From positions 186,001 to 250,000 of the forward strand of contig KV419410.1 in NCBI GenBank assembly GCA_001630475.1: 64,000 nt of DNA, written 5' to 3'. Each line of letters begins with the position of its first letter. The first letter of the stretch is position 1. The notes beneath the pieces are model-generated. The model did not search any database and was not told the DNA's origin. It saw only the letters and a list, made by a program, of their open reading frames with translations. Source of the stretch: Sistotremastrum niveocremeum HHB9708 (taxonomy: Eukaryota > Basidiomycota > Agaricomycetes > Sistotremastrales > Sistotremastraceae). The position numbers and the translations under genes are program-made. Shown piece by piece: positions 1 through 64,000 of this stretch.

Positions 1-1183
1 ATGCAGAAGTCACGGTTCCTTCTCCTTGTGGACACGAAGTCCACGAGGACGTCGACTTCGTGAAGGCCGGATTAACAGCCAGCGAATGGGGAGACCGATT
101 GCAGGAATGCGCTCGAGCTCTACGCTCAGCTGATGAATTGGACATGGCAGATATTCTTGAACTCAAATACCTCATCACGAAACGACGGTGGGATGTTTTG
201 GATCGAGTAGCTCGAAAAGCTATTGATCGCAACCCCACGAACGCCTATTTTTACTATGCTCTAACATCCAAGAGTGGCGAAGAGGTTTTCGGATGGGCGA
301 AAGAGGGCTTGAAATGTGAGGGGATCCCTCCTCATATTCGATAGGCGCTTCTTTACGAAGCTGGACGACGAGCAATGGACTTGGCGTTCGGGACGTTGTG
401 TCAAAACTCCATGCATGGACCTATGTGGGATAAAGGAGTTGCATGGCTCAAGAGCAGTTATTACGACTTGAAAGCTTTTGTTGCTGAAGCACCTCCGGAC
501 CATCCGAGGATGCTCCCTGCCCTGAATCGTTTTATCATCGTCAGCATTATCACGAAAGGGCCTGAGATGGACCCAGATCTTCGCGAGATATCGGTAAAGT
601 GGCCATCATAGACCTCACGAACTGAACCGTGCAAATCTAACTTAAGTCCTATTATTCAGGATATACTGCAAAAGCAGAAACTCGCCGAAGATGTCGATCA
701 CTACTTCTGGGAAAGTAAAGCCTCTCCCCATACGCAAGTCAGCCGTGTAAGAACCATTCTCTGCAAGATGCTGCCAAAAGCTGCGTCGCAGTGGAATATT
801 TTTGTCGAGAGAACGGCAAGGAAGGACCTCGACGATCCCGAGTCCGAATTCAATGATGATCCTTTGGCGGACACTTCGGTCACGATTGACCTGTACTCGG
901 AAGTCATCCGTCACAGATACAAAGCGGTTGATGATCCAGTCACTATCACGGGTATCAATGACAAAAAGATCAAATTTTATTGCTGCTCCTATTGCGAATA
1001 TTCGACTGCCGCTTTGAGGAAATGCGGGCGTTGTGGAGTAGCTCGCTATTGCGACGCAGAGTGGTGCGTTATCGCTGCTCGAGATCTTTACGGTGCTCCG
1101 GCTGATATTGTCCATGCAGTCAACGAAAGGCCTGGAAAGACCATAAATTGGTCTGCAAATCTCCTGAGATCAAGTGCATCTAG
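1..1183 (+). CDS. MYND-type zinc-finger protein, 3' part, with in-frame TAG
   Basis: The reading frame is open to the left edge (codons from base 3), so the 5' end lies outside the window. Two introns are visible, about 594-659 and one starting near 1063 inside the finger. After splicing the C-terminus is a textbook MYND finger: CSYC, then KCGRC, RYC, then WCQ and WKDHKLVC, a zinc-binding protein-interaction module. The protein aligns through its length with the second MYND gene at 15910-18371. At 342-344 the frame meets TAG where the paralogue has TGG (Trp) in PPFIRWILLY; coding similarity continues in the same frame after it, with no indel. The copy is therefore a recent pseudogene, a truncated gene, or is recoded. 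Client and pathway are unknown; MYND proteins of this kind are expanded in mushroom genomes. Confidence 0.75.
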
Positions 1184-2147
1184 GCCTAGGATGAGAATAC
1201 TTTCACGAACTACTGGTGGCAACTGGATAGAAATCTTCTAGTACCGGGTCTGATTGGGAATGTCTTGTGTATTGATGATTTTTGGAAGTCAATGAAGTTT
1301 TAGGCCAAGAAGCGGCCCATCTTTTTTGTGTGGAAGTCATTGATCATTGCTGTTTTCGCTATATGCACTACATGTAGCTCCTAAGCCTGTATCATAATGT
1401 ATTGACATATACTTGTATTTCAGATATTTTTTTGTGATTGATACAATGGCTAATATCATAGCTGCGCGCTGTTCAGACAGTATGACTTTCAAGGATGCCA
1501 TCAATCGGGTCTGTTGGTTTTCTGACCGAAAAAAAAGAACGACACGCCTGACAGACTGGACTAAGACGGCCTTCTAAGCCACGACGCAATTTAACCTGGG
1601 TAATTGCGACTGAAGGTCGTCCCCGACGTACACTGGAGCTATGAGTGCAAATTTAAAACCGACAAGGTCGTTCGCTCTGTGAGGAGGCCGCTACCACTTG
1701 CGCAGGCGTAGCGAGGTTCCGTTCCGTCGCCCAAAGCAATGGAGCATGAAATTTGCATGAGATTTCACATAGGGCCAGCGTTAAGAGACGATCCAATAAT
1801 GCCTGTTGAGTATTAATTGTTGCTTCGCTTCCGGAAATGCCGCGCAAAGGCGCCGGCGACGAAGAGCTCGGGAAACTTTCGCACGGCAGGCGCCCATCTT
1901 ATCGGCTTTGATACGCTTTGCAGACGAGTGCAGGCGGCAGGTGTAAGGACTTGAGAGAGGCCTCAAGCGACGAACACGATTAGACAGGCCGAGCTTGTGG
2001 ACCTGGGTTGAAGAAAGTTTTCAAGAAGGTCGTGGAACACAGTCGAGATCCGCGAGCCGCAATTCGGAATCGCCTCCGTCATAAGCCAAGGTACGTTTCT
2101 AATCTGGAGTCTGGAGCATATCGTATCTCCTCCTCTCTTCGACGCTC
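1184..2147. other. intergenic, no gene seen
   Basis: This stretch lies between the MYND gene and the FMP42-like transporter. Short open frames occur on both strands, but none shows a family motif, consistent splice sites or similarity to neighbours. CT-rich sequence just before 2148 is consistent with a transcription start region for the transporter. Confidence 0.5.
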
Positions 2148-4317
2148 ATGTCTCCTTCGCCAGTGATCTCCCCTCGACGACGGGTAGTCCAAATTGCGTT
2201 CGGTGTCGTCTTCTGGTATGGCTTTGGTGTCTCCCAAGTATTCTGCAGCTCAGATTGCTGACAGTCTTTTGCAGCTTATTTTGTGCAGGGATCAATTTTG
2301 GTTTCGCAGGTGCTTATCTTGAGCTATCTGGGGTTTCATGATCGTATCTCATGCACATGTCCCTGACGTCCAGCTTTGAAACCCGTTTTAATTAGACAAG
2401 GTCAGACTACACCCCTTATCTTGGTTATCTCTGCTCAACAATCCATGTTCAGGCGTTTACTCTGACCTATGCGAAGATGATCGCGAACATAACGTCCCTC
2501 ATCATGCCTGCAAAGACCAGGTTCGATTTCATCGCAAAACATCCTACCAGTGATTTCTCACACACCGCAGGACCTCCAACTCAATTTCTTGTTTACGCTA
2601 TCAGCCGTCTTCACCAATGTTCGTCCAACCTCTCCACTCGCAGACTCATCTCACATCGTCTTTCAGGTCTCGGCTCTTCCAATAGGAATGACCTTGGATA
2701 GATTGGGCCCGCGGTGGACATCCATCATAGGTGCCACCTTCTTCGCCCTTGGGAACTTCATGTTTGGACTGCAGTACAGAGCTCCTGGTAGGTCGCCACG
2801 TTTGCATCGATGAACGTCCCAACCCAACGTCTGAATCGTCATCAGGGATCGACACCTATGTCATGTAAAGCATTCTTTCTCCTTCATCGCACCCGCTGAC
2901 CTAGACCAGTGGCTATATCTTGCTTTCAATTGGAGGTCCTATGACTTTTATGCCCACACTACATCTATCCAATGCTTTCCCGACCCACTCCGGGACCATC
3001 CTGAGTTTATTAACAGGCGCTTTTGATGCCAGTACCATCCCCTTCCTCGCGTATAACGTCCTGTAAGATTTTCCTCGTGCCAGATTGAGCAGAATCAAAA
3101 TGCTGACGTCCGATAGTGCCCCTGACCTCCCTGTGCGGACGTGGTTCTGGACCTACATGATTATCCCCGCATTGTATGTGGCTCGCAATCTATTGCAAAC
3201 GAAGGGTGATTGACATATGTGATTAGACTAATCGCCGTACAACTCACAGTGGCGCCTGGTCACACTTACCAAGGGGATGAATTCAGAGTGATACCGGCGG
3301 AATTATCTCAAGACGATGCCCGCGTTCCACTGCTCAACGGGAGCGCGTCGGGCGGAGAGTACGGCGCCGTTTCGTCTGTGGAGGAACCGAGCGCAAAGGT
3401 CAAGGAGCATCTGGGAGTGGATCCCCTATATGGAGCGATCCACGGACGGCCTGCAGGTAAACAGATTGCTAGCACTTTCTTCCTGTACGTCTCTCTCTCG
3501 CGAGCATGTTTCTTGACAGTCTGAAGCGTTTCCCTAGCACGGTCGTCACCTTCTGGATCATTCACATGCAAGTCCACCCTTTCGAAACTGTCATTCATCG
3601 TCCTAATCTATCGTTACAGGATCAGGATCAATTTCTTCATACAGACTGTCGGAGCACAGATGTTGTTTTATATGCACTCTGTGTCTCGTGCGGATTCCTT
3701 GACTACGCTCTTCAATGTGGCTTTACCTTTTGCCGGCATTCTAGGTATTTCGACTTCTACTACGATCGATTCAGATGAACTGACCCAGAGCAGGCGTTCC
3801 TTTCGTTGCATTCTTGCTCGACAAGCAAGGCTCCTTCAGAAGCTCGTTGACGATTATGGTCGCCGGCGCCCTGTTCGGTATCTTTGGCCTTACCTCGATC
3901 TACGAACTACAGATGCTGCAGATCTTGATTCTCGTTGTTTTCCGCCCTCTCATGTATACCTTTGGTACGATCCCTTTCTCTCTCCTCCCTGAACATTACC
4001 TGATTAACTCGATCTCAAATCATAGTGAGCGACTATGCCGCCAAGTAAGTACCCTCTCTATGAACACAAGGTCAATGACTAATTTACTATCTAGATCGTT
4101 CGGATTTGAATCATTTGGAACTGTGTATGGACTCGCAAACACGATTGCGGGATTGTTCAACCTCATCTTGAGACCTGTTGACGTCCTTGTAAAAGAGAAC
4201 TTAAGAGGCAACTTCACCCCTGTCAACGTTGCCCTGGTTGTTCTTGGGTTTATTTCGTCCGCGGCACTTGGCTGGAGGATTTGGAGCGGTGGTCGACGAC
4301 AATTCATGAAATTCTAA
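2148..4317 (+). CDS. FMP42: Major facilitator transporter, FMP42/SLC43-like
   Basis: A multi-spanning MFS transporter resembling yeast Fmp42 and animal SLC43 amino-acid transporters. Joining at least a dozen short exons gives an N-terminal helix (VVQIAFGVVF), a cysteine-containing loop (VYSDLCEDD...ACKDQ), helices around FLFTLSAVFTN and VSALPIGMTLDRLGPRW (the MFS loop 2-3 signature G-x3-D-R-x-G-x-R), then a hydrophilic central loop near 3270-3440, and C-terminal helices with SDYAAKSFGFESFGTVYG and ALGWRIW. Two internal exons are only 19 nt, 2846-2864 (GIDTYV) and 4026-4044 (VSDYAAK). The start at 2148 gives the first hydrophobic helix. The substrate is unknown; amino acids are suggested by family. 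Yeast Fmp42 is reported with mitochondria or the vacuole; location here is not shown. Confidence 0.88.
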
Positions 4318-4494
4318 ATCTGTACGTAGTACGGATTGGGAAGTTGTGCCTCTTTGGCGGAAGTAATATAGATCTCACTATTCATCTTGTATTTTCAACC
4401 ACGATCTCAACGAAGTCGATGCTCCCGAATTTCTTTTCCAGACCCCGGCTAACTCCGAAGCGCCTTCGACAGCTCCTTTGACTGTACATCCACC

Positions 4495-5144
4495 ATGGCA
4501 GATTTGTCTGCCCAAACAGACGTCTCTCGGCCGTCTGCTTTACCAACTGCCCACATTGGTTCTCGGTCATCTCTAGTTGCGTCAAGGAACCTCAGTGAAC
4601 TTGATTCGGGGGCATATTTGGACTTGATTGAAGAAGACTGGAACAAGCGCGTCGACACTGAGATGGACGTACTGGTTGAGGGCATGGTGGATTTAGTGGG
4701 AATTGCTTCGGTGCGTTGTTGGATGAAATCGTGACTTCTACTAGGCATCCCAGAGACTGATGTCAGATTGTTGATGTAGATTGGAAACAAGGACAAGTTC
4801 AAGATTGCACAGGAGTCATTCCAGGCACAGACGCGTGCAGAGTCGATGGTACGCGTCTCCCGTGATGTTCATTTTCAAAAGCCTAATGATAGCAGGTCCG
4901 CGCCGCTCATTCATTGCTGTCTATCACCCATTCCCTCAAGCTTCTTTTTCTGCTTTCCGATGATGCTCAGATAATCCAAAAGCGGGACAAAGAACTGAAA
5001 GCGACACGAGAGGAATCAAGGCAATACAAGCAGAAAGTGGTTGAGCTTCTGAATGAGCTTCTCAGTGAACAGTCCGCACGCCGGATCGAGGAACGAGAAG
5101 CACATCCCCGGGCCGACGAAAATACAGAGATGCAAGAGAGTTGA
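4495..5144 (+). CDS. MED22: Mediator complex subunit 22
   Basis: MED22 (Srb6/Surf5 family) is a small head-module subunit of Mediator, which bridges transcription factors and RNA polymerase II in the nucleus. Exons beginning at 4495 join to a protein with the family core: DLIEEDWNKRVDTEMDVL, then VDLVGIASIGNKDKF, QAQTRAESMVRAAHSLL and SLKLLFLLSD, followed by a coiled C-terminal tail rich in Glu/Lys. The N-terminal 35 residues are Ser-rich and poorly conserved. Two or three introns interrupt it (about 4711-4779, about 4850-4896). The gene follows the FMP42-like gene on the same strand at a 177 bp distance and converges with the aldolase gene, only 67 bp beyond its stop. Confidence 0.9.
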
Positions 5145-5211
5145 GAAACACTGGTCTTTTTGGAATACGTACACCTATTCTTGGTTTTAGATTGTCTTTG
5201 TCATATACTGA

Positions 5212-6299
5212 TCATGCCGCCTTCTCCAGTTCCACCAATTTCGCGATCCAGTCTCCCGCTGGGCTTTGCAGTGCGTCTTTGGACACCAGCAAAAGTGGGC
5301 CTCTCACATATGGCACGCCATATCCGAAATGCTCGCTTATAGCTCTCTTCAAACCTGCTATGCCACCCAAAGTCCCGACTGCCGCATCGGCATGAGAGAA
5401 GATCTCCTGGATCTGTTTCGCCTCGTCAACTCTTCCTGCACGATATGCATCGTAGAGCTTTTTGTGCAACTTTGGTGCCAAATTGACCAATGCACCGATA
5501 ATTCCTGCAGAGCCGCATAGCAAACCTGGGAGCATCACATCGGACTTGCCAGGGAAGACTGCAAACTCGGAAGGAGGGAAAGTCGTGCAGAGTCTATGGG
5601 CTTTGCCAATGTCCCCGCACGATAATTTCGTCCCGACAATGTTTGGGTGCTTTGCAAGTTCGGCGATTACCTCAGACGTGAGGTTTTGGCCTGCAGTCAC
5701 CTAATCAAACTGTCAGTCCTGGAAGATCTGCAGGATGGAACGGGTGGCTACCGTCGGGAAGTTGTATATCATGATCGGGATGGGAGACTTGTCTGCGACC
5801 TGCTCGCGGGATCAGATATACTATCGCAACTCCCGAGAAAATGGACGTGCCGTGCGATGGAAAGTGAGTATATTGGCTTTACTCATGGCCGGTGCCCATG
5901 TGGATGGCGTCAAGACCAATGCATGCGAGGCTCCCGCTTCTTGGGCCTCCTCACAGAGGGTGATGGTTTCCCGAGTCGATTGGGCACCTGTCCCAGCGAT
6001 AACCAAGGTGTCTTTGAAGCCATTCTCATCCAAGGTCTTCCTGGTGATGCCGATTGCTGTAAATCGCTCCAGATGCGAGAGATGTTGGGCCTCCCCGTTG
6101 CTGCCTTGCACGAGGATTCCTGTTACACCACCTCTAGCTAATCGTAAGATATGTGCCTTGTAGCCTATAAACAATTATGTCAAAAATTCCCAAACCTAGG
6201 AGAACTGTAAACGCACCTTCAGTATCAATTTCTTCATTAGAATCAAAGTAGACAACTGCAGGCACGTATATGCCTTGAGGAGGTGCCTGTTTGGCCATG
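5212..6299 (-). CDS. DapA-family (dihydrodipicolinate synthase-like) aldolase
   Basis: A class I (Schiff-base) aldolase of the DHDPS/NAL superfamily. Visible signatures are QGSNGEAQHLSHLER (substrate loop), IPIMIYNFP with the catalytic Tyr, and NIVGTKLSCGD with the Schiff-base Lys. The start MAKQAPPQGIYVPAVVYFD at 6299 fits the family N-terminus; three exons follow. Fungi make lysine by the aminoadipate route, so a true lysine-pathway DapA is unlikely. Better candidates are a 4-hydroxy-2-oxoglutarate aldolase (HOGA1-like, mitochondrial in animals) or a 2-keto-3-deoxy sugar-acid aldolase such as fungal GaaC or Lra4. No mitochondrial presequence is evident, which favours the cytosolic sugar-acid type, but the sequence alone does not decide. 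It is divergent from MGM1 with 83 bp between start codons. Confidence 0.85.
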
Positions 6300-6382
6300 G
6301 TGTGAAAGATAGCAGAAATAGGCGTGCCGTCGGAGTTGCGCGTTCAAGTTCTCCAAATTCAAGAACTCGATGAGGCGACAAA

Positions 6383-9300
6383 ATGCTCAGATCAGCACCT
6401 AAGAAACTCAAGGTGCAGCTCGACAAGGCTTCTACTGCTCAGCAGAGAGTTGTTCATCGGCGTTTTACTACCTTCTCATCGTCTTCGACCACTTCGACGC
6501 GGTTTCGATTCCGCAACAGCGCCCCGTGGGCTGCTTCATTGCGTCATATCCATGCACGGGCAATATCATACTCTTCTATCCCAAAATTCGTAGCTCGGGC
6601 GTTCAGAGTGCCAGTCGCAGGGGCAACAGTTGGTGCAGGAGCATTTGGATATGCAAACTACAAAGTCGAGGGTACGTTCTCGCGTTCTCTTCTCGAAATT
6701 TCTTGCCTGATCCTCTACTCAGAATTACGAACCAAATCGAAAGAATGGATCAATGCAGCCCAGGAATCAGCTGGCGACTTCATAGATTCTGCCTCCGACG
6801 CATTCAAGAGCGCGCAGTCTAAACTGGCGTCTATCGAAATCCCAACGGTGGAGACACCCCAATTCGTCAAAGATCTGTTTGCTTCTTTGTCGTCCAACTC
6901 CGAAGGGAGGAAGTCAAACGATGGCGGGAATGGGCATGAGAGCGGGCGAGGTGGTCCTGGAGACGAGGAGAAGGCCACCATTGCGGCTTTGCTTGCGGCA
7001 ACATTGTCGGGTCCTTCGACGGACGCGCCTTCAAACAACGAAAGTCGATCTGAGGACCCAGACTCGCGGCAGAATGATCTCATGCGCATGACTCGAAAGC
7101 TGATCGAGATAAGGAGCATCTTATTGAGCATCGATCAGAGCGACAGCCTGAAATTGCCCAGCATTGTTGTGATAGGAAGTCAGAGCTCTGGAAAAAGCTC
7201 TGTGTTGGAGGCGATTGTGGGCCATGAATTCTTACCCAAGTGCGTGTTTGCCATAGTCGGGTCACTGCGATACTGACCGCTTGATCGAGCAGAGGAAATA
7301 ATATGGTGACCAGAAGACCGATCGAACTCACTCTGATCCACACACCTCGAAAGAGCGGTCTCGACGCCGAAGAGTATGGAGAATTCCCAGCACTCGGTCT
7401 CGGCAAAATCACCAACTTCTCCCAAATCCAACAGACCCTCACAGACCTGAACTTGGCTGTACCCGCCTCAGAAGCAGTATCCAATGACCCCATCGATCTC
7501 CGCATATACAGTCCCTATGTTCCCGATCTCACACTCATCGATCTGCCTGGATATGTGCAGATCGCTTCCATGGATCAGCCCGAGACTCTCAAGGAGAAGG
7601 TTGCCGCGTTATGTGATCGTTATATCCGCGAACCCAACATCATCCTAGCCGTCTGTGCTGCCGATGTGGATCTAGCCAATTCCCCTGCCCTTCGCGCTTC
7701 TCGCAAAGTGGACCCGTTGGGATTACGAACCATTGGCGTCGTGACCAAGATGGACCTCGTGCAACCCGAGCAGGGTGTATCAATCTTATCCAACAATAGA
7801 TACCCCCTACACCTAGGCTATGTGGGCGTGGTATGCAAGCCATCCAAGAAGGACAGTCACGAGTCTCCCCGTACGGTGGCTCGCCGGGGAGAGGATTCCT
7901 ACTTCGGCTCGCACAAGGACTACTTTGGGAGTTCATCGTCTCTCATGGTGGGCACCGAGACTCTTCGCCGACGGCTGATGGAGGTCCTCGAGTCCTCCAT
8001 GGCATCTTCTTTGCACGGCATCACGAATGCTGTACAACTTGAGCTAGAAGAAGCCACCTATCAGTTCAAGGTCCAGTTCAACGATCGGCGCATCAGCGCG
8101 GAATCTTATGTTGCTGAGACCGTCGACAGCTTGAAGGCGAGATTTAGAGACTTCACTTCGCAGTTCACGAAGCCACATATACGTGCGAAGCTTAAGGCTA
8201 TGCTGGACGAGAAATCGATGGATGTCCTCGAGCAGCTCTACTGGTCTGACAAGCGAAGTGAAGAATTGACCGCCCTCGCCACGGACGTCAAAGTGAAACC
8301 CGAGACCGTTGATTCTTATTGGCGATATAAATTGGATGCCGCTTCCAGTTTGTTGACCAAATCTGGTGTTGGACGAGATTCCACTATACTCGTCGCTGAT
8401 GGGCTGCGTTCACTCATGGAAACGATTGCGTCGGGGGAGCCGTTCAATTATCATCCACGGGCAGCTGAGCGCCTTATTCAGTTCTCTCATATGATCCTCC
8501 GGGATAGAATCGGTGTCGCATCCGATCAGGTCGAGAATTGCATAAAGCCATACAAATACGAAATCGAGGTGGATGCAAGAGAATGGGAAGATGGACGTGT
8601 CAACGCGATCGAGCTTTCTGAACGAGAGATTCAGATGTGCGAAGGTAAGCTGAAGGAGATCAAAAAGAGGGTTGGCGGGGGGAGGTATCTGAACAGGTTG
8701 ATTGCCTACGTCAAGTTACTCGAGGACCAAGAGACTGATAAGAAACGACTTCGCCGGTCTCAGGATGAAGATGCTCAGGACGACGCACCAAATCCGCTGA
8801 TAGACAACTACAGATATAATCCTGCACATGTACTTGATGGTGAGCTACTCTGCTGTCAGTGTATTGTCTTGCACTAATGACCCACACCGTCTCAGCTCGC
8901 CATGCCATGTTATATTCCGATCGTCTGAACATATTGAAGCTCAGAGCTGCAGCTCTGAAGTCCAAGCGCTGCAAAGGCGGCCCGCAGAACGATGTCTTCT
9001 GCCCCGAGGCGTTCTTGAATGTTGTGTCCACCAAGTTGGCGTACACAGCTGCAATGTTTATCAACATTGAATTACTGGACCAATTTTTCTATCAGGTACT
9101 TCATGCGGCTTTCATGTGTAGTTTTGAACCTGACACAGATTGTTTCTAGTTCCCACGAGAAATCGACTCTAGACTTATTTACGACCAAGACCGCAACGAG
9201 ATTCTAGAGTTTGCTAGGGAGAATCCCGTCATTCGCAAGCACTTGGACTTGCAGGAAAGGAAGGATAAGCTCGAGGAGGTAAATTTGATCATCTACGGTC

Positions 9301-9426
9301 TTCGATCTCGCAGCTTTAATAATGCATGACCAGGTGATGAAGCAGCTCCAGAGCCTGAGCCATTTCCGAAAAGATAGCCAACCTGCACCACGGCGACAGC
9401 GGGGACTTTTCGGAGGCATGTTTTGA
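6383..9426 (+). CDS. MGM1: Mitochondrial dynamin-like GTPase Mgm1 (OPA1 family)
   Basis: Mgm1/OPA1 drives inner-membrane fusion and cristae shape in mitochondria. The N-terminus (about residues 1-80) is rich in Arg, Ser and Thr and lacks acidic residues, as expected for a matrix presequence, and is followed by a Gly/Ala-rich hydrophobic segment ([18 protein letters not shown]) that would be the membrane anchor. The GTPase domain shows the P-loop GSQSSGKSS, switch I MVTRRP, G3 DLPGYVQ and G4 TKMDL. Middle and assembly (GED-like) helices follow to RGLFGGMF at 9426. Five or so introns are present; one near 7242-7293 falls inside the GTPase domain just after GHEFLPK. In the family the rhomboid protease Pcp1 cleaves after the anchor to give long and short forms; I cannot place that site with confidence. 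Confidence 0.95.
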
Positions 9427-9544
9427 TTTCTTCTTGGACCACTTTCACCATTTTATGACCGACATGGCTCTTCAATCACGACCCGGGTTAGCAGGATGTA
9501 CTAATTATCGATACGCCCCACTCTATTATAATACAGATCCGAGT

Positions 9545-10204
9545 TTACAGCTTGGCCTTGGCTTTCGCCTGTGCGCCCTTTGTGATTGTTAGGACCGCAT
9601 GGCACAATTAAGATTCCACACGCACCTTCAATACACCATCCAATTTGGTTGCGAGCATGATATTCCCTTTGGTCTTAGTCACATAGTTAGTATGACTATT
9701 TCTGGCCAGGTAACAAATTACCTTGAGTTTGCCAGTCATGAATGCCTTCTGGCCGTCGAGCTTGCCTGCCGCAAGTTGCGAGAATGTATCGTCTGCACCA
9801 GAGTAATAGTTGCATTAGCTTGTGATGCTACACGGAGAAGCCGAAGACGCGTCGACGTACCGGAAAGTATGATAGTTACATCTGCTTTTGGCTTCGCCGG
9901 CCCTTGATAAACCTTTCCTTCCTTCTTGAGATCAATGGTCCAAACACCCTCTTTCCCTTCTTCGTTCTTTATTCTCAACTCAAAGATGCCATTGACCTGA
10001 CAGACATTGAGAGGAGCCTAGTGTAGAGATGATGCCGGGTGAGAATACCTTCTTAATCTGGGCTTTCTTTTCTGTCTCTGTGTATTTGCCGAAAGCGCCA
10101 CCGAGTGTTTCCAATATTTCTGACGACTGAACGAATTTAGCGTGGATGGCATCTAAGTTGTCCGCAAAGCTTACTTTGAAACCAGCAACCTTGAGATCTG
10201 ACAT
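9545..10204 (-). CDS. SCP2 sterol-carrier domain protein, peroxisomal
   Basis: A stand-alone SCP2 domain protein like the oleate-inducible POX18/PXP18 of Candida. Three exons join to about 130 residues containing FELRIKNEEGKEGVWTIDLK, KPKADVTIILSDD, FSQLAAGKLDGQKAFMTGKLKVKGN, a hydrophobic lipid-binding fold that carries sterols or fatty acyl-CoA. The last codons read KAKAKL followed by TAA at 9545-9547; AKL is a recognised variant of the C-terminal PTS1 signal, so import into peroxisomes is expected. The start at 10204 (MSDLKVAGFK) is the only Met fitting the domain. Its promoter is shared with the divergent deubiquitinase gene at 10362. Confidence 0.92.
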
Positions 10205-10361
10205 GACGGGTTGGGGAAAGCAAGGAGACGCCGAACACTTTGGGCCGGGACCGAATCCCTGAAGCCGAACCCTTATTACATGTGATTCTCGATCGAATCT
10301 CGATTAGAGATCTTGTTTCGCCTTATTTGGTCACCGGTCTTGAATGACCTAAGTCGTCGCG

Positions 10362-12626
10362 ATGGAAGTCGAAGTTCCTGGCAACCCTCAAGCCTTTTTG
10401 CCCAACACTGACTTGTCTCTGCAAGACGAGCTCATGAGCCAACCCGCTGCGCTCACCGATCAGATTGTCGCGAGCCCTTCGCCACCGAAACCCCCTGTTA
10501 TTGTCATTCACGAAGAAGACTCTACATGTTCACATCTCGTGGCTCTCTTTACGAATGAATCTGCCAAATCTGCTCTTATAAAGAAATACAAGTCTGCGGT
10601 AACATGGGCAGCCAGTGCGAATCTGCACAAAACTCAGGCGTCGAAACATACCGCGAAGAAACGGCGGGTTCGTGCTTTTGTTTCCGTCATTGGACGTGAC
10701 AATTGATTTGGATAGCTTGCGTCTCCAACATGTGATGCATGCCACGTTGTTCTCACACGTCCTGTTGTCTGCTTGGAATGTTCTTTTGCTGGATGTTGGC
10801 ACAATGCTCACGCTGTGGCTCATCTTCGCGTTTCCGATCACTCATTCGGTGGGTTGTATTTATCAATCAAATCAATATGAAATTCAATTTTAAAAAGCTG
10901 TTGAGGCGAAAACTGGTGCTATTTTCTGCGCATCTTGCGACGACTTTGTGTACAGCAACATCCTGGATAGCCTATATGACCACATCAACTTATCGGCGGC
11001 AGAAAAGACGCTGAAATATCGAGGTATGTCAACGCGGCTATGTGGAATCCCCACTTATGGTTTGCAGACCCTGGAAAAATCAAGGAAGCGTATCGTCAAT
11101 GGTCTCCAGACCAGAAGGATCAAGACTTTCTCCAAACCAGTACAACGGAGGTGTCTAGTCAAGGTCGGAGAGGCCTTCTTAATTTGGGACAGACTTGTGC
11201 CATGAACACGATATTGCAATCCTTCATTCACAATCCATTATTGAGAAATTACTTCCTTTCGGACAAACACAACTACAAGCTTTGTCTGAAGCCTAAGGAC
11301 TGCATGTGTTGCGAGATGGACAAATTATTTACAGAGGTAAAGTCCAGAAATGGGTTTCAGTCGACGGCCGCTGATGATAATCCTAGATATTCTCCGGAGA
11401 TCCTGCACCATTTGGCGCTCTGTCAATTCTCCCCGTCATGTGGCGAGGTTCCGATTCTTCCTCGTCGTTTTCTGAAGGCTATGCACAGCATGACGCTCAC
11501 GAGTTCTTCATCTCTTGCATCCAACATATCCACAGGACGTTCAAAGGGTCAACTGAGTCCAGCTGTAACTGCATCATTCATTCAACTTTCGCCGGAGCAT
11601 TAGCTAGTGAAATCGTTTGTGGGAAGTGTCGCTTTTCAAGTACCCAAGTAGATCCCATGCTGGACATCAGCCTTGAGCTGAAAGGAAAGGACAAAGATTC
11701 TAGTGCGGATGAGCCAACTCTCCATTCATGTCTGAGACGGTCAGCGTCATTTGCTTCGAGTTCATCAATCTTCTCAAGTATAAGCAGATATACCAGAGCA
11801 GAAAAACTTCCTCCGAAGACCTATACCTGTTCGAAATGCGGTAGTAATTCTGTAAGTCATTTCATCTATTGACTTTCCCTCTTTGTGATCTTTGTTATCG
11901 TTAGGATGCAACCAAACGTCTGAGCTTCCGCAAATTACCACCAGTTTTAGCATTCCAACTGAAGGTAATTTGCTGGTCAATTTACCATGAATATAAATTC
12001 ACTCGATGAGTCAGCGCTTCGAGCACAAGACGGCCGATAAGTCATCGGCCCACAAAATCACAAAGCCAGTTCGGTTCCCCGCCCAATGCAACCTAGCTGC
12101 ATTTACCAGTTTTGGATCAAATTCCGAAGCAACAAGGTAGGACCTTACAATGACCTGAGCTGTTGATCTGAAACGCGACGCAGTAATATCGGTCCGGATA
12201 TATTGTATGATTATGATCTATTCTGCGTTGTGAATCACGAAGGGGCGATGGACAATGGTCATTACACGAACTTTGCGCGATTCGAGGATGAGGTTAGTTT
12301 AGACTGCAGAAATATTTGCGAGACGCTGATTTCTTTGAACAGTGGTACAGATTTGATGACGACAAGTATGTAATTTTCTCGACCATCCCGTAAAAGATAC
12401 TCAAATTTTGCGTAGGGTAACACACGCGAAGCTATCGCAGGTACTTGCTTCGAATGCATACATGCTCTTCTACGTCAAACGCCAGCTGGATTATCACCCC
12501 GTCATCCGACCGTCTTATGTTGTCAGTCGAGAAAAGGAAGCACAACGCGAGAGAGAAAGGGAGAAAGAGAAGCTTCAGACTCTCAACCGGGAGATTGATG
12601 ACGACTTGATGCGTCTCCTCACGTAG
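10362..12626 (+). CDS. UBP8: Ubiquitin carboxyl-terminal hydrolase, Ubp8/USP22-like
   Basis: A ubiquitin-specific protease with an N-terminal zf-UBP domain (CSHL near residue 50; CDACHVVL, CLECSFAGCWH and FCASCDDFVY) followed by a USP domain. The Cys box reads GLLNLGQTCAMNTILQSFIH, with the QDAHEF-like motif as YAQHDAHEFF, a CxxC pair (CGKC...CSKCG), and the His box NEGAMDNGHYTNF. This order matches Ubp8/USP22, the SAGA enzyme that deubiquitinates histone H2B. Oddities: the residue after the catalytic Cys, usually Phe or Tyr, is Ala, and position -2 is Gln. About nine introns are present, and one exon (12343-12365, WYRFDDD) is only 23 nt. The C-terminus is an acidic/basic coiled tail. No other SAGA gene lies nearby. 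Confidence 0.88.
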
Positions 12627-13209
12627 TTACTCTGGTCCTGCGGTGCATTCTTTGACGATTCCAGAGCAAATAGCCTCTGATGCTGGTGTGTTTACTTGAC
12701 CTGGTCTACATAGCCGGCCTACGGTGTAGCCGATGACGACAACTGTATAATATAATCTGTACTTTAGTCCACTCCTTCTCGTTCAGATGCACCCTGTCCA
12801 GACTACTAGACTGATCGCGACTCCAAGCCAACGGCCCTTTGGCTTTCGTCGCGGGCTCAGACCACTTCGGTCCGATCAAGGGAGGCATTGATACCGCGTC
12901 CACTCAGTGATCGCGGCGCGACGCCGTTAGCTCGTGGACCAATTGCTGGCCTTAGCAATCAACTCTCCTCGTATGACCCTGACCTTGAGCAGGCCGTGTC
13001 CACCCACTCGTTCGCCAGCCTCCGCTGCAAGATACAAGCTGAATTTAACGACAATGTGGATCGTCAAACAACCCCGCTTGAAGTGATCTTGGCACATGCG
13101 GAGCCGCAGGCACGGCTTTTAGGGACGATGAGACATATCAAACCATGTCGGACAGCAACTTACAATGTGGAAGGAGATCATAATGCAGTTGTTTGGCGAA
13201 TCATTTGAG
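12627..13209. other. convergent intergenic, no gene seen
   Basis: This is the 3'-3' region between the Ubp8-like gene and the first carboxypeptidase. Two open frames of 65 and 106 codons occur but carry no family motif and overlap on opposite strands. I see no RNA gene here. Confidence 0.5.
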
Positions 13210-15099
13210 CTAGAACTCCTCCTCGTGAATCCACCGATTCAACATGTCGAGCGATTCAACGGGTTTATCGTAGGGGACCTGGCATCGAAATTCAGTACAC
13301 TAAAAATACAGAAGCTGGGCGGGAACCCCACCATATGGCCAGCGCCATCGATGGCAAGGAACGTCAATCCACCAAAACTTTTGAGAGTCCCGGCTTTCAT
13401 CATATCCGTCTTTAATATCCACGGCTTCGACTGTTGTTCAGAAAATGCAGTCGCATTGGTCCATTCGAGAGATTCGGCCAAGCGCTGAATCCCAATCCAG
13501 TTGCAAACGGCATCGTACGTTCCGGCATAGAGAAGCACGCGAACCCCTCTATCCTAGAGATTCTCAAGAATCAATCTCGTCTGGACTCGAGGGTAATCTA
13601 CGTTTGCTTTGAACGCAGCATTGACGGTTAGGTTTATCTGTGTGTAGGGAATGTTGTCCAGTTTAGGGGATACTCCGAGTAATTTCCTGATCTCGGGTCG
13701 GTTGAGATATTCGTTTATGTCTCTGATGAATGTCAGTCAGCGTCCGACTCGGAGATTCGCAACTGCGTCTGCACATACTTTGCGATAGGATAGCAGACGG
13801 ATGCTGGGCTCGGGCCTTTGTAACAGATAAGTCGAGGTTCGAGAAAGGAGAAAAATAGGCTCACCATCGCACCGCTTACTTACGTCGTTTGGATTTCTTC
13901 CTGTTCACGAAGATGAATATGCGAGGGAAGAATACATTAAAGTGAACCTACCGGTCGCGAGCATCGCATTTCCAGTAAGATCGTTGCAGAAAGACATGGC
14001 AGCTTGGCAGGAGATTAGATCTAGAGAGTCCAAGCAAGACTCCTTGTACCACTTGATGCAGCGAGGCATCTGCCCAAAAACCTCAATCGGGGATAGCGAT
14101 GTGCATTGAAAAGACGTACGGCAGTTTTGAGGCCAACACAGGTGGCAATATCGACGAACGGTTCAACTGATGTCGGCGTACACATGAAATCGTAATAGGA
14201 AGGCGTCATTCTGCAGTTTACGGGTCAATAGATGGCGATGTAGAAAGTGAGACCGTGCAGACGTATACATATCCATAAATCCGTTCCCTATCAAAATACT
14301 CTTAAGATTGATGGGTGTGAGTCCGGAGAGGTTCAGTTTCTTGTTCGAGTCGTATATTGCAGCAGCAAAAGCGGGTATATATCGTCCCTGAACGTCGAAT
14401 ATGAACGACTGCATCAAAATTGAACCTAAGAACAGCAACGCACCCCATATGATTCCCCGGCCAAGTGAAGAACACGTCCCCGGAGTTTGGGGAAGTTTTC
14501 GAAGAAAATTGTGAGGAAAGCTACGATATCTTGGGCGGAATCCTCAGTTGATGCAACGGACTCGCCATGGTCTGCATAACTAAATCCAACACCTTCAGGT
14601 CGTGAGGTCATATTCTGGAAATGCATCATAAATTCGTACCGATTGGCTGATCAATGAAAATTAGATTGGCTCTCTCGTTCCACGCGTAGGGATTGACTCT
14701 CGTCGTTGTGCCGTTGATAAGCCGGCAAGGCCCTAGTTCCATGAACAGGCCCAACGAACTTGATCCTCCGGGTCCCCCGTTCGTCCATAGAATGACATCG
14801 TCAGTATCAGGATCACTGCGTGACTCGAAGAAATAGAAGAAGAGATGTCGAGCAGGAGAGACGTCGATATATCCGGTATAGGTAGACGTTGTAGGATCAC
14901 AAAACTCAGGAGGAGTCCTTTTGATTCTGACGGCGTATGAAGGAAAGTAGGTGTGATGGAACGTGGTGTATTCATCGGCGAGCGTTGCTAATCCCCCAGA
15001 ACTGGTTTCGAATTGCGGATCGACCGCTGGCTTCGGGAAAGGAAATTGAAAAGCTCGCGCCGAAAGGATAGCTAGCAGTAATATGAACGGAAGAAACAT
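13210..15099 (-). CDS. Serine carboxypeptidase (S10, carboxypeptidase Y-like), copy 1
   Basis: A secreted or vacuolar S10 carboxypeptidase that removes C-terminal residues from peptides at acidic pH. It starts with a signal peptide (MFLPFILLLAILSARA). Substrate-binding WTNGGPGGSSSLGLFMELGP is intact; the catalytic Ser is in AGESYGGRYIP (an intron splits it after SYG), the Asp is in YAGTYDAVCNWIG, and the His is in DGAGHMVPYDKP. Disulfide cysteines (FCDP, CIKWYKESC, SFCNDL, KRCDG) and several NxT/S sites fit secretion. About eight exons; stop TAG at 13210-13212. A second copy lies at 19613-21509, separated by a MYND gene. All triad residues are present, so this copy should be active. Confidence 0.93.
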
Positions 15100-15909
15100 G
15101 TCAACCTCACTAGCAATAAGGTTGAGTAGCTGACGCTATAGTCATGAGGAGATTGATGTCATAGATTGTCAATATTTATCCGCAATAAAACCTTCACGTA
15201 CGAAAAGGTTTTCTGAAAGCTAGTACTGGCATGCCATGATCTTTTCTATCATTGGTGGTCGTCGACGTTCATCGGAAACACACACGTATGTCATTCTCGC
15301 CCAATCAAGCCTGATAGTAGTAGATTAAATATCGACGAGCGCTCAGTCCGATAATAAGATTGACACTCAATTGTATACTACCCATATATATATTGGCTAT
15401 ATTTGATAGTACTGCAAGTGTATTAGCCTCGTGAGACGACGTCGAAATCCCTATTCATTTGAGTATAGCGTTCGCTCACTTTAAGAGCACGATCTATTCC
15501 TATACATCTCAACTCATTTCATATATAAGGTGACAAGCCAAGCATAAATGACCATGAGATGGTGTGGGTTATGCGAAGCACCGATGTGCAAGACAGAAAT
15601 GAACGTTGATTAGCATTATGTGCCAATTTAATTAACAGAGTGCAGGCGACGAACGGGCTGATAATAAATAAATAAAAAACTTGGAAGAAGACGAAGCTGG
15701 ATTTTCCTGATACAGGGGCTGACCGCACTGCATCATGGGCGAGTGTATGAGATCTAAGTGAAAACCGGGTGTCAGTTTTGACGGATCCCAACGATTCGGG
15801 TTCTTCTGTACTCAAACCCGTGGCGGCCCTGGTGGGCAAGCCAGTGAGCGAGTGGCGGATTCAAATGTACCTCAAAGTCCCGCTAATGCGCTCTGCAATC
15901 TGCTAGCTT
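15100..15909. other. intergenic, no gene seen
   Basis: AT-rich spacer between the carboxypeptidase start and the end of the MYND gene on the same strand. A 106-codon frame at 15519-15839 on the minus strand has one hydrophobic stretch but no motif, introns or similarity I recognise. Confidence 0.5.
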
Positions 15910-18371
15910 CTAGATTGCAATCATAGGTGAGATGCACTTTGGTTTGTGTGTTTTCCAGTCTAAGGTCTGACTGGGAAAAGTTAGAGACCGAACAATCGCA
16001 GCTTTCAGATGATTAAATTCACCAATTCTCGTTGCAATATCGGACGATGCCACACCGGGAACACTTTCGTAAGGCAGCACTTGAGTTACTGCAGTTAGCG
16101 CAGCGATGGAGCTTGAGGCTTTTGTCATTTGTATCGGCGAACATAGCCGAACTGAAAGGGTCGAATGTCATATCGTCCTCATCAAAGCATTCTGCTTCAT
16201 CTATAGCGCATGCTAGAAGCTCTTCTTCGAGCTCAACTTCGGATGAACCCATGTTTGAAGTTCTTTCGATGAAAGTCCGCCACTGTTTTGCAGCCTTAGG
16301 AAGCTTTTGCATCATTCGCACCCTGACACGACTCATGTGTGTCTCAGGAAGATCCGGCTCCCAGAAAAACTTATGAATTTCTTCGGCGAGCTCATGTTTA
16401 TGTAAGATGTCCTATGCAACGATGATATCAGCCCATGACTTCACCATGAAAATAACAAAACAGTCTACCGAGATTTCTCTGAGGTCTGGGCTGAGATCTT
16501 GCCCCTTCACAACGACACTAATGAGGATTAATCGATTTAGTGCATGCAACATTCTGCAACAGTCAGGAGGAGCTCCATCAACAAATGCCTTCAGATCATG
16601 GTAAGCGCACTTCAGACACGTGATCCCCTTTTCCTTTCGGCTTTTTGGCACATTTTCTCGAGAAAGTGTGAGAAATGCGGACTTCATAGCCTGCACTGCC
16701 CTCTCGTAGAGCAGGATCCATCGGATAAACGGTGGAAGTCTCTGGCATTTTAGGCCCAACGTGGCCCACTTGATAGCCTGATATCCGCCCTTTGAGGCCA
16801 TCGCATAATAGAAAAAGGCTATTTCGGGCTTACGAGCGATGGCTGCCTGACCAAGTCGCGACAGGTCGTCCCATCGTTCTGTCATCATGAAATACTTCAA
16901 TTCGACTATGTCGGCCATATCGAATTTCTTGTGGGTTCGCAAAGCCTGAGCACACAGTGGCAAGCTTTCCATCCAGTCATCAAATGGTAAATCTGCATCG
17001 AAAGAGGCCGGATCTTCGATGTATACCTTGCCAGTTGGCACGCTGCTTTCTGCAACCAGCATACCCGCCGCGAGATCCTTTCCCAGTCGAAGCAGATCAC
17101 CTTCTTTGGTACAACGAATGAGGGCTTTGGACATAGCTCCGAAAGTGGTCCATGTCGCAAGGAACTCGCATCTCTCCAACCCGTACTCCGACAAAGCGCC
17201 CTTGATGACAGAGGGGACGTCCTGCTTTCGAACTGGTTTGATGAGCAGACGTATACTTTCGTTTTCATACCGCTCGGTGTCGTTCCATTCCAGACGATAA
17301 AGACCCATCATCCCTTGACATCTGACTCGCAAAGATGTGCTACGCAGACAGGCCACAATGAGATTGATCGCCGAATGATTCTGAAAGTAAGCCTTCCTAG
17401 CATTGAATGGCAGGGTCGTCAACATCGGGAGAACGTGACCGAGTTCGTCTGAATGTAGTTCGAGACCCCTGATTCGGATGCGCTCCAATGCTAGATTCAC
17501 TATCCGGGAAACATGAAAGTAGCGCATGCGCTCGTCTGAAATATTGGATCCAGATGAGTTCGAGATCGCAGCTTCGAATAGATGAGAAAAGATGGAGATG
17601 CAGAATTCTCCGATGAAATCGTCCGTGAGCTCGTCCTGAAGTAAAGAGACCAGAATGTCCATAACCTTCTCTGCCATCTCGGCCGATACATTCTCAGTGC
17701 TCTTATCATCGGGTTGAGTGTGATGAAATACGATATGCAGCGCCTGAAGGCCGGCCAGCTGAATGACAGGGTGTTCTACGGCAAGCAAAATCTTGGACAA
17801 GAAACCTGAAGGGGAGAATTCGACAAACCTCAAGACAGGATAGGACGTCTCGAACTACCTGATTCATGAAGTTGATTCCGGAGAAGCACATCTTTGGCCA
17901 TCGTCCCATATACAAAGACGATCCCAGCCATAACCTTGTGATCCCCCTCATGATCATCCCAACACCTATCCAGGCGTGACAAGGCGGTTGCGAAATCTTT
18001 ATGGAGCGTCTTATACCCATGACGGGTTGACAAGTCTATTTCGTAAATCAACTAGTACCGTGTCAGGCTGCGGCCACCCGTAGAACTCACCGATCCCGTT
18101 GTGAGCACAAATGATGTCAGGTATTTTCTCGTCCGTCCAAGCGAGTTCGGCAAGTTCTTCTGTTAGAGACTGTCGAGTCATAATCCGAGATGTTGTAGAG
18201 AGGAGCTGTGCAGTATCCGATGACAGGTTCAGCTGCTCTGGAAGCCTCACTCTCAAGCTATCTAAGATTCAAGCGGTAGAATGTGCCAGCTGCAGTGAGG
18301 AGTTGGGGAAGTTCGGTAGCAAGGTCAGTGCGAAGAGTGACATCATTTCCGAAGGGGTCCGACACGGACAT
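15910..18371 (-). CDS. MYND-type zinc-finger protein, copy 2
   Basis: Paralogue of the gene at the window's left edge. The main exon (about 16470-17800) encodes armadillo-like helical repeats (VIQLAGLQALHIVFHHT and following); the last exons give the C-terminal MYND finger CANC...KCSRC...RYC...WCQ...WKTHKPKC, stop TAG at 15910-15912. Introns resolve cleanly around 18038-18091 (NGIG to DLSTRHG), 17801-17853 (HESG to FLSKI) and 16415-16470. The probable start is ATG at 18369-18371 (MSVSDPFGNDVTLRTDLATE). From there the frame runs to FYRLNL and then stops, while the continuation DSLRVRLPEQLNL lies one base out of frame near 18263-18266, with no splice site to explain it. Either the gene is damaged or translation begins at the downstream Met (MTRQSLTEELAEL). 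Function unknown; likely a scaffold. Confidence 0.8.
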
Positions 18372-19142
18372 AGCTCGATATCGGTCCCGTAATCCGGCTA
18401 ACTTTTGATCTCCGCTGCCCTCTCACCTGCTCTCGCCCGCTCTCCTCTCGTCCGTACCCCTCCGACACAGCGCTCTCTTCCAACGCGTCAAATCCAATTG
18501 AGACAACAGAATCTTGTGCTCAGATAGCAATATGAGGATATCAGTAAGTATTGAGCCCCCGGAATATAGAAATGTTCAGACTGACTTCAATTTTCGCGGC
18601 TCGCAGGGCTTGGTGGTTCTTACGCGTCGAGACACGCGACGATCTCGGGGGGACTCGTGAGCTGGAGGATAGGAGGAGGAGGAATGAAATGGCGGCTCAG
18701 TGGGTACTCAGTGCGCGCGTAGATAGGCCCCTTTTCCCCCATCTTCTGCATCCTGCTCTCTTCTTTTCTTTTCTTTTTCTTCTTCTTTTATGATGGTATG
18801 TGCTAGTCATGCATTCGTATCCCTGTGTACTTTATTGTAGATATCTCAATACATGTATGTAAATCATTCAATGAAAGTCTGAGGCATTCAAATGAAATGG
18901 GGCTCATCCTATGTGATTTTCTCGGATTTATGATCTGCTGGTATAAGTATTGCTGTTCTTGAACAGGTGACGAGATAGGCCAGTGAAGACTTATAGGAAT
19001 GTGGCAAGCGTATCATTTTCAAAAGGTAATCTACATGAGCACGACTGAACCTGACATCACTACGATACTCTCGAGTGAGAGGCAATGGACTTGTCGCCGC
19101 GAAGTTGACTTCGGCTGCTGAGCTGGCCGGGTCTTCAGCCGA
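18372..19142. other. region between MYND copy 2 and MYND relic, no gene seen
   Basis: It contains the upstream region of MYND copy 2 and a CT-rich patch with long pyrimidine runs near 18740-18790. An 80-codon frame ending in a run of Leu and Phe at 18551-18793 is produced by that pyrimidine run and is not a credible protein. Confidence 0.45.
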
Positions 19143-19293
19143 GCCGGTGTTGCGGAACGGACATCGAGTTATCGCCGTGTCGGAAACCTTCGGAAATGAT
19201 GTCACTTTGCGCACGGACTTTGCTACCGGGAAGTTCGGCAGGGAACATCCGGATTTCTACTGGGACTATGAGCTCCCAATACGTACTACGTGA
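19143..19293 (+). pseudogene. Relic of a MYND-gene 5' end
   Basis: Bases about 19177-19228 match the first coding codons of MYND copy 2 (FGNDVTLRTDxAT is shared), with six differences over about 52 aligned bases by eye. The match extends upstream into the non-coding leader (ATCGAG then TAT motifs), so it is a genomic duplicate including the start region, not a processed copy. The base triplet aligned to the start codon is ATC rather than ATG, and similarity fades after about 19228. It lies on the opposite strand to MYND copy 2, facing away from it. No other MYND exons follow, so this is a truncated, start-less fragment. Confidence 0.65.
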
Positions 19294-19612
19294 TACTTTA
19301 TCGCTTTATCCCTACTAGTGAAAGAGATATGCATTTGCATGTTTTGCATGAGTTCTGAAGCCATTCTTGAATTCACATACGGTCAATATCAATTATAACA
19401 TTCATGTTGATTTACACGGCGCAGTCGCCGATATCTCCGAAAACGACGTTCCGTGTAAGCGGTCGAAGGTGCAGTACCAAGACCGACGCATTGTGATCAA
19501 ACACTTAAGCGCTATTTCTGAATTGCTTCTGTATTCAATGCATTTTGGATAACTACCTGTCCATCCCTTAGTTCTTATGGTCGAGAGTGAGACGGTATCT
19601 CTTGGATTCTCT

Positions 19613-21509
19613 TCAAAAATCTTCTCTGCGTAACCAGCGCTTCACCATTTCAAGAGACTCAGCGGGCTTATCATAGGGAACCTGGGCAAACTCAAGAAAC
19701 AGATGCGACCGAAGAACGGGATACGTACCATATGTCCCGCCGCTTCAATCGTCAGGAAAGTCAAGTTCCCAGTGTTCTTGATCAAACCAGAAGGCGACGT
19801 TTCTTCTTGCCCTTTGATCAAGCTCCAGGGTCGTAGCCTTTGAGGTGCAAACGAAGCACTACCCTGCCATTCCAAAGAATCGACCATACGATTGTTGCCC
19901 ACCCAGTTGCAAACTCCGTCATACGAACCAACGTATATGAGCACCCTAACACCCCGGTGGAGAAGATTTTCCAGATAGAATTTGGTCTGGACACGCGCTT
20001 GGTCCAGACCAGCATTGAAGGCGTGATTTAACTCCATGTTGATGGAAGAAAACGTGAGATTGGAGAGTTCACGAGGTATACCAAGTATTTCTCGCGTTTC
20101 AGGCCGGTTGAGGTACTCGGTGATATAACTGATGCGAGTTAGTCATGTTCCAGAGAGGGGCTACGGTAACGGACTTGCTGATGGGATAACAGAGGGTATC
20201 TTCATAGTCTCCTGTCAACGGCATTTCCTCAGCATCTCAAACATTTATTGAATGGAAGAGCTTACCGTCACAGTGCTTTGAGATATCATACGGGTTAAGG
20301 CCTGGATTTTGGTCATCAGCTGACGCAAGTAGCTAGTAATACTGGATGAATACCGGACGCCGCCATAGACCCTCCCGTTAGTTCGCTGCAGAATGATACG
20401 GCTGCGCGGCATGATATGACATCAAAGATATCGAGGCAGGACTCTTTGAACCACTTCTGGCATCGCGGCAGCTGGATTCAGAGGATCATTATAAGCCGGG
20501 TTTTGAGTTGGGTCCAGATCTCACTGCAGTCTTTATCTTGATGCACGCTCCAATGTCGAAAGGAGGATCAACGGACGCTGGAGTACACAGGACGTCATAA
20601 TAAGAGGGAATCATGCTGTCAGGAAAGGTTAGTCATAAGGAAGGTGTGGCCATGGAAGTGGAAACGAACGTGGCTAAATCAGTGTAACCATTCCCAATCA
20701 TGACGCTTTGAAGATTGATGATAGGTTCGACACCAGATGCCTCCAGACGTTTGTTGTGATCATAGATGGCTCCGGCGTAAACGGGTAGGTAGCGACCCTT
20801 GATTTATGATCAGTAAACATACATGAATCAATGAAGTACAGACGAACTGCATATGATTCTCCTGCCAAGTGAAATCCTCTGCCCTTGAATTTACTGAAGG
20901 TTTCGAAGAAGATAGTCATGAAAGCCACGATATCTTGGGCGGCTTCTTCTGTCGTGCTGACAGATTCGCCATAGTCTGCATAGCTGAAGCCCACGCCTGA
21001 AGTTAAGAGTGAGCATTAATGGATAAATATGACATTGGTCTGTCCACTTCACCGATAGGTTGATCAATAAAGAAAATATTCGCATTTTCGTTCCATGAAT
21101 AAGGATTGACTTTGGTAGTATTCCCATCCACCATTCTGCAAGGCCCCAATTCCATGAACAGACCCAAAGCACTAGAACCTCCGGGACCGCCATTTGTCCA
21201 AAATATGACATCGTCCTTCTCAGGATTGCCCCGAGATTCGAAGAAGTAAAAGAACAGATGGCGAGCTGGCGATGTATCAATCCAACCTGTATACGAAGCT
21301 ACAGAAGGGTCGCAGAACTCGGAGGAGCTCTTTTTGATTCGAACTGAGTGAGAAGGGAACTCTGGGTGTTCGAGGACGGTGAAATGTTCGTTGGACAAGG
21401 CAGAGAGCCTGAGAGTAGTCCCATCAGAGGACAGCTCATTCCTCATGAACGGGATTTGTGATGCACATGCTAATGTGGCGAGTTGTAGAAGTGGGAGAAC
21501 AAAGTACAT
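19613..21509 (-). CDS. Serine carboxypeptidase (S10, carboxypeptidase Y-like), copy 2
   Basis: Close paralogue of copy 1 with the same exon layout. Signal peptide MYFVLPLLQLATLACAS, substrate loop WTNGGPGGSSALGLFMELGP, catalytic Ser in LAGESYAGRYLP, Asp in YVGSYDGVCNWVG, His in EAAGHMVPYDKP. Stop TGA at 19613-19615 gives the ending RWLRREDF. Cysteines and N-glycosylation sites match copy 1, supporting passage through the secretory pathway. A long charged insertion (KGQEETSPSG) before TGNLTFLTIEAAGHMV differs from copy 1. The full triad implies activity; divergence in the binding loops may change substrate preference. Confidence 0.93.
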
Positions 21510-21703
21510 GATGATTCGAGCGTCCTGCAGCCTCTCAGGCTATAGGGAGCCCGAGCCATGCGTATGATCCAGATAGCTGCCGAGAATGGTGGCTGCGGCG
21601 CGGTCCGTTGACGCGGACAATCATTGTGGCGAGCTCGACGGTTGAAGATAAGCCAAAACATTTTTGGGGGTTATTATGGTACATTGCATTTCAGAAGTAA
21701 GAC

Positions 21704-23173
21704 TCAGTAAGTACAATTGGTACAACACTGGAACACCAGTCTCTTATTGCTTTCCATCGGTTGCAAGATTGGTCTTTGGATAATCCACTTCATCAATGAC
21801 TTCCCAATAAGCTCTGACAGCAGAAATCGAACGTCAAGATCTGCAGGTACGATCGAGGAAACTACAACGTACGGCGGGAGATCAAGTGACTGGTTATCGT
21901 CAGAGAGCTGGCTTCTGTGAAGTCCAGAAGATATTGGTGGCAGGCAAATCGTAGTTTTCAAATCATTCCCGATCCCAGGGAACACGACCTTCAAATCCAG
22001 CTCGTACTGTGCGATGATTAGGTCACGATTCGCGCAAAAATAAGTGACGTACATCAAGTTTCACAAGAGATGTTTTGAAGGTAGGCGTGCCGCGGAACAG
22101 AATATCCGTCCGGAAGGTGACAAGCTGCGACCAACGACCATTTGCGTTCGTCTCTGCCTCAGCAATCCATTCTGGAGGTTCGATGTCAACTGCGACTTCT
22201 TTCGGAGAACCCTCGAAAGGAATGTTCATGTCCAGCTTCCCTAACCCGCCCATGAGACTCACTTCGCTGCGAAAAGTCAAAGCTTTCGCTTGAGCAACAG
22301 TGGTACAGACAGCAAACAATCGAAGTTCAAGGTACTTCGGGGAAGTAGGAGGTATAGGAAATGTAAAACGCGAAGAGTTCAACGCGCTTGAGGAGGACAA
22401 AATCTTGGAAACTCCTCGGAGTACGATTACCACCGGTATTTTCGTGAATAAGGGCAATGACTCCAGATCCGGTATTCGGACCTGATGGAGAAATCAGAAT
22501 GCCAAAAGCAAGTCTCCAAAGAGGAGGGATGCCTTTGCTTCTCCTCTTCCTTTGGCACCGAACAAGCCGCGTCGTATTTCTCGTCGGACAGTTTTGATCA
22601 TCCGATGTTCCACAGCACGCAGCTCATCCACGAAGGGGTTGTCGTCATACGGAAGGAAAGGGAAGGGGCGATTTATTCGAATGTCCCCAGCGTCGCGCCC
22701 TTTTCCGCTCCCAGTGACTCTGATGTAGTATCTGACTGATGCCGCAACTTCCCCAGATTGAATGTGAAAGGAAGGCGGAAGATTATTATTGGGAAGAGTG
22801 AACGTGAATGGATACGACTTATGCGTCGTCGCTCTGATCTGTTCCGTCGCAGTATTATCGCGTTTCCACAAGATGAATGTGCCGGCGGTCATCAGAGATT
22901 TCCTGTCATCGCTTTGAATCGCGGCGTCGCCAGTTCCTAAACGAATTTGTCTGGTTACGATAGCTGGTCAGAACACCAAAATATTTCGACCACTCCACAA
23001 AAGCGAAGCGTTGCGACCCACGTCTTCACATCTGCCAGAAGCTCGACTCGTATTTCATCGATATTGAGCTCTGAAGCTCGAGCCTCGTCTACGTCCACGA
23101 TACCCGCTACGAGATCGCCGGGTTTCCGGAGTCCATTGTCCAGGTCGAGATTGAATGCATGAGTGAGGCTCAT
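21704..23173 (-). CDS. Arrestin-like (ART/alpha-arrestin fold) protein
   Basis: Exons join to about 430 residues of beta-rich sequence. The N-terminus MSLTHAFNLDLDNGL, then RKPGDLVAGIVDVDEARA, and the pair IDEIRVELLADVKT and SYPFTFTLPNNNLPPSFH follow the arrestin-N pattern (a ligand-poor beta-sandwich with an SxPF..P loop). A second sandwich follows (IPVVIVLRGVSKIL; FRTDILFRGTPTFKTSL; DLKVVFPGIGNDLKTTICLPP). Alpha-arrestins act as adaptors that bring Rsp5-type ubiquitin ligases to membrane cargo, but I see no PPxY motif, so it may belong to the ligase-independent, Vps26- or Rgp1-like branch. Stop TGA at 21704-21706. Confidence 0.72.
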
Positions 23174-23451
23174 AGAGTCATGGGCCTAAAGAGGCAGTAG
23201 TTGCCGTCGGACAAAGATGTTCATAGCGATCGCGGTCGAGATGATGACGGCGTTCCGAAGATGTTGGCAGAAAGCAAGCTTGAGTTAATCCTGAGCCGGC
23301 GTGATGGGCTACTACTTGATAGTATACAAGTCAAACAGTTCTTGCCCAATGAGTCAATAGCGCCCGCAGTAGTGGTAGTAGAGTTTATACTTCGATGATT
23401 AATGCTACACCTTCATGCTAAAAGAATATTATGCCAAAGAAAGAACTACAA

Positions 23452-26274
23452 TTATCCCCTCTGCTTCTTGCTGTGGGTCGTGACCTCCACCACGACATTG
23501 ATAGACATAATAACGAGATAACAACAAATAAGAAACACTCCCCAGCGCTTGGTGAGTAGGAATCCATTGAGCGGGACGTATATCAAAGTCAGCACCAATA
23601 AAGAGAGAAGCCCAATAGCGCTGACGAGAAGGGTGCTGGAAAAGTTCAAAGTATAGTCTGTCCCAGTCTGACGAATGACGTAGGTTCCTGAGACGCCGAT
23701 ACCTGGAAATGCGATTTGTGAGTCCGCGGATAATTTGAAGCTAAAGTGACAATACCTAGCAGTATGTTGAGCATTGGACCGCCGAAACACGCTGAGAATC
23801 CCATGATGGGGGCAAAAGCAGCAACGCTCATGTTTGCAACCAGGTCAGCCAAAGAATTCCCGACTGCAAAGATCGTCCTGCGAAAATTCAAAACAGGTTT
23901 GAAAACAGGTTTACGAAGAAAACAGGCTAGGCACTTACAATCCAATGATAGCGTCCGATAACCCGAAGATGAACCCAAACGTCTACATTCATATAGGTAA
24001 GCAGATGAAAAATCTAGGGCGATGAGCACTGTACCTGCAAGACACTGACGACTTCATCCGCGATAGCCATAATCCATACGACAGCAACGGCGAATCCCAT
24101 GAAGCATCGGATAAGGCGTCCGCCAGGATCGTTGCCTCGATCTGCGAATATCATAACAAGAACAGAAGTGGCAAGACCTGATATCGCAGCGGCAAGAATA
24201 ATCCAGGGTTCATTCTTAGTTTCGCCTGTTCGAATGTAAGCCCGGGATAAGACACATGGCTTCTGAATAAATGACTGACTGAACAATACCATGGCACAGA
24301 ATATTGGACCAAGGATGCATTGGCAAGCCATGAGCCATTTGTTGAAGTGCAGTTCATGCATCTCGTGCTCCACTTCGTTTTCCGCTACTAATACCCTCTC
24401 TACGCCCTCTTCTTCAAAATCCACTAAACGAGCCTCGGCACCTCCACCTGAGGTAGATTCGTCGCCAGCTTGCAGTTTCTCCACTGGATGGGATGCTTGT
24501 CCGTAAGGGGTTATGACAACGGGTAAGGTAACGGTGAGTGCGAGAACAGCGGGGGTAGCGAATATCGCGGCGAGTTTTTCATACCAGGGCTTGGATCTGA
24601 ATTCATGCAGGGTAGGGAAGAGAATGTGAAATGCAGTAGCCAAGATACGATAGAGCTTGGTCCGTCGACTATTTGGACGAGGAGGAGATCGATCATTGTC
24701 ATCGGGAAGTGAAACAGTCGAGCCAATTGGAGATGTGATAGCGATTGATGGTATTGGCGACTTGTATATTGGCCCGTGCTGATGGTCTCCTGGGGGTAAT
24801 AATAGCCCAGTCTCTCCGTGCAAGGTATCGTGATCGGTGTCTCTCTCTCCCAAAACAGGTGAAGCAGAACGTGCTTCTCGATGTCGATCGCTCAATGGGA
24901 GGCCGAGAGCTGCATCCCAAGGATCACCATCCTCACGTGCGCCTGGCGAACGAGATCGACCACGTAATCGTGTTGAAGGCGCAGCGACTGTATGTCGATG
25001 ATAATGACCAGCTGCGAACGGTGTTAATGGCGATTCGAAAGCTGCGAGTGACGCGACTGATGAGTCTCGTGCGAGAGAATTGACGACTTGGCGAAATTCG
25101 AGGGCCCCAAGGAGAGAGAAGGAGGGGAAGTGGGGTATCGAAGGCGGACGTTGAGTGTCCGAATGACGGGTCCTGAGAGGAGGCAGGGTACGGTAGTTAG
25201 GATGTGTGGCTCGAGGGTGCGAGGCTGAACCTAGTAGAGGTGGTCGTTCGTCTGCAGTACTCAGGGAAGTTGTTTCATCTGGGAAGCTTTGAGCGATAAA
25301 GAAAAGATGCATCGAAAACTTGACGCACCGTCGTCGTGATATGGTTCAATAGGCAAGGAGTCCGCCGGCATCTCGTCTGGTGCATACTCGGATCGGATCG
25401 CAGCATTTTGCTGTCTTTTTCTTTCCTGCCTCCGTTCCCAATAGCTTCCAACAACAACAACGCTCACATAGAATAGATACAGAATGATCAGAGTTCCGGA
25501 TTCCCAAGCAGAGATCTTTCCATCGTAGAGGGTGAATAGAAGGAAGGCGACGGAAACGGTGAAAAATCCGACGTCACGAAGGAATGGGCCACGGATAACA
25601 TGGAATGGCTTGATGAGACACATCGACCCCACCACCACTGAGACAATGAATGAGGCAGCGCCAAGTAGCTCGCCTACTGCGAGACTACCGGAATTCGCTC
25701 GCATGGCGGAGAACGTCGAAAAGACATCGGGACTGCCATTTCCAAAGGCCAAGAATGTGACTCCTGCTACGTTTTCATCCAAGCCCAATGCTTGAGCTAT
25801 ACTGGCAAGATTTGGGCAGAAGAAATCGGATGCGCCGATTCCAAGCGTTGAGAAGAGGAAGACGAGCCAAAGGACGAGGCCCGTGAACACGAGCGGTCGT
25901 AATGAGGGTTTCGCGCAAAAATACCTCTGAAGGTATTCTATCGACAAGAAGGTGCCTGTAGACGGACACGAATCTGTCACAAGACGACATTGTTGATCAT
26001 CTGGCACTGATAGCGGGTGACACTCCTGAGGATACCAAGATCAGTGATCAGAATGCATTGAGAGCTGTGTACAGACTTCGTCAAGAATGTGATGAAATGC
26101 ATCAAATGGAGTTGAAGAATTGCTTGAGAAGGACAGGGGTTCTGCTTGCCGCCGAAAGAGACTTGGAAGGTGCGACTTGGAGGCGACGGTGTGGCTGTAC
26201 CTGCTCTGCGACCAGAGCAGACCATTGACAAGGATGAGGAGAACGAAGGAAAATTTGGCCGACGTTGGGCCCAT
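23452..26274 (-). CDS. Calcium/cation antiporter (CaCA, NCX/NCKX-type)
   Basis: A sodium/calcium-exchanger-family protein resembling yeast YDL206W and animal SLC8B1/SLC24. A signal-like N-terminus (KFSFVLLILVNGLLW) is followed by a Cys-rich lumenal stretch and about eleven membrane spans. The alpha-1 repeat shows VAGVTFLAFGNGSPDVFSTF and the alpha-2 repeat FAVGNSLADLVANMSVA with GFSACFGGPMLNILLG; the acidic Asp in each repeat is the calcium ligand. The two halves are joined by a large hydrophilic cytosolic loop (about 24560-25260) rich in Ser, Arg and His. Exon joints near 25255-25320, 23941-24035 and 23703-23757 are clear. It should move Ca2+ across an endomembrane (vacuole, ER or mitochondrion); the counter-ion is not predictable from sequence. 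Confidence 0.9.
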
Positions 26275-26856
26275 GGTTGCAAGCTAGAAGGCAAAGACCT
26301 GGATGCTCCAGTTCGTCATCAGCGTGGGTGATTCTGTTTCCTGGATGCTCAGCTCAGCGCGTCCGCCTCGTGGAACCCCTCCACAAATATCCAATGATCA
26401 CAATTTACTGGATCCCTTATCGGTCGCAAGCACACGACCTCCAATATTTCATACATTTATTCTGAATATTATGTCCACACAATGACTATCATACGCCAAG
26501 TCTTGTACCCGGATCCGGAAGGCGGTGCAGGGCGGCATACACGGGCCCCGAAAATTCAGAGAAATATTCCGATTGAACTCAACCTTCAAGGCAGAGCAGC
26601 CAAGCTCAAGTAGCGCAGTGTCCGCAGCACGATGTTTCAAGGCGCCCGGTGATGAACACCAAAAAAACGTTTGCGGATCGTGTTTCGAACAGTGATAAGA
26701 ACACCGTATATGCGCGCCGCTTTTCGGGGGTACAAACACGCAACAGGCGGACATCGAATCTTCAACTTCTTTGCTTTTGACGACCATCACCTTCGCTCTC
26801 CCCTCCTCCTCTATAACCTTTCAATTAAATTCGCTTTATAGTATCACAGCATAGTC
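26275..26856. promoter_or_regulatory. divergent promoter region, exchanger and GPI protein
   Basis: The two start codons are 582 bp apart and point away from each other. On the GPI-protein side a CT-rich block (about 26795-26812) is followed by TATAA at 26812-26816 and then an AT-rich leader to the ATG at 26857. A 113-codon Cys-rich frame on the minus strand (26449-26790) lies here but has no recognisable motif. Confidence 0.4.
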
Positions 26857-27815
26857 ATGAAGTCATTCACTACCGTCGCTACTCTCCTCGCCGCCGCCCA
26901 GCTCGCTTTGGCTCAGTTCACGGTCAACACCCCGTTCGTACCCGGTTGCCACCCTCTTTTCTTCTCTCGTTCTGACACTCTCTCTTAGCTTTAATGTCGT
27001 TCAGTGCCGTATGTTTCCTGAATATCCATGCACGTCGGTAGAGCCAGAAAACTTATTTGCCTCCTTCAGAGCCCACCCAGCTCTCTTGGGTCGGCGGTAC
27101 CGGTCCCTTTTTCTTGTCATTGATCCCCGGTGGTCAGCCCTCTGCGCCTCCGGTTCGCATCTTCAGTTTTCTCTCACAGATCCTCCGTGCTTACCGCGTT
27201 TGTGGACTTTTAGCTTAAGGTCTTCGACCAGACTATCAACGCCTCCCCTTTCATCTGGAACGTTGACCTCCCAGCTGGCACTTCATTCAACATTGACTTG
27301 AAGGATTCCACCGGTACCCTCGTCCAGTCCGCCGCAGTGACCATCGGCTCCGGCTCCGACTCTAGGTTTGTTGATTCCACGTAATATCTCGGGGAACCGA
27401 ACAATTCTGACGTGCAAATCCAGCTGCCTTAACACCTCTGTCACCGAAGGTGGATCCAGCACCGGTTCTTCCACTGGTTCGTCCTCTGGCACTTCTTCCG
27501 TTGCGTAAGTACCTCTATCGCGAGATTTAAATTTTTCTTATTCATTTACTTCCCAGCCCTGGGTCCACCACCTCGACTTCCGGCGCTGCCACTACGACTC
27601 CCGCGTCTAGCGCGTCTACTTCCTCGACTCCGTTGTCTACTCTCACAACCACGTCGTCCACGTCTCACTCCAGCGGCTCTTCCAGCTCTTCCGGCTCCTC
27701 TTCGTCTTCTTCCTCTGCGGCTTCCACCACCCCTACGAGCGGTGCTACTCGTCTTTCCATCGGCACTTTGAGCATCGCTGCCGTCATGGGTCTCGTTGGC
27801 TCCGCGTTGTTCTAA
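26857..27815 (+). CDS. Secreted GPI-anchored Ser/Thr-rich protein (Kre9/Knh1-like N-domain)
   Basis: Signal peptide MKSFTTVATLLAAAQLALAQ is followed by a beta-sandwich of about 90 residues (QFTVNTPFNVVQCAPTQLSW, GPFFLSLIPGG, NASPFIWNVDLPAGTSF, LKDSTG) of the Kre9/Knh1-like Ser-Thr-rich family, then about 110 residues almost all Ser, Thr, Gly and Ala, a likely O-mannosylated stalk. The C-terminal hydrophobic tail LSIAAVMGLVGSALF with preceding small residues fits a GPI-attachment signal. Five exons with short introns; stop TAA at 27813-27815. Such proteins sit at the plasma membrane or are linked to wall glucan; a precise role is unknown. Short exons, CT-rich promoter and biased codons suggest strong expression. 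Confidence 0.85.
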
Positions 27816-28485
27816 AACATTGCAGATGCATGGAGTTGTCAAGGGGTTTAGCGCCTGACATTCATGAAATGGACATTAGATTTTCTTCTTTTCTTCTATC
27901 ATTCTTCTATCCCGAAACTCCTTTTTGATTGTTTACCAATCAGCCATTCTTTGTGCATAGCCGTCTCTACAAAATAATTTTGTTGTTGTCACCATTCTTT
28001 GCTGCATATGCTACTCGTATCCTCCAAGAAACTCTGGAATGAACGCCGCATTCTGGGCACGAGTTTCAAATGTAGTCTGAGCTTTGCAGGGTGTTCATCT
28101 TACATAGAGTGGGTGACACGTACAGCGCTGTGCAGTCTTCTATTCAGCATCTCTGTACTTTGAAGCTTCTTGGTCGCTTTTTCTGACGCTAAAGATTTGC
28201 TTAGATCGAGTTGCTCCTAGTCTGTTAGAGTAACTACAACGTTCTAAGTTGGCATGGTGCAAGAATTTAGCCATACAGAGAAAGGCGGCGCTTTATAAAA
28301 CAGAAAATGTAGATATACATTATACAAGAGAAGTTTAAGTGAGAGAGAGAGGCGAGGCACTTAAACGCGAGTATTAGCTCTCAAGTCAACATGTTACTTG
28401 AAGGGAAGATCTTAAGAAACCCACAGGTAATAGTAGTAATACTAGTCCATGAACACCATATATGCGGAGCCAGGATAATTAAAAT
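27816..28485. other. convergent intergenic, no gene seen
   Basis: The 3' region between the GPI-protein gene and WSS1. It is AT-rich with a short GA repeat near 28341-28353. No open frame of note and no RNA gene pattern was seen. Confidence 0.5.
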
Positions 28486-30355
28486 CTAGTCTCTGATTGT
28501 GTTGCACATCTCACAACTCAAGTCCGAGTCGGGGTTGATACTGTCAATGTGATTAGAAGAGTGATTGGATTTCGCCCAAAAATATGCTCACTAAGTGCAA
28601 GTGGAGCACGACCATTCTGAAGCCAAATCTACAGGTGATTCCTTCGACGACGGCCATATCCGAGGAGCCTCAATAGGGCGAGAGCTGCTTGCTGCTGCTG
28701 GCGCGCATTCATTTTTCACGGTGGGCTTTTTGGTTTGAGATTGCGGGAGTTTAGGTTTTTTGGTCGAGGGTTGCGATGTGGGGAGTTCTGTATCTGGTCG
28801 CCGCTTTGTATTGAGCTGCGTTGACGGTTTACGATCTTCTTCGGTGCCAGTCGTATCAGAGGTATCTGTGAAGTTGTTGCCAATGACGCTGCACTTTAGG
28901 GTGTCCAACTCTTCTGCAGACATGATATCCGCCATGAAGCGACGGCGATCGGAGTCATCTTCCTCTTTGATGAAGTCTCCCTCTTCGTCACTGGAGATCT
29001 CAATATTCTCCGTTTTCACCGATGTTCCTGGAAAGAAGTTGAGTTGGGTCAAGCCAGACAAAGTTTCAACAATGCTGGTACCTTGGAGAGCCCTTAGCCT
29101 TCTTTCTGCTGCTTCAGCTCTCTCAATCTTTGCTTTCTGACTATTCGCCTTCTTGCGGAAGCCGGTTCCTATTTTCTTCTTATCCTCGTCGCTGACATCC
29201 TCGTTCAAGGCTTTACCCATCCCGGTGAATTTATCCTTAGCCGTAATTCGAGAACCGCTTTTGCGCTTCTTCTCGGTTTGGGCACCAGTGTGTAAAGAAG
29301 GGCCTGCTGCAGTGGACTCCTTATGTCGTCGGCGTCCTACCGTCCTTGTCTTCTGCCGTGTTTGGGCCCCTCCACACTGTTCATATTAATCGGCGAGGTA
29401 CACACACGACGGGGGTGCGGACATACCACATATTCCGGCATCATCTCAAATTCAGAACCAATGCCGCCAGTTCTTGCGCCATCTCCAACTCGGGCTCCGG
29501 ACGACCAGTAACCTTCCGCATTGTCAGAGATATGCCAAGACATCGAGTGAATAAACAGACCATCTCCGTAATAACCTCGCGCTCTTAAAGCCTGTACCTC
29601 AGATCTCAGCTGGGCCCACAGTTTCTGAAATCCGGACAGATGATTCATGTGCTAGGTAAATGAGAGCGGTTAGTTTGAAGAGAACGAATCATGTCAATTG
29701 ATTTCACACCACACCTTGATGTGTGCGATCTGGAGGGTGGTAAGTTAAGGGGCTTGCCAGAATCCAGAAAATGATAACGTACCTCGTGGCATAGAACATT
29801 CAAGAGAGTCGGTATAGTGTAGAAAGTTCCATCTGGTCTTCTTAGGACGAGTTCTAGGGAATGGTTCATATTCATTGACAAAATTAGGTCGCATTCATGC
29901 TCACCAACGACTTCGCCGGCGTTCCAATTTCTAGATGCGGATTTAGAAAACTGTCAATGAGATCGTTGGATTGCCGACCTTCCTGCAAATACGTTGTTGT
30001 ACTCATACTGTTAACAATGTGAGTTCAGGCCGAGATGCATCCCCATTAGACGCGTACTTCCTCAAAAGAGTTGATGCTGAAGCCATGCGCCTTCATGATT
30101 CTAGGCGAAAATCAGGTTCAATCCATGTATACCTCAGTCTACTGACATACGGCTTCACCTGCGCAGCCAGCGCCCTCAGAAGCTCCTTTGCATCCTCTTC
30201 TGCCTTGCTCGACGAACGTGCACGAGCTGGTAGCGCCGTGATAAAATTGATGTGCTGCAAAGTCGGCGTCGGGTCAGACAAGAAAATTATCCAGGGACAG
30301 AATTTTTGCGAACAGGATTCGGGTTTGCTTCACGCTCATTCAACCTGAGAACCAT
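28486..30355 (-). CDS. WSS1: Wss1-type DNA-protein crosslink protease (WLM domain)
   Basis: Wss1 cleaves proteins covalently trapped on DNA and works with Cdc48 and SUMO. The start MVLRLNEREANPNP joins to HINFITALP, the family opening. The WLM metalloprotease core follows: VFAGRNWNAGEVVELVL, then LLNVLCHE + IAHIK + HMNHLSGFQ, giving the zinc site HExxHxxxxxH. That site is split by introns so that IAHIK sits alone on a 15 nt exon (29715-29729). A basic linker and an IEISSDEEGD stretch, which looks like a SUMO-interacting motif, precede a C-terminal RanBP2-type zinc finger WSCSTCTYINPDSDLSCEMC. Stop TAG at 28486-28488. It shares a 225 bp promoter with PFK. Confidence 0.92.
29715..29729 (-). other. 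WSS1: 15 nt micro-exon of WSS1 (IAHIK)
   Basis: Flanked by intron AG on its 5' side and GT on its 3' side in the minus-strand sense. It is phase 0 on both sides and completes HEIAHIKHMNH, the zinc-binding site. Without it the frame stays open but two-thirds of the metal site is disrupted. Confidence 0.85.
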
Positions 30356-30580
30356 GGCAGAAGGGTGGCAGGAGACTGACAAAATGAGTCAGGCGCCGGT
30401 GGCAAGGTTGGCCACGTGAGACGCGTTATCTGGTTATTATTACGTAATTCGACTCAGGTTCCTTAGCACGTCGGATTTTCGGAGAACAGTTTTGGTTTAT
30501 CTAGAGCTCCTGGGGCGTAATCGCTCCCGTTCCCCCCCAATTCACTCCCTATTTACCCCACTGGAATAGAACATAACATC
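30356..30580. promoter_or_regulatory. shared WSS1/PFK promoter with Gcn4-like and E-box sites
   Basis: The 225 bp between divergent start codons contains TGAGTCA at 30385-30391, the consensus of Gcn4/AP-1 bZIP factors, and the palindromic E-box CACGTG at 30413-30418, bound by bHLH factors. A C-rich run near 30530 and a pyrimidine-rich leader sit on the PFK side. Which gene each site controls cannot be told from sequence. Confidence 0.45.
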
Positions 30581-33500
30581 ATGAGTCACGACCTTCCTGG
30601 AAAACATAGAATGAGGCTCGCTGTGCTGACATCAGGCGGAGACAGCGCTGGCATGAATGCTGCAGTTCGTGCAGTTGTCAAGGCTGGCATCGTAAAGTGC
30701 GCTTGTCAGCTGATAGCTAGTATAAGCTCGTTGACATGGCTTTTCAGAGGCTGGGAGACATATGTTGTCCGCGAGGGTTACGAAGGCCTCGTGCGAGGCA
30801 ATTCTGTCAAGATCTCTCAACATTCTCCTACAAAGAGTGTAACCACCGTACCGAAATCAGTCCAGCACAATGCTCTGGTTCACAACTTGAGATTTGGAGA
30901 TGGTGAATTATTGAGGTCTGGAGAAGGCGATGCCGCTGAACGCAGCGGCGGGAAGAATTTGAAAGGGCGTTATATCATCAGAGTTGGTTGGGACGATGTA
31001 CGAGGCTGGATGGGAGAGGTACGGCGTTTCTTTTCATCTTGGATATCCTCGTCATCTTTGATGGGCTAAGGGTGGCACGCTGATCGGTACTGCCCGTTCT
31101 GCAGCTTTCCGCACTCCTGAGGGTCGCCTTACTGCTGCACACAATTTAATCAAGGAGGGAATCGATGCGCTATGCGTCTGTGGAGGAGACGGCTCGCTCA
31201 CTGGTGCCGACGTCTTCCGTGCAGAATGGCCTTCTCTCGTAGACCAGCTGAGGACCAAAGGTGGCAACATGGATGCTTATATGGCACTGGCAGCTAATAA
31301 ATTCCATCCAGGGGAGATCACCGAAGCGCAAGCAACCGCATATGCCCATCTCAAGATTGTAGGCCTCGTTGGTTCTATCGATAATGACATGTGCATGACG
31401 GATATGACAATCGGGGCTCCGACTGCCTTACAACGGATCTGCGAGGCCATTGATAATATCAACTCCACTGCAAGCTCTCATTCCAGAGCTTTCGTGGTAG
31501 AAGTGATGGGGAGGCACTGCGGCTGGCTTGCTTTGGTCGCTGGTGTAAGGTGGGCGAACCACCGCTGCGAAACTTTGCGAATGACAAAGTGACCTCCGAT
31601 AGTGCAGGAGCAGACTTCATTTTCATCCCAGAACGTCCGCCATTGGGTGATCCTTGGGAAGATGAGATGTGCGACGCAATCGGACTGGCAAGTTGCTCAG
31701 TGTTCGTAAGCCTGTTGAGCTGATTTCTGCCCATAGCATCGAAAGGAGGGCAAACGAAAGACCATTGTCATCGTTGCTGAAGGAGCCCACGATGCGGCGC
31801 TCAAACCCATCAAAGCTGAATACATCAAGACTGTTCTCACCGAACGTCTTGGTCTCGATACACGTGTAACTCAATTGGGTCATGTTCAGCGCGGTGGTCG
31901 GCCGTGCGCATGGGACAGAATTTTGGTAATAGCGTTTCTGTCAATCATGCTACCCTATCTGATCTGGCTCCAAACAGCCCACGCTTCAAGGCGTTGAGGC
32001 AATCAAAGCACTCATGGAATCTACTCCCGAAACGCCGTCATATATGATTGGAATCAACCAAAACAAGGTTATTCGCGTTTCCTTGCAGGAGGCCGTGAAG
32101 ATGGTATGTATGTTATATCTGGAATTGACGCCGTCTCACTGAGCTGCAGACTAAAGCCGTCACAACGGCAATTGAGGCCCGAGACTGGGACAAAGCAATG
32201 TCTTTGCGTGACCCAGAGTTTGCGGAGACCTTGGAGGGCTTCAGCATAACCTCGGAGTTGGGTCATAATGGATACCTGCCTGAAGAAAAGGTTTGTCCAA
32301 ACCTTATCTGTGTAACCTATGCTGAGTTGTATCCAGCGATTACGCATAGCAATTATACAGTGAGAAACCAAAACTTTCGGTAACCAGTCTACTGACTCCT
32401 TGCTAGCATGGGTGCCCCAGCGGGAGGAATGAATGCCGCCACTCGGGCTGCAGTACGATATTGCTTGCGCAAGGGACATACACCACTTGCAATACATAAC
32501 GGTTTCAAAGGTCTCCTGGATGATCACATCACGGAGCTGTCATGGCTTTCAGTCGATGGGTGGATGGCACGAGGGGGTTCTGAGCTCGGCACAAATCGGG
32601 CGTTACCTGACATTGACCTTGGCGGCGTCGCCGCAAAGTTCCAGAAACACCAATTCGATGCTTTCTTCATGATCGGCGGGTTTGAAGCCTTCACTTCGTT
32701 GTTGACGCTTGAAGCCGCAAGACAACACTATCCATCTTTCCATATACCTCTGGTCCATCTCCCCGCGACTATTTCCAATAATGTCCCTGTGACAGACTAT
32801 AGTCTGGGTTGTGACACGAGTCTGAATGCTCTCGTGGACGCATGCGACGCGATTAAACAAAGCGCTTCGGCTAGTCGAAATCGCGTCTTTGTCGTTGAAA
32901 CACAAGGAGGCAAATGTGGATACATTGCAACTATGGGCGCATTGGCGGTAATTATCTGTTTTCTGACCTGGATTTCCGTACACACATTGATCAATGTATA
33001 GACGGGAGCCGTCATCGTCTACACCCCGGAAGTTGGCATCAACCTCGATATGCTTCGCAATGATGTCCACTTCCTAAGAAACAGGTATAACCTGGATCAA
33101 AAAGGAAAGGCAGAAGGTCGTCTTGTGCTCAGGTTCGCTCATAGCGTTGCTACACGGTCCCAGATTAATAACTTTTCTCAAAGAAACGAGAGCGCATCAA
33201 GCGTGTATACGACCGATGTCATCACTAAAATTTTGAAGGAAGAGGGAGCATCGTTATTCGATTCGCGTTCGGCGTCGCTTGGGCACACACTCCAAGGAGG
33301 AGTTCCTTCCCCCCTGGATCGTGCTCGTGCTGTTCGTCTCTCGCTGAAAGCGATGGAATTCATTGAGAAATACGCCGAACAAATCAACAAACTTCCATCG
33401 ACTAAGCGAAAGGCTCCCAGGGAGTCAGCGGCAGTTTTGACAAGTCAAGGTTCACAGATCGTCGCCACCCCCGTGCAGGACATGGTGCAGCATGCCGATA

Positions 33501-33595
33501 TGACCAACAGGAGAGGAATCAAGACCTGGTGGGAGGGCTTCCAGGCTTTGGCCGAACGCATGGGTGGGAGGAGCGAACTTGCGGAAGAGTCTTAA
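30581..33595 (+). CDS. PFK1: ATP-dependent 6-phosphofructokinase
   Basis: The committed glycolytic enzyme, converting fructose 6-phosphate and ATP to fructose 1,6-bisphosphate in the cytosol. It has the eukaryotic tandem structure. Catalytic half: [49 protein letters not shown] with the catalytic Asp, and EVMGRHCGW. Regulatory half: [53 protein letters not shown]. About ten introns; the halves are linked through a 23 nt exon at 32337-32359 (RLRIAII). Compared with yeast Pfk1/Pfk2 the roughly 200-residue N-terminal extension is missing, as in many basidiomycetes. In the usual GSIDNDFCGTD motif, Phe and Gly are Met here ([10 protein letters not shown]). Stop TAA at 33593-33595. Confidence 0.95.
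32337..32359 (+). other. PFK1: 23 nt micro-exon of PFK
   Basis: Preceded by TATCCAG and followed by GTGAG. It joins LPEEK to RLRIAIIHMGAP, the first strand of the regulatory half; omission would shift the frame. Confidence 0.75.
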
Positions 33596-33831
33596 GCAAC
33601 GCATAGGTAGATTGCGAGCTCAAGATAGACAGATTTCACGAAGATTTAAATTAACATTTGTATAGTATCCCAGCTCATGATGTCCTATGCATGATTCATT
33701 AACATTAGAGAATACATCCGTTGACTCAGTGTCCCATACAACACGCACTAAAAAACAAGGTATAAAATATAATAGGTATCGATGTTCTGTAAACTCTCCA
33801 CATATGACCCCACCTTGAAATCTTCGTCCTC

Positions 33832-35358
33832 TTACATGATGTTACAGTCGCCCTTCTTTTTCCGTTTCTCAGGTGTGTGGTATGCGTTCGCTCTCTGCGT
33901 GAACCCCGAATTGCGTTGATGTTCGTCGGAATATCGCCTTTCCTGCCGTGGATCATACTCAATCTGTTGAGGCTGCTGGCGCGTATGTTCTACGGACGTC
34001 TCCACCTGCGCTCGTCGGTCTCTATTCTGCTGCTGCTGTTGTTGATACAGTTGCTGAGCGCGGGCATCCTCTTCGGCCTGAAGCTGCCGCGCGAAAGCCT
34101 CGCTTTATAAAATGTCCCGTCAGATTATCTTCCGATGGAGAGAATGGGTACGTACTCTGCATTGTTTTGGTGCGCATTCTGCTCGTTCTCAATGGCCCTT
34201 ACTACCGTTTCTGCCGTAGCGCCGGCATAATCACCCCCTACTGGAACTGATGGTTTGAGGTCCGCGTCCACAAACTGCGATCCACCTTCTATGTCGTCAA
34301 GCTTTTCCCATACGATAGAAGATTCATGCGCGAAAACATGATCTGTGACTAGGGTGTATAGTCCGCCATCCCCGAACGCAGGCTTATGCAATACAGAGAG
34401 ATGAGAATTCCGGAACAGGGCCACCAGTTCGCCAGGTCGAAGTTCGGAAGAGAGTTGAAATAGACCGTGGTATGTAAGTTGAGATTGTGTAGTCTCCAAG
34501 AAATGTTGGACAACCACAGCTTCCCAGACTGTCAGTGCGGCGTCGTACGAAGGCTGATGATACGTACCATTTCTCACTTTCTCTCGTTCCTCTGCGCTCA
34601 GCTTCTGCATTTCATCGTGCCTGTTCCCTGATTGGACGTGTCCGTTCGAGCTCTCTCCCACATCGTCCGATACAGTCCATGTCTCCACCAGTTGACCTTT
34701 GGTTATACTATCAGCAGCGACTATCAGGTCCGTCGAGTTGTCGTAGTCTTGTGTGGTGGACAGCACAGAATATTCGTGGCTTGTTGGATCAACGAGCCAT
34801 CCGTGGACGAGTTTGATGTTGGCATGCTCAAAGAGCTTCAAGGCACCCCCATCCCCATGTGGACGAAATAATGATAATCCAGTGAAGAGCGGATTGAGGT
34901 CAAGACCATCTAGGCTCTTCAATTAGGACATTGCTAACAGAGAACAAAGCACGTACTTTGGGTGAGAGGGAGAATAGTGAGTGCAGCTGCGATATCAACC
35001 CCGGGCGAGGCTCGAAGAAGATACTCTGCGACAAGAGCTGAAAGAAACTCATAGGCAACTTCCCGTCGTTCCGGCGGTAGTATAACGATGTCGCCACGCA
35101 AGATCAATATATTGCCTGAATGAGGAAATTCAATCTCTGCCTCGGGATGCGGGGTTCCCTCTCACAAAGTGCAATGAATGAGCACGGTCTGAGAAAGTGT
35201 TCAGGACGAGAGGACACACTGCAATGCATTACATACCCGTTCAAAGTCTGCATTATGACCTTGATCTTCTCATTTGGTGCATTAGGTATCGCCCGCCATT
35301 CGATCTCTTTGAGCAGCCAGACATCTGCTCGTGCAGTTCCCAATGCATTGTTGGACAT
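33832..35358 (-). CDS. MINDY-family deubiquitinase with C-terminal CaaX box
   Basis: MINDY (FAM63, formerly DUF544) enzymes cut long Lys48-linked ubiquitin chains. Exons give DVWLLKEIEW, MQTLNGPCSFIALCNILILRG (catalytic Gln and Cys), LDGLDLNPLFTG, LVHGWLVDP, LTYHGLFQLSSELRPGELVALFRNSHLSVLHK (catalytic His in NSHLSVL) and VWEKLDDIEGGSQFVD. The catalytic Cys lies on a 23 nt exon (35166-35188). After a 57 nt intron near 34070-34150 the tail is Gln-rich (a QQQQQ run) with an AFARQLQAEEDARAQQL helix like a ubiquitin-interacting MIU motif. It ends KRKKKGDCNIM, a basic patch plus CaaX, suggesting farnesylation and membrane attachment. Stop TAA at 33832-33834. Confidence 0.9.
35166..35188 (-). other. 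23 nt micro-exon of the MINDY gene (catalytic Cys)
   Basis: Bounded by AG and GT in the sense direction. It supplies PCSFIAL, including the nucleophilic Cys. The intron before it is about 50 nt and the one after about 50 nt. Confidence 0.85.
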
Positions 35359-35639
35359 TCAAAAGAGCAAGAGAGTATGTCAAGGTATCAAGGTATGTTC
35401 AGAGAGTTTCCAAGACCAGAACGAGCCGTATAAGTAGAGAAACCCTGTTCAGAAGGCTGCGCTCACGCCGAGCGGAAGCCAATGACGCGGAATGGCTCGG
35501 AACACCAAATTGGGCATGCCACCGCTACTTTACATCCGATCATCACGATCAGCGTTAATCTTGCCTGTCTTTCCAAATCTCGAGATTAAAAGACACTGCC
35601 TCCAAAACTCACTAAGAAAATACATCATGTATAAACGTG

Positions 35640-38600
35640 TCAGGCTGCTAGGCCATTTGCACGCAGAGAAAGTATCTTAATTTCAAAGTCTTGTCGCACT
35701 GCCTCATCCTCGGCCAGCTCAGCTGCTGATAAACCCTTCGCTAGGAGTCTCATTGCGGCTGCGTAATCTTTCTTGTCCAGTGCGATATCTGCCATTGCCC
35801 AGAGGCACTCGGCGATTTGTCTCTGAGCCCCTATGCCCTCCATTATGCCCATCGCAGTCTCGCAGCACGAAGCCGCGTTTGATTTTTCGCCCAGAACCCC
35901 CAAGACAGTTCCTATCTTCACAAGGGCGTCGGCCATCCCCAATCGATAAGATGTCTTCCAAAAGACGACGCAGCTCGTCACGTAAAGCCTCAGCCCAAGC
36001 ATCAAATCGTCGGACTTCATTGCCACATCCCCCATTAACTTCAGTGCCTCTCCATCGCGTTTAACACCAATGTCGTTCGCCAGCCGGTAGCATCTTCGTG
36101 CTTCCAATAGGTGAGAACACGCTGTGGCAAAGTTTTGTCTTCGAAGCTCTGCAGTCGCGAGGAAGACCAAACAGTGTCCCTGGTCGCTTCTCCATTGGAA
36201 TTCTGCAAACTTGGTCAACGCCACATAGATTTGTGCTGTCCCTTCGTCCAAGTTTGACTGCATGACCTGCACTAAACCCAGCAAGGAGGTTGCGCTGGCC
36301 AGCCAACCCGTTCTCGCTTGTCTGGCATAGAGTGTGCAGGCGTCTCTGAACGTTTTGTTGGCGAGTTGGAGTTGTGACTTTTCTAGATGTAGGCATCCGA
36401 TGTGATAGAGATTGTTGGCGTAGAGCGCACTGTCTTGAAATACAGGTGTCATTGCCCGAGACGCCTGTTCGAAGCAAACAGCTGCCTTGGGTAAAGTAGA
36501 ACGAGCAAAATAAATTGCTCCCAGAATAGAGTGAGCCGCGGCCTTGATCATCGGAAGTGAATGTGTCGTTGCAATTGCAACAGCTTCCTGAGCAGAATGC
36601 ACCGCCTGTGGGATTTGTCCCGAGATCTGATATATTCGCGCGATATTGACTAATTCGTTGCCTTCACCCCAATAATCGAAGCATTGGCAGTATAATCGGA
36701 TTGCATCTCTCTTGAGATGGATAGCCTTCTGCCTCTGCCCAACACGGTGATGGCAGTCGCCTATGTTTGCGAGGCACCTGGCTCGACTTTTGAGGACGTC
36801 TGGATCCTCGAGGTCCTGTAATTGAGTATACATGGACATTGCATTTTCCAGTTCCTCTAAGTCCTGAGAAACCTCTCTGTCGGCACGTCGTCCGTACGCG
36901 TAGACTATGCAGTCTGCTTCGCTCTTCTTGTCGCCTATTCTTCGAGCGGCAGCAGAGACGCTGGCTACAAGGGCTTGCTCAGAATCTACCGCGGTGCCCA
37001 AGAAAACAGGCAGTTTCAAGGAGGTAGCCAACACCTCTCGTATTGGATTTTCTGCTTCCAAAGCGTAGCGAAGGACCGAACATACATTTCCTATCTGAGA
37101 TTTCAGCTTCGAAGCTTGCTCTCGATCGTCAAACCGGCCATCACGGGCCTGTGCGGTGCGGATCAGGTCCAGAAAATATGATTGGATGGAGGTGAAGTCG
37201 CTGTAGTCGAGTGGTATGTTCAGCAGCACGTATTCGCGAATGGGAGAAAGAATTCGGAGACGGTCCGAAGCATCGACATATACTAAAGCCACTTGTCGAA
37301 GACAGGAGACAGCGGAAGAGATCCTAGGTCGATGTCCCATAATCGACAAGAGTTCAGACTCAGAAACGCCGTCCGGAAGCAAAGAGAGTCCCTGGAGGAC
37401 TGGGATAGCCTGAGGTGAACTTTTGAGTCGTTCACTCGACAGGGAAAGCTGGATAGAAACGTCGACGCTGGAAATCCGTGACTGGATTCCCCTCGTGAGC
37501 ATAGCAGTCTTTTCTTCCTGCCACCGAGTGTGCAAGACGGCGCATGAGCAGCTTTGGGCCAAATTAGCCATCAAAGTGACTGCTAGAGGAACATGATCGA
37601 GGACATCAAGGAGTGAGTCGAGGTGGGGATCATCTGCCGGCGTGTCTGAGATCGCACGAAATACGTTCCGGGAATCCTCAAAATCTAGCTTGTCTAAGGG
37701 TGGGAGACACGGTCGGGTCCAGACGACTCCATTGGGCCGCTCAGCTCCTCTGAGAGTGACAAGAAGACTTAGGTTTGGAATAGCGACTAATGTTGAGAGC
37801 ACGTCCTCAACTGCCTGGCGGTGAGAAAACTGCTCCCACGGCGTTTCCAGGTTATCGAGTAGAACGACAATGGGCTCATCGAGCGAACGAAAGAGGCGAG
37901 ACAATTCTGTCAAGACGTCTTTGCTCTGCAGGGAGAGAAGTTCGGCCAGAGCGGCCATAAGGCCAATGGAGTCCAGGGCTGATTCGCATGAAACAAAGTA
38001 TCGGTTCTTCCCGAACTTTGATACGACCTCAGGGTGATGGAGAACTGTCAGGGCGACAGTAGTTTTCCCTATCCCGCCTGCCCCAAGGATCGCGACATTG
38101 GCTTGTCGTGGCTGACAAAGCTGAGCCACCACCGAACCAACGGTTAAATCGCGTCCAAAGAAAATTTGAGGGGCGGGAGGTAGAGATTGAGATCTGCAGT
38201 CCAAGTTTTAATTTCTGTTTAGTCGGGCCAGTGATTAGCTTAGATCACGTACCTATCTTGAATGTCGCTAGTGCCTGTAAGCTGGATGTGATGTCAATTC
38301 TATGTGCTCGATTTTTTTTCCCGACCGACCTACCTTTCTGTCGTTTGAGTGGATCAAATTCGCCTGATCACGATATGCTCGAGCAATCATGTCGCCGAAA
38401 GCGTCGTGGAACGTCGACCCCTTCTCACCAATCTGAGATGTCAACTTTATATTGGTTGAGTTTATGCGCATCTGTTTTTCCCGATTCAATGAGCGGATCT
38501 ATGAGTGAAGGAGGGAGCCTACAAGAAACATGGAAACGCATCGCTCAAGATCCGCCTCACATCGTTGAACGATACCAGCGTCCCCGACACCGTTCAAAAT

Positions 38601-39087
38601 CCGTGATAGCCTCGACGAGGGCTTCCTTGTAGCGACTTGAGAGATCTCCTCCAAAGTGCTGCAAAATTGAAAATTGAAAGGTGATCGCAATGGCTGGTCA
38701 AGATACTAACCGGAGTAGTTGTCCAATGGGTAGTACTAGTCCATCTCCAGTGGCATGTGGATCGTCGTTGATGACACTGACAACTGCCCAAGTAACCTCT
38801 ATGACTCGTGAAGCAAGGCGTTTGATATCTGTTGCGTTTCGCTTCGAGTCCTTGGGAAGAGAACACAAATCAGTATCAAAAGTTCCCTCAGCAGCGAGGA
38901 GATACACTCACAGAAGCAGCCTAACATCCAATTTAGAAACATGACGATTTCACCCACGAATTCACTAGAAGCTACAGCTTACCTGGTGAATGAGGAGACT
39001 TAAACTGGCGAGGCTTTTCGGGTATGGAAGGGGAGATAGATCAGCGATAGCTTTCAGGCCTCGCAAAGCAGTGGATATCTCTGACAT
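35640..39087 (-). CDS. NLR-like STAND ATPase, helical N-domain + NB-ARC + TPR (copy 1)
   Basis: A nucleotide-switch protein of the fungal NLR type. One 854-codon exon carries QIFFGRDL, P-loop GAGGIGKTTVAL, Walker B VVLLDNLETPWE, the sensor LVTLRGAERP, the GLPL-like HVPLAVTLMA, a winged-helix segment (LSLLPDGVSESEL; ILSPIREYV), then about twelve TPR-like helix pairs (ARCLANIGDCHHRVGQRQKA and similar). Upstream, five small exons from ATG 39085-39087 encode a helical domain: STALRGLKAIAD...SLLIHQ, then DIKRLASRVIEVTWAV, PIGQLLR, TLEEISQVA...RLSRIL and LERCVSMFL. The pattern fits the HeLo/MLKL-type N-domain used for membrane attack or signalling in other NLRs. It shares intron positions with copy 2. 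The trigger is unknown; roles in nonself recognition or cell death are inferred from family. Confidence 0.88.
38253..38274 (-). other. 22 nt micro-exon of NLR copy 1
   Basis: It is placed between the end of the helical domain (LTSQIG) and SQSLPPAP, giving TSDIQD, by phase and splice sites. Less certain than the other small exons because no conserved motif anchors it. Confidence 0.5.
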
Positions 39088-39280
39088 GGGCAAGGATAAG
39101 CCCCATGCTGTCGCTGCAAGCAGAAATCATCTTCTTGGGTACGTAACCACCGGTCAGAGTCAAAATTCGGAAGGAGTGGACAGAAAAAGGAAAGAGCGAG
39201 ACCGGCGATTCAGATGAACTCATTCGTCTGATTGATTCGAATTTCCGTATTCACTCTTCTCCACATCATCCCTGCGCAAC
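39088..39280. promoter_or_regulatory. bidirectional promoter of NLR copy 1 and HUB1
   Basis: Only 193 bp separate the two divergent start codons, so core promoters must overlap or abut. CT-rich sequence lies just before the HUB1 start. No specific factor site is evident. Confidence 0.5.
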
Positions 39281-39670
39281 ATGGGCCTTATTGAAGTGAG
39301 CTAGAATTCTGTTCGGCCGCCGACATTCCACTCACATAACCGCCCTAGGTAATTGCTAATGATCGACTTGGCCGCAAAGGTCTGTTCGATTGACTTCCGC
39401 GATGGGACATGGAGCTAAGATTGGTGCGATGTCTTACAGTCCGAGTGAAATGCAGCCCCGAGGATACAGTAGGCGATCTCAAGAAACTTATCGCCGCACA
39501 GACAGGCACAGATGCTAGTAAGATCCAGTTGAAGAAATGGTGCGTGCACAAGCCGAACTCCTTCTTGCAGCAATTGTTCAAATCCGACTTACAGGTACAC
39601 TATTTACAAGGATCACATCACGCTCGGGGACTACGAGATCAACGACGGAATGAGCTTGGAAATGTACTAA
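39281..39670 (+). CDS. HUB1: Ubiquitin-like splicing modifier Hub1 (UBL5)
   Basis: Four exons give a 73-residue protein: MGLIE (15 nt first coding exon), [10 protein letters not shown] (31 nt exon), [20 protein letters not shown] with [12 protein letters not shown], and [20 protein letters not shown] ending LEMY. This is the complete UBL5/Hub1 fold, including the lack of a C-terminal di-Gly. Hub1 binds Snu66 non-covalently in the tri-snRNP and helps use weak 5' splice sites. It uses a TAA stop at 39668-39670 and converges with GEP4, 78 bp apart. An alternative ATG at 39409 lies inside an intron and is out of context. Confidence 0.95.
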
Positions 39671-39748
39671 GGTCGTCCGTCCAACGATCCTGCCTCGCGT
39701 TTCACTTCCTTGCATTCTGCTTTCATGACCAATATATGCGCATCCCCA

Positions 39749-40688
39749 CTACTCTTTCGATTTTCTCCACAAAAGTGGTGGCACACTGAACCATGTATCC
39801 GACCCATCTTTCTCCGGGAGGCTTGCCTCATCGCTGCGGGAAGGCTTAGGGTCTTCTAAAACGAAATTCCGGGTGAAGCCTGTCTCTTCCGTGCCAATGG
39901 TGCCCTTCCATCTCTTTGCCAAGGAGAGCAAAGCCTTTTCTCCCTCGCGTATGGCAGTAGCCTCTTTCTCCCAAATGCCAGTGGTCCACACGCTCAGGGA
40001 GCCCATAGAATTAGCCATGATGACGTCCGTTAACAGTCGATCTCCAACGACGGCAAGATCCTTTAAGTCCACGGATCCGGAAGACAATGAAGAGAAATAA
40101 TCAGATATGGATTGGATGCACTTGGAGCTCGGTTTGGGAGACGAATGTAGGAGGACTGGGACGCCCAAGTAGTGTGAGACGGACTCTGCCTACACGAAGT
40201 TGAGTACTGGAACGTCTCAGAAATGCAAGCCTTACAGCAAGAAGTCCTGGGTCATCGGCTGTACCTGCAGAGTTCGAGACAATCAAGACATTGCCTTTTC
40301 CAAAGGTTTTAAGACAGGTTTGCCACGATTCCTACGAAGATGAATGTTTGGTCGTTAGAATGGCGTTGAATCCAGGTCACCTCCAGGTCAGGTATCAAGG
40401 TATCTCGGTTAGGCAAAGTCTGATGATGAGATGATGAACAAGCATCCCACAACCGCGGATAAAAACCATGTACCACACAGTTATCCTTGTCGAAGACTAC
40501 TCCCTTGTAGCCAGCATCTTTTAAGGCGTTGAAGTTGAGCTGTCGGATGTCTATTTGGAACTGCGTGAGCCGACAATTGAATATAAATGCAGTGCATAGT
40601 AACCTCGGATCGTTATGGAGGGAACGATAAGATTGGGCCGTATGGCAAGTTTCAATGCGGCGAGGATAGCAGGAACATTGGTGGGCAT
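39749..40688 (-). CDS. GEP4: Mitochondrial phosphatidylglycerophosphatase Gep4
   Basis: Gep4 (HAD superfamily) dephosphorylates PGP to phosphatidylglycerol at the matrix side of the inner membrane, a step of cardiolipin synthesis. The protein starts [20 protein letters not shown] at 40686-40688. It shows the family motif [20 protein letters not shown] (HAD motif I DxDNC), then [14 protein letters not shown] (motif II Ser), [10 protein letters not shown] (motif III Lys) and [16 protein letters not shown] (motif IV GDRxxTD). Four introns. An ATG 7 bp upstream is out of frame. The tail ([16 protein letters not shown]) is not conserved. Divergent from NLR copy 2. Confidence 0.94.
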
Positions 40689-41000
40689 CGAGCATGACGT
40701 AAGCTTCGACTAAATCAGATGTCGTTCACAATTCAAAGCATTTCTAGGCGTCGTCGGGAACAACCGCTGTCCCCTGAACCAACCTGTATTCATGGACGGT
40801 CTATGATGGTCAAGCGAAACATTTCATTCAAGTTAATCGGTCGTTCTACGAACATCCTGCCATACTATTCCGGATCTGGCAAATCAAGGGCCAAATAACT
40901 AATGGTCACAGCTTTCCCTCAGGCCCAGCATTGGAGTGGGCCTTAATACTAATACTATCGTCACTCGCCAGAGTGCGGCCACAAAGACTGCTACTCGACT
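40689..41000. promoter_or_regulatory. bidirectional promoter of GEP4 and NLR copy 2
   Basis: 312 bp between divergent starts, mirroring the HUB1/NLR copy 1 arrangement. I see no clear factor site. Confidence 0.45.
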
Positions 41001-44000
41001 ATGCCTGGCGGAGGACGCGCGGCGATCATCCAAGGACTAAAGGCTGCCTCAGAGACTTCCAATGTGGCATCTCTCAGGATCATTGCCAGTCTTGCTCTTC
41101 TACTGCACGAGGTGTGTGAAAGCCCTGTCGACGCCACGATCAGGATCTAACAGTACAGTACAGGCCTCTACTGTATATGATGTTACTCTCCGAAAGCTCA
41201 CATGGCACCTGATCTTGGTTTCTCTGACAGAAATCCGCGTATCGCAGCGAGGATGCTCAACTTTTAATCACGCATGTTGTTGAGACTGCATCAGCTGTTG
41301 CCACCTCCCTGCGAGACGCCGAAACGAGCACGTTATCCGAAAGTCTCATTGAAAGCTTGAGACAATTACAACGGTACGTTTTGATCGTACTAACAGGTCT
41401 TATTGATTAATTGAGTCTCAACAGCACAGTCGAAAACGTCGCCAGGCACTTGCAGAAGAATTCAGAGGGTTATAAATTCGCTAAACTCATCGGCGTCTCG
41501 AATGAGAAAACGAGCGTCAAGCGACTCGAAGATGAATTAGAAAAAGCAATTTCATTAGTCATGGTATGTCTACTAATCGTCTTGTACGCGTTATCTCCTG
41601 CACGTGGTGACCTTTCTCTAGTTACAAGCGAAGCTTCAAAATCTAAGCCTTTCGCAAAAACTGAACGAGAATGAGGTTGCCTATCAAGACTTACTGGATA
41701 TGACTATGGCTAGTGTGAAAACCGAGCAACAAGAGAAGCTCAATACGCCGGGGTCCTCTATTGCACGTCTCCTTTTTTCGATTCCCGTGCTTGGTTGACT
41801 TTGTTTCTAGTCCTTCTCAAGTAGCCGTTCGGGGAGGTAAGCTTGACCGTTGCATAACCCTGATTCTATTAAATAACAACTGGTAGTCCTCAGCATGCGC
41901 TTCCGAGTGCTCCGCAGATATTTTACGGACGTTCGGGCAATCTTGAACATGCCGTTGCACAACTCCAGAAAGAAGAGCAGGCTCACATTGCCATCCTAGG
42001 TGGGGGTGGCATAGGAAAAACAAGCTTAGCCCTTGCGATTTTGCACCATCCAGAAATCTTGTTAAAGTTTGGGGATCTGAGATTCTTCTTCTCTTGCGAA
42101 GGTTCTCCCGATGTGAATACCCTCGCAGCATCGCTTGGGAAGCATCTCAATTTCGGGCAGCACGACTTGATACGAAGTCTGACCCTGTTGTTGAAGAACG
42201 CATCCTCTCCTGCCCTCCTCTGCCTTGATAATTTTGAGACGCCGTGGGAGCCGGCTTCGAACAGGCTTGCTACCGAAAACCTGTTGTCCGCTCTCGTCCA
42301 AATATCGGGATTGTCCGTCATCGTCACGCTGCGTGGCTCTGAAAGGCCACTAGGCGTTCGATGGAGTCGCCCTCATTTGCCGCCTCTGGGTCGACTGGAC
42401 ATGGAATCGGCTAGGATGGCTTTCTTAGCGATCTCCGATGTGTCAGACAAGGATCCGTTAGTCGGGCGACTATTGGATCTCATGGACGGTATCCCACTGG
42501 CAGTGACCCTCATGGCCAATCTAGCTCAGTCTTGTCCATGCGCAGAGCTGTTAGACATGTGGGAGGTACAGAAAACGGCAATGTTAACGCGAGGTTACGA
42601 CGCACGCCTCTCAAGCATCGACGTTTCCATCCAAGTATCACTGAACAGCGAACGTTTAACATCCTCAAAGCATGCAACTTTCATTTTGAGGGTCCTTTCT
42701 CTTCTCCCTGAAGGTGCTACGAAGGAGTCGCTGATCGACATGACCTCAGTAGGCAAGATACACTTAGTATCTGCAATAGCCACTCTTCGTCAGTCCGCTC
42801 TAATATATGAAAGTCCTACGGCGCAGATACGTGTTCTGTGTCCGATCAGGGAGCATATGTTAGCGCGTGGCCCACTCGACTCGACCGAAGCTAGACCAGT
42901 ATGGACCTATCATTTCAATCTGGCAGGGGAGATAAAGGAGTCGATCATCAATCCATCCAATCCAAACCGCCTTGGATGGATCCGCCCCCAAATGGCTAAC
43001 ATATCTGCCGTTATCCTCCATGCTCTCGACAGCGTTGATCCTCCCGCAGATGCTGTTCATTCTGTTTTGGATCTGCGATCGTTCGTTGAAGCTCCAGGGG
43101 CTTCGCCCCGACTCTTGTTATCAGCAATGGATGTAGCTCAAGCGCTTGGCGAGCGGAAACTCGCAGCTGACTGCATGGCACGCACATATCGGTTTACGGC
43201 GATCGCTCAAGACGCACATAAATCACGTAAACTTTTGGAAACTGCCCTCGAAATTTACGCGGAACTCGAGTCAGAAGACACGGGGATCGATCGCGCCTAT
43301 TGTCTGAAGCACCTCGGTTTCTGTCTAATTCGCCTCGGCGAGGTTGACGCGGGTCTTGCAGCCCAGCAAGAGTCCATTGATCTTTGTAGGCAAGCCAAGG
43401 CCAGCGCCGAGCTCGCCGAGAGTTTAAATTGTCTCGCTCGCAGCTTGCTCGACTGCGGTCGGCCATGGGATGCTTTGATACTCGCCAGAGAAGCAAAAGA
43501 AATTGCTGAAGAGCATAATATTCCCATTCAAAGAGCGTATGTCCTCAATTCCCTGGGCCATATATACTTCGACCGCTCGGCATTTCTCGTCGCTCTATCA
43601 TATTTTCAAAAAAGCCAAGCTCTGTGTCTGGAAATATATGGAGAAGGAGGGACTTTCGTTGCGGGCCTTGAGGCAATGGCTAAAGTCTACCATCGATTGT
43701 CATGGTTCGACGAAGCGCAGGATTACTACACGCAAGCCAACAGCTTGTGGGAGAAGATCGATCTCGTCACTACGGATTATGATCCCATTGCCAATAATTT
43801 GCGGGGTCTGGGAAGCCTTGCTTTTGCTAAAGGGCATCTGGAGGTCGCCATAGAACGATATCAACGTTCTCTCACAAGATTTGAATTGTACGGTTTCTTC
43901 TACGATCAGGCACTTTGTCATGCCGGCATCGCTCAGGTTGAATCTACCCGAGGCCAGCATTCCGCCGCAATGACGCGTCTCTTGAAGGCAAGGGATCTCT

Positions 44001-44452
44001 GTCGTAAGCAAGGAGTCCTCAACGTCAACCACGGAGCCACTGTTCACTTCGCCATGGGAGACGTAGCTTTTGCATCGGGTGAGCTGCCCACAGCAACGAC
44101 ATTCTTCGTTGTTTCAGGGGCAATATATCGGAAAGTAGAACAGCGGCTCGGACTGGGGATCTCAATCATGAAACTCGGTGATTTGGCACTGGTGGACGAT
44201 CGTATCTCTGACGCTAAGTCCTGTTATTTGGCGACTTGGGACATGATTCGCTACCTTGGGAGCCGGTGCAACCTAGCCGACGTTCTTTGTAGGCTTGGTG
44301 ATGTGGCAATTCGGGAAGGTCAGCAGAGCGTTGGGCGACAATACATCGAAGAAGCTTCACTACTGTATAGGAAAGCAGGAGCCCTGACCGCACTACGGAA
44401 GACAAATGAGATGACCATCAACGGCTATACTCACCATACTTCTCTTGTCTAG
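41001..44452 (+). CDS. NLR-like STAND ATPase, helical N-domain + NB-ARC + TPR (copy 2)
   Basis: Counterpart of copy 1 on the opposite strand. The first exon (41001-41111) encodes MPGGGRAAIIQGLKAASETS to LALLLHE, then after a 118 nt intron KSAYRSEDAQLLITHVVETA, then QRTVENVARHLQ, and LEDELEKAISLVM with LQAKLQNLSLSQKLNENE. This helical N-domain aligns residue for residue with copy 1 and has the same splice positions. The large exon gives QIFYGRSG, P-loop GGGGIGKTSLAL, Walker B LLCLDNFETPWE, IVTLRGSERP, GIPLAVTLMA, LCPIREHM and TPR repeats (AYCLKHLGFCLIRLGEVDAG and others) to the TAG at 44450-44452. A linker (ASVKTEQQEKLNTPG), absent in copy 1, precedes the NB domain; its intron (about 41750-41886) is my best guess. 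Confidence 0.88.
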
Positions 44453-44642
44453 CGTGTCATAGCTCATGTAATACTTACTACTGACTTATCCTTGACGCCC
44501 CAAATTGGGACATCATGAAATTGCATGTGCAGGCCACGGCCGGGAACCAAGAATTGTGCTCATGTGTCATATTGCATATGCATGAAGTACGAAACACACA
44601 GGGAGGAGACGACATGTAGCAGTAAAAGTAAACACGAGCAGA

Positions 44643-46064
<1,422 letters not shown>

Positions 46065-46418
46065 GGCGAGTCTTGAGGGATGCTTGAGGTACGAAGAGAA
46101 ACAAAATAAGGTTCACGCGCGTCGATGTATAGCTGACCAAACATAAGCAAACACATCTCGGATTTACCATCGGAGTTAACAAATCGGAGAAATACAGTGT
46201 TTAGTGTGATTCGTAGGCAGAAACTATGAAAATCAATGAAATGCGATAGTAGATATGAGATGGAAGGAGAAAATATCGAGGAGAAATGGCAATATCAGAA
46301 TGTCCGTAAGGAGAGAGAACGACGAGACGGGAAAGTAGTACTACTGTTCTTCAAGTCCCTCCTGCACTCCGCCCTCCATGGCATTGGGTTTCAAACTAGA
46401 GAATAACCTTCTTCAGGT

Positions 46419-49400
46419 TCAATGACCTGGCGGCTGCACGCCACTACTATGGTCAGGCGTGATGCCTAGTAGCAATCCTGTACTAGGATCAATTCCGCTC
46501 GAAAGATAATTGCCCCAGTCATCGTATCTGCACAAAACATTAGCAATTTAGCCCGACATGGCATGAACGGCAGCACTCACTCGAAGCTCGCAGGAGCCGT
46601 TGACCACATCCCACCCATCAGATCGACATCCGTGGTACTGGGTGCACCGCTGCTTTGTTGTGAACTGGGCGTGCTGAACGCACTTGGCTGCGGATGAATG
46701 TTCCCATGCGGATTCATCGATAACTGTGTCTGATTGGCGATATATGGGTCATAAGACACGCTGTTTGGATATCCCATTTGAGGATTCGACGCGTCAGCAA
46801 ATATCGAGTACATCAAGCCCTGCTGTGTTTGTGGCTGCTGAGGGGGCCCTTCGTACCGAGGCGTCGTTTGCTGTGACGGCGGCAGCACCTGACTGGTGGA
46901 AGGTTGGGATTGATTTCCATAGGTTGGTTGCTGGTGGTTTTGATGCTGATGTGATGGTTGAGCATGATATGGGTACCAAGGCATGGTCCCCAGGTTCTCC
47001 TGAGAGGCTTGTCTGTAGCTGTAATCGGGGTGCAACGGCAACTGACCCAGAACGACACTCGTAGCAGGATGTTCGATATTAGCAAGGGACGGGGGGACAA
47101 ATTCGTGTGAGGCAGAGGGGGAAGCCTGTGGCTGAGAAACTTTACGAGCAGCGCCCCTGGAAGCTAAGGGCTGTCGTGCCTTCGCAATAGGACGACTGCC
47201 GGGTAGTGTCGATGGCAGATCGGTAGTAGAACTAGTTCTCGAATTGGAGGCGTTCGCGATGGGACTGTCTGAATCTCGCTCTCTCTTGTAGCCAGTCTCG
47301 GGAGGGCTGGGTTGAGGCAAAGGTAGCTCTCCAACTGAAGCGAGCTCGTACAGGATATCCCTACGATTTGAAGTCAGAATAAGAGGAAGCAAATACAGAC
47401 ATATTTAAACACACCATAGCCTTCCGGCTGTTCTCCATCGATGCTCACACTGCTTCAAGTACTGCATACATTTGTGTACATCTTGCATCTGTTTTGACGG
47501 TTCCCCATATAAGCCACTCTTCTTCGCGCCCCATATGTTCAACAAGAGCACAATCCCCGAAGTGAAGATGCAGGATTGTAGTTGTGGCGCGAGGGCTTGA
47601 GTCCGCCGCCGTTGAATGTCCACTACATGCGAGCATGACCTGGCCGCATTGGTACAGATGGCCAAAGAAGGGAATGACAGTGGGGATGGCTTGCGAGGCG
47701 TAGGAATGAAAGGGCGATGAATCAGGATCTGGAGGTGGTAGTATGTCGCGTAGAGAGAAACGGATTGGTCAAAGAAGAGTGGATCTTCTCTCTGCGGATC
47801 CCATTTGACTATAGTGACATCAGCGTTAGTCAGGAGATCCGCATGGTTCCATCCTACTCACGATGATCAGGGACGGAATCTATCCATTTGTTCAGGGCTG
47901 AATCCAACTCAGCCACTATATGCTGCTCCCACTGTGGCCCAACGAAGCCCAACAAGATCTTGGACTTGTTGATGGAGTACTAAGCGTCAAGAGAATTTGA
48001 GTACCAGAATTGTAGAAAAAGGGAATGACTAACAATCGTCCGCAGTGCGAACGCAAGAATCTGATTTAACTTCAAAAACGAGTTAAAGTAAGAGATCATG
48101 GACGGGCGGTCAGAAGGCTGCTTGAAGGCCTTATCGGGATCAGGATGTTCCCAAAATTCGTCGTCCACCTCCAGGGGCATCTCGATGTCGAAGCTATTGG
48201 AGTCGGCATAAGCATGACGCACAACGCCAAGTATAACAAACGCACTCTTCATCCTGTATTGCACAAGGACGCCCAAGCGACGAGCTCGCAAGACGATCCT
48301 GAGCGACAAGACACCAGAACGCACGTTTCCACAGCTCATCTTCCACGGGGTTATCCCCGTGTTGTACTTTTCGGCGATGTGCGCCGACATCTTGTGCCAA
48401 ACGAATGCCGACACCGACCATTGTCCAACCAGCATGGGGAGCCGAAGAGCCCTGGAGGAACATGGCAGAAAGCTAAAAAAGGAATCATTCGATCCATATG
48501 AGAAATAAGGGTCAGGGCGGGCAATCAAGCGGACACATACAGCAAAAGCCTGCAAATCATACAAACAAGGTTGAGCCAGCGGACTTTTTCTCAAACTTTG
48601 GGATTGTTCGAAGAATTTCCATCCCGCCGAGTGTTGAGATCCTTCTTCGGCCCAGAGAACCCTCGGATCATCCGACCACCGGGAGGCCACTGCACAGGTG
48701 ACCAGAATTACGGATGCAAGACTCTTGTCCTTCTCCCATTGACGCTCTTTGTACAACCGTTCATAGGTTGGGCGGTGCAACAAAGGTAAGAAGGCGTTGA
48801 CGTAGCGAAAGAAAAGGTCCGTCAGAGAGTAGAAAAGGTCGGGCTCAGGCATGGGAACGGGACCATCGGGTTGGTCGGCACTTGCCCATTCCCACTGCAC
48901 ACGTCAAAGGGCCAACGGATGGATCAGCAAACGGAGTTGTTGAACGCAGGGAATACGGAACGTACGAGAGGAGGAGTCCAGAACTCCTGGAGCCGGTTCT
49001 CCGGTATTGGCGAAGGGAGATTGTGGATCCCAGAATATTCTCTTTTCATGTCCATAGCAGCTTGGACGAGCATGATGCCACTGGACTTTCCATGGAATCT
49101 ACTATCCGCGGTATTGACAGCCAGGCGTTTGAGACCCTCGGCCAAGGTAGCATGGACAAGTTCTTCGTCGTCTGAAGGTGCCAAATCCTCTTCTCGAACC
49201 GTTGCTTTTTTAGAGCCGGGTGTAGGACGCATACCTGCAACCGCTGGAATCTCATGACGAGGAGGCGTAGGTTGCTTCGCGTTTGAGGTGACGAGACGAG
49301 TGGGATCCGTCGAACGATCATGGTACCATGTTTCCCTGTTGATGTACTGGCCGAGCTCCTGTGTAAAGTCGGCGTCGGGGCAGAGCTAGATAGTCAAAAA

Positions 49401-50045
49401 TCAGAATTGCGGATCAACGGGACATTTGATCGAGTCAGGATCATAGAGCTTGCGCTTTATGGGCGGGTATCCATGGCTCTCGGGTGCAAAAAAAAATCAC
49501 GCACGCTGCGGAGGAGCTTTTCCATCTTTTCAAGGCGATTTTCAAGGCTCTCGACATATCTGGATCAAAGACGGGTGGACGGATTAGACCTGCGGGGAAT
49601 TGCGGGGAGAGAATGGAGGTGACCAACCCTTTAGGAGGGCCCCGTTTCTACTGCACGGGTTAGAGAGCAGGGTGTATGGAGGTTGTTTCAACGTACTTTA
49701 GCTGCTTCAATATACGTGCATTCGAGATTGAGAGTTAGACAATTCGAACAACGATTATCTGCCATCTGACTTCCATCGCCTGTGTACGCCGATGTCAGCG
49801 ATTCCGTTGCTCCTTTCGCGGTATGAACATGAGATCTCACATCGGACTGCAACAACGAGCAAGATACATGCATCAGTTCATGCATTCGGGTGCTATTATG
49901 ATAAAGCCAACTGCGCACCTTTCTTGCGCCGACAGACATCACAGGCACGCTGGATCCGCCTCTTCTTGTTCTTATCGTCATTCGAGCCATTTCCATGCGA
50001 ATGAGGGCCGTCGTTGAGGTCGTCAAATTCTTCGTCAGAGGACAT
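46419..50045 (-). CDS. Zn2Cys6 transcription factor with fungal-specific TF domain
   Basis: A Gal4-type regulator. The N-terminus is acidic (MSSDEEFDDLNDG) and followed by the binuclear cluster ACDVCRRKKVRCDG...NRCSNCLTLNLECTY, reconstructed across two introns (about 49785-49920). A linker and coiled segment (PDMSRALKIALKRW) follow, then the fungal-specific TF domain: FYSLTDLFFRYVNAFLPLLH, GWTMVGVGIRLAQDVGAHR, LWKRAFWCLVAQDRLASSSL and GRPCAIQDEDFDIEMPLEVD. The middle part includes CTNAARSCSHVVDIQ and FTSGIVLLLNIWG. The C-terminus is Gln/Pro/Ser-rich (46580-47250), a probable activation region, ending IDPSTGLLLGITPDHSSG. Stop TGA at 46419-46421. Targets unknown; it resembles the XlnR-like group common in basidiomycetes. 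Confidence 0.9.
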
Positions 50046-50950
50046 AGTGATTGATTAAAGTTGCGGTAGTTGCATCCAAAGAAGACGAGAGAGGAGAAGA
50101 ACAGAGAAACAAGATTACTTGGGACGCGTGCTCATGCCGGTGACTCGGCTTAGGTGATCTCCACTCACACGCAACCCAAGCGGCAGCCAAACACGACCGC
50201 GGCGAAATAGATCCTGCCACTCCCGAGCACAGCCTACTGAACAAGTTTCATGTTTCACCCAAAAATTATACTCATTTACGTGTCCCTATTGTACAAATAT
50301 TGATACAGCCGCCAGGTCAATTAAGAACATACAGAAAAAGCGTAATAAAGCACGGAAACCCATTAGGAACAAACACTTAAAACACTAGAAAGTAACGGCA
50401 AACCATACACAGGTCGGAAATTGAAGTGAAAAAATATGATTCGCTGCACAACGGATCCGCGGAGGGTAGGATATTCGGATCATGCCTTGAGAAGAGTCGA
50501 TGAACAAATGAGTATCGATGATGCGACGTGATGACGGAGCAACAAGCCAATGAAAACCACTCGAGTAAGTTTCCATTTATCAATATGACTGAACTCGAAT
50601 CGTGGGGAATCGTGGGGTATGGGAAATACGGGTGCCAATGGCAATGCGATGAATATGACGAGAGGGTATGATGAGTGACGGAATGCGAGGAGAGTGGGTA
50701 TGCGAGGGCGAAGATTCCAAGGAGAGAGCACAACAACAATTGATGAGAGATGACATCCACAATGAAAACGATAAAAATTCCGAGGCGGAGAAAGAGAGGA
50801 AGAGAGTTTGAAAGTTGATAGACAGGGTGGCATTCACGGTCCGGAGGGTGGGCGTGCGACCAGAGTGTATGTGCAGAGTAGCCCGGAAGAAGAGAAGCTC
50901 TTGACGCAGGGGCGTCAATCAAAGTCTCTTCGCTCTTCGCTCGGTAATGG
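50046..50950. other. intergenic: upstream of the Zn2Cys6 gene, downstream of the DUF3295 gene
   Basis: Contains the Zn2Cys6 promoter and, beyond it, the 3' region of the DUF3295 gene. A 181-codon frame on the minus strand (50377-50922) is Ser/His/Phe-rich and AT-driven; it lies downstream of a stop and has no motif, so I do not call it a gene. Confidence 0.45.
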
Positions 50951-53900
50951 TTACCATCCGTTGCCTGCAGGGGCCCAACTCTTATTTCTGTTCATGTATG
51001 CCTGTCGATTGTGTCTTCCGTCATCAGGGCGTCCCTCTGAGCCGTTAATCCCATTGGTGTTGCCGTTCCCATAGCCATAGCCATGAGGATGGGCTGCCTG
51101 CGCCTGCGTCAACATCTGTTGCCTCATCTTGAAATTCCTCCCCTGGCGCTTCTCCCACAGCACGTTCCGCCTGACGCTTTCACTCATCTCGTTCGCGAGC
51201 ATTTGTCGGCGTATAGCGGCGGGGCTCTGTGGAGGCGGCGGGAGGGGAAGATTATACGGATAACCGAGTGTGATAGGAACAGCGGGCGTCTAAGAGGAAC
51301 AATGCACAACACGGAAAAAGTTAGCTCTTTCGCTCGAAATTGGTATATGAGCCAGCACATACCGTGTCTTCCGGCGCGGACTGTCTCCTATCCCTCGTAC
51401 CATTCATCGCACCCCCCATCACGCCGTTCGACGCTGATGGACGCGATTGGGCGTCAACCCCAGCGACAGGACTCTTCGCAGAAGCACTCCCGCTTCTTTT
51501 GTTGTTCGAAGCCACCAAGCTCTCCAACTTCCTTTGCACAAGACTCTTGCTCAAGGTATTGTCCTCCTCTCCATCAGTATCACTGTCCTCCTCCTCCACA
51601 TTGGCAGGTCGTCCACGAGGTCTCATAGACGGACCGGAGCCGGTGGACGTGGTGGCAGCAGTGGGACCGCTGTTAGCCTTGACAGACGCGGGTCCAACGA
51701 TCCCATTTTTGCTGTTGACGCTCTCAGCGGTAACGGCAGCCATCTGAGGAAGCGCAGCAGAGGATTTGCTCGTTGGGAACCTCGTGCTGGCTCCGTACAA
51801 AGCGGGACCACCAGGATTCCAGCCTTTGGCAACGATGTCCTGATGACTGAGGGAGGTGCGATAGGGATGTCCTTCGGGGAATCGATTGGGATTCGGGTGG
51901 AAGAGTTCAGAGAGTAGCCCGCTCTTGGTCCTCTTCGCCAAATCCGTGTACGATCTCGTCGGCAACTTAGCAAACATCTCCCTGTCCTTAGCCGCAGCCT
52001 CTGCGGCCAGTTCTTCTGGAGATTTTTTCTTCGGTGCGGGGGCCTTCCCTTTCTTCTTGGTGTCCTCGCCCTCATCCAACTCGCTCGTCCATCCTTCTTC
52101 GTCGACATCTTCATCCGAATAAAACTCAGATGAAGTAGAGTCCACTAACTGAACCTTCCTGCCCTTGCCGTTGGGTAAAGGCGGTTGAGCAATATGCCTG
52201 GCATCGATTTGTGTGATTTGATGCAGGGGTAGAGGAGCAGTTTGCGATCGTAACAAGGCAGGCTGTATCAGGTAGAAGATCAGCATATCCGCATAGTTAC
52301 CGCGCGGGGTAGCAGAGGAAACTAACCTTGACATGAGCAGTCTCCTTTCCTTTGCCCTTGCCATTCGCGCCGTGGCTCGTTCTCCTCTCAGCGGATGGAC
52401 CTCGTTCCCTGCTGGAACTATTCATTCGAACTTTCTTTTCCACCCGTACACCGGAGGGTGCATGCTTTCCAGCATGCCCTGCTGGATGTGCAGCAGTCAT
52501 CGTCAACCCGGTGAGCCCCTTGGTCTGCCTCATACCAAGCTTGCTCTTTGCCCCACTCGTTTTGACCACCTCCTTAGCCTTCCCCTTACCAGACTCCTTT
52601 TCCTTCTCTTTAGCCAACTTTCCACCACGACTCTTGTTTGATCCGACGCTGCGAGCATGACTAGATGCCACACTGGCGTGCTCGTTGCCCTCTGCGATGT
52701 TGTGCAGCTCAGTGGTGGGGGCGGCAGATGTAGTCGCGATCGCCGAGACAGGCACTGCCACTTCGGATTTGGGTATCGCGTCGTGATCGCCCTCTTTCTC
52801 CTTCATTCGGGATTTCCCATCTCGTTTATTTTCAAGCTGGGCAATATTGGTGAGCATGGCATCGGGTGGGAGTGGTAACTGAGTGATCTCCCTCACAGGT
52901 GAGAGGCTCGAAGTGGATTTGTGGAGGAAGAAGATGCCGTCCTGTCCTCCTCTTCTGCTGTCTACAGACTCGGAAGTCGAAGATGAAGAAGAGAAGGACC
53001 GTGCGAGTGGAGGCTTGACTGAGAGTGGCTTCTGCTGAACACCGAGTGCAGAGGAGGGGTTTCGGAGGGGCGAGGTTTTAGAAATGATCATAGTTATGGG
53101 GGGTGGAGAGAGGCTGCCAGAACTGTTGGAAGTGGTAGATAAAGAACGATGCGAGTGCGGCGGAGCATTTGATTGTGAGCCAAAGCCGGTCACTTGCGGC
53201 GGTTCGGCAACCTCGGGAGTGGCGGGAGGGGTAGGATGAGGAGTTGGATTTACGATCACTAAACGAGGGGCTAGATCACTGGCCGCCGCGGCGCGAATAT
53301 TACCAGAAGCGTCGGCATGAGCTGCAGCAGATGGTGAGGATGATGAAACGACGAGGAGCCGCGTGGGCGGTGTCGGGGGTGCGGCCTCGATCGAGGGGGG
53401 GCTGGCGGGAGTCCGGGTTGGAATTCGGGTCCCGGAAGATGTATCTTTCGCCGGAGCTTCTCCGTAACCCGAGTCAGAAACAACGTCAGAGGCTAACGCC
53501 GGCGACCGGTGCGATTCTGCATGGCCTGTAGCTACTGGCAAAGATCTTGCAATACGATCCGGAATAATGTCTCGGATCAGTCTCCCAATGGGAATGGGAT
53601 GCAGGTGCGGCGGAGAGCCAGTCGGATCGCTATTAGCTCTTGAGGATAAGGTAGGACGTCGGGGGGAACTAGGGTGGGTGGTGGTAGGAAAGGATACATG
53701 GCGGGGTCGACGTTGATGGTGGTTGTGGTTGTGGTTGTGGTGAGATTGAGTCTGGCGATGAGAATGCCGCCGCTGTCGGTCACCTGATGCGGGGGGTGGC
53801 GCCGTAGAAGAAGACGATTTAGGAGTGAGACGCGGGGAGGGAGCGCGGGAGTATGATTTGCGTGAATCAGGGAGTACGGGGGTAGTTGTGGTCGACTTGA

Positions 53901-54296
53901 CGGGAGCAACTGCCTCTTCCTTCTCTGACTGAATGTCGCTATCTGATTCTGAATCAGAGGTGGACGAAGTGTCTGTCTCGTCTTCTTCTTCCGACAGAGT
54001 GCTGGACAAATTGGTGGCACTGCGTACTGCCTGATCAGCGCGACTAACTCGCTTCGCATCAGCATCCAAAGCCATCTGCCGGTGCCATAGTCGCCATGAT
54101 ATGTTTTCAAGTCGAGAGCCGTCTTCCAAAGAGTCCTTGCACTTTGTAAAGACTAGAAAACGATGAGCAACGGAGCACGGAACAAAGGCTGGGACTGCTG
54201 ACCATTCCACAGCCCACAAACGACATCGTCGCTCTGGATGGCCATGACAGCATCGACTGCAAGACAGAGGACAGGACTAGGTAACCGAGTTTTCAT
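50951..54296 (-). CDS. GATA-AreA-like N-domain / DUF3295 regulatory protein
   Basis: A large, mostly disordered protein of about 1,050 residues. Near the start, QSDDVVCGLWNVFTKCKDSL followed by EDGSRLENISWRLWHRQ is the DUF1752 (AreA-N, GATA-like) motif; at the C-terminus LPLPPPPQSPAAIRRQMLAN then EMSESVRRNVLWEKRQGRN is the DUF3295 motif. Between them are acidic Ser-rich blocks (SDSESDSDIQSEKEE), Pro/Ser/Thr-rich stretches, a His/Asn run from a GGTTGT repeat near 53718-53741, and nuclear-type basic patches. Four exons; introns at about 54154-54203, 52265-52328 and 51292-51361. The same pairing occurs in fungal proteins linked to nitrogen and TORC1 signalling (Mks1-like); that role is inferred. 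Stop TAA at 50951-50953. Confidence 0.82.
53718..53741 (+). repeat. GGTTGT short tandem repeat (in-frame)
   Basis: About four units of a six-base repeat inside the DUF3295 gene. On the coding (minus) strand it encodes an alternating His-Asn run, so unit number changes would keep the frame. Confidence 0.7.
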
Positions 54297-57200
54297 GTTG
54301 AAGGGAGGATGACTGGACAGAGCAGGGGAGATATAGTGCCTGTGTGTATCGCCAGATGACGAAGAGGTTTCGCCGGAGAGTGGGTTGGCGGCGTCAGCGA
54401 GTGAACGCGATGGACGCAGTGGCGACAGAGCTGGAGAGGAGGTGGTCGAACGAGACAAAGGATATTGTGTGTGACAATGGGGCTGGGACAAAGGACGAAC
54501 GCTGTGGCATTTCGTTTATTCCCCCCCGGACCGGAGATGGACGTACAAGCAAGGCCAAACAAGGCTGGAGTGTCCTGGTTCCAAATTACCCAAAGAGGAA
54601 GGCGGGTAGGCGTTGAGGACCCTGTACCCCGGATTAGTAGTTGCCCCTGTCTCTCGTTTGGTGCCGATGGCGACAAGATCCGTCACACACAGCACATCAA
54701 CTGAACTCACCTGACTCCTGCCCTTCCATACAAGCTACATCTCCTCCACGCTGCCCCAGCCTGCGTCACATCGCTCCGCGGCTCCCGTCGTCAAATCGCC
54801 GCAGTCCACTTGTCGTATCCCACCTGCTCTTTCCAGGAATAAGCCATTTTCGAACCACCCCGAGGCGCCCCAGCCTCTTTTTGATTTTTACATTTCAAAT
54901 ACACCCACAGATCATCATTCAGCATTGCCCAGTCTCTCTACCGTGAGCAGCTATGAAGCCCCTCAAGCACATCCTCAAAATTACAGCGTGAACGGAAATG
55001 TATGATATTCACGACAATACACTCGGTGTCTCGGAAATGAAGACTCCAGCGCGCGACCAAGTCATATCAAGACACAACGCTCGTCTAATCCTTTCTAGTC
55101 TCAAAGAACAGAGGTGCAGTGTGCATGAAATGAAATTTTACAACCAGCACCCCTTCAGTCTCCTGTCACCAATACTAGTGCAACTCAATCACTCAGATCA
55201 ACCCAAATACGGAAAATGTCAACAATCACGATCCCCCATTGCGCTCAATGCATTTTTTCTTACTCAAATCATCTTGTGCCGATCACTATGAACTGTCTCG
55301 GTCACTCAAAGAAGGACAGTGTCATAGCATGTCTGTTTGACCCTTTGACCATGATCGTCACTGATCGCGGGGTCCCCACGTATGTCCCCACAAAACATAT
55401 TTCCGCCGCCGACACACCCGACATGATTCAATGATTTACCAGGGCTTTCAAGTGCATGAACGAGCGAGGTTGCTTCCGTCTTGCAGCCCTGCACGGGCTT
55501 TAGAAAATTTACCTCACATTTCGTCAGGCAGCAATCCTTCTTCGGTCTACCCGGAGATGTCATGGCAAGAACAGCAGCCTAACTCTTTTGAGTATACAAT
55601 TAATTAGCAACGGACACCCTCTCGATTTTTTCCGCGAACTCCTCGACTACCACGAAGACTAGTGCCTGTCAAGGGATCCGCCACTAGAAGCCGAACGGCA
55701 GACTTGCGTCCTCTTCAGCAATTGCAACTTGAAACTTGTTGTTTCCAGGTCCTGCGAAAGAATCAGAACGCAGAACATTCGCCTACTGTGGCTTACTCTA
55801 TTCGAAGCAAGAACTCGCCACCGCTCCAGATGTCAAGCATGTCGAACCATCAACCCGACTGAACGTCATAAATTACAAGGTTGCCTTCCATTCCCTCTTC
55901 TCGCTTGCCTCGAAATCCTTACAAGCGAAACTCAGCTGAGTTTCCGACCTGGCCAAGTTCCAAAGTCCGGCTCGATCAATCCGAGAGCCGAGTTCCCCAG
56001 CTACAACCCCAGCCCCTTCGACCCCATCAAAATACAAATATCGAGAAGTAAAACATGCAACCAGGGTCGCGGAGAACCCGACCTTCCAGCGATCCTCATA
56101 CAGCTACTTGATTTCCCAGACACGAGCCCGCCCCCTGTATCAAGACCAACATCTTCACCCTTTTTTTCTTGGACGGATGCGAGTACTGTTACTTTTTCGA
56201 GTTGGCAGGAGCATGTCCGTCCACTATGAACTCGTTTTTTACGACTTGCAGTCTGCGTGTGTCAAGAGTCCCAAAAACAGTCGTGGATATCACGATTTAT
56301 CATGATCAAGTCCTCAAGTTTCCGAATTTCCCATGAGCCTGCGGTCCAAGCTCATCCAGTCGTACGTCAGCGAACAAGAGGACGACGGCTGGACACGGCC
56401 CCGCTGCGCCCACAGCTTCCTCAACGCTTGCAAATTAACTGGGTCATTATGAAGGTCGTAATTTCTCCGCCAAAGACATCAAATTGCATCAAAGCCTCAA
56501 ACATTCGAAAATACTTCCGAAAGTTGATATAATCAAGGTTGAAACAGTTGCATCCGTTCGGAACGCTCAAACACGCTCAAAAAAAGGGTCGGCCGACTGT
56601 CATATTCTGACTCGGAAGCAAATTACGAAGAGTACCTGTACGCACGCCGTCGTATGCGTCCGACGTATATGTACGTGTATGTAAATTAACGGGCGACGAG
56701 GTTGGCGTTATATTCTTGGTCGCCTGTCGCCCGACGCTCTCACCACTACTAACCGGACACCGGAACGGTCTTCGGTTGGTGGTGGTGACGGGGACGGCCC
56801 AAGGTTATCTCCCTTTCCCTGTGAATATTCCCAGCAACGGCCAGGCCAAACCGCATATATTCCCGATTCCCGCACCCGACGGTGACGCCCACGGTCGATG
56901 TCGATAATGAAATATTTCCATCCCGACGCCTCCACATCCGCATCCGGGCTTCCATTGTCAGTGGAAACCCCACACTCCTCCCTGCTCCCTTCCAGAGCTT
57001 CCAGGAAGTGCTACCGACACATAAGCTTAATGCTTAATTATGCCTAAGTATGCTAAATCACAGGATCGTCGCCAAGTTCGCCTCGCGCCAATCACTCGTC
57101 TCAACCAAGCCTTTCAACGAGAGGGACATGGTCACAAGGACGTCGGTCGGGAATCAATCGAATCTGCGCACCGAAGAGTCGGTGGAGCGGGAGACTGGAG

Positions 57201-58280
57201 CAGGCACGCGCTGTACGGCATGCCTTGTTCTCGACCGCGTGCCTTTGTATGCGTGCGGCATCCGTATTGGTCGATCTGAGTGAATCTGAGTTTGGTTTCA
57301 AAGCAAAGTATTTTTCATTCTCATACACCTCATAAACGTCTCAATAACGCAGTGGAGGTCCCGGAAGTAACAGGTACAGAAATTACGGCTAGGAACGCCA
57401 TCACTCCGCTCTGTCGCGTCCGTTGCGTTCGATCTCGGATGTTTTTTTCAGACTCTTTGGTTATCCCGAATAATAATTTTGACGTCCAAGTTCCTTGATG
57501 GATACGATGTGATCCTCAGACCGAGTCTGATGGCTCATCATGCCCTCGTAACTGACATTCGAGCTCCTGAATTTTCTGCCATGTTCTTATCGTCTCTGGT
57601 TCCTTGAAAATTGCGTCTTTCACCATACCTACCCGGGATGGCTCGGATCCAGATCTACCAGTATCTGAACGCTATTCCTTTTCGTATCTGAGGTGACGTC
57701 TTGATTGGTCAACTATCACTATAACCCACTGTGGCACTATCTTCAACAAACGGCATCAACGATAAACATGAAAATTTTCATCAGTCTGAAAGAAAACAGA
57801 AGTTTCTTGCAACCCCTCGAACCAATCACAGAACCGGCTACATTCTCAACTCACTCCCCGGAATAAACACAAGAAAGATCGTTCAAATTGTTGCCAGTTT
57901 CTTGTCGTTAACGCCGCAAAGTGAACTGCAGGGTGTGCCTTCAGAGTGGTGATAGATCGCCAGATGTAAGCATCCACTGAACAACGTGAACAAGTGGTGA
58001 TAGTCGACTGATACATATGATATACACGACCGACTGACCTAGTCATCGCTCCTTTCTTGGCGTACGAATGGGCAGTGCACAACCCGCGCCGCAATGTGCG
58101 CATACCCCTATCCATTCCTCCTGTCCATACGTATCAGTGCGCCTTGGAGAAAGTGTAGCAAGTCGACATAGGGTGTCCCAGCTATGTTCACAGACTTACG
58201 CAACTATGTCGTAACAAAAATGCTCAAGGCCGTAAGGACAATCAGGGCCAGCTCATACAACGCTCCAGCCGCATGCCACC
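54297..58280. other. 4 kb region without a recognisable gene
   Basis: Both flanking genes are on the minus strand, so this holds the DUF3295 upstream region and the galactokinase 3' region. Many open frames of 60-165 codons occur on both strands, but none shows conserved motifs or a consistent exon chain, and none resembles a transposase or reverse transcriptase. A 166-codon frame at 55729-56229 is Pro/Ser-rich without motif. The stretch could hold a non-coding transcript, but I see no direct sign of one. Confidence 0.45.
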
Positions 58281-60414
58281 TCAATCGAGCTTGAACACTG
58301 AACAGACAGAGCCTTTCAATCACAGGACTGCGCTGCGTCTGGATCAACAACTCACCACAAGCTCCGCCACCGGGTTTTGTGGCAAAGACGACTTCTCTTA
58401 ACTGGTCGTCGTCCATGGCACGATAAGGGGTATATGCCTCCTTTAGCTTTTGTATGAACGAATCCACGTTCGTCTCAGAGACGAGTGAAACCGTACACCC
58501 GCCCCAGCCAGCCCCTATCAAGGAAAGCACGAGTCAGTACTCGGTGACCCGGAATTTCAAAGGATGTGAAAGGGAAGGAAATGAGGCCGCTGTGCGGCTC
58601 ATGCGTGTATCTTTCGGTTACTTAAAAAAAGAGTAAGAATGCACATACCCGTCAATCGGCTTCCGTACGCCCCTGCACCTCGAGCGACCGAAGTGAGCTC
58701 ATCGAGTTCAGGACAACTGCACTCAAACAGCTCCGCACAACTCAGATGACTCTCGTTCATGAGAGTACCGAGCCTTTCGAGCGTGTCTGCAGAAGCATTT
58801 GACTCGCCCCCGGCGACTTGAGTACTAGCGATACAAATGTCTCGAAACTGCAAGACACGAAGTGCCTCGGAAAGGACGTGCTTTGCTCGCTTATACAGCT
58901 TGAAGTGTGTTGCGTCAACTGAACAAGACAATGGTTAAATGTGTCCATATCGAGCCTAGAAAGTCTTAAGCTTACCCTCGATCCACGATAAGTACACGTC
59001 GCGAAATTCTCTCGGTCCCAGACCAGACGCGTGAATAAGACCCTCTAGCGTCAGTCCGTCGTCTGCACCAAGAGTGTCCTTGAGACTCTCGGTCTCTCGT
59101 ATTAACCGAATTAGACCATCCTTGAGATCATCAGGACCCAGGACGGTTCCATGCTGGACATTAAGCCACCGATCAAGGATTTCTTTCAGAGTGGGCTTCT
59201 CTTCCGGTCCGATCTGCACATGTAAGGATCTACCCAGCACACGAGCAGCCACAAGGGTCTCTACCACTCGAAGGTTATATTGTGTCTTAGCAGACACGAC
59301 TTTGTCAGACACGACGAGTGAGTTCGCAATGACAAAAACGGGGTTGAAGTCCGGTGATGTGGACTTCGGTAATGCAATGGCCTCCGCATGAAGGTTAGGA
59401 TGGAAGGTGACATGCAGTGCCTCATTTGTCATTGAAATAACAGAAGCGGCCTGGTCCATTCTAATATGAAGATATGAGAGTCAGCAATGAGCGAAACATC
59501 ATAACAAGCGCCACTTGTGCGCAACGTACCCGCCACTATTCACTCCTACAACATAGTGCGCATTAGATCATCCGATAGTCTTTGGACATATGGGGCCTTA
59601 CCCACTCGTTTTTCGTTCTCCATGGTAAGCTCGACTAAATTGCCCTTCGTGAGTTCATGCAATTTATCATTGATGACCAGGAAACTAAGAGTTGAAGCCA
59701 CGACCATTGCGGCACTGGACGATAGACCTGCTCCTGAAGGGACTGAGCCAGTCACCAATAGATCGACTCCCTGCGGTCTTTCGAGTTCTTTGCTGGTATG
59801 ATGGAAAAACCTATTCAGCACTCCAAAGTATCCTGCCTTCACATAACTTCCCCATGCAAGCTTTGTCTTGTCAATAGGGAGATGCCACTCCGAAGTCTCA
59901 TCGTGCCTTTCGGCGGTGAACTCGTGGGGCTGAAACCGTTCATCTAAATTTTGTGCCTGAATTGGACCCGACGACTTCGTGGCGTCAGCTGAGTCGGATG
60001 TGCCTGAGGGCGCCACGGCTATGAGAATATCGCGCTCAATGGCAGCTGGCAATACTCCGAATAATGCATAATCAATATGCTCGCCGATAAGACTGAGGTA
60101 CAGGCCATCATGAGATCATTAATGCAATCGATCGGCATAGATTATTTTGTGTTTGCGGGGTTACTCACTTGACACGTCCAGGTGCACGAGCTATATGCGT
60201 CGGTTTACGCCCAAATCGTTTCTCAAACTCATCAATAAGATTGTTCCATCGTCCCCTTGAGAATGACAGGAATAGAGTTAGTGGAAAGTGGATATAGAGA
60301 CGATCGTGATTCGTGGACTTACGATTGTGCGGATATAGTTTCGACGTTATCATAGATCTCGTCAAGCGATGTAACAGTAGGAATTGGTGCATGCGCGTCT
60401 GTCCCGTTTGACAT
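58281..60414 (-). CDS. GAL1: Galactokinase
   Basis: First enzyme of the Leloir pathway: galactose + ATP to galactose 1-phosphate. Start [14 protein letters not shown] at 60412-60414. Family motifs: [20 protein letters not shown] then [15 protein letters not shown] (galactose signature), [18 protein letters not shown] (GHMP ATP-binding loop), VNSGGMDQAASV with the catalytic Asp, and the C-terminal [14 protein letters not shown] and [11 protein letters not shown]. The GVNSGG codons sit on a 16 nt exon (59530-59545). Spliced ending [10 protein letters not shown] with TGA at 58281-58283. About ten introns. No GAL7 or GAL10 gene is within the window, so no GAL cluster is seen here. Confidence 0.95.
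59530..59545 (-). other. GAL1: 16 nt micro-exon of galactokinase (GVNSGG)
   Basis: Bounded by TTGTAG upstream and GTACGT downstream in the sense strand. It completes KRVGVNSGGMDQ; omission would shift the frame and remove residues next to the catalytic Asp. Confidence 0.88.
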
Positions 60415-60798
60415 CTTCTGAAGACGATGATGGGGTGCAAATGCAAGGGATGTCCGGTTCAGACAGGATTTCGTGGCACAAGGTCAAGTAACACAAGCTC
60501 AGCTGGTACCCGCAGCCGGAGCCGCCCGCCGTCATGCTCGTCGTGGCATATCGGAGACATATGAATGAATGTGCCCGTGCATGAACATGAATGGTACGCT
60601 CATAGTCATTACAGGTTCTACGCATACTGACATGTCATAGAATGAAGCCGGATGAGATGATGAAGGGAGACCAAATGCGTAGACACAAAAAAGGATGCGA
60701 TAAGATTTCGCAGATTTTACTTCATGAATTCAGGTAGCCGAACCATCACTCAGGAAACCCCACGCGACGTGTCGCATCCCATCAAGAGCCTATCCTCT

Positions 60799-61366
60799 TC
60801 ACTCTCTGGGAGCGCCTCGCCCGACACCCGCGAAACTCGGCCGGTAACCGCCAGGAGCACCACTCTCCTTATCATCCCTACGACGGTAGTCATCCCTGTC
60901 AGGGCGAGGAGCACGGTAGGCGCCATCTCCACCGGGTCCACGTGCCGCAGAAGGACGAGGAGCACGAACGGCTTTTTTATGAGTTGCGGGAACAATTTCA
61001 GCGGGAAGATGGAGCCTAAGCGAGCACAAAGTCAGGGATTTAGACACTAAGACATGATTGGAATGATTAGACTCTCACCATTCGCGGAGGTGGGTGAGAC
61101 CTTCGGGAGTGAGGGTGTAGTAGTAATACTGCCATGAGAACTGGGTCTTCACGAAACCCTTGGAAGTCAGACTCTGCATGGCCTTGATGACCTCGAGATT
61201 GGGAACATCAAGATCGTCATGCTTGGGAGCATTGAAGTCCTTCTTGGCGACCAAAACACCCTCTACAAACAAAATTAGAGCGATCCTGAGAGAGATATGG
61301 TTTAGAGGACGCACCCTTGAAGAGGTTCTCGTAGATGGTGCGCCTGTTTTGCTTAGAGATAATCAT
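60799..61366 (-). CDS. RPS10: 40S ribosomal protein eS10
   Basis: Start [20 protein letters not shown] at 61364-61366, then [40 protein letters not shown] and [20 protein letters not shown]: the complete winged-helix eS10 domain, followed by the usual Arg/Gly/Pro-rich tail ending GVGRGAPRE. Two introns (about 61263-61315 and 61018-61078). Stop TGA at 60799-60801. A small-subunit head protein at the mRNA entry side and a target of ribosome-stalling ubiquitination in other eukaryotes. Confidence 0.96.
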
Positions 61367-63314
61367 GATTGCAAGGGTGTGGTTAGGGATCCGGGAGCTG
61401 TGTAGATTCACATAAATTCGAGGACATATTTCGAGAGGAAATGAGACGCACTGCGAATACTGATCGCACTATTCCGTGGCCTGGAAAACGAACGACCAAA
61501 GTATCAGTACCACGTAGCACTCAAGTGTTATCCATCGGTTTTCCAACGAATCCATCCCTTTCCACAACTCTTTCAGACCCAGAATCCTGCTCACTCCCTC
61601 CCTGGACAGCATAAGTGAGACATAGACACTCACTGGGTTGGCTTTAATCGACAGAAATGTCGGGTCTTGAGGACTTGCTGAGGATGTCGACGAGGAGCTA
61701 AGGTTTGAGCGGAGTCCGAAATCACTCGGAAACGCGGCAGACGGAAGCCGGAAATGAACTTCAAATTCTGACATCGAACCTTCACCTGTACACCATGGTT
61801 CTTGTATTCTAGCCCGCCGCGCAGATTCATGCACAAGAATGAGTTCTTCCGACTTGTCTTGGCCGCCGTATACGTGTTGTCTATCTGAGATTCTGTTCGG
61901 TGCTTCCGACGCAAGTTGTCAGCTTCAAGCTCCATTCAGAGATGCAATGGCATTCTCTACAAGTCGAGAAATTCTTATGGCATGCTCCAAGCACGTCATG
62001 CTGGAGGAGCATCATTTGGCTGATATTATCAAGCTGTTTGAGGGATTATTCCAACTGTCGCGTGAGCAATACACTCGACCGAAGAACTCTGGTCATCCAG
62101 TTGCCGGGGCTTGAATGCCGTGACGACGCCCATCGGGTGTAAGCGAAGTCCAGATTCTCTGGGTAGCCGACGATCGTCCAGCGTTGATGGGGCCTACGAC
62201 GGCAACGACTGCGACCGCTACAAACGTTCAAGTTCACCAACGTATATTTGCATCTTTCGTGCTGCTCACAACCCTTGTGACGCTGAAACAAGCTTGCCCA
62301 TGCGAGCGATGCTGGATATGCAAAAGGGACCGAAGATCGTCAGCGAACGAGGCCGTTGCAACTCTGAAACACAGGAAGCAATTTATTTATCCGAACTGCG
62401 AAGGCACCAGAAGCATATTTCCAATCATGAACATCTCGGCGACCCTGAATTGAAGTGGGAAAGCAGCCGACCCGACGCCCGACTGTCAGGCCGATTCGCT
62501 CGCGAGCCCCGCATTTTGTAAGCCCGTCGCGAGTGGTGCTAAGAGATTATTGGATGACCCTGCAGGAGGTGCCTGTAAAGGTTCCGGCGGTGTTTAGAGC
62601 CCCCAGGTGGAGAAATACAAGGCCCCAAATGGATGATGTCAAATGCAATATGTCTCTGGAAGGTGAGTGGCTCAGATAAGAAGGGCTGTGGCCACAAACA
62701 AAGAAGCAGAGAGGCAGGGGAGGAAGGACGGCCGGCAAATTTGGATGATTGTGGGATATATGCGGAATCGGGACTCGGATAACGGATATTGGTGAGCACA
62801 TCAAGGGGTCGGATACGGATTACGGGTTCGGGAGAAGGAAGGCACCGATCTAGATCTGCGGACGAAAGTGTTTGAAACGGGATGAACACTATCTGATTTG
62901 GATCCCCTTGATTTGGGGGGTCGCACGCTGTGTTCTATCTGCCTTTATTCTCGTTTCGGCAAAGCGAGACAGGGATGACGGTTTGGGGTGGATGCATTGG
63001 CTTGGGACTGTGCGTCGCCCAGGCACCGCGCGAGGAGAGGAGGTGATAGAGACTGTCAACGAGCATTGTGCATGCTGCATTTTGGGCGGACGAGCGACGT
63101 GGGCCGGCGAGGATAGTATGGGGCTCGGGTCGGGCAAAGGAGCCGATCGCTGGATCTGCACGAAATATTGGAGGAAATAAATATAAAAGTGATTTGTTAT
63201 AGCTAAAGCTTCCGCCGGGTGCCGGCAAGTTGGGTCGCTAAGCGAGTCCGTCTCATATATTCTCTCTCCTCAACCACCACAAGCCACCCACTCTTTTATC
63301 TATCTCTGCCCTAG
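61367..63314. other. region between RPS10 and the C2H2 gene, no gene seen
   Basis: A divergent intergenic region of about 1.9 kb. Frames of up to 136 codons (62111-62521) show no motif. Near the right end a TATATA-like sequence (about 63254-63262) and CT-rich leader precede the ATG at 63315 at a plausible distance for a core promoter. Confidence 0.45.
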
Positions 63315-64000
63315 ATGTCGTCCCAACTCGCTCGCGTCCTCGCCACCGTTCCCCAAGCTGATCTCTACACTCCCTTCGCTCCCGACGACCTCCTCGCCCT
63401 TCCCCCCGCCCCCGCCCTCGAGCAGTCCTTTGTACGTCGAGCTCTCACAGTGTCCACCTCTTGCCTCTTGCTGATCTACTTGCACAGTTCTCGGGCTTCA
63501 AGTGCTGCGGCATTCAGCTCAGAGACTTCCATGATCTCATCCAGCACTTTGAAGATATTCATTGCTTGCTAACGTCTGAGGACGGTTCCAAGATCCCATT
63601 CAACCCGTCATCAACGCCCCCTCCACCGTCGCCCACTGCCTCTGATTCGTCACAGAGCGAACCAAGCACACCACTCACCCCCTCCTGGACGACAGACCTG
63701 TCTTCATCGCCATTTGATTCCGATTTCCATGCTATCGCCGCCTTCGATGACATTCAGGTCCAGGACACCAAGTCTGAGCAATGCATTCAGCCTTCCCTGA
63801 TCTCCCATCACTCCCCCACGATTCGCTCTCCCACCCCTTCGGTGTTCCGGGACGCCTACCACCCTATCCTCGTCCCAAGCATCACTCCCAGACTGGTCAG
63901 TCCGTCGCCCTCGACGTTGGACGACTACTCTCCATGCACACCCCCTCCTTTGACAGACGATAGCTCTTCGTCATCTGCATCGTCGCCCTCGTCGCCCTCC
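63315..64000 (+). CDS. C2H2 zinc-finger regulator, Sfp1-like (5' part)
   Basis: The gene runs off the right edge. Start MSSQLARVLATVPQADLYTP; an intron (about 63433-63487) then FSGFKCCGIQLRDFHDLIQH followed by FEDIH, a C2H2 finger with adjacent cysteines and H-x4-H spacing as in the first finger of Sfp1-type proteins. The rest is Ser/Pro/Thr-rich and disordered (TPPPPSPTASDSSQSEPSTP and similar). Sfp1 controls ribosomal-protein and ribosome-biogenesis genes in yeast. The assignment rests on the single finger; more fingers would be expected beyond the window. Confidence 0.7.

Follow-up and report, generated by a model that had tools for sequence, protein, structure and literature searches.

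In plants, NLR genes can occur as head-to-head pairs, such as RGA5/RGA4 and RRS1/RPS4. The NLRs of basidiomycetes are numerous and poorly described, and the portion of the survey considered here gives a mean of 83 per genome (PMC10197012). One class among them, the BaMLKL NLRs, has published models with an extra N-terminal helix (PMC9815663). In the sections of another account used here, 21.2% of the TPRs of fungal NLRs show high internal conservation (PMC4986451). A different arrangement is found in nwd2/het-S, a fungal two-gene death cluster in which an NLR lies beside a separate effector (PMC10197012, PMC3321046, both in part). A fungal NLR-NLR pair is named in no title or abstract start among the literature matches listed, which does not imply its absence from print. 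The locus described here holds two intact NLR copies, in which the predicted executioner and sensor, but not the switch, have diverged, and it can be used to test whether linked fungal receptors act alone or together.

The features of the locus are collected in Table 1. As the preliminary description had proposed, two STAND/NLR genes (NLR1 and NLR2) point away from each other and enclose the convergent genes HUB1 and GEP4; their coordinates and orientations were recovered, together with the short gaps between start codons, of 193 bp for NLR1 and HUB1 (39087 to 39281) and 312 bp for GEP4 and NLR2 (40688 to 41001). The comparison with head-to-head pairs stands as to divergence but not literally, as 1913 bp and two genes separate the start codons of NLR1 and NLR2, and the two do not directly flank a single promoter region. 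A promoter scan of 40688-41001 returned nothing, its consensus being bacterial and uninformative for a fungus. The ubiquitin-like gene is one that we take to be HUB1 from its sequence features, and GEP4 is matched by Pfam PGP_phosphatase in two stop-to-stop frames (E 5e-16 and 7.8e-5); both are most likely bystander housekeeping genes. Within the window, that is, the whole 64-kb stretch of DNA that was analysed, tblastn with both proteins (E up to 1) detected no third homologue, the sole other match lying at 52905-52543 (E 0.18). There, 20 of the 41 longer frames listed, and some others, were put to Pfam.

Table 1. Features of the NLR1-NLR2 locus (positions in the window; exons listed 5' to 3' in plus-strand coordinates)
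Feature	Position	Strand	Description
NLR1	35640..39087	minus	STAND/NLR gene, 1036 aa, seven exons; MLKL-like helical N-domain, NB-WHD core, TPR array (domains predicted)
NLR1 exons	39087-38983, 38920-38912, 38850-38711, 38658-38523, 38471-38334, 38281-38253, 38193-35640	minus	Spliced model open throughout
NLR1 microexon, predicted	38912..38920	minus	9 nt, in frame (Ala-Ala-Ser); sole AG-N9-GT site in 132-nt gap
NLR1 N-domain, predicted	38523..39087	minus	About residues 1-130; MLKL-like four-helix bundle; Pfam MLKL_N E 0.12
HUB1/UBL5-type ubiquitin-like gene	39281..39670	plus	Four exons, 73 aa; Pfam ubiquitin E 3.6e-7
GEP4-type mitochondrial phosphatidylglycerophosphatase	39749..40688	minus	ATG 40688, stop codon 39749-39751; inner exon borders provisional
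NLR2	41001..44452	plus	STAND/NLR gene, 1037 aa, seven exons; domain order as in NLR1
NLR2 exons	41001-41111, 41164-41172, 41231-41373, 41425-41563, 41622-41752, 41822-41836, 41887-44452	plus	Spliced model open throughout
NLR2 microexon, predicted	41164..41172	plus	9 nt, in frame (Ala-Ser-Thr); one of two AG-N9-GT sites in 119-nt gap
NLR2 N-domain, predicted	41001..41563	plus	About residues 1-134; MLKL-like four-helix bundle; Pfam MLKL_N E 8.9e-5

The two gene models have in common a seven-exon plan that includes a 9-nt microexon, and four of the six exon junctions agree in aligned place and phase (phases 0, 0, 2, 0). All introns are GT-AG, the six of NLR1 measuring 51-62 nt and the six of NLR2 50-69 nt. 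In shuffled sequence, 0.58 AG-N9-GT sites are expected in the gap that holds the NLR1 microexon (flanking introns of 62 and 61 nt) and 0.35 in that of NLR2 (52 and 58 nt). Without the microexon, the MLKL_N match of NLR1 is lost (E 0.1 to none), and that of NLR2, which with it spans 29-151 at E 7.4e-5, shrinks to 56-148 at E 1.3e-4. An extra linker before the NB domain had been claimed for NLR2, but it vanishes once the introns are placed: in the spliced models, the stretch that follows exon 4 and reaches to the P-x-A-P-Q motif ahead of the NB domain is of 54 aa in NLR2 (135-188) and 60 aa in NLR1 (131-190). One intron of NLR2, 41753-41821 (donor GTCCTC), is the least certain, and a later donor there could lengthen the protein.

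For both copies the best Pfam family of the N-domain is MLKL_N, with the same profile start position. NLR2 reaches 22.5 bits, under the curated cut-off of 27, and its runner-up family has E 0.068; for the N-domain of NLR1 alone, MLKL_N is the one family listed at E up to 1, and the match is weak (E 0.12, or 0.10 in a second run). Since one of five decoys (shuffled) scored E 0.0013 with the unrelated DUF6990, a lone weak match proves little. When a profile of the two N-domains was compared with 177,635 PDB sequences, the best five were all MLKL (E 0.0044-0.0077), as were six of the nine sequences listed at E up to 10; the N-domain of NLR2 alone retrieved no MLKL from the PDB and one GCN4 match (E 0.34). 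Ahead of the MLKL-aligned part lie 22 profile positions, which is consistent with the additional N-terminal helix that the BaMLKL models show in the portions compared (PMC9815663). The bundle typical of the BaMLKL class is thus recognized in NLR2, by a Pfam match below the cut-off, and in the two-copy profile, by its PDB matches, and these suggest that the N-domains of both genes correspond to the MLKL four-helix bundle and that NLR1 and NLR2 belong near this class of basidiomycete NLRs.

The rest of each protein is a STAND-type P-loop NTPase core followed by TPRs. TPR_12 exceeds its Pfam cut-off in NLR1 (E 1e-17) and in NLR2 (E 2.9e-21), as does nSTAND1 in NLR2 (27.8 bits, cut-off 27.1). The other matches fall below their cut-offs, in NLR1 NACHT (25.7 bits, cut-off 26.7), NB-ARC (22.3, cut-off 23.5) and nSTAND1 (22.2, cut-off 27.1), and in NLR2, by a wide margin, NACHT (18.2 bits) and NB-ARC (16.6 bits). 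A structure model of the core (pLDDT 84.4, pTM 0.77) has paired helices in the TPR region, and its best PDB match (E 1.5e-13, TM 0.41/0.51) is 6mfv, a STAND protein whose sensor consists of TPRs; Avs3, the NB-ARC of NRC1 and Apaf-1 are also among the 50 structure matches listed. With no more than the two window sequences as input, the model was poorer (pLDDT 70.1, pTM 0.48). The sequence profile of core and TPRs listed 37 PDB chains, all through stretches of the TPR region, with no NLR or STAND protein named. No tandem array was detected at score 30 in either TPR region, and neither protein has the near-identical sensor repeats of concerted-repeat allorecognition NLRs.

Relatives of the core were found in prokaryote genomes at 25 bacterial loci, with 28-39% identity over aligned stretches of 107-361 columns. 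Both copies are included in the 19 alignment rows in which 28 columns, and the LDN-x-ETPW and P-x-R motifs, are invariant. The tree covers 19 of the 25 loci (L003, L007, L013, L020, L024 and L025, cut or partial in the core, are omitted), and alignment A2 covers 17, with L009 and L021 additionally omitted. The bacterial STAND-TPR proteins (Sorangium L001 and L012, Acidobacteriota L002 and L004, and others) resemble NLR1 and NLR2 in this core but differ ahead of it: among the 10 loci scanned for N-domains, Pfam found no four-helix bundle, seven carry another domain (TIR, SIR2 in two, metallophosphoesterase, PNP_UDP, DUF4062 and a Rossmann oxidoreductase) and three carry none. On the four loci put to padloc, a ThsB-like TIR was recognized on L001 (E 7.7e-33) and ThsA on L005 (E 7.6e-6). 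That bacterial STAND proteins with differing N-domains share this core agrees with the view of the effector as the exchanged part. Two scans of viral contigs gave 17 and 2 pattern matches, none of them confirmed.

NLR1 and NLR2 are homologous over their full length (E 2e-156, 33% over 996 aa), with identical residues at 332 of 1023 positions, and, judged by sequence, they are old paralogues. The preliminary description was right that both copies share a helical N-domain, an NB core and TPRs, and that their NB cores are homologous yet well diverged, with 169 of 332 positions identical in the NB-WHD core (51%). The N-domain (26%) and TPRs (25%) have diverged more. The difference between the copies appears to be concentrated in the N-domain, the linker and the TPRs. 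Most likely, both descend by an old local duplication from one ancestor that already had the exon plan. An unlikelier account would make them dispersed paralogues of a large family, adjacent by chance or transposition and with no functional link. The large divergence of the core would agree with it (tip lengths of 0.53 and 0.63 changes per column, similar in the two copies, with the residue make-up of NLR1 flagged by the tree program as unlike the rest of the alignment), as would the unrelatedness of HUB1 and GEP4, which leaves no mirrored block. The lack of a long inverted repeat would agree with it as well, an inverted duplication visible in the DNA having been sought and rejected: of 49 inverted pairs of at least 14 nt in 34000-46000, the longest (35 nt, 77% complementary) joins both LDN-x-ETPW stretches, and the others among the 25 listed are of 16-26 nt, several of them also linking NLR1 and NLR2, and were not distinguished from chance. 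What speaks against dispersal is the same subfamily with the same exon plan at such close range. With 83 NLRs per genome and 12,000 genes assumed, chance would give an expected 1.7 NLR pairs separated by no more than two genes, but only 0.01, 0.05 or 0.22 for a single subfamily of 7, 15 or 30 members, so the shared subfamily points to duplication.

Duplication is not function, and the chance expectation of 1.7 pairs also weakens the idea that NLR1 and NLR2 act jointly, as sensor and helper or as a hetero-oligomer, with their linkage held by selection. Their divergent orientation, close linkage and common architecture favour such a functional pair, as do the survival of both copies intact after old divergence and the stronger divergence of N-domain and TPRs, which would allow different inputs. 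The split sensor and helper roles suggested earlier nevertheless find no support in the conservation of the core: the copies keep 28 and 30 of 31 columns invariant in bacteria, and each keeps 44 of 54 columns conserved at 90% and 61 of 86 at 80% (columns filled in 14 or more of the 17 bacterial rows), and this near-equal retention leaves the asymmetry without support. The similar tip lengths and the MLKL-like N-domain of both copies argue in the same direction, as do the two intervening genes. NLR2 shows neither an integrated domain nor a lengthened linker, no degeneration of NB or N-domain was seen in either copy, and the lower MLKL_N score of NLR1 was the one asymmetry observed; a functional pair is accordingly improbable. 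Very much less probable still is a mixed oligomer of linked MLKL-headed receptors, in which two divergent TPR sensors would feed one membrane pore and the microexon, where bundle helix 1 ends, would serve as a splice switch by which the executioner is tuned or silenced; such a switch could then be open to influence from HUB1, a splicing modifier. It is also improbable that the genes encode STAND-TPR regulators of development or metabolism in place of immune or cell-death receptors: matches to models of bacterial regulators (AfsR and HaaT among them), scoring far under cut-off, would fit them, as would TPR regions with no near-identical tandem repeats, against the 21.2% noted above, but the MLKL-like N-domain and the defence-type N-domains of some bacterial relatives (the ThsB-like TIR and ThsA) do not.

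NLR1 and NLR2 are probably two paralogous, autonomous, all-in-one cell-death receptors that most likely arose when one gene was duplicated locally long ago; HUB1 and GEP4 would be bystanders. Sensing would fall to the TPR array of each protein, the NB-WHD core would serve as a nucleotide switch and oligomerise once the sensor is engaged, and the MLKL-like bundle would be the executioner attacking the membrane. The earlier view of the two as STAND/NLR homologues among the fungal cell-death receptors is kept, with cell death as their presumed function.

Among described systems, the BaMLKL NLRs have in common with NLR1 and NLR2 the MLKL-type N-terminal bundle, the short segment preceding it and the NOD core, with no structural difference so far, while pairing, intron plan and microexon are absent from the portions of their description compared (PMC9815663). 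Fungal NB-ARC/TPR NLRs, in the sections available, similarly combine an NB core with a TPR sensor (PMC4986451); NLR1 and NLR2 differ from them in lacking near-identical internal repeats and in core scores near or below the NACHT, NB-ARC and nSTAND1 cut-offs. The plant pairs also consist of two divergent NLRs close by, but here two unrelated genes lie between them, and there is neither an integrated domain nor motif decay in either copy. The nwd2/het-S cluster, as far as the passages compared describe it, likewise has an NLR gene with a second death-related gene close by (PMC10197012, PMC3321046); unlike it, NLR1 and NLR2 are both complete receptors, each with its own predicted effector domain.

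NLR1 and NLR2, the two STAND/NLR-type receptor genes of the window (N-domain, NB-WHD core and TPR array), are probably autonomous, all-in-one cell-death receptors that arose by an old local duplication, with the housekeeping-type genes HUB1 and GEP4 as bystanders. Confidence in this reading is moderate, since several N-domain and core scores lie under curated cut-offs. The two receptors at this locus are soundly observed and belong to a kind already known; their functional pairing is an attractive guess that is unsupported.

Two long frames without introns, of 855 and 859 aa, lie in the window on opposite strands; each contains the final exon of a gene with seven exons. With introns set by reading frame and GT-AG borders, the predicted exon lengths are 105/9/140/136/138/29/2554 nt for NLR1 and 111/9/143/139/131/15/2566 nt for NLR2. 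Junctions 1-4 fall at aligned codons with identical phases (0, 0, 2, 0); the two in the variable linker are unlike in phase in one case (0 versus 2) and alike in the other (2). The layout given in the preliminary description, divergent receptors around convergent HUB1 and GEP4, agrees with coordinates, strands and start-codon distances (193 bp from HUB1 to NLR1, 312 bp from GEP4 to NLR2). The extra linker it assigned to NLR2 is lost in the spliced models, which give 60 aa for NLR1 and 54 aa for NLR2, the latter count being touched by an intron of uncertain placement.

Features of the receptor locus and its surroundings
Feature	Position	Strand	Description
NLR1	39087-35640	-	1036 aa, seven exons, open from ATG to stop
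NLR1 microexon	38912-38920	-	9 nt, in frame, end of bundle helix 1; predicted
NLR2	41001-44452	+	1037 aa, seven exons, open from ATG to stop
NLR2 microexon	41164-41172	+	9 nt, in frame, end of bundle helix 1; predicted
NLR2 intron	41753-41821		uncertain placement
HUB1	39281-39670	+	between NLR1 and NLR2
GEP4	40688-39749	-	between NLR1 and NLR2
MINDY deubiquitinase	34128-34922	-	flanking, housekeeping-like
Phosphofructokinase	30521-33001	+	flanking, housekeeping-like
Ribosomal protein L4	45031-45600	-	flanking, housekeeping-like
Mgm1-like dynamin	6374-8874	+	further off
Fungal-type transcription factor	47983-48903	-	further off
GATA_AreA-type regulator	52300-54276	-	further off

Judged by sequence, NLR1 and NLR2 are real paralogues: the spliced proteins align in BLASTP with 33% identity over 996 aa (E 2e-156). 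Identity is 332/1023 over the whole protein, 35/134 (26%) in the N-domain, 8/48 in the linker, 169/332 (51%) in the NB-WHD core and 107/430 (25%) in the TPRs. A tblastn search across the window found no third copy, the one further match having E 0.18. A passage in PMC10197012 gives basidiomycete genomes a mean of 83 NLRs each; with these in random order among an assumed 12,000 genes and at most two genes between, 1.7 chance pairs are expected (0.43 divergent), so closeness by itself is ordinary. Within one subfamily of hypothetical size 7, 15 or 30, the expectation is 0.01, 0.05 or 0.22, and the closeness of same-subfamily members favours local duplication, which, given their divergence, would have happened long ago.

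Core conservation, which is nearly equal, gives no sign of the sensor and helper roles proposed earlier, and no extra domain was found in NLR1 or NLR2. In an alignment with 17 bacterial rows, columns invariant among the bacteria are kept in 28/31 cases by NLR1 and 30/31 by NLR2, while both keep 44/54 at 90% and 61/86 at 80% bacterial conservation. Departures from the bacterial consensus in a second alignment number 53 and 63 columns, and tip lengths in a 21-row tree are 0.53 and 0.63, NLR1 being flagged there for residue make-up. Their sister grouping (100/100) is trivial, as all other rows are bacterial. The sole asymmetry is the weaker MLKL_N score of NLR1. Separated by two genes, the receptors have no common promoter.

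A prokaryote genome scan confirmed 25 relatives from 49 pattern matches, with core identities of 28-39% across stretches of 107-361 columns; two pattern-based scans of viral contigs confirmed none. Seven of the ten relatives scanned carry a front domain other than the four-helix type (TIR, SIR2 twice, metallophosphoesterase, PNP_UDP, DUF4062, Rossmann oxidoreductase), and none was seen in three. Among four run through padloc, one (L001) matched a ThsB TIR-like model and another (L005), weakly, ThsA. The switch and sensor are therefore of the type that bacteria join to varied, partly defence-type effectors. One Sorangium record encodes at least two related STAND-TPR proteins, L012:6828-9470 (PNP_UDP) and L001:7476-10457 (TIR), which are sisters in the tree (100/97) and exemplify effector exchange on one core.

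The TPRs are clear in Pfam; the NTPase scores near or under the cut-offs of NACHT, NB-ARC and nSTAND1, only nSTAND1 on NLR2 passing. An AlphaFold2 model of NLR2, built from its alignment with NLR1 and 17 bacterial relatives, reached pLDDT 84.4 and pTM 0.77 and is poor beyond about residue 770. Its top Foldseek match in the PDB was 6mfv (E 1.5e-13, TM 0.41/0.51), a STAND protein whose sensor is made of TPRs. The other 49 listed were mostly repeat proteins, of the TPR kind or another; Avs3 stood at rank 32, the tomato NRC1 NB-ARC at rank 38 and Apaf-1 at rank 46. A core and TPR sequence profile matched 37 PDB sequences, through TPR-region stretches.

The N-domain effector looks, from sequence profiles, like an MLKL-type bundle; a BaMLKL-like domain would be in keeping with the basidiomycete host of the preliminary description. 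MLKL_N is the top Pfam family for both receptors, each match beginning at profile position 5. For NLR2 it scores E 8.9e-5 (22.5 bits, below the curated cut-off of 27), followed by a next best of E 0.068 and plant RPW8 at E 0.33; for NLR1 it is weak (E 0.12) and the sole family listed. Against all PDB sequences, the five best matches of a profile of both N-domains are MLKL chains (E 0.0044-0.0077), and the nine listed up to E 10 are six MLKL chains and three GCN4 fusions; the NLR2 N-domain used alone did not find MLKL there. Five decoy sequences, two of them reversed and three shuffled, never listed MLKL_N, but one scored E 0.0013 against an unrelated family. What carries the case is therefore that both genes and both databases (Pfam and PDB) agree, rather than any single score.

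When the microexon is omitted, the NLR1 match to MLKL_N is gone and that of NLR2 lacks its first-helix part, which supports the predicted microexon, although chance AG-N9-GT sites expected in gaps of such make-up number 0.58 (NLR1) and 0.35 (NLR2). Its skipping would leave the frame intact in both genes. Microexons of 3 bp, alternatively spliced, are described for Tuber NLRs in a passage of PMC10197012. As for the bundle, the basidiomycete fungal-NLR effector class BaMLKL has, as a section of PMC9815663 describes it, an additional helix ahead of the bundle; in the profile of NLR1 and NLR2, 22 positions precede the MLKL-aligned part.
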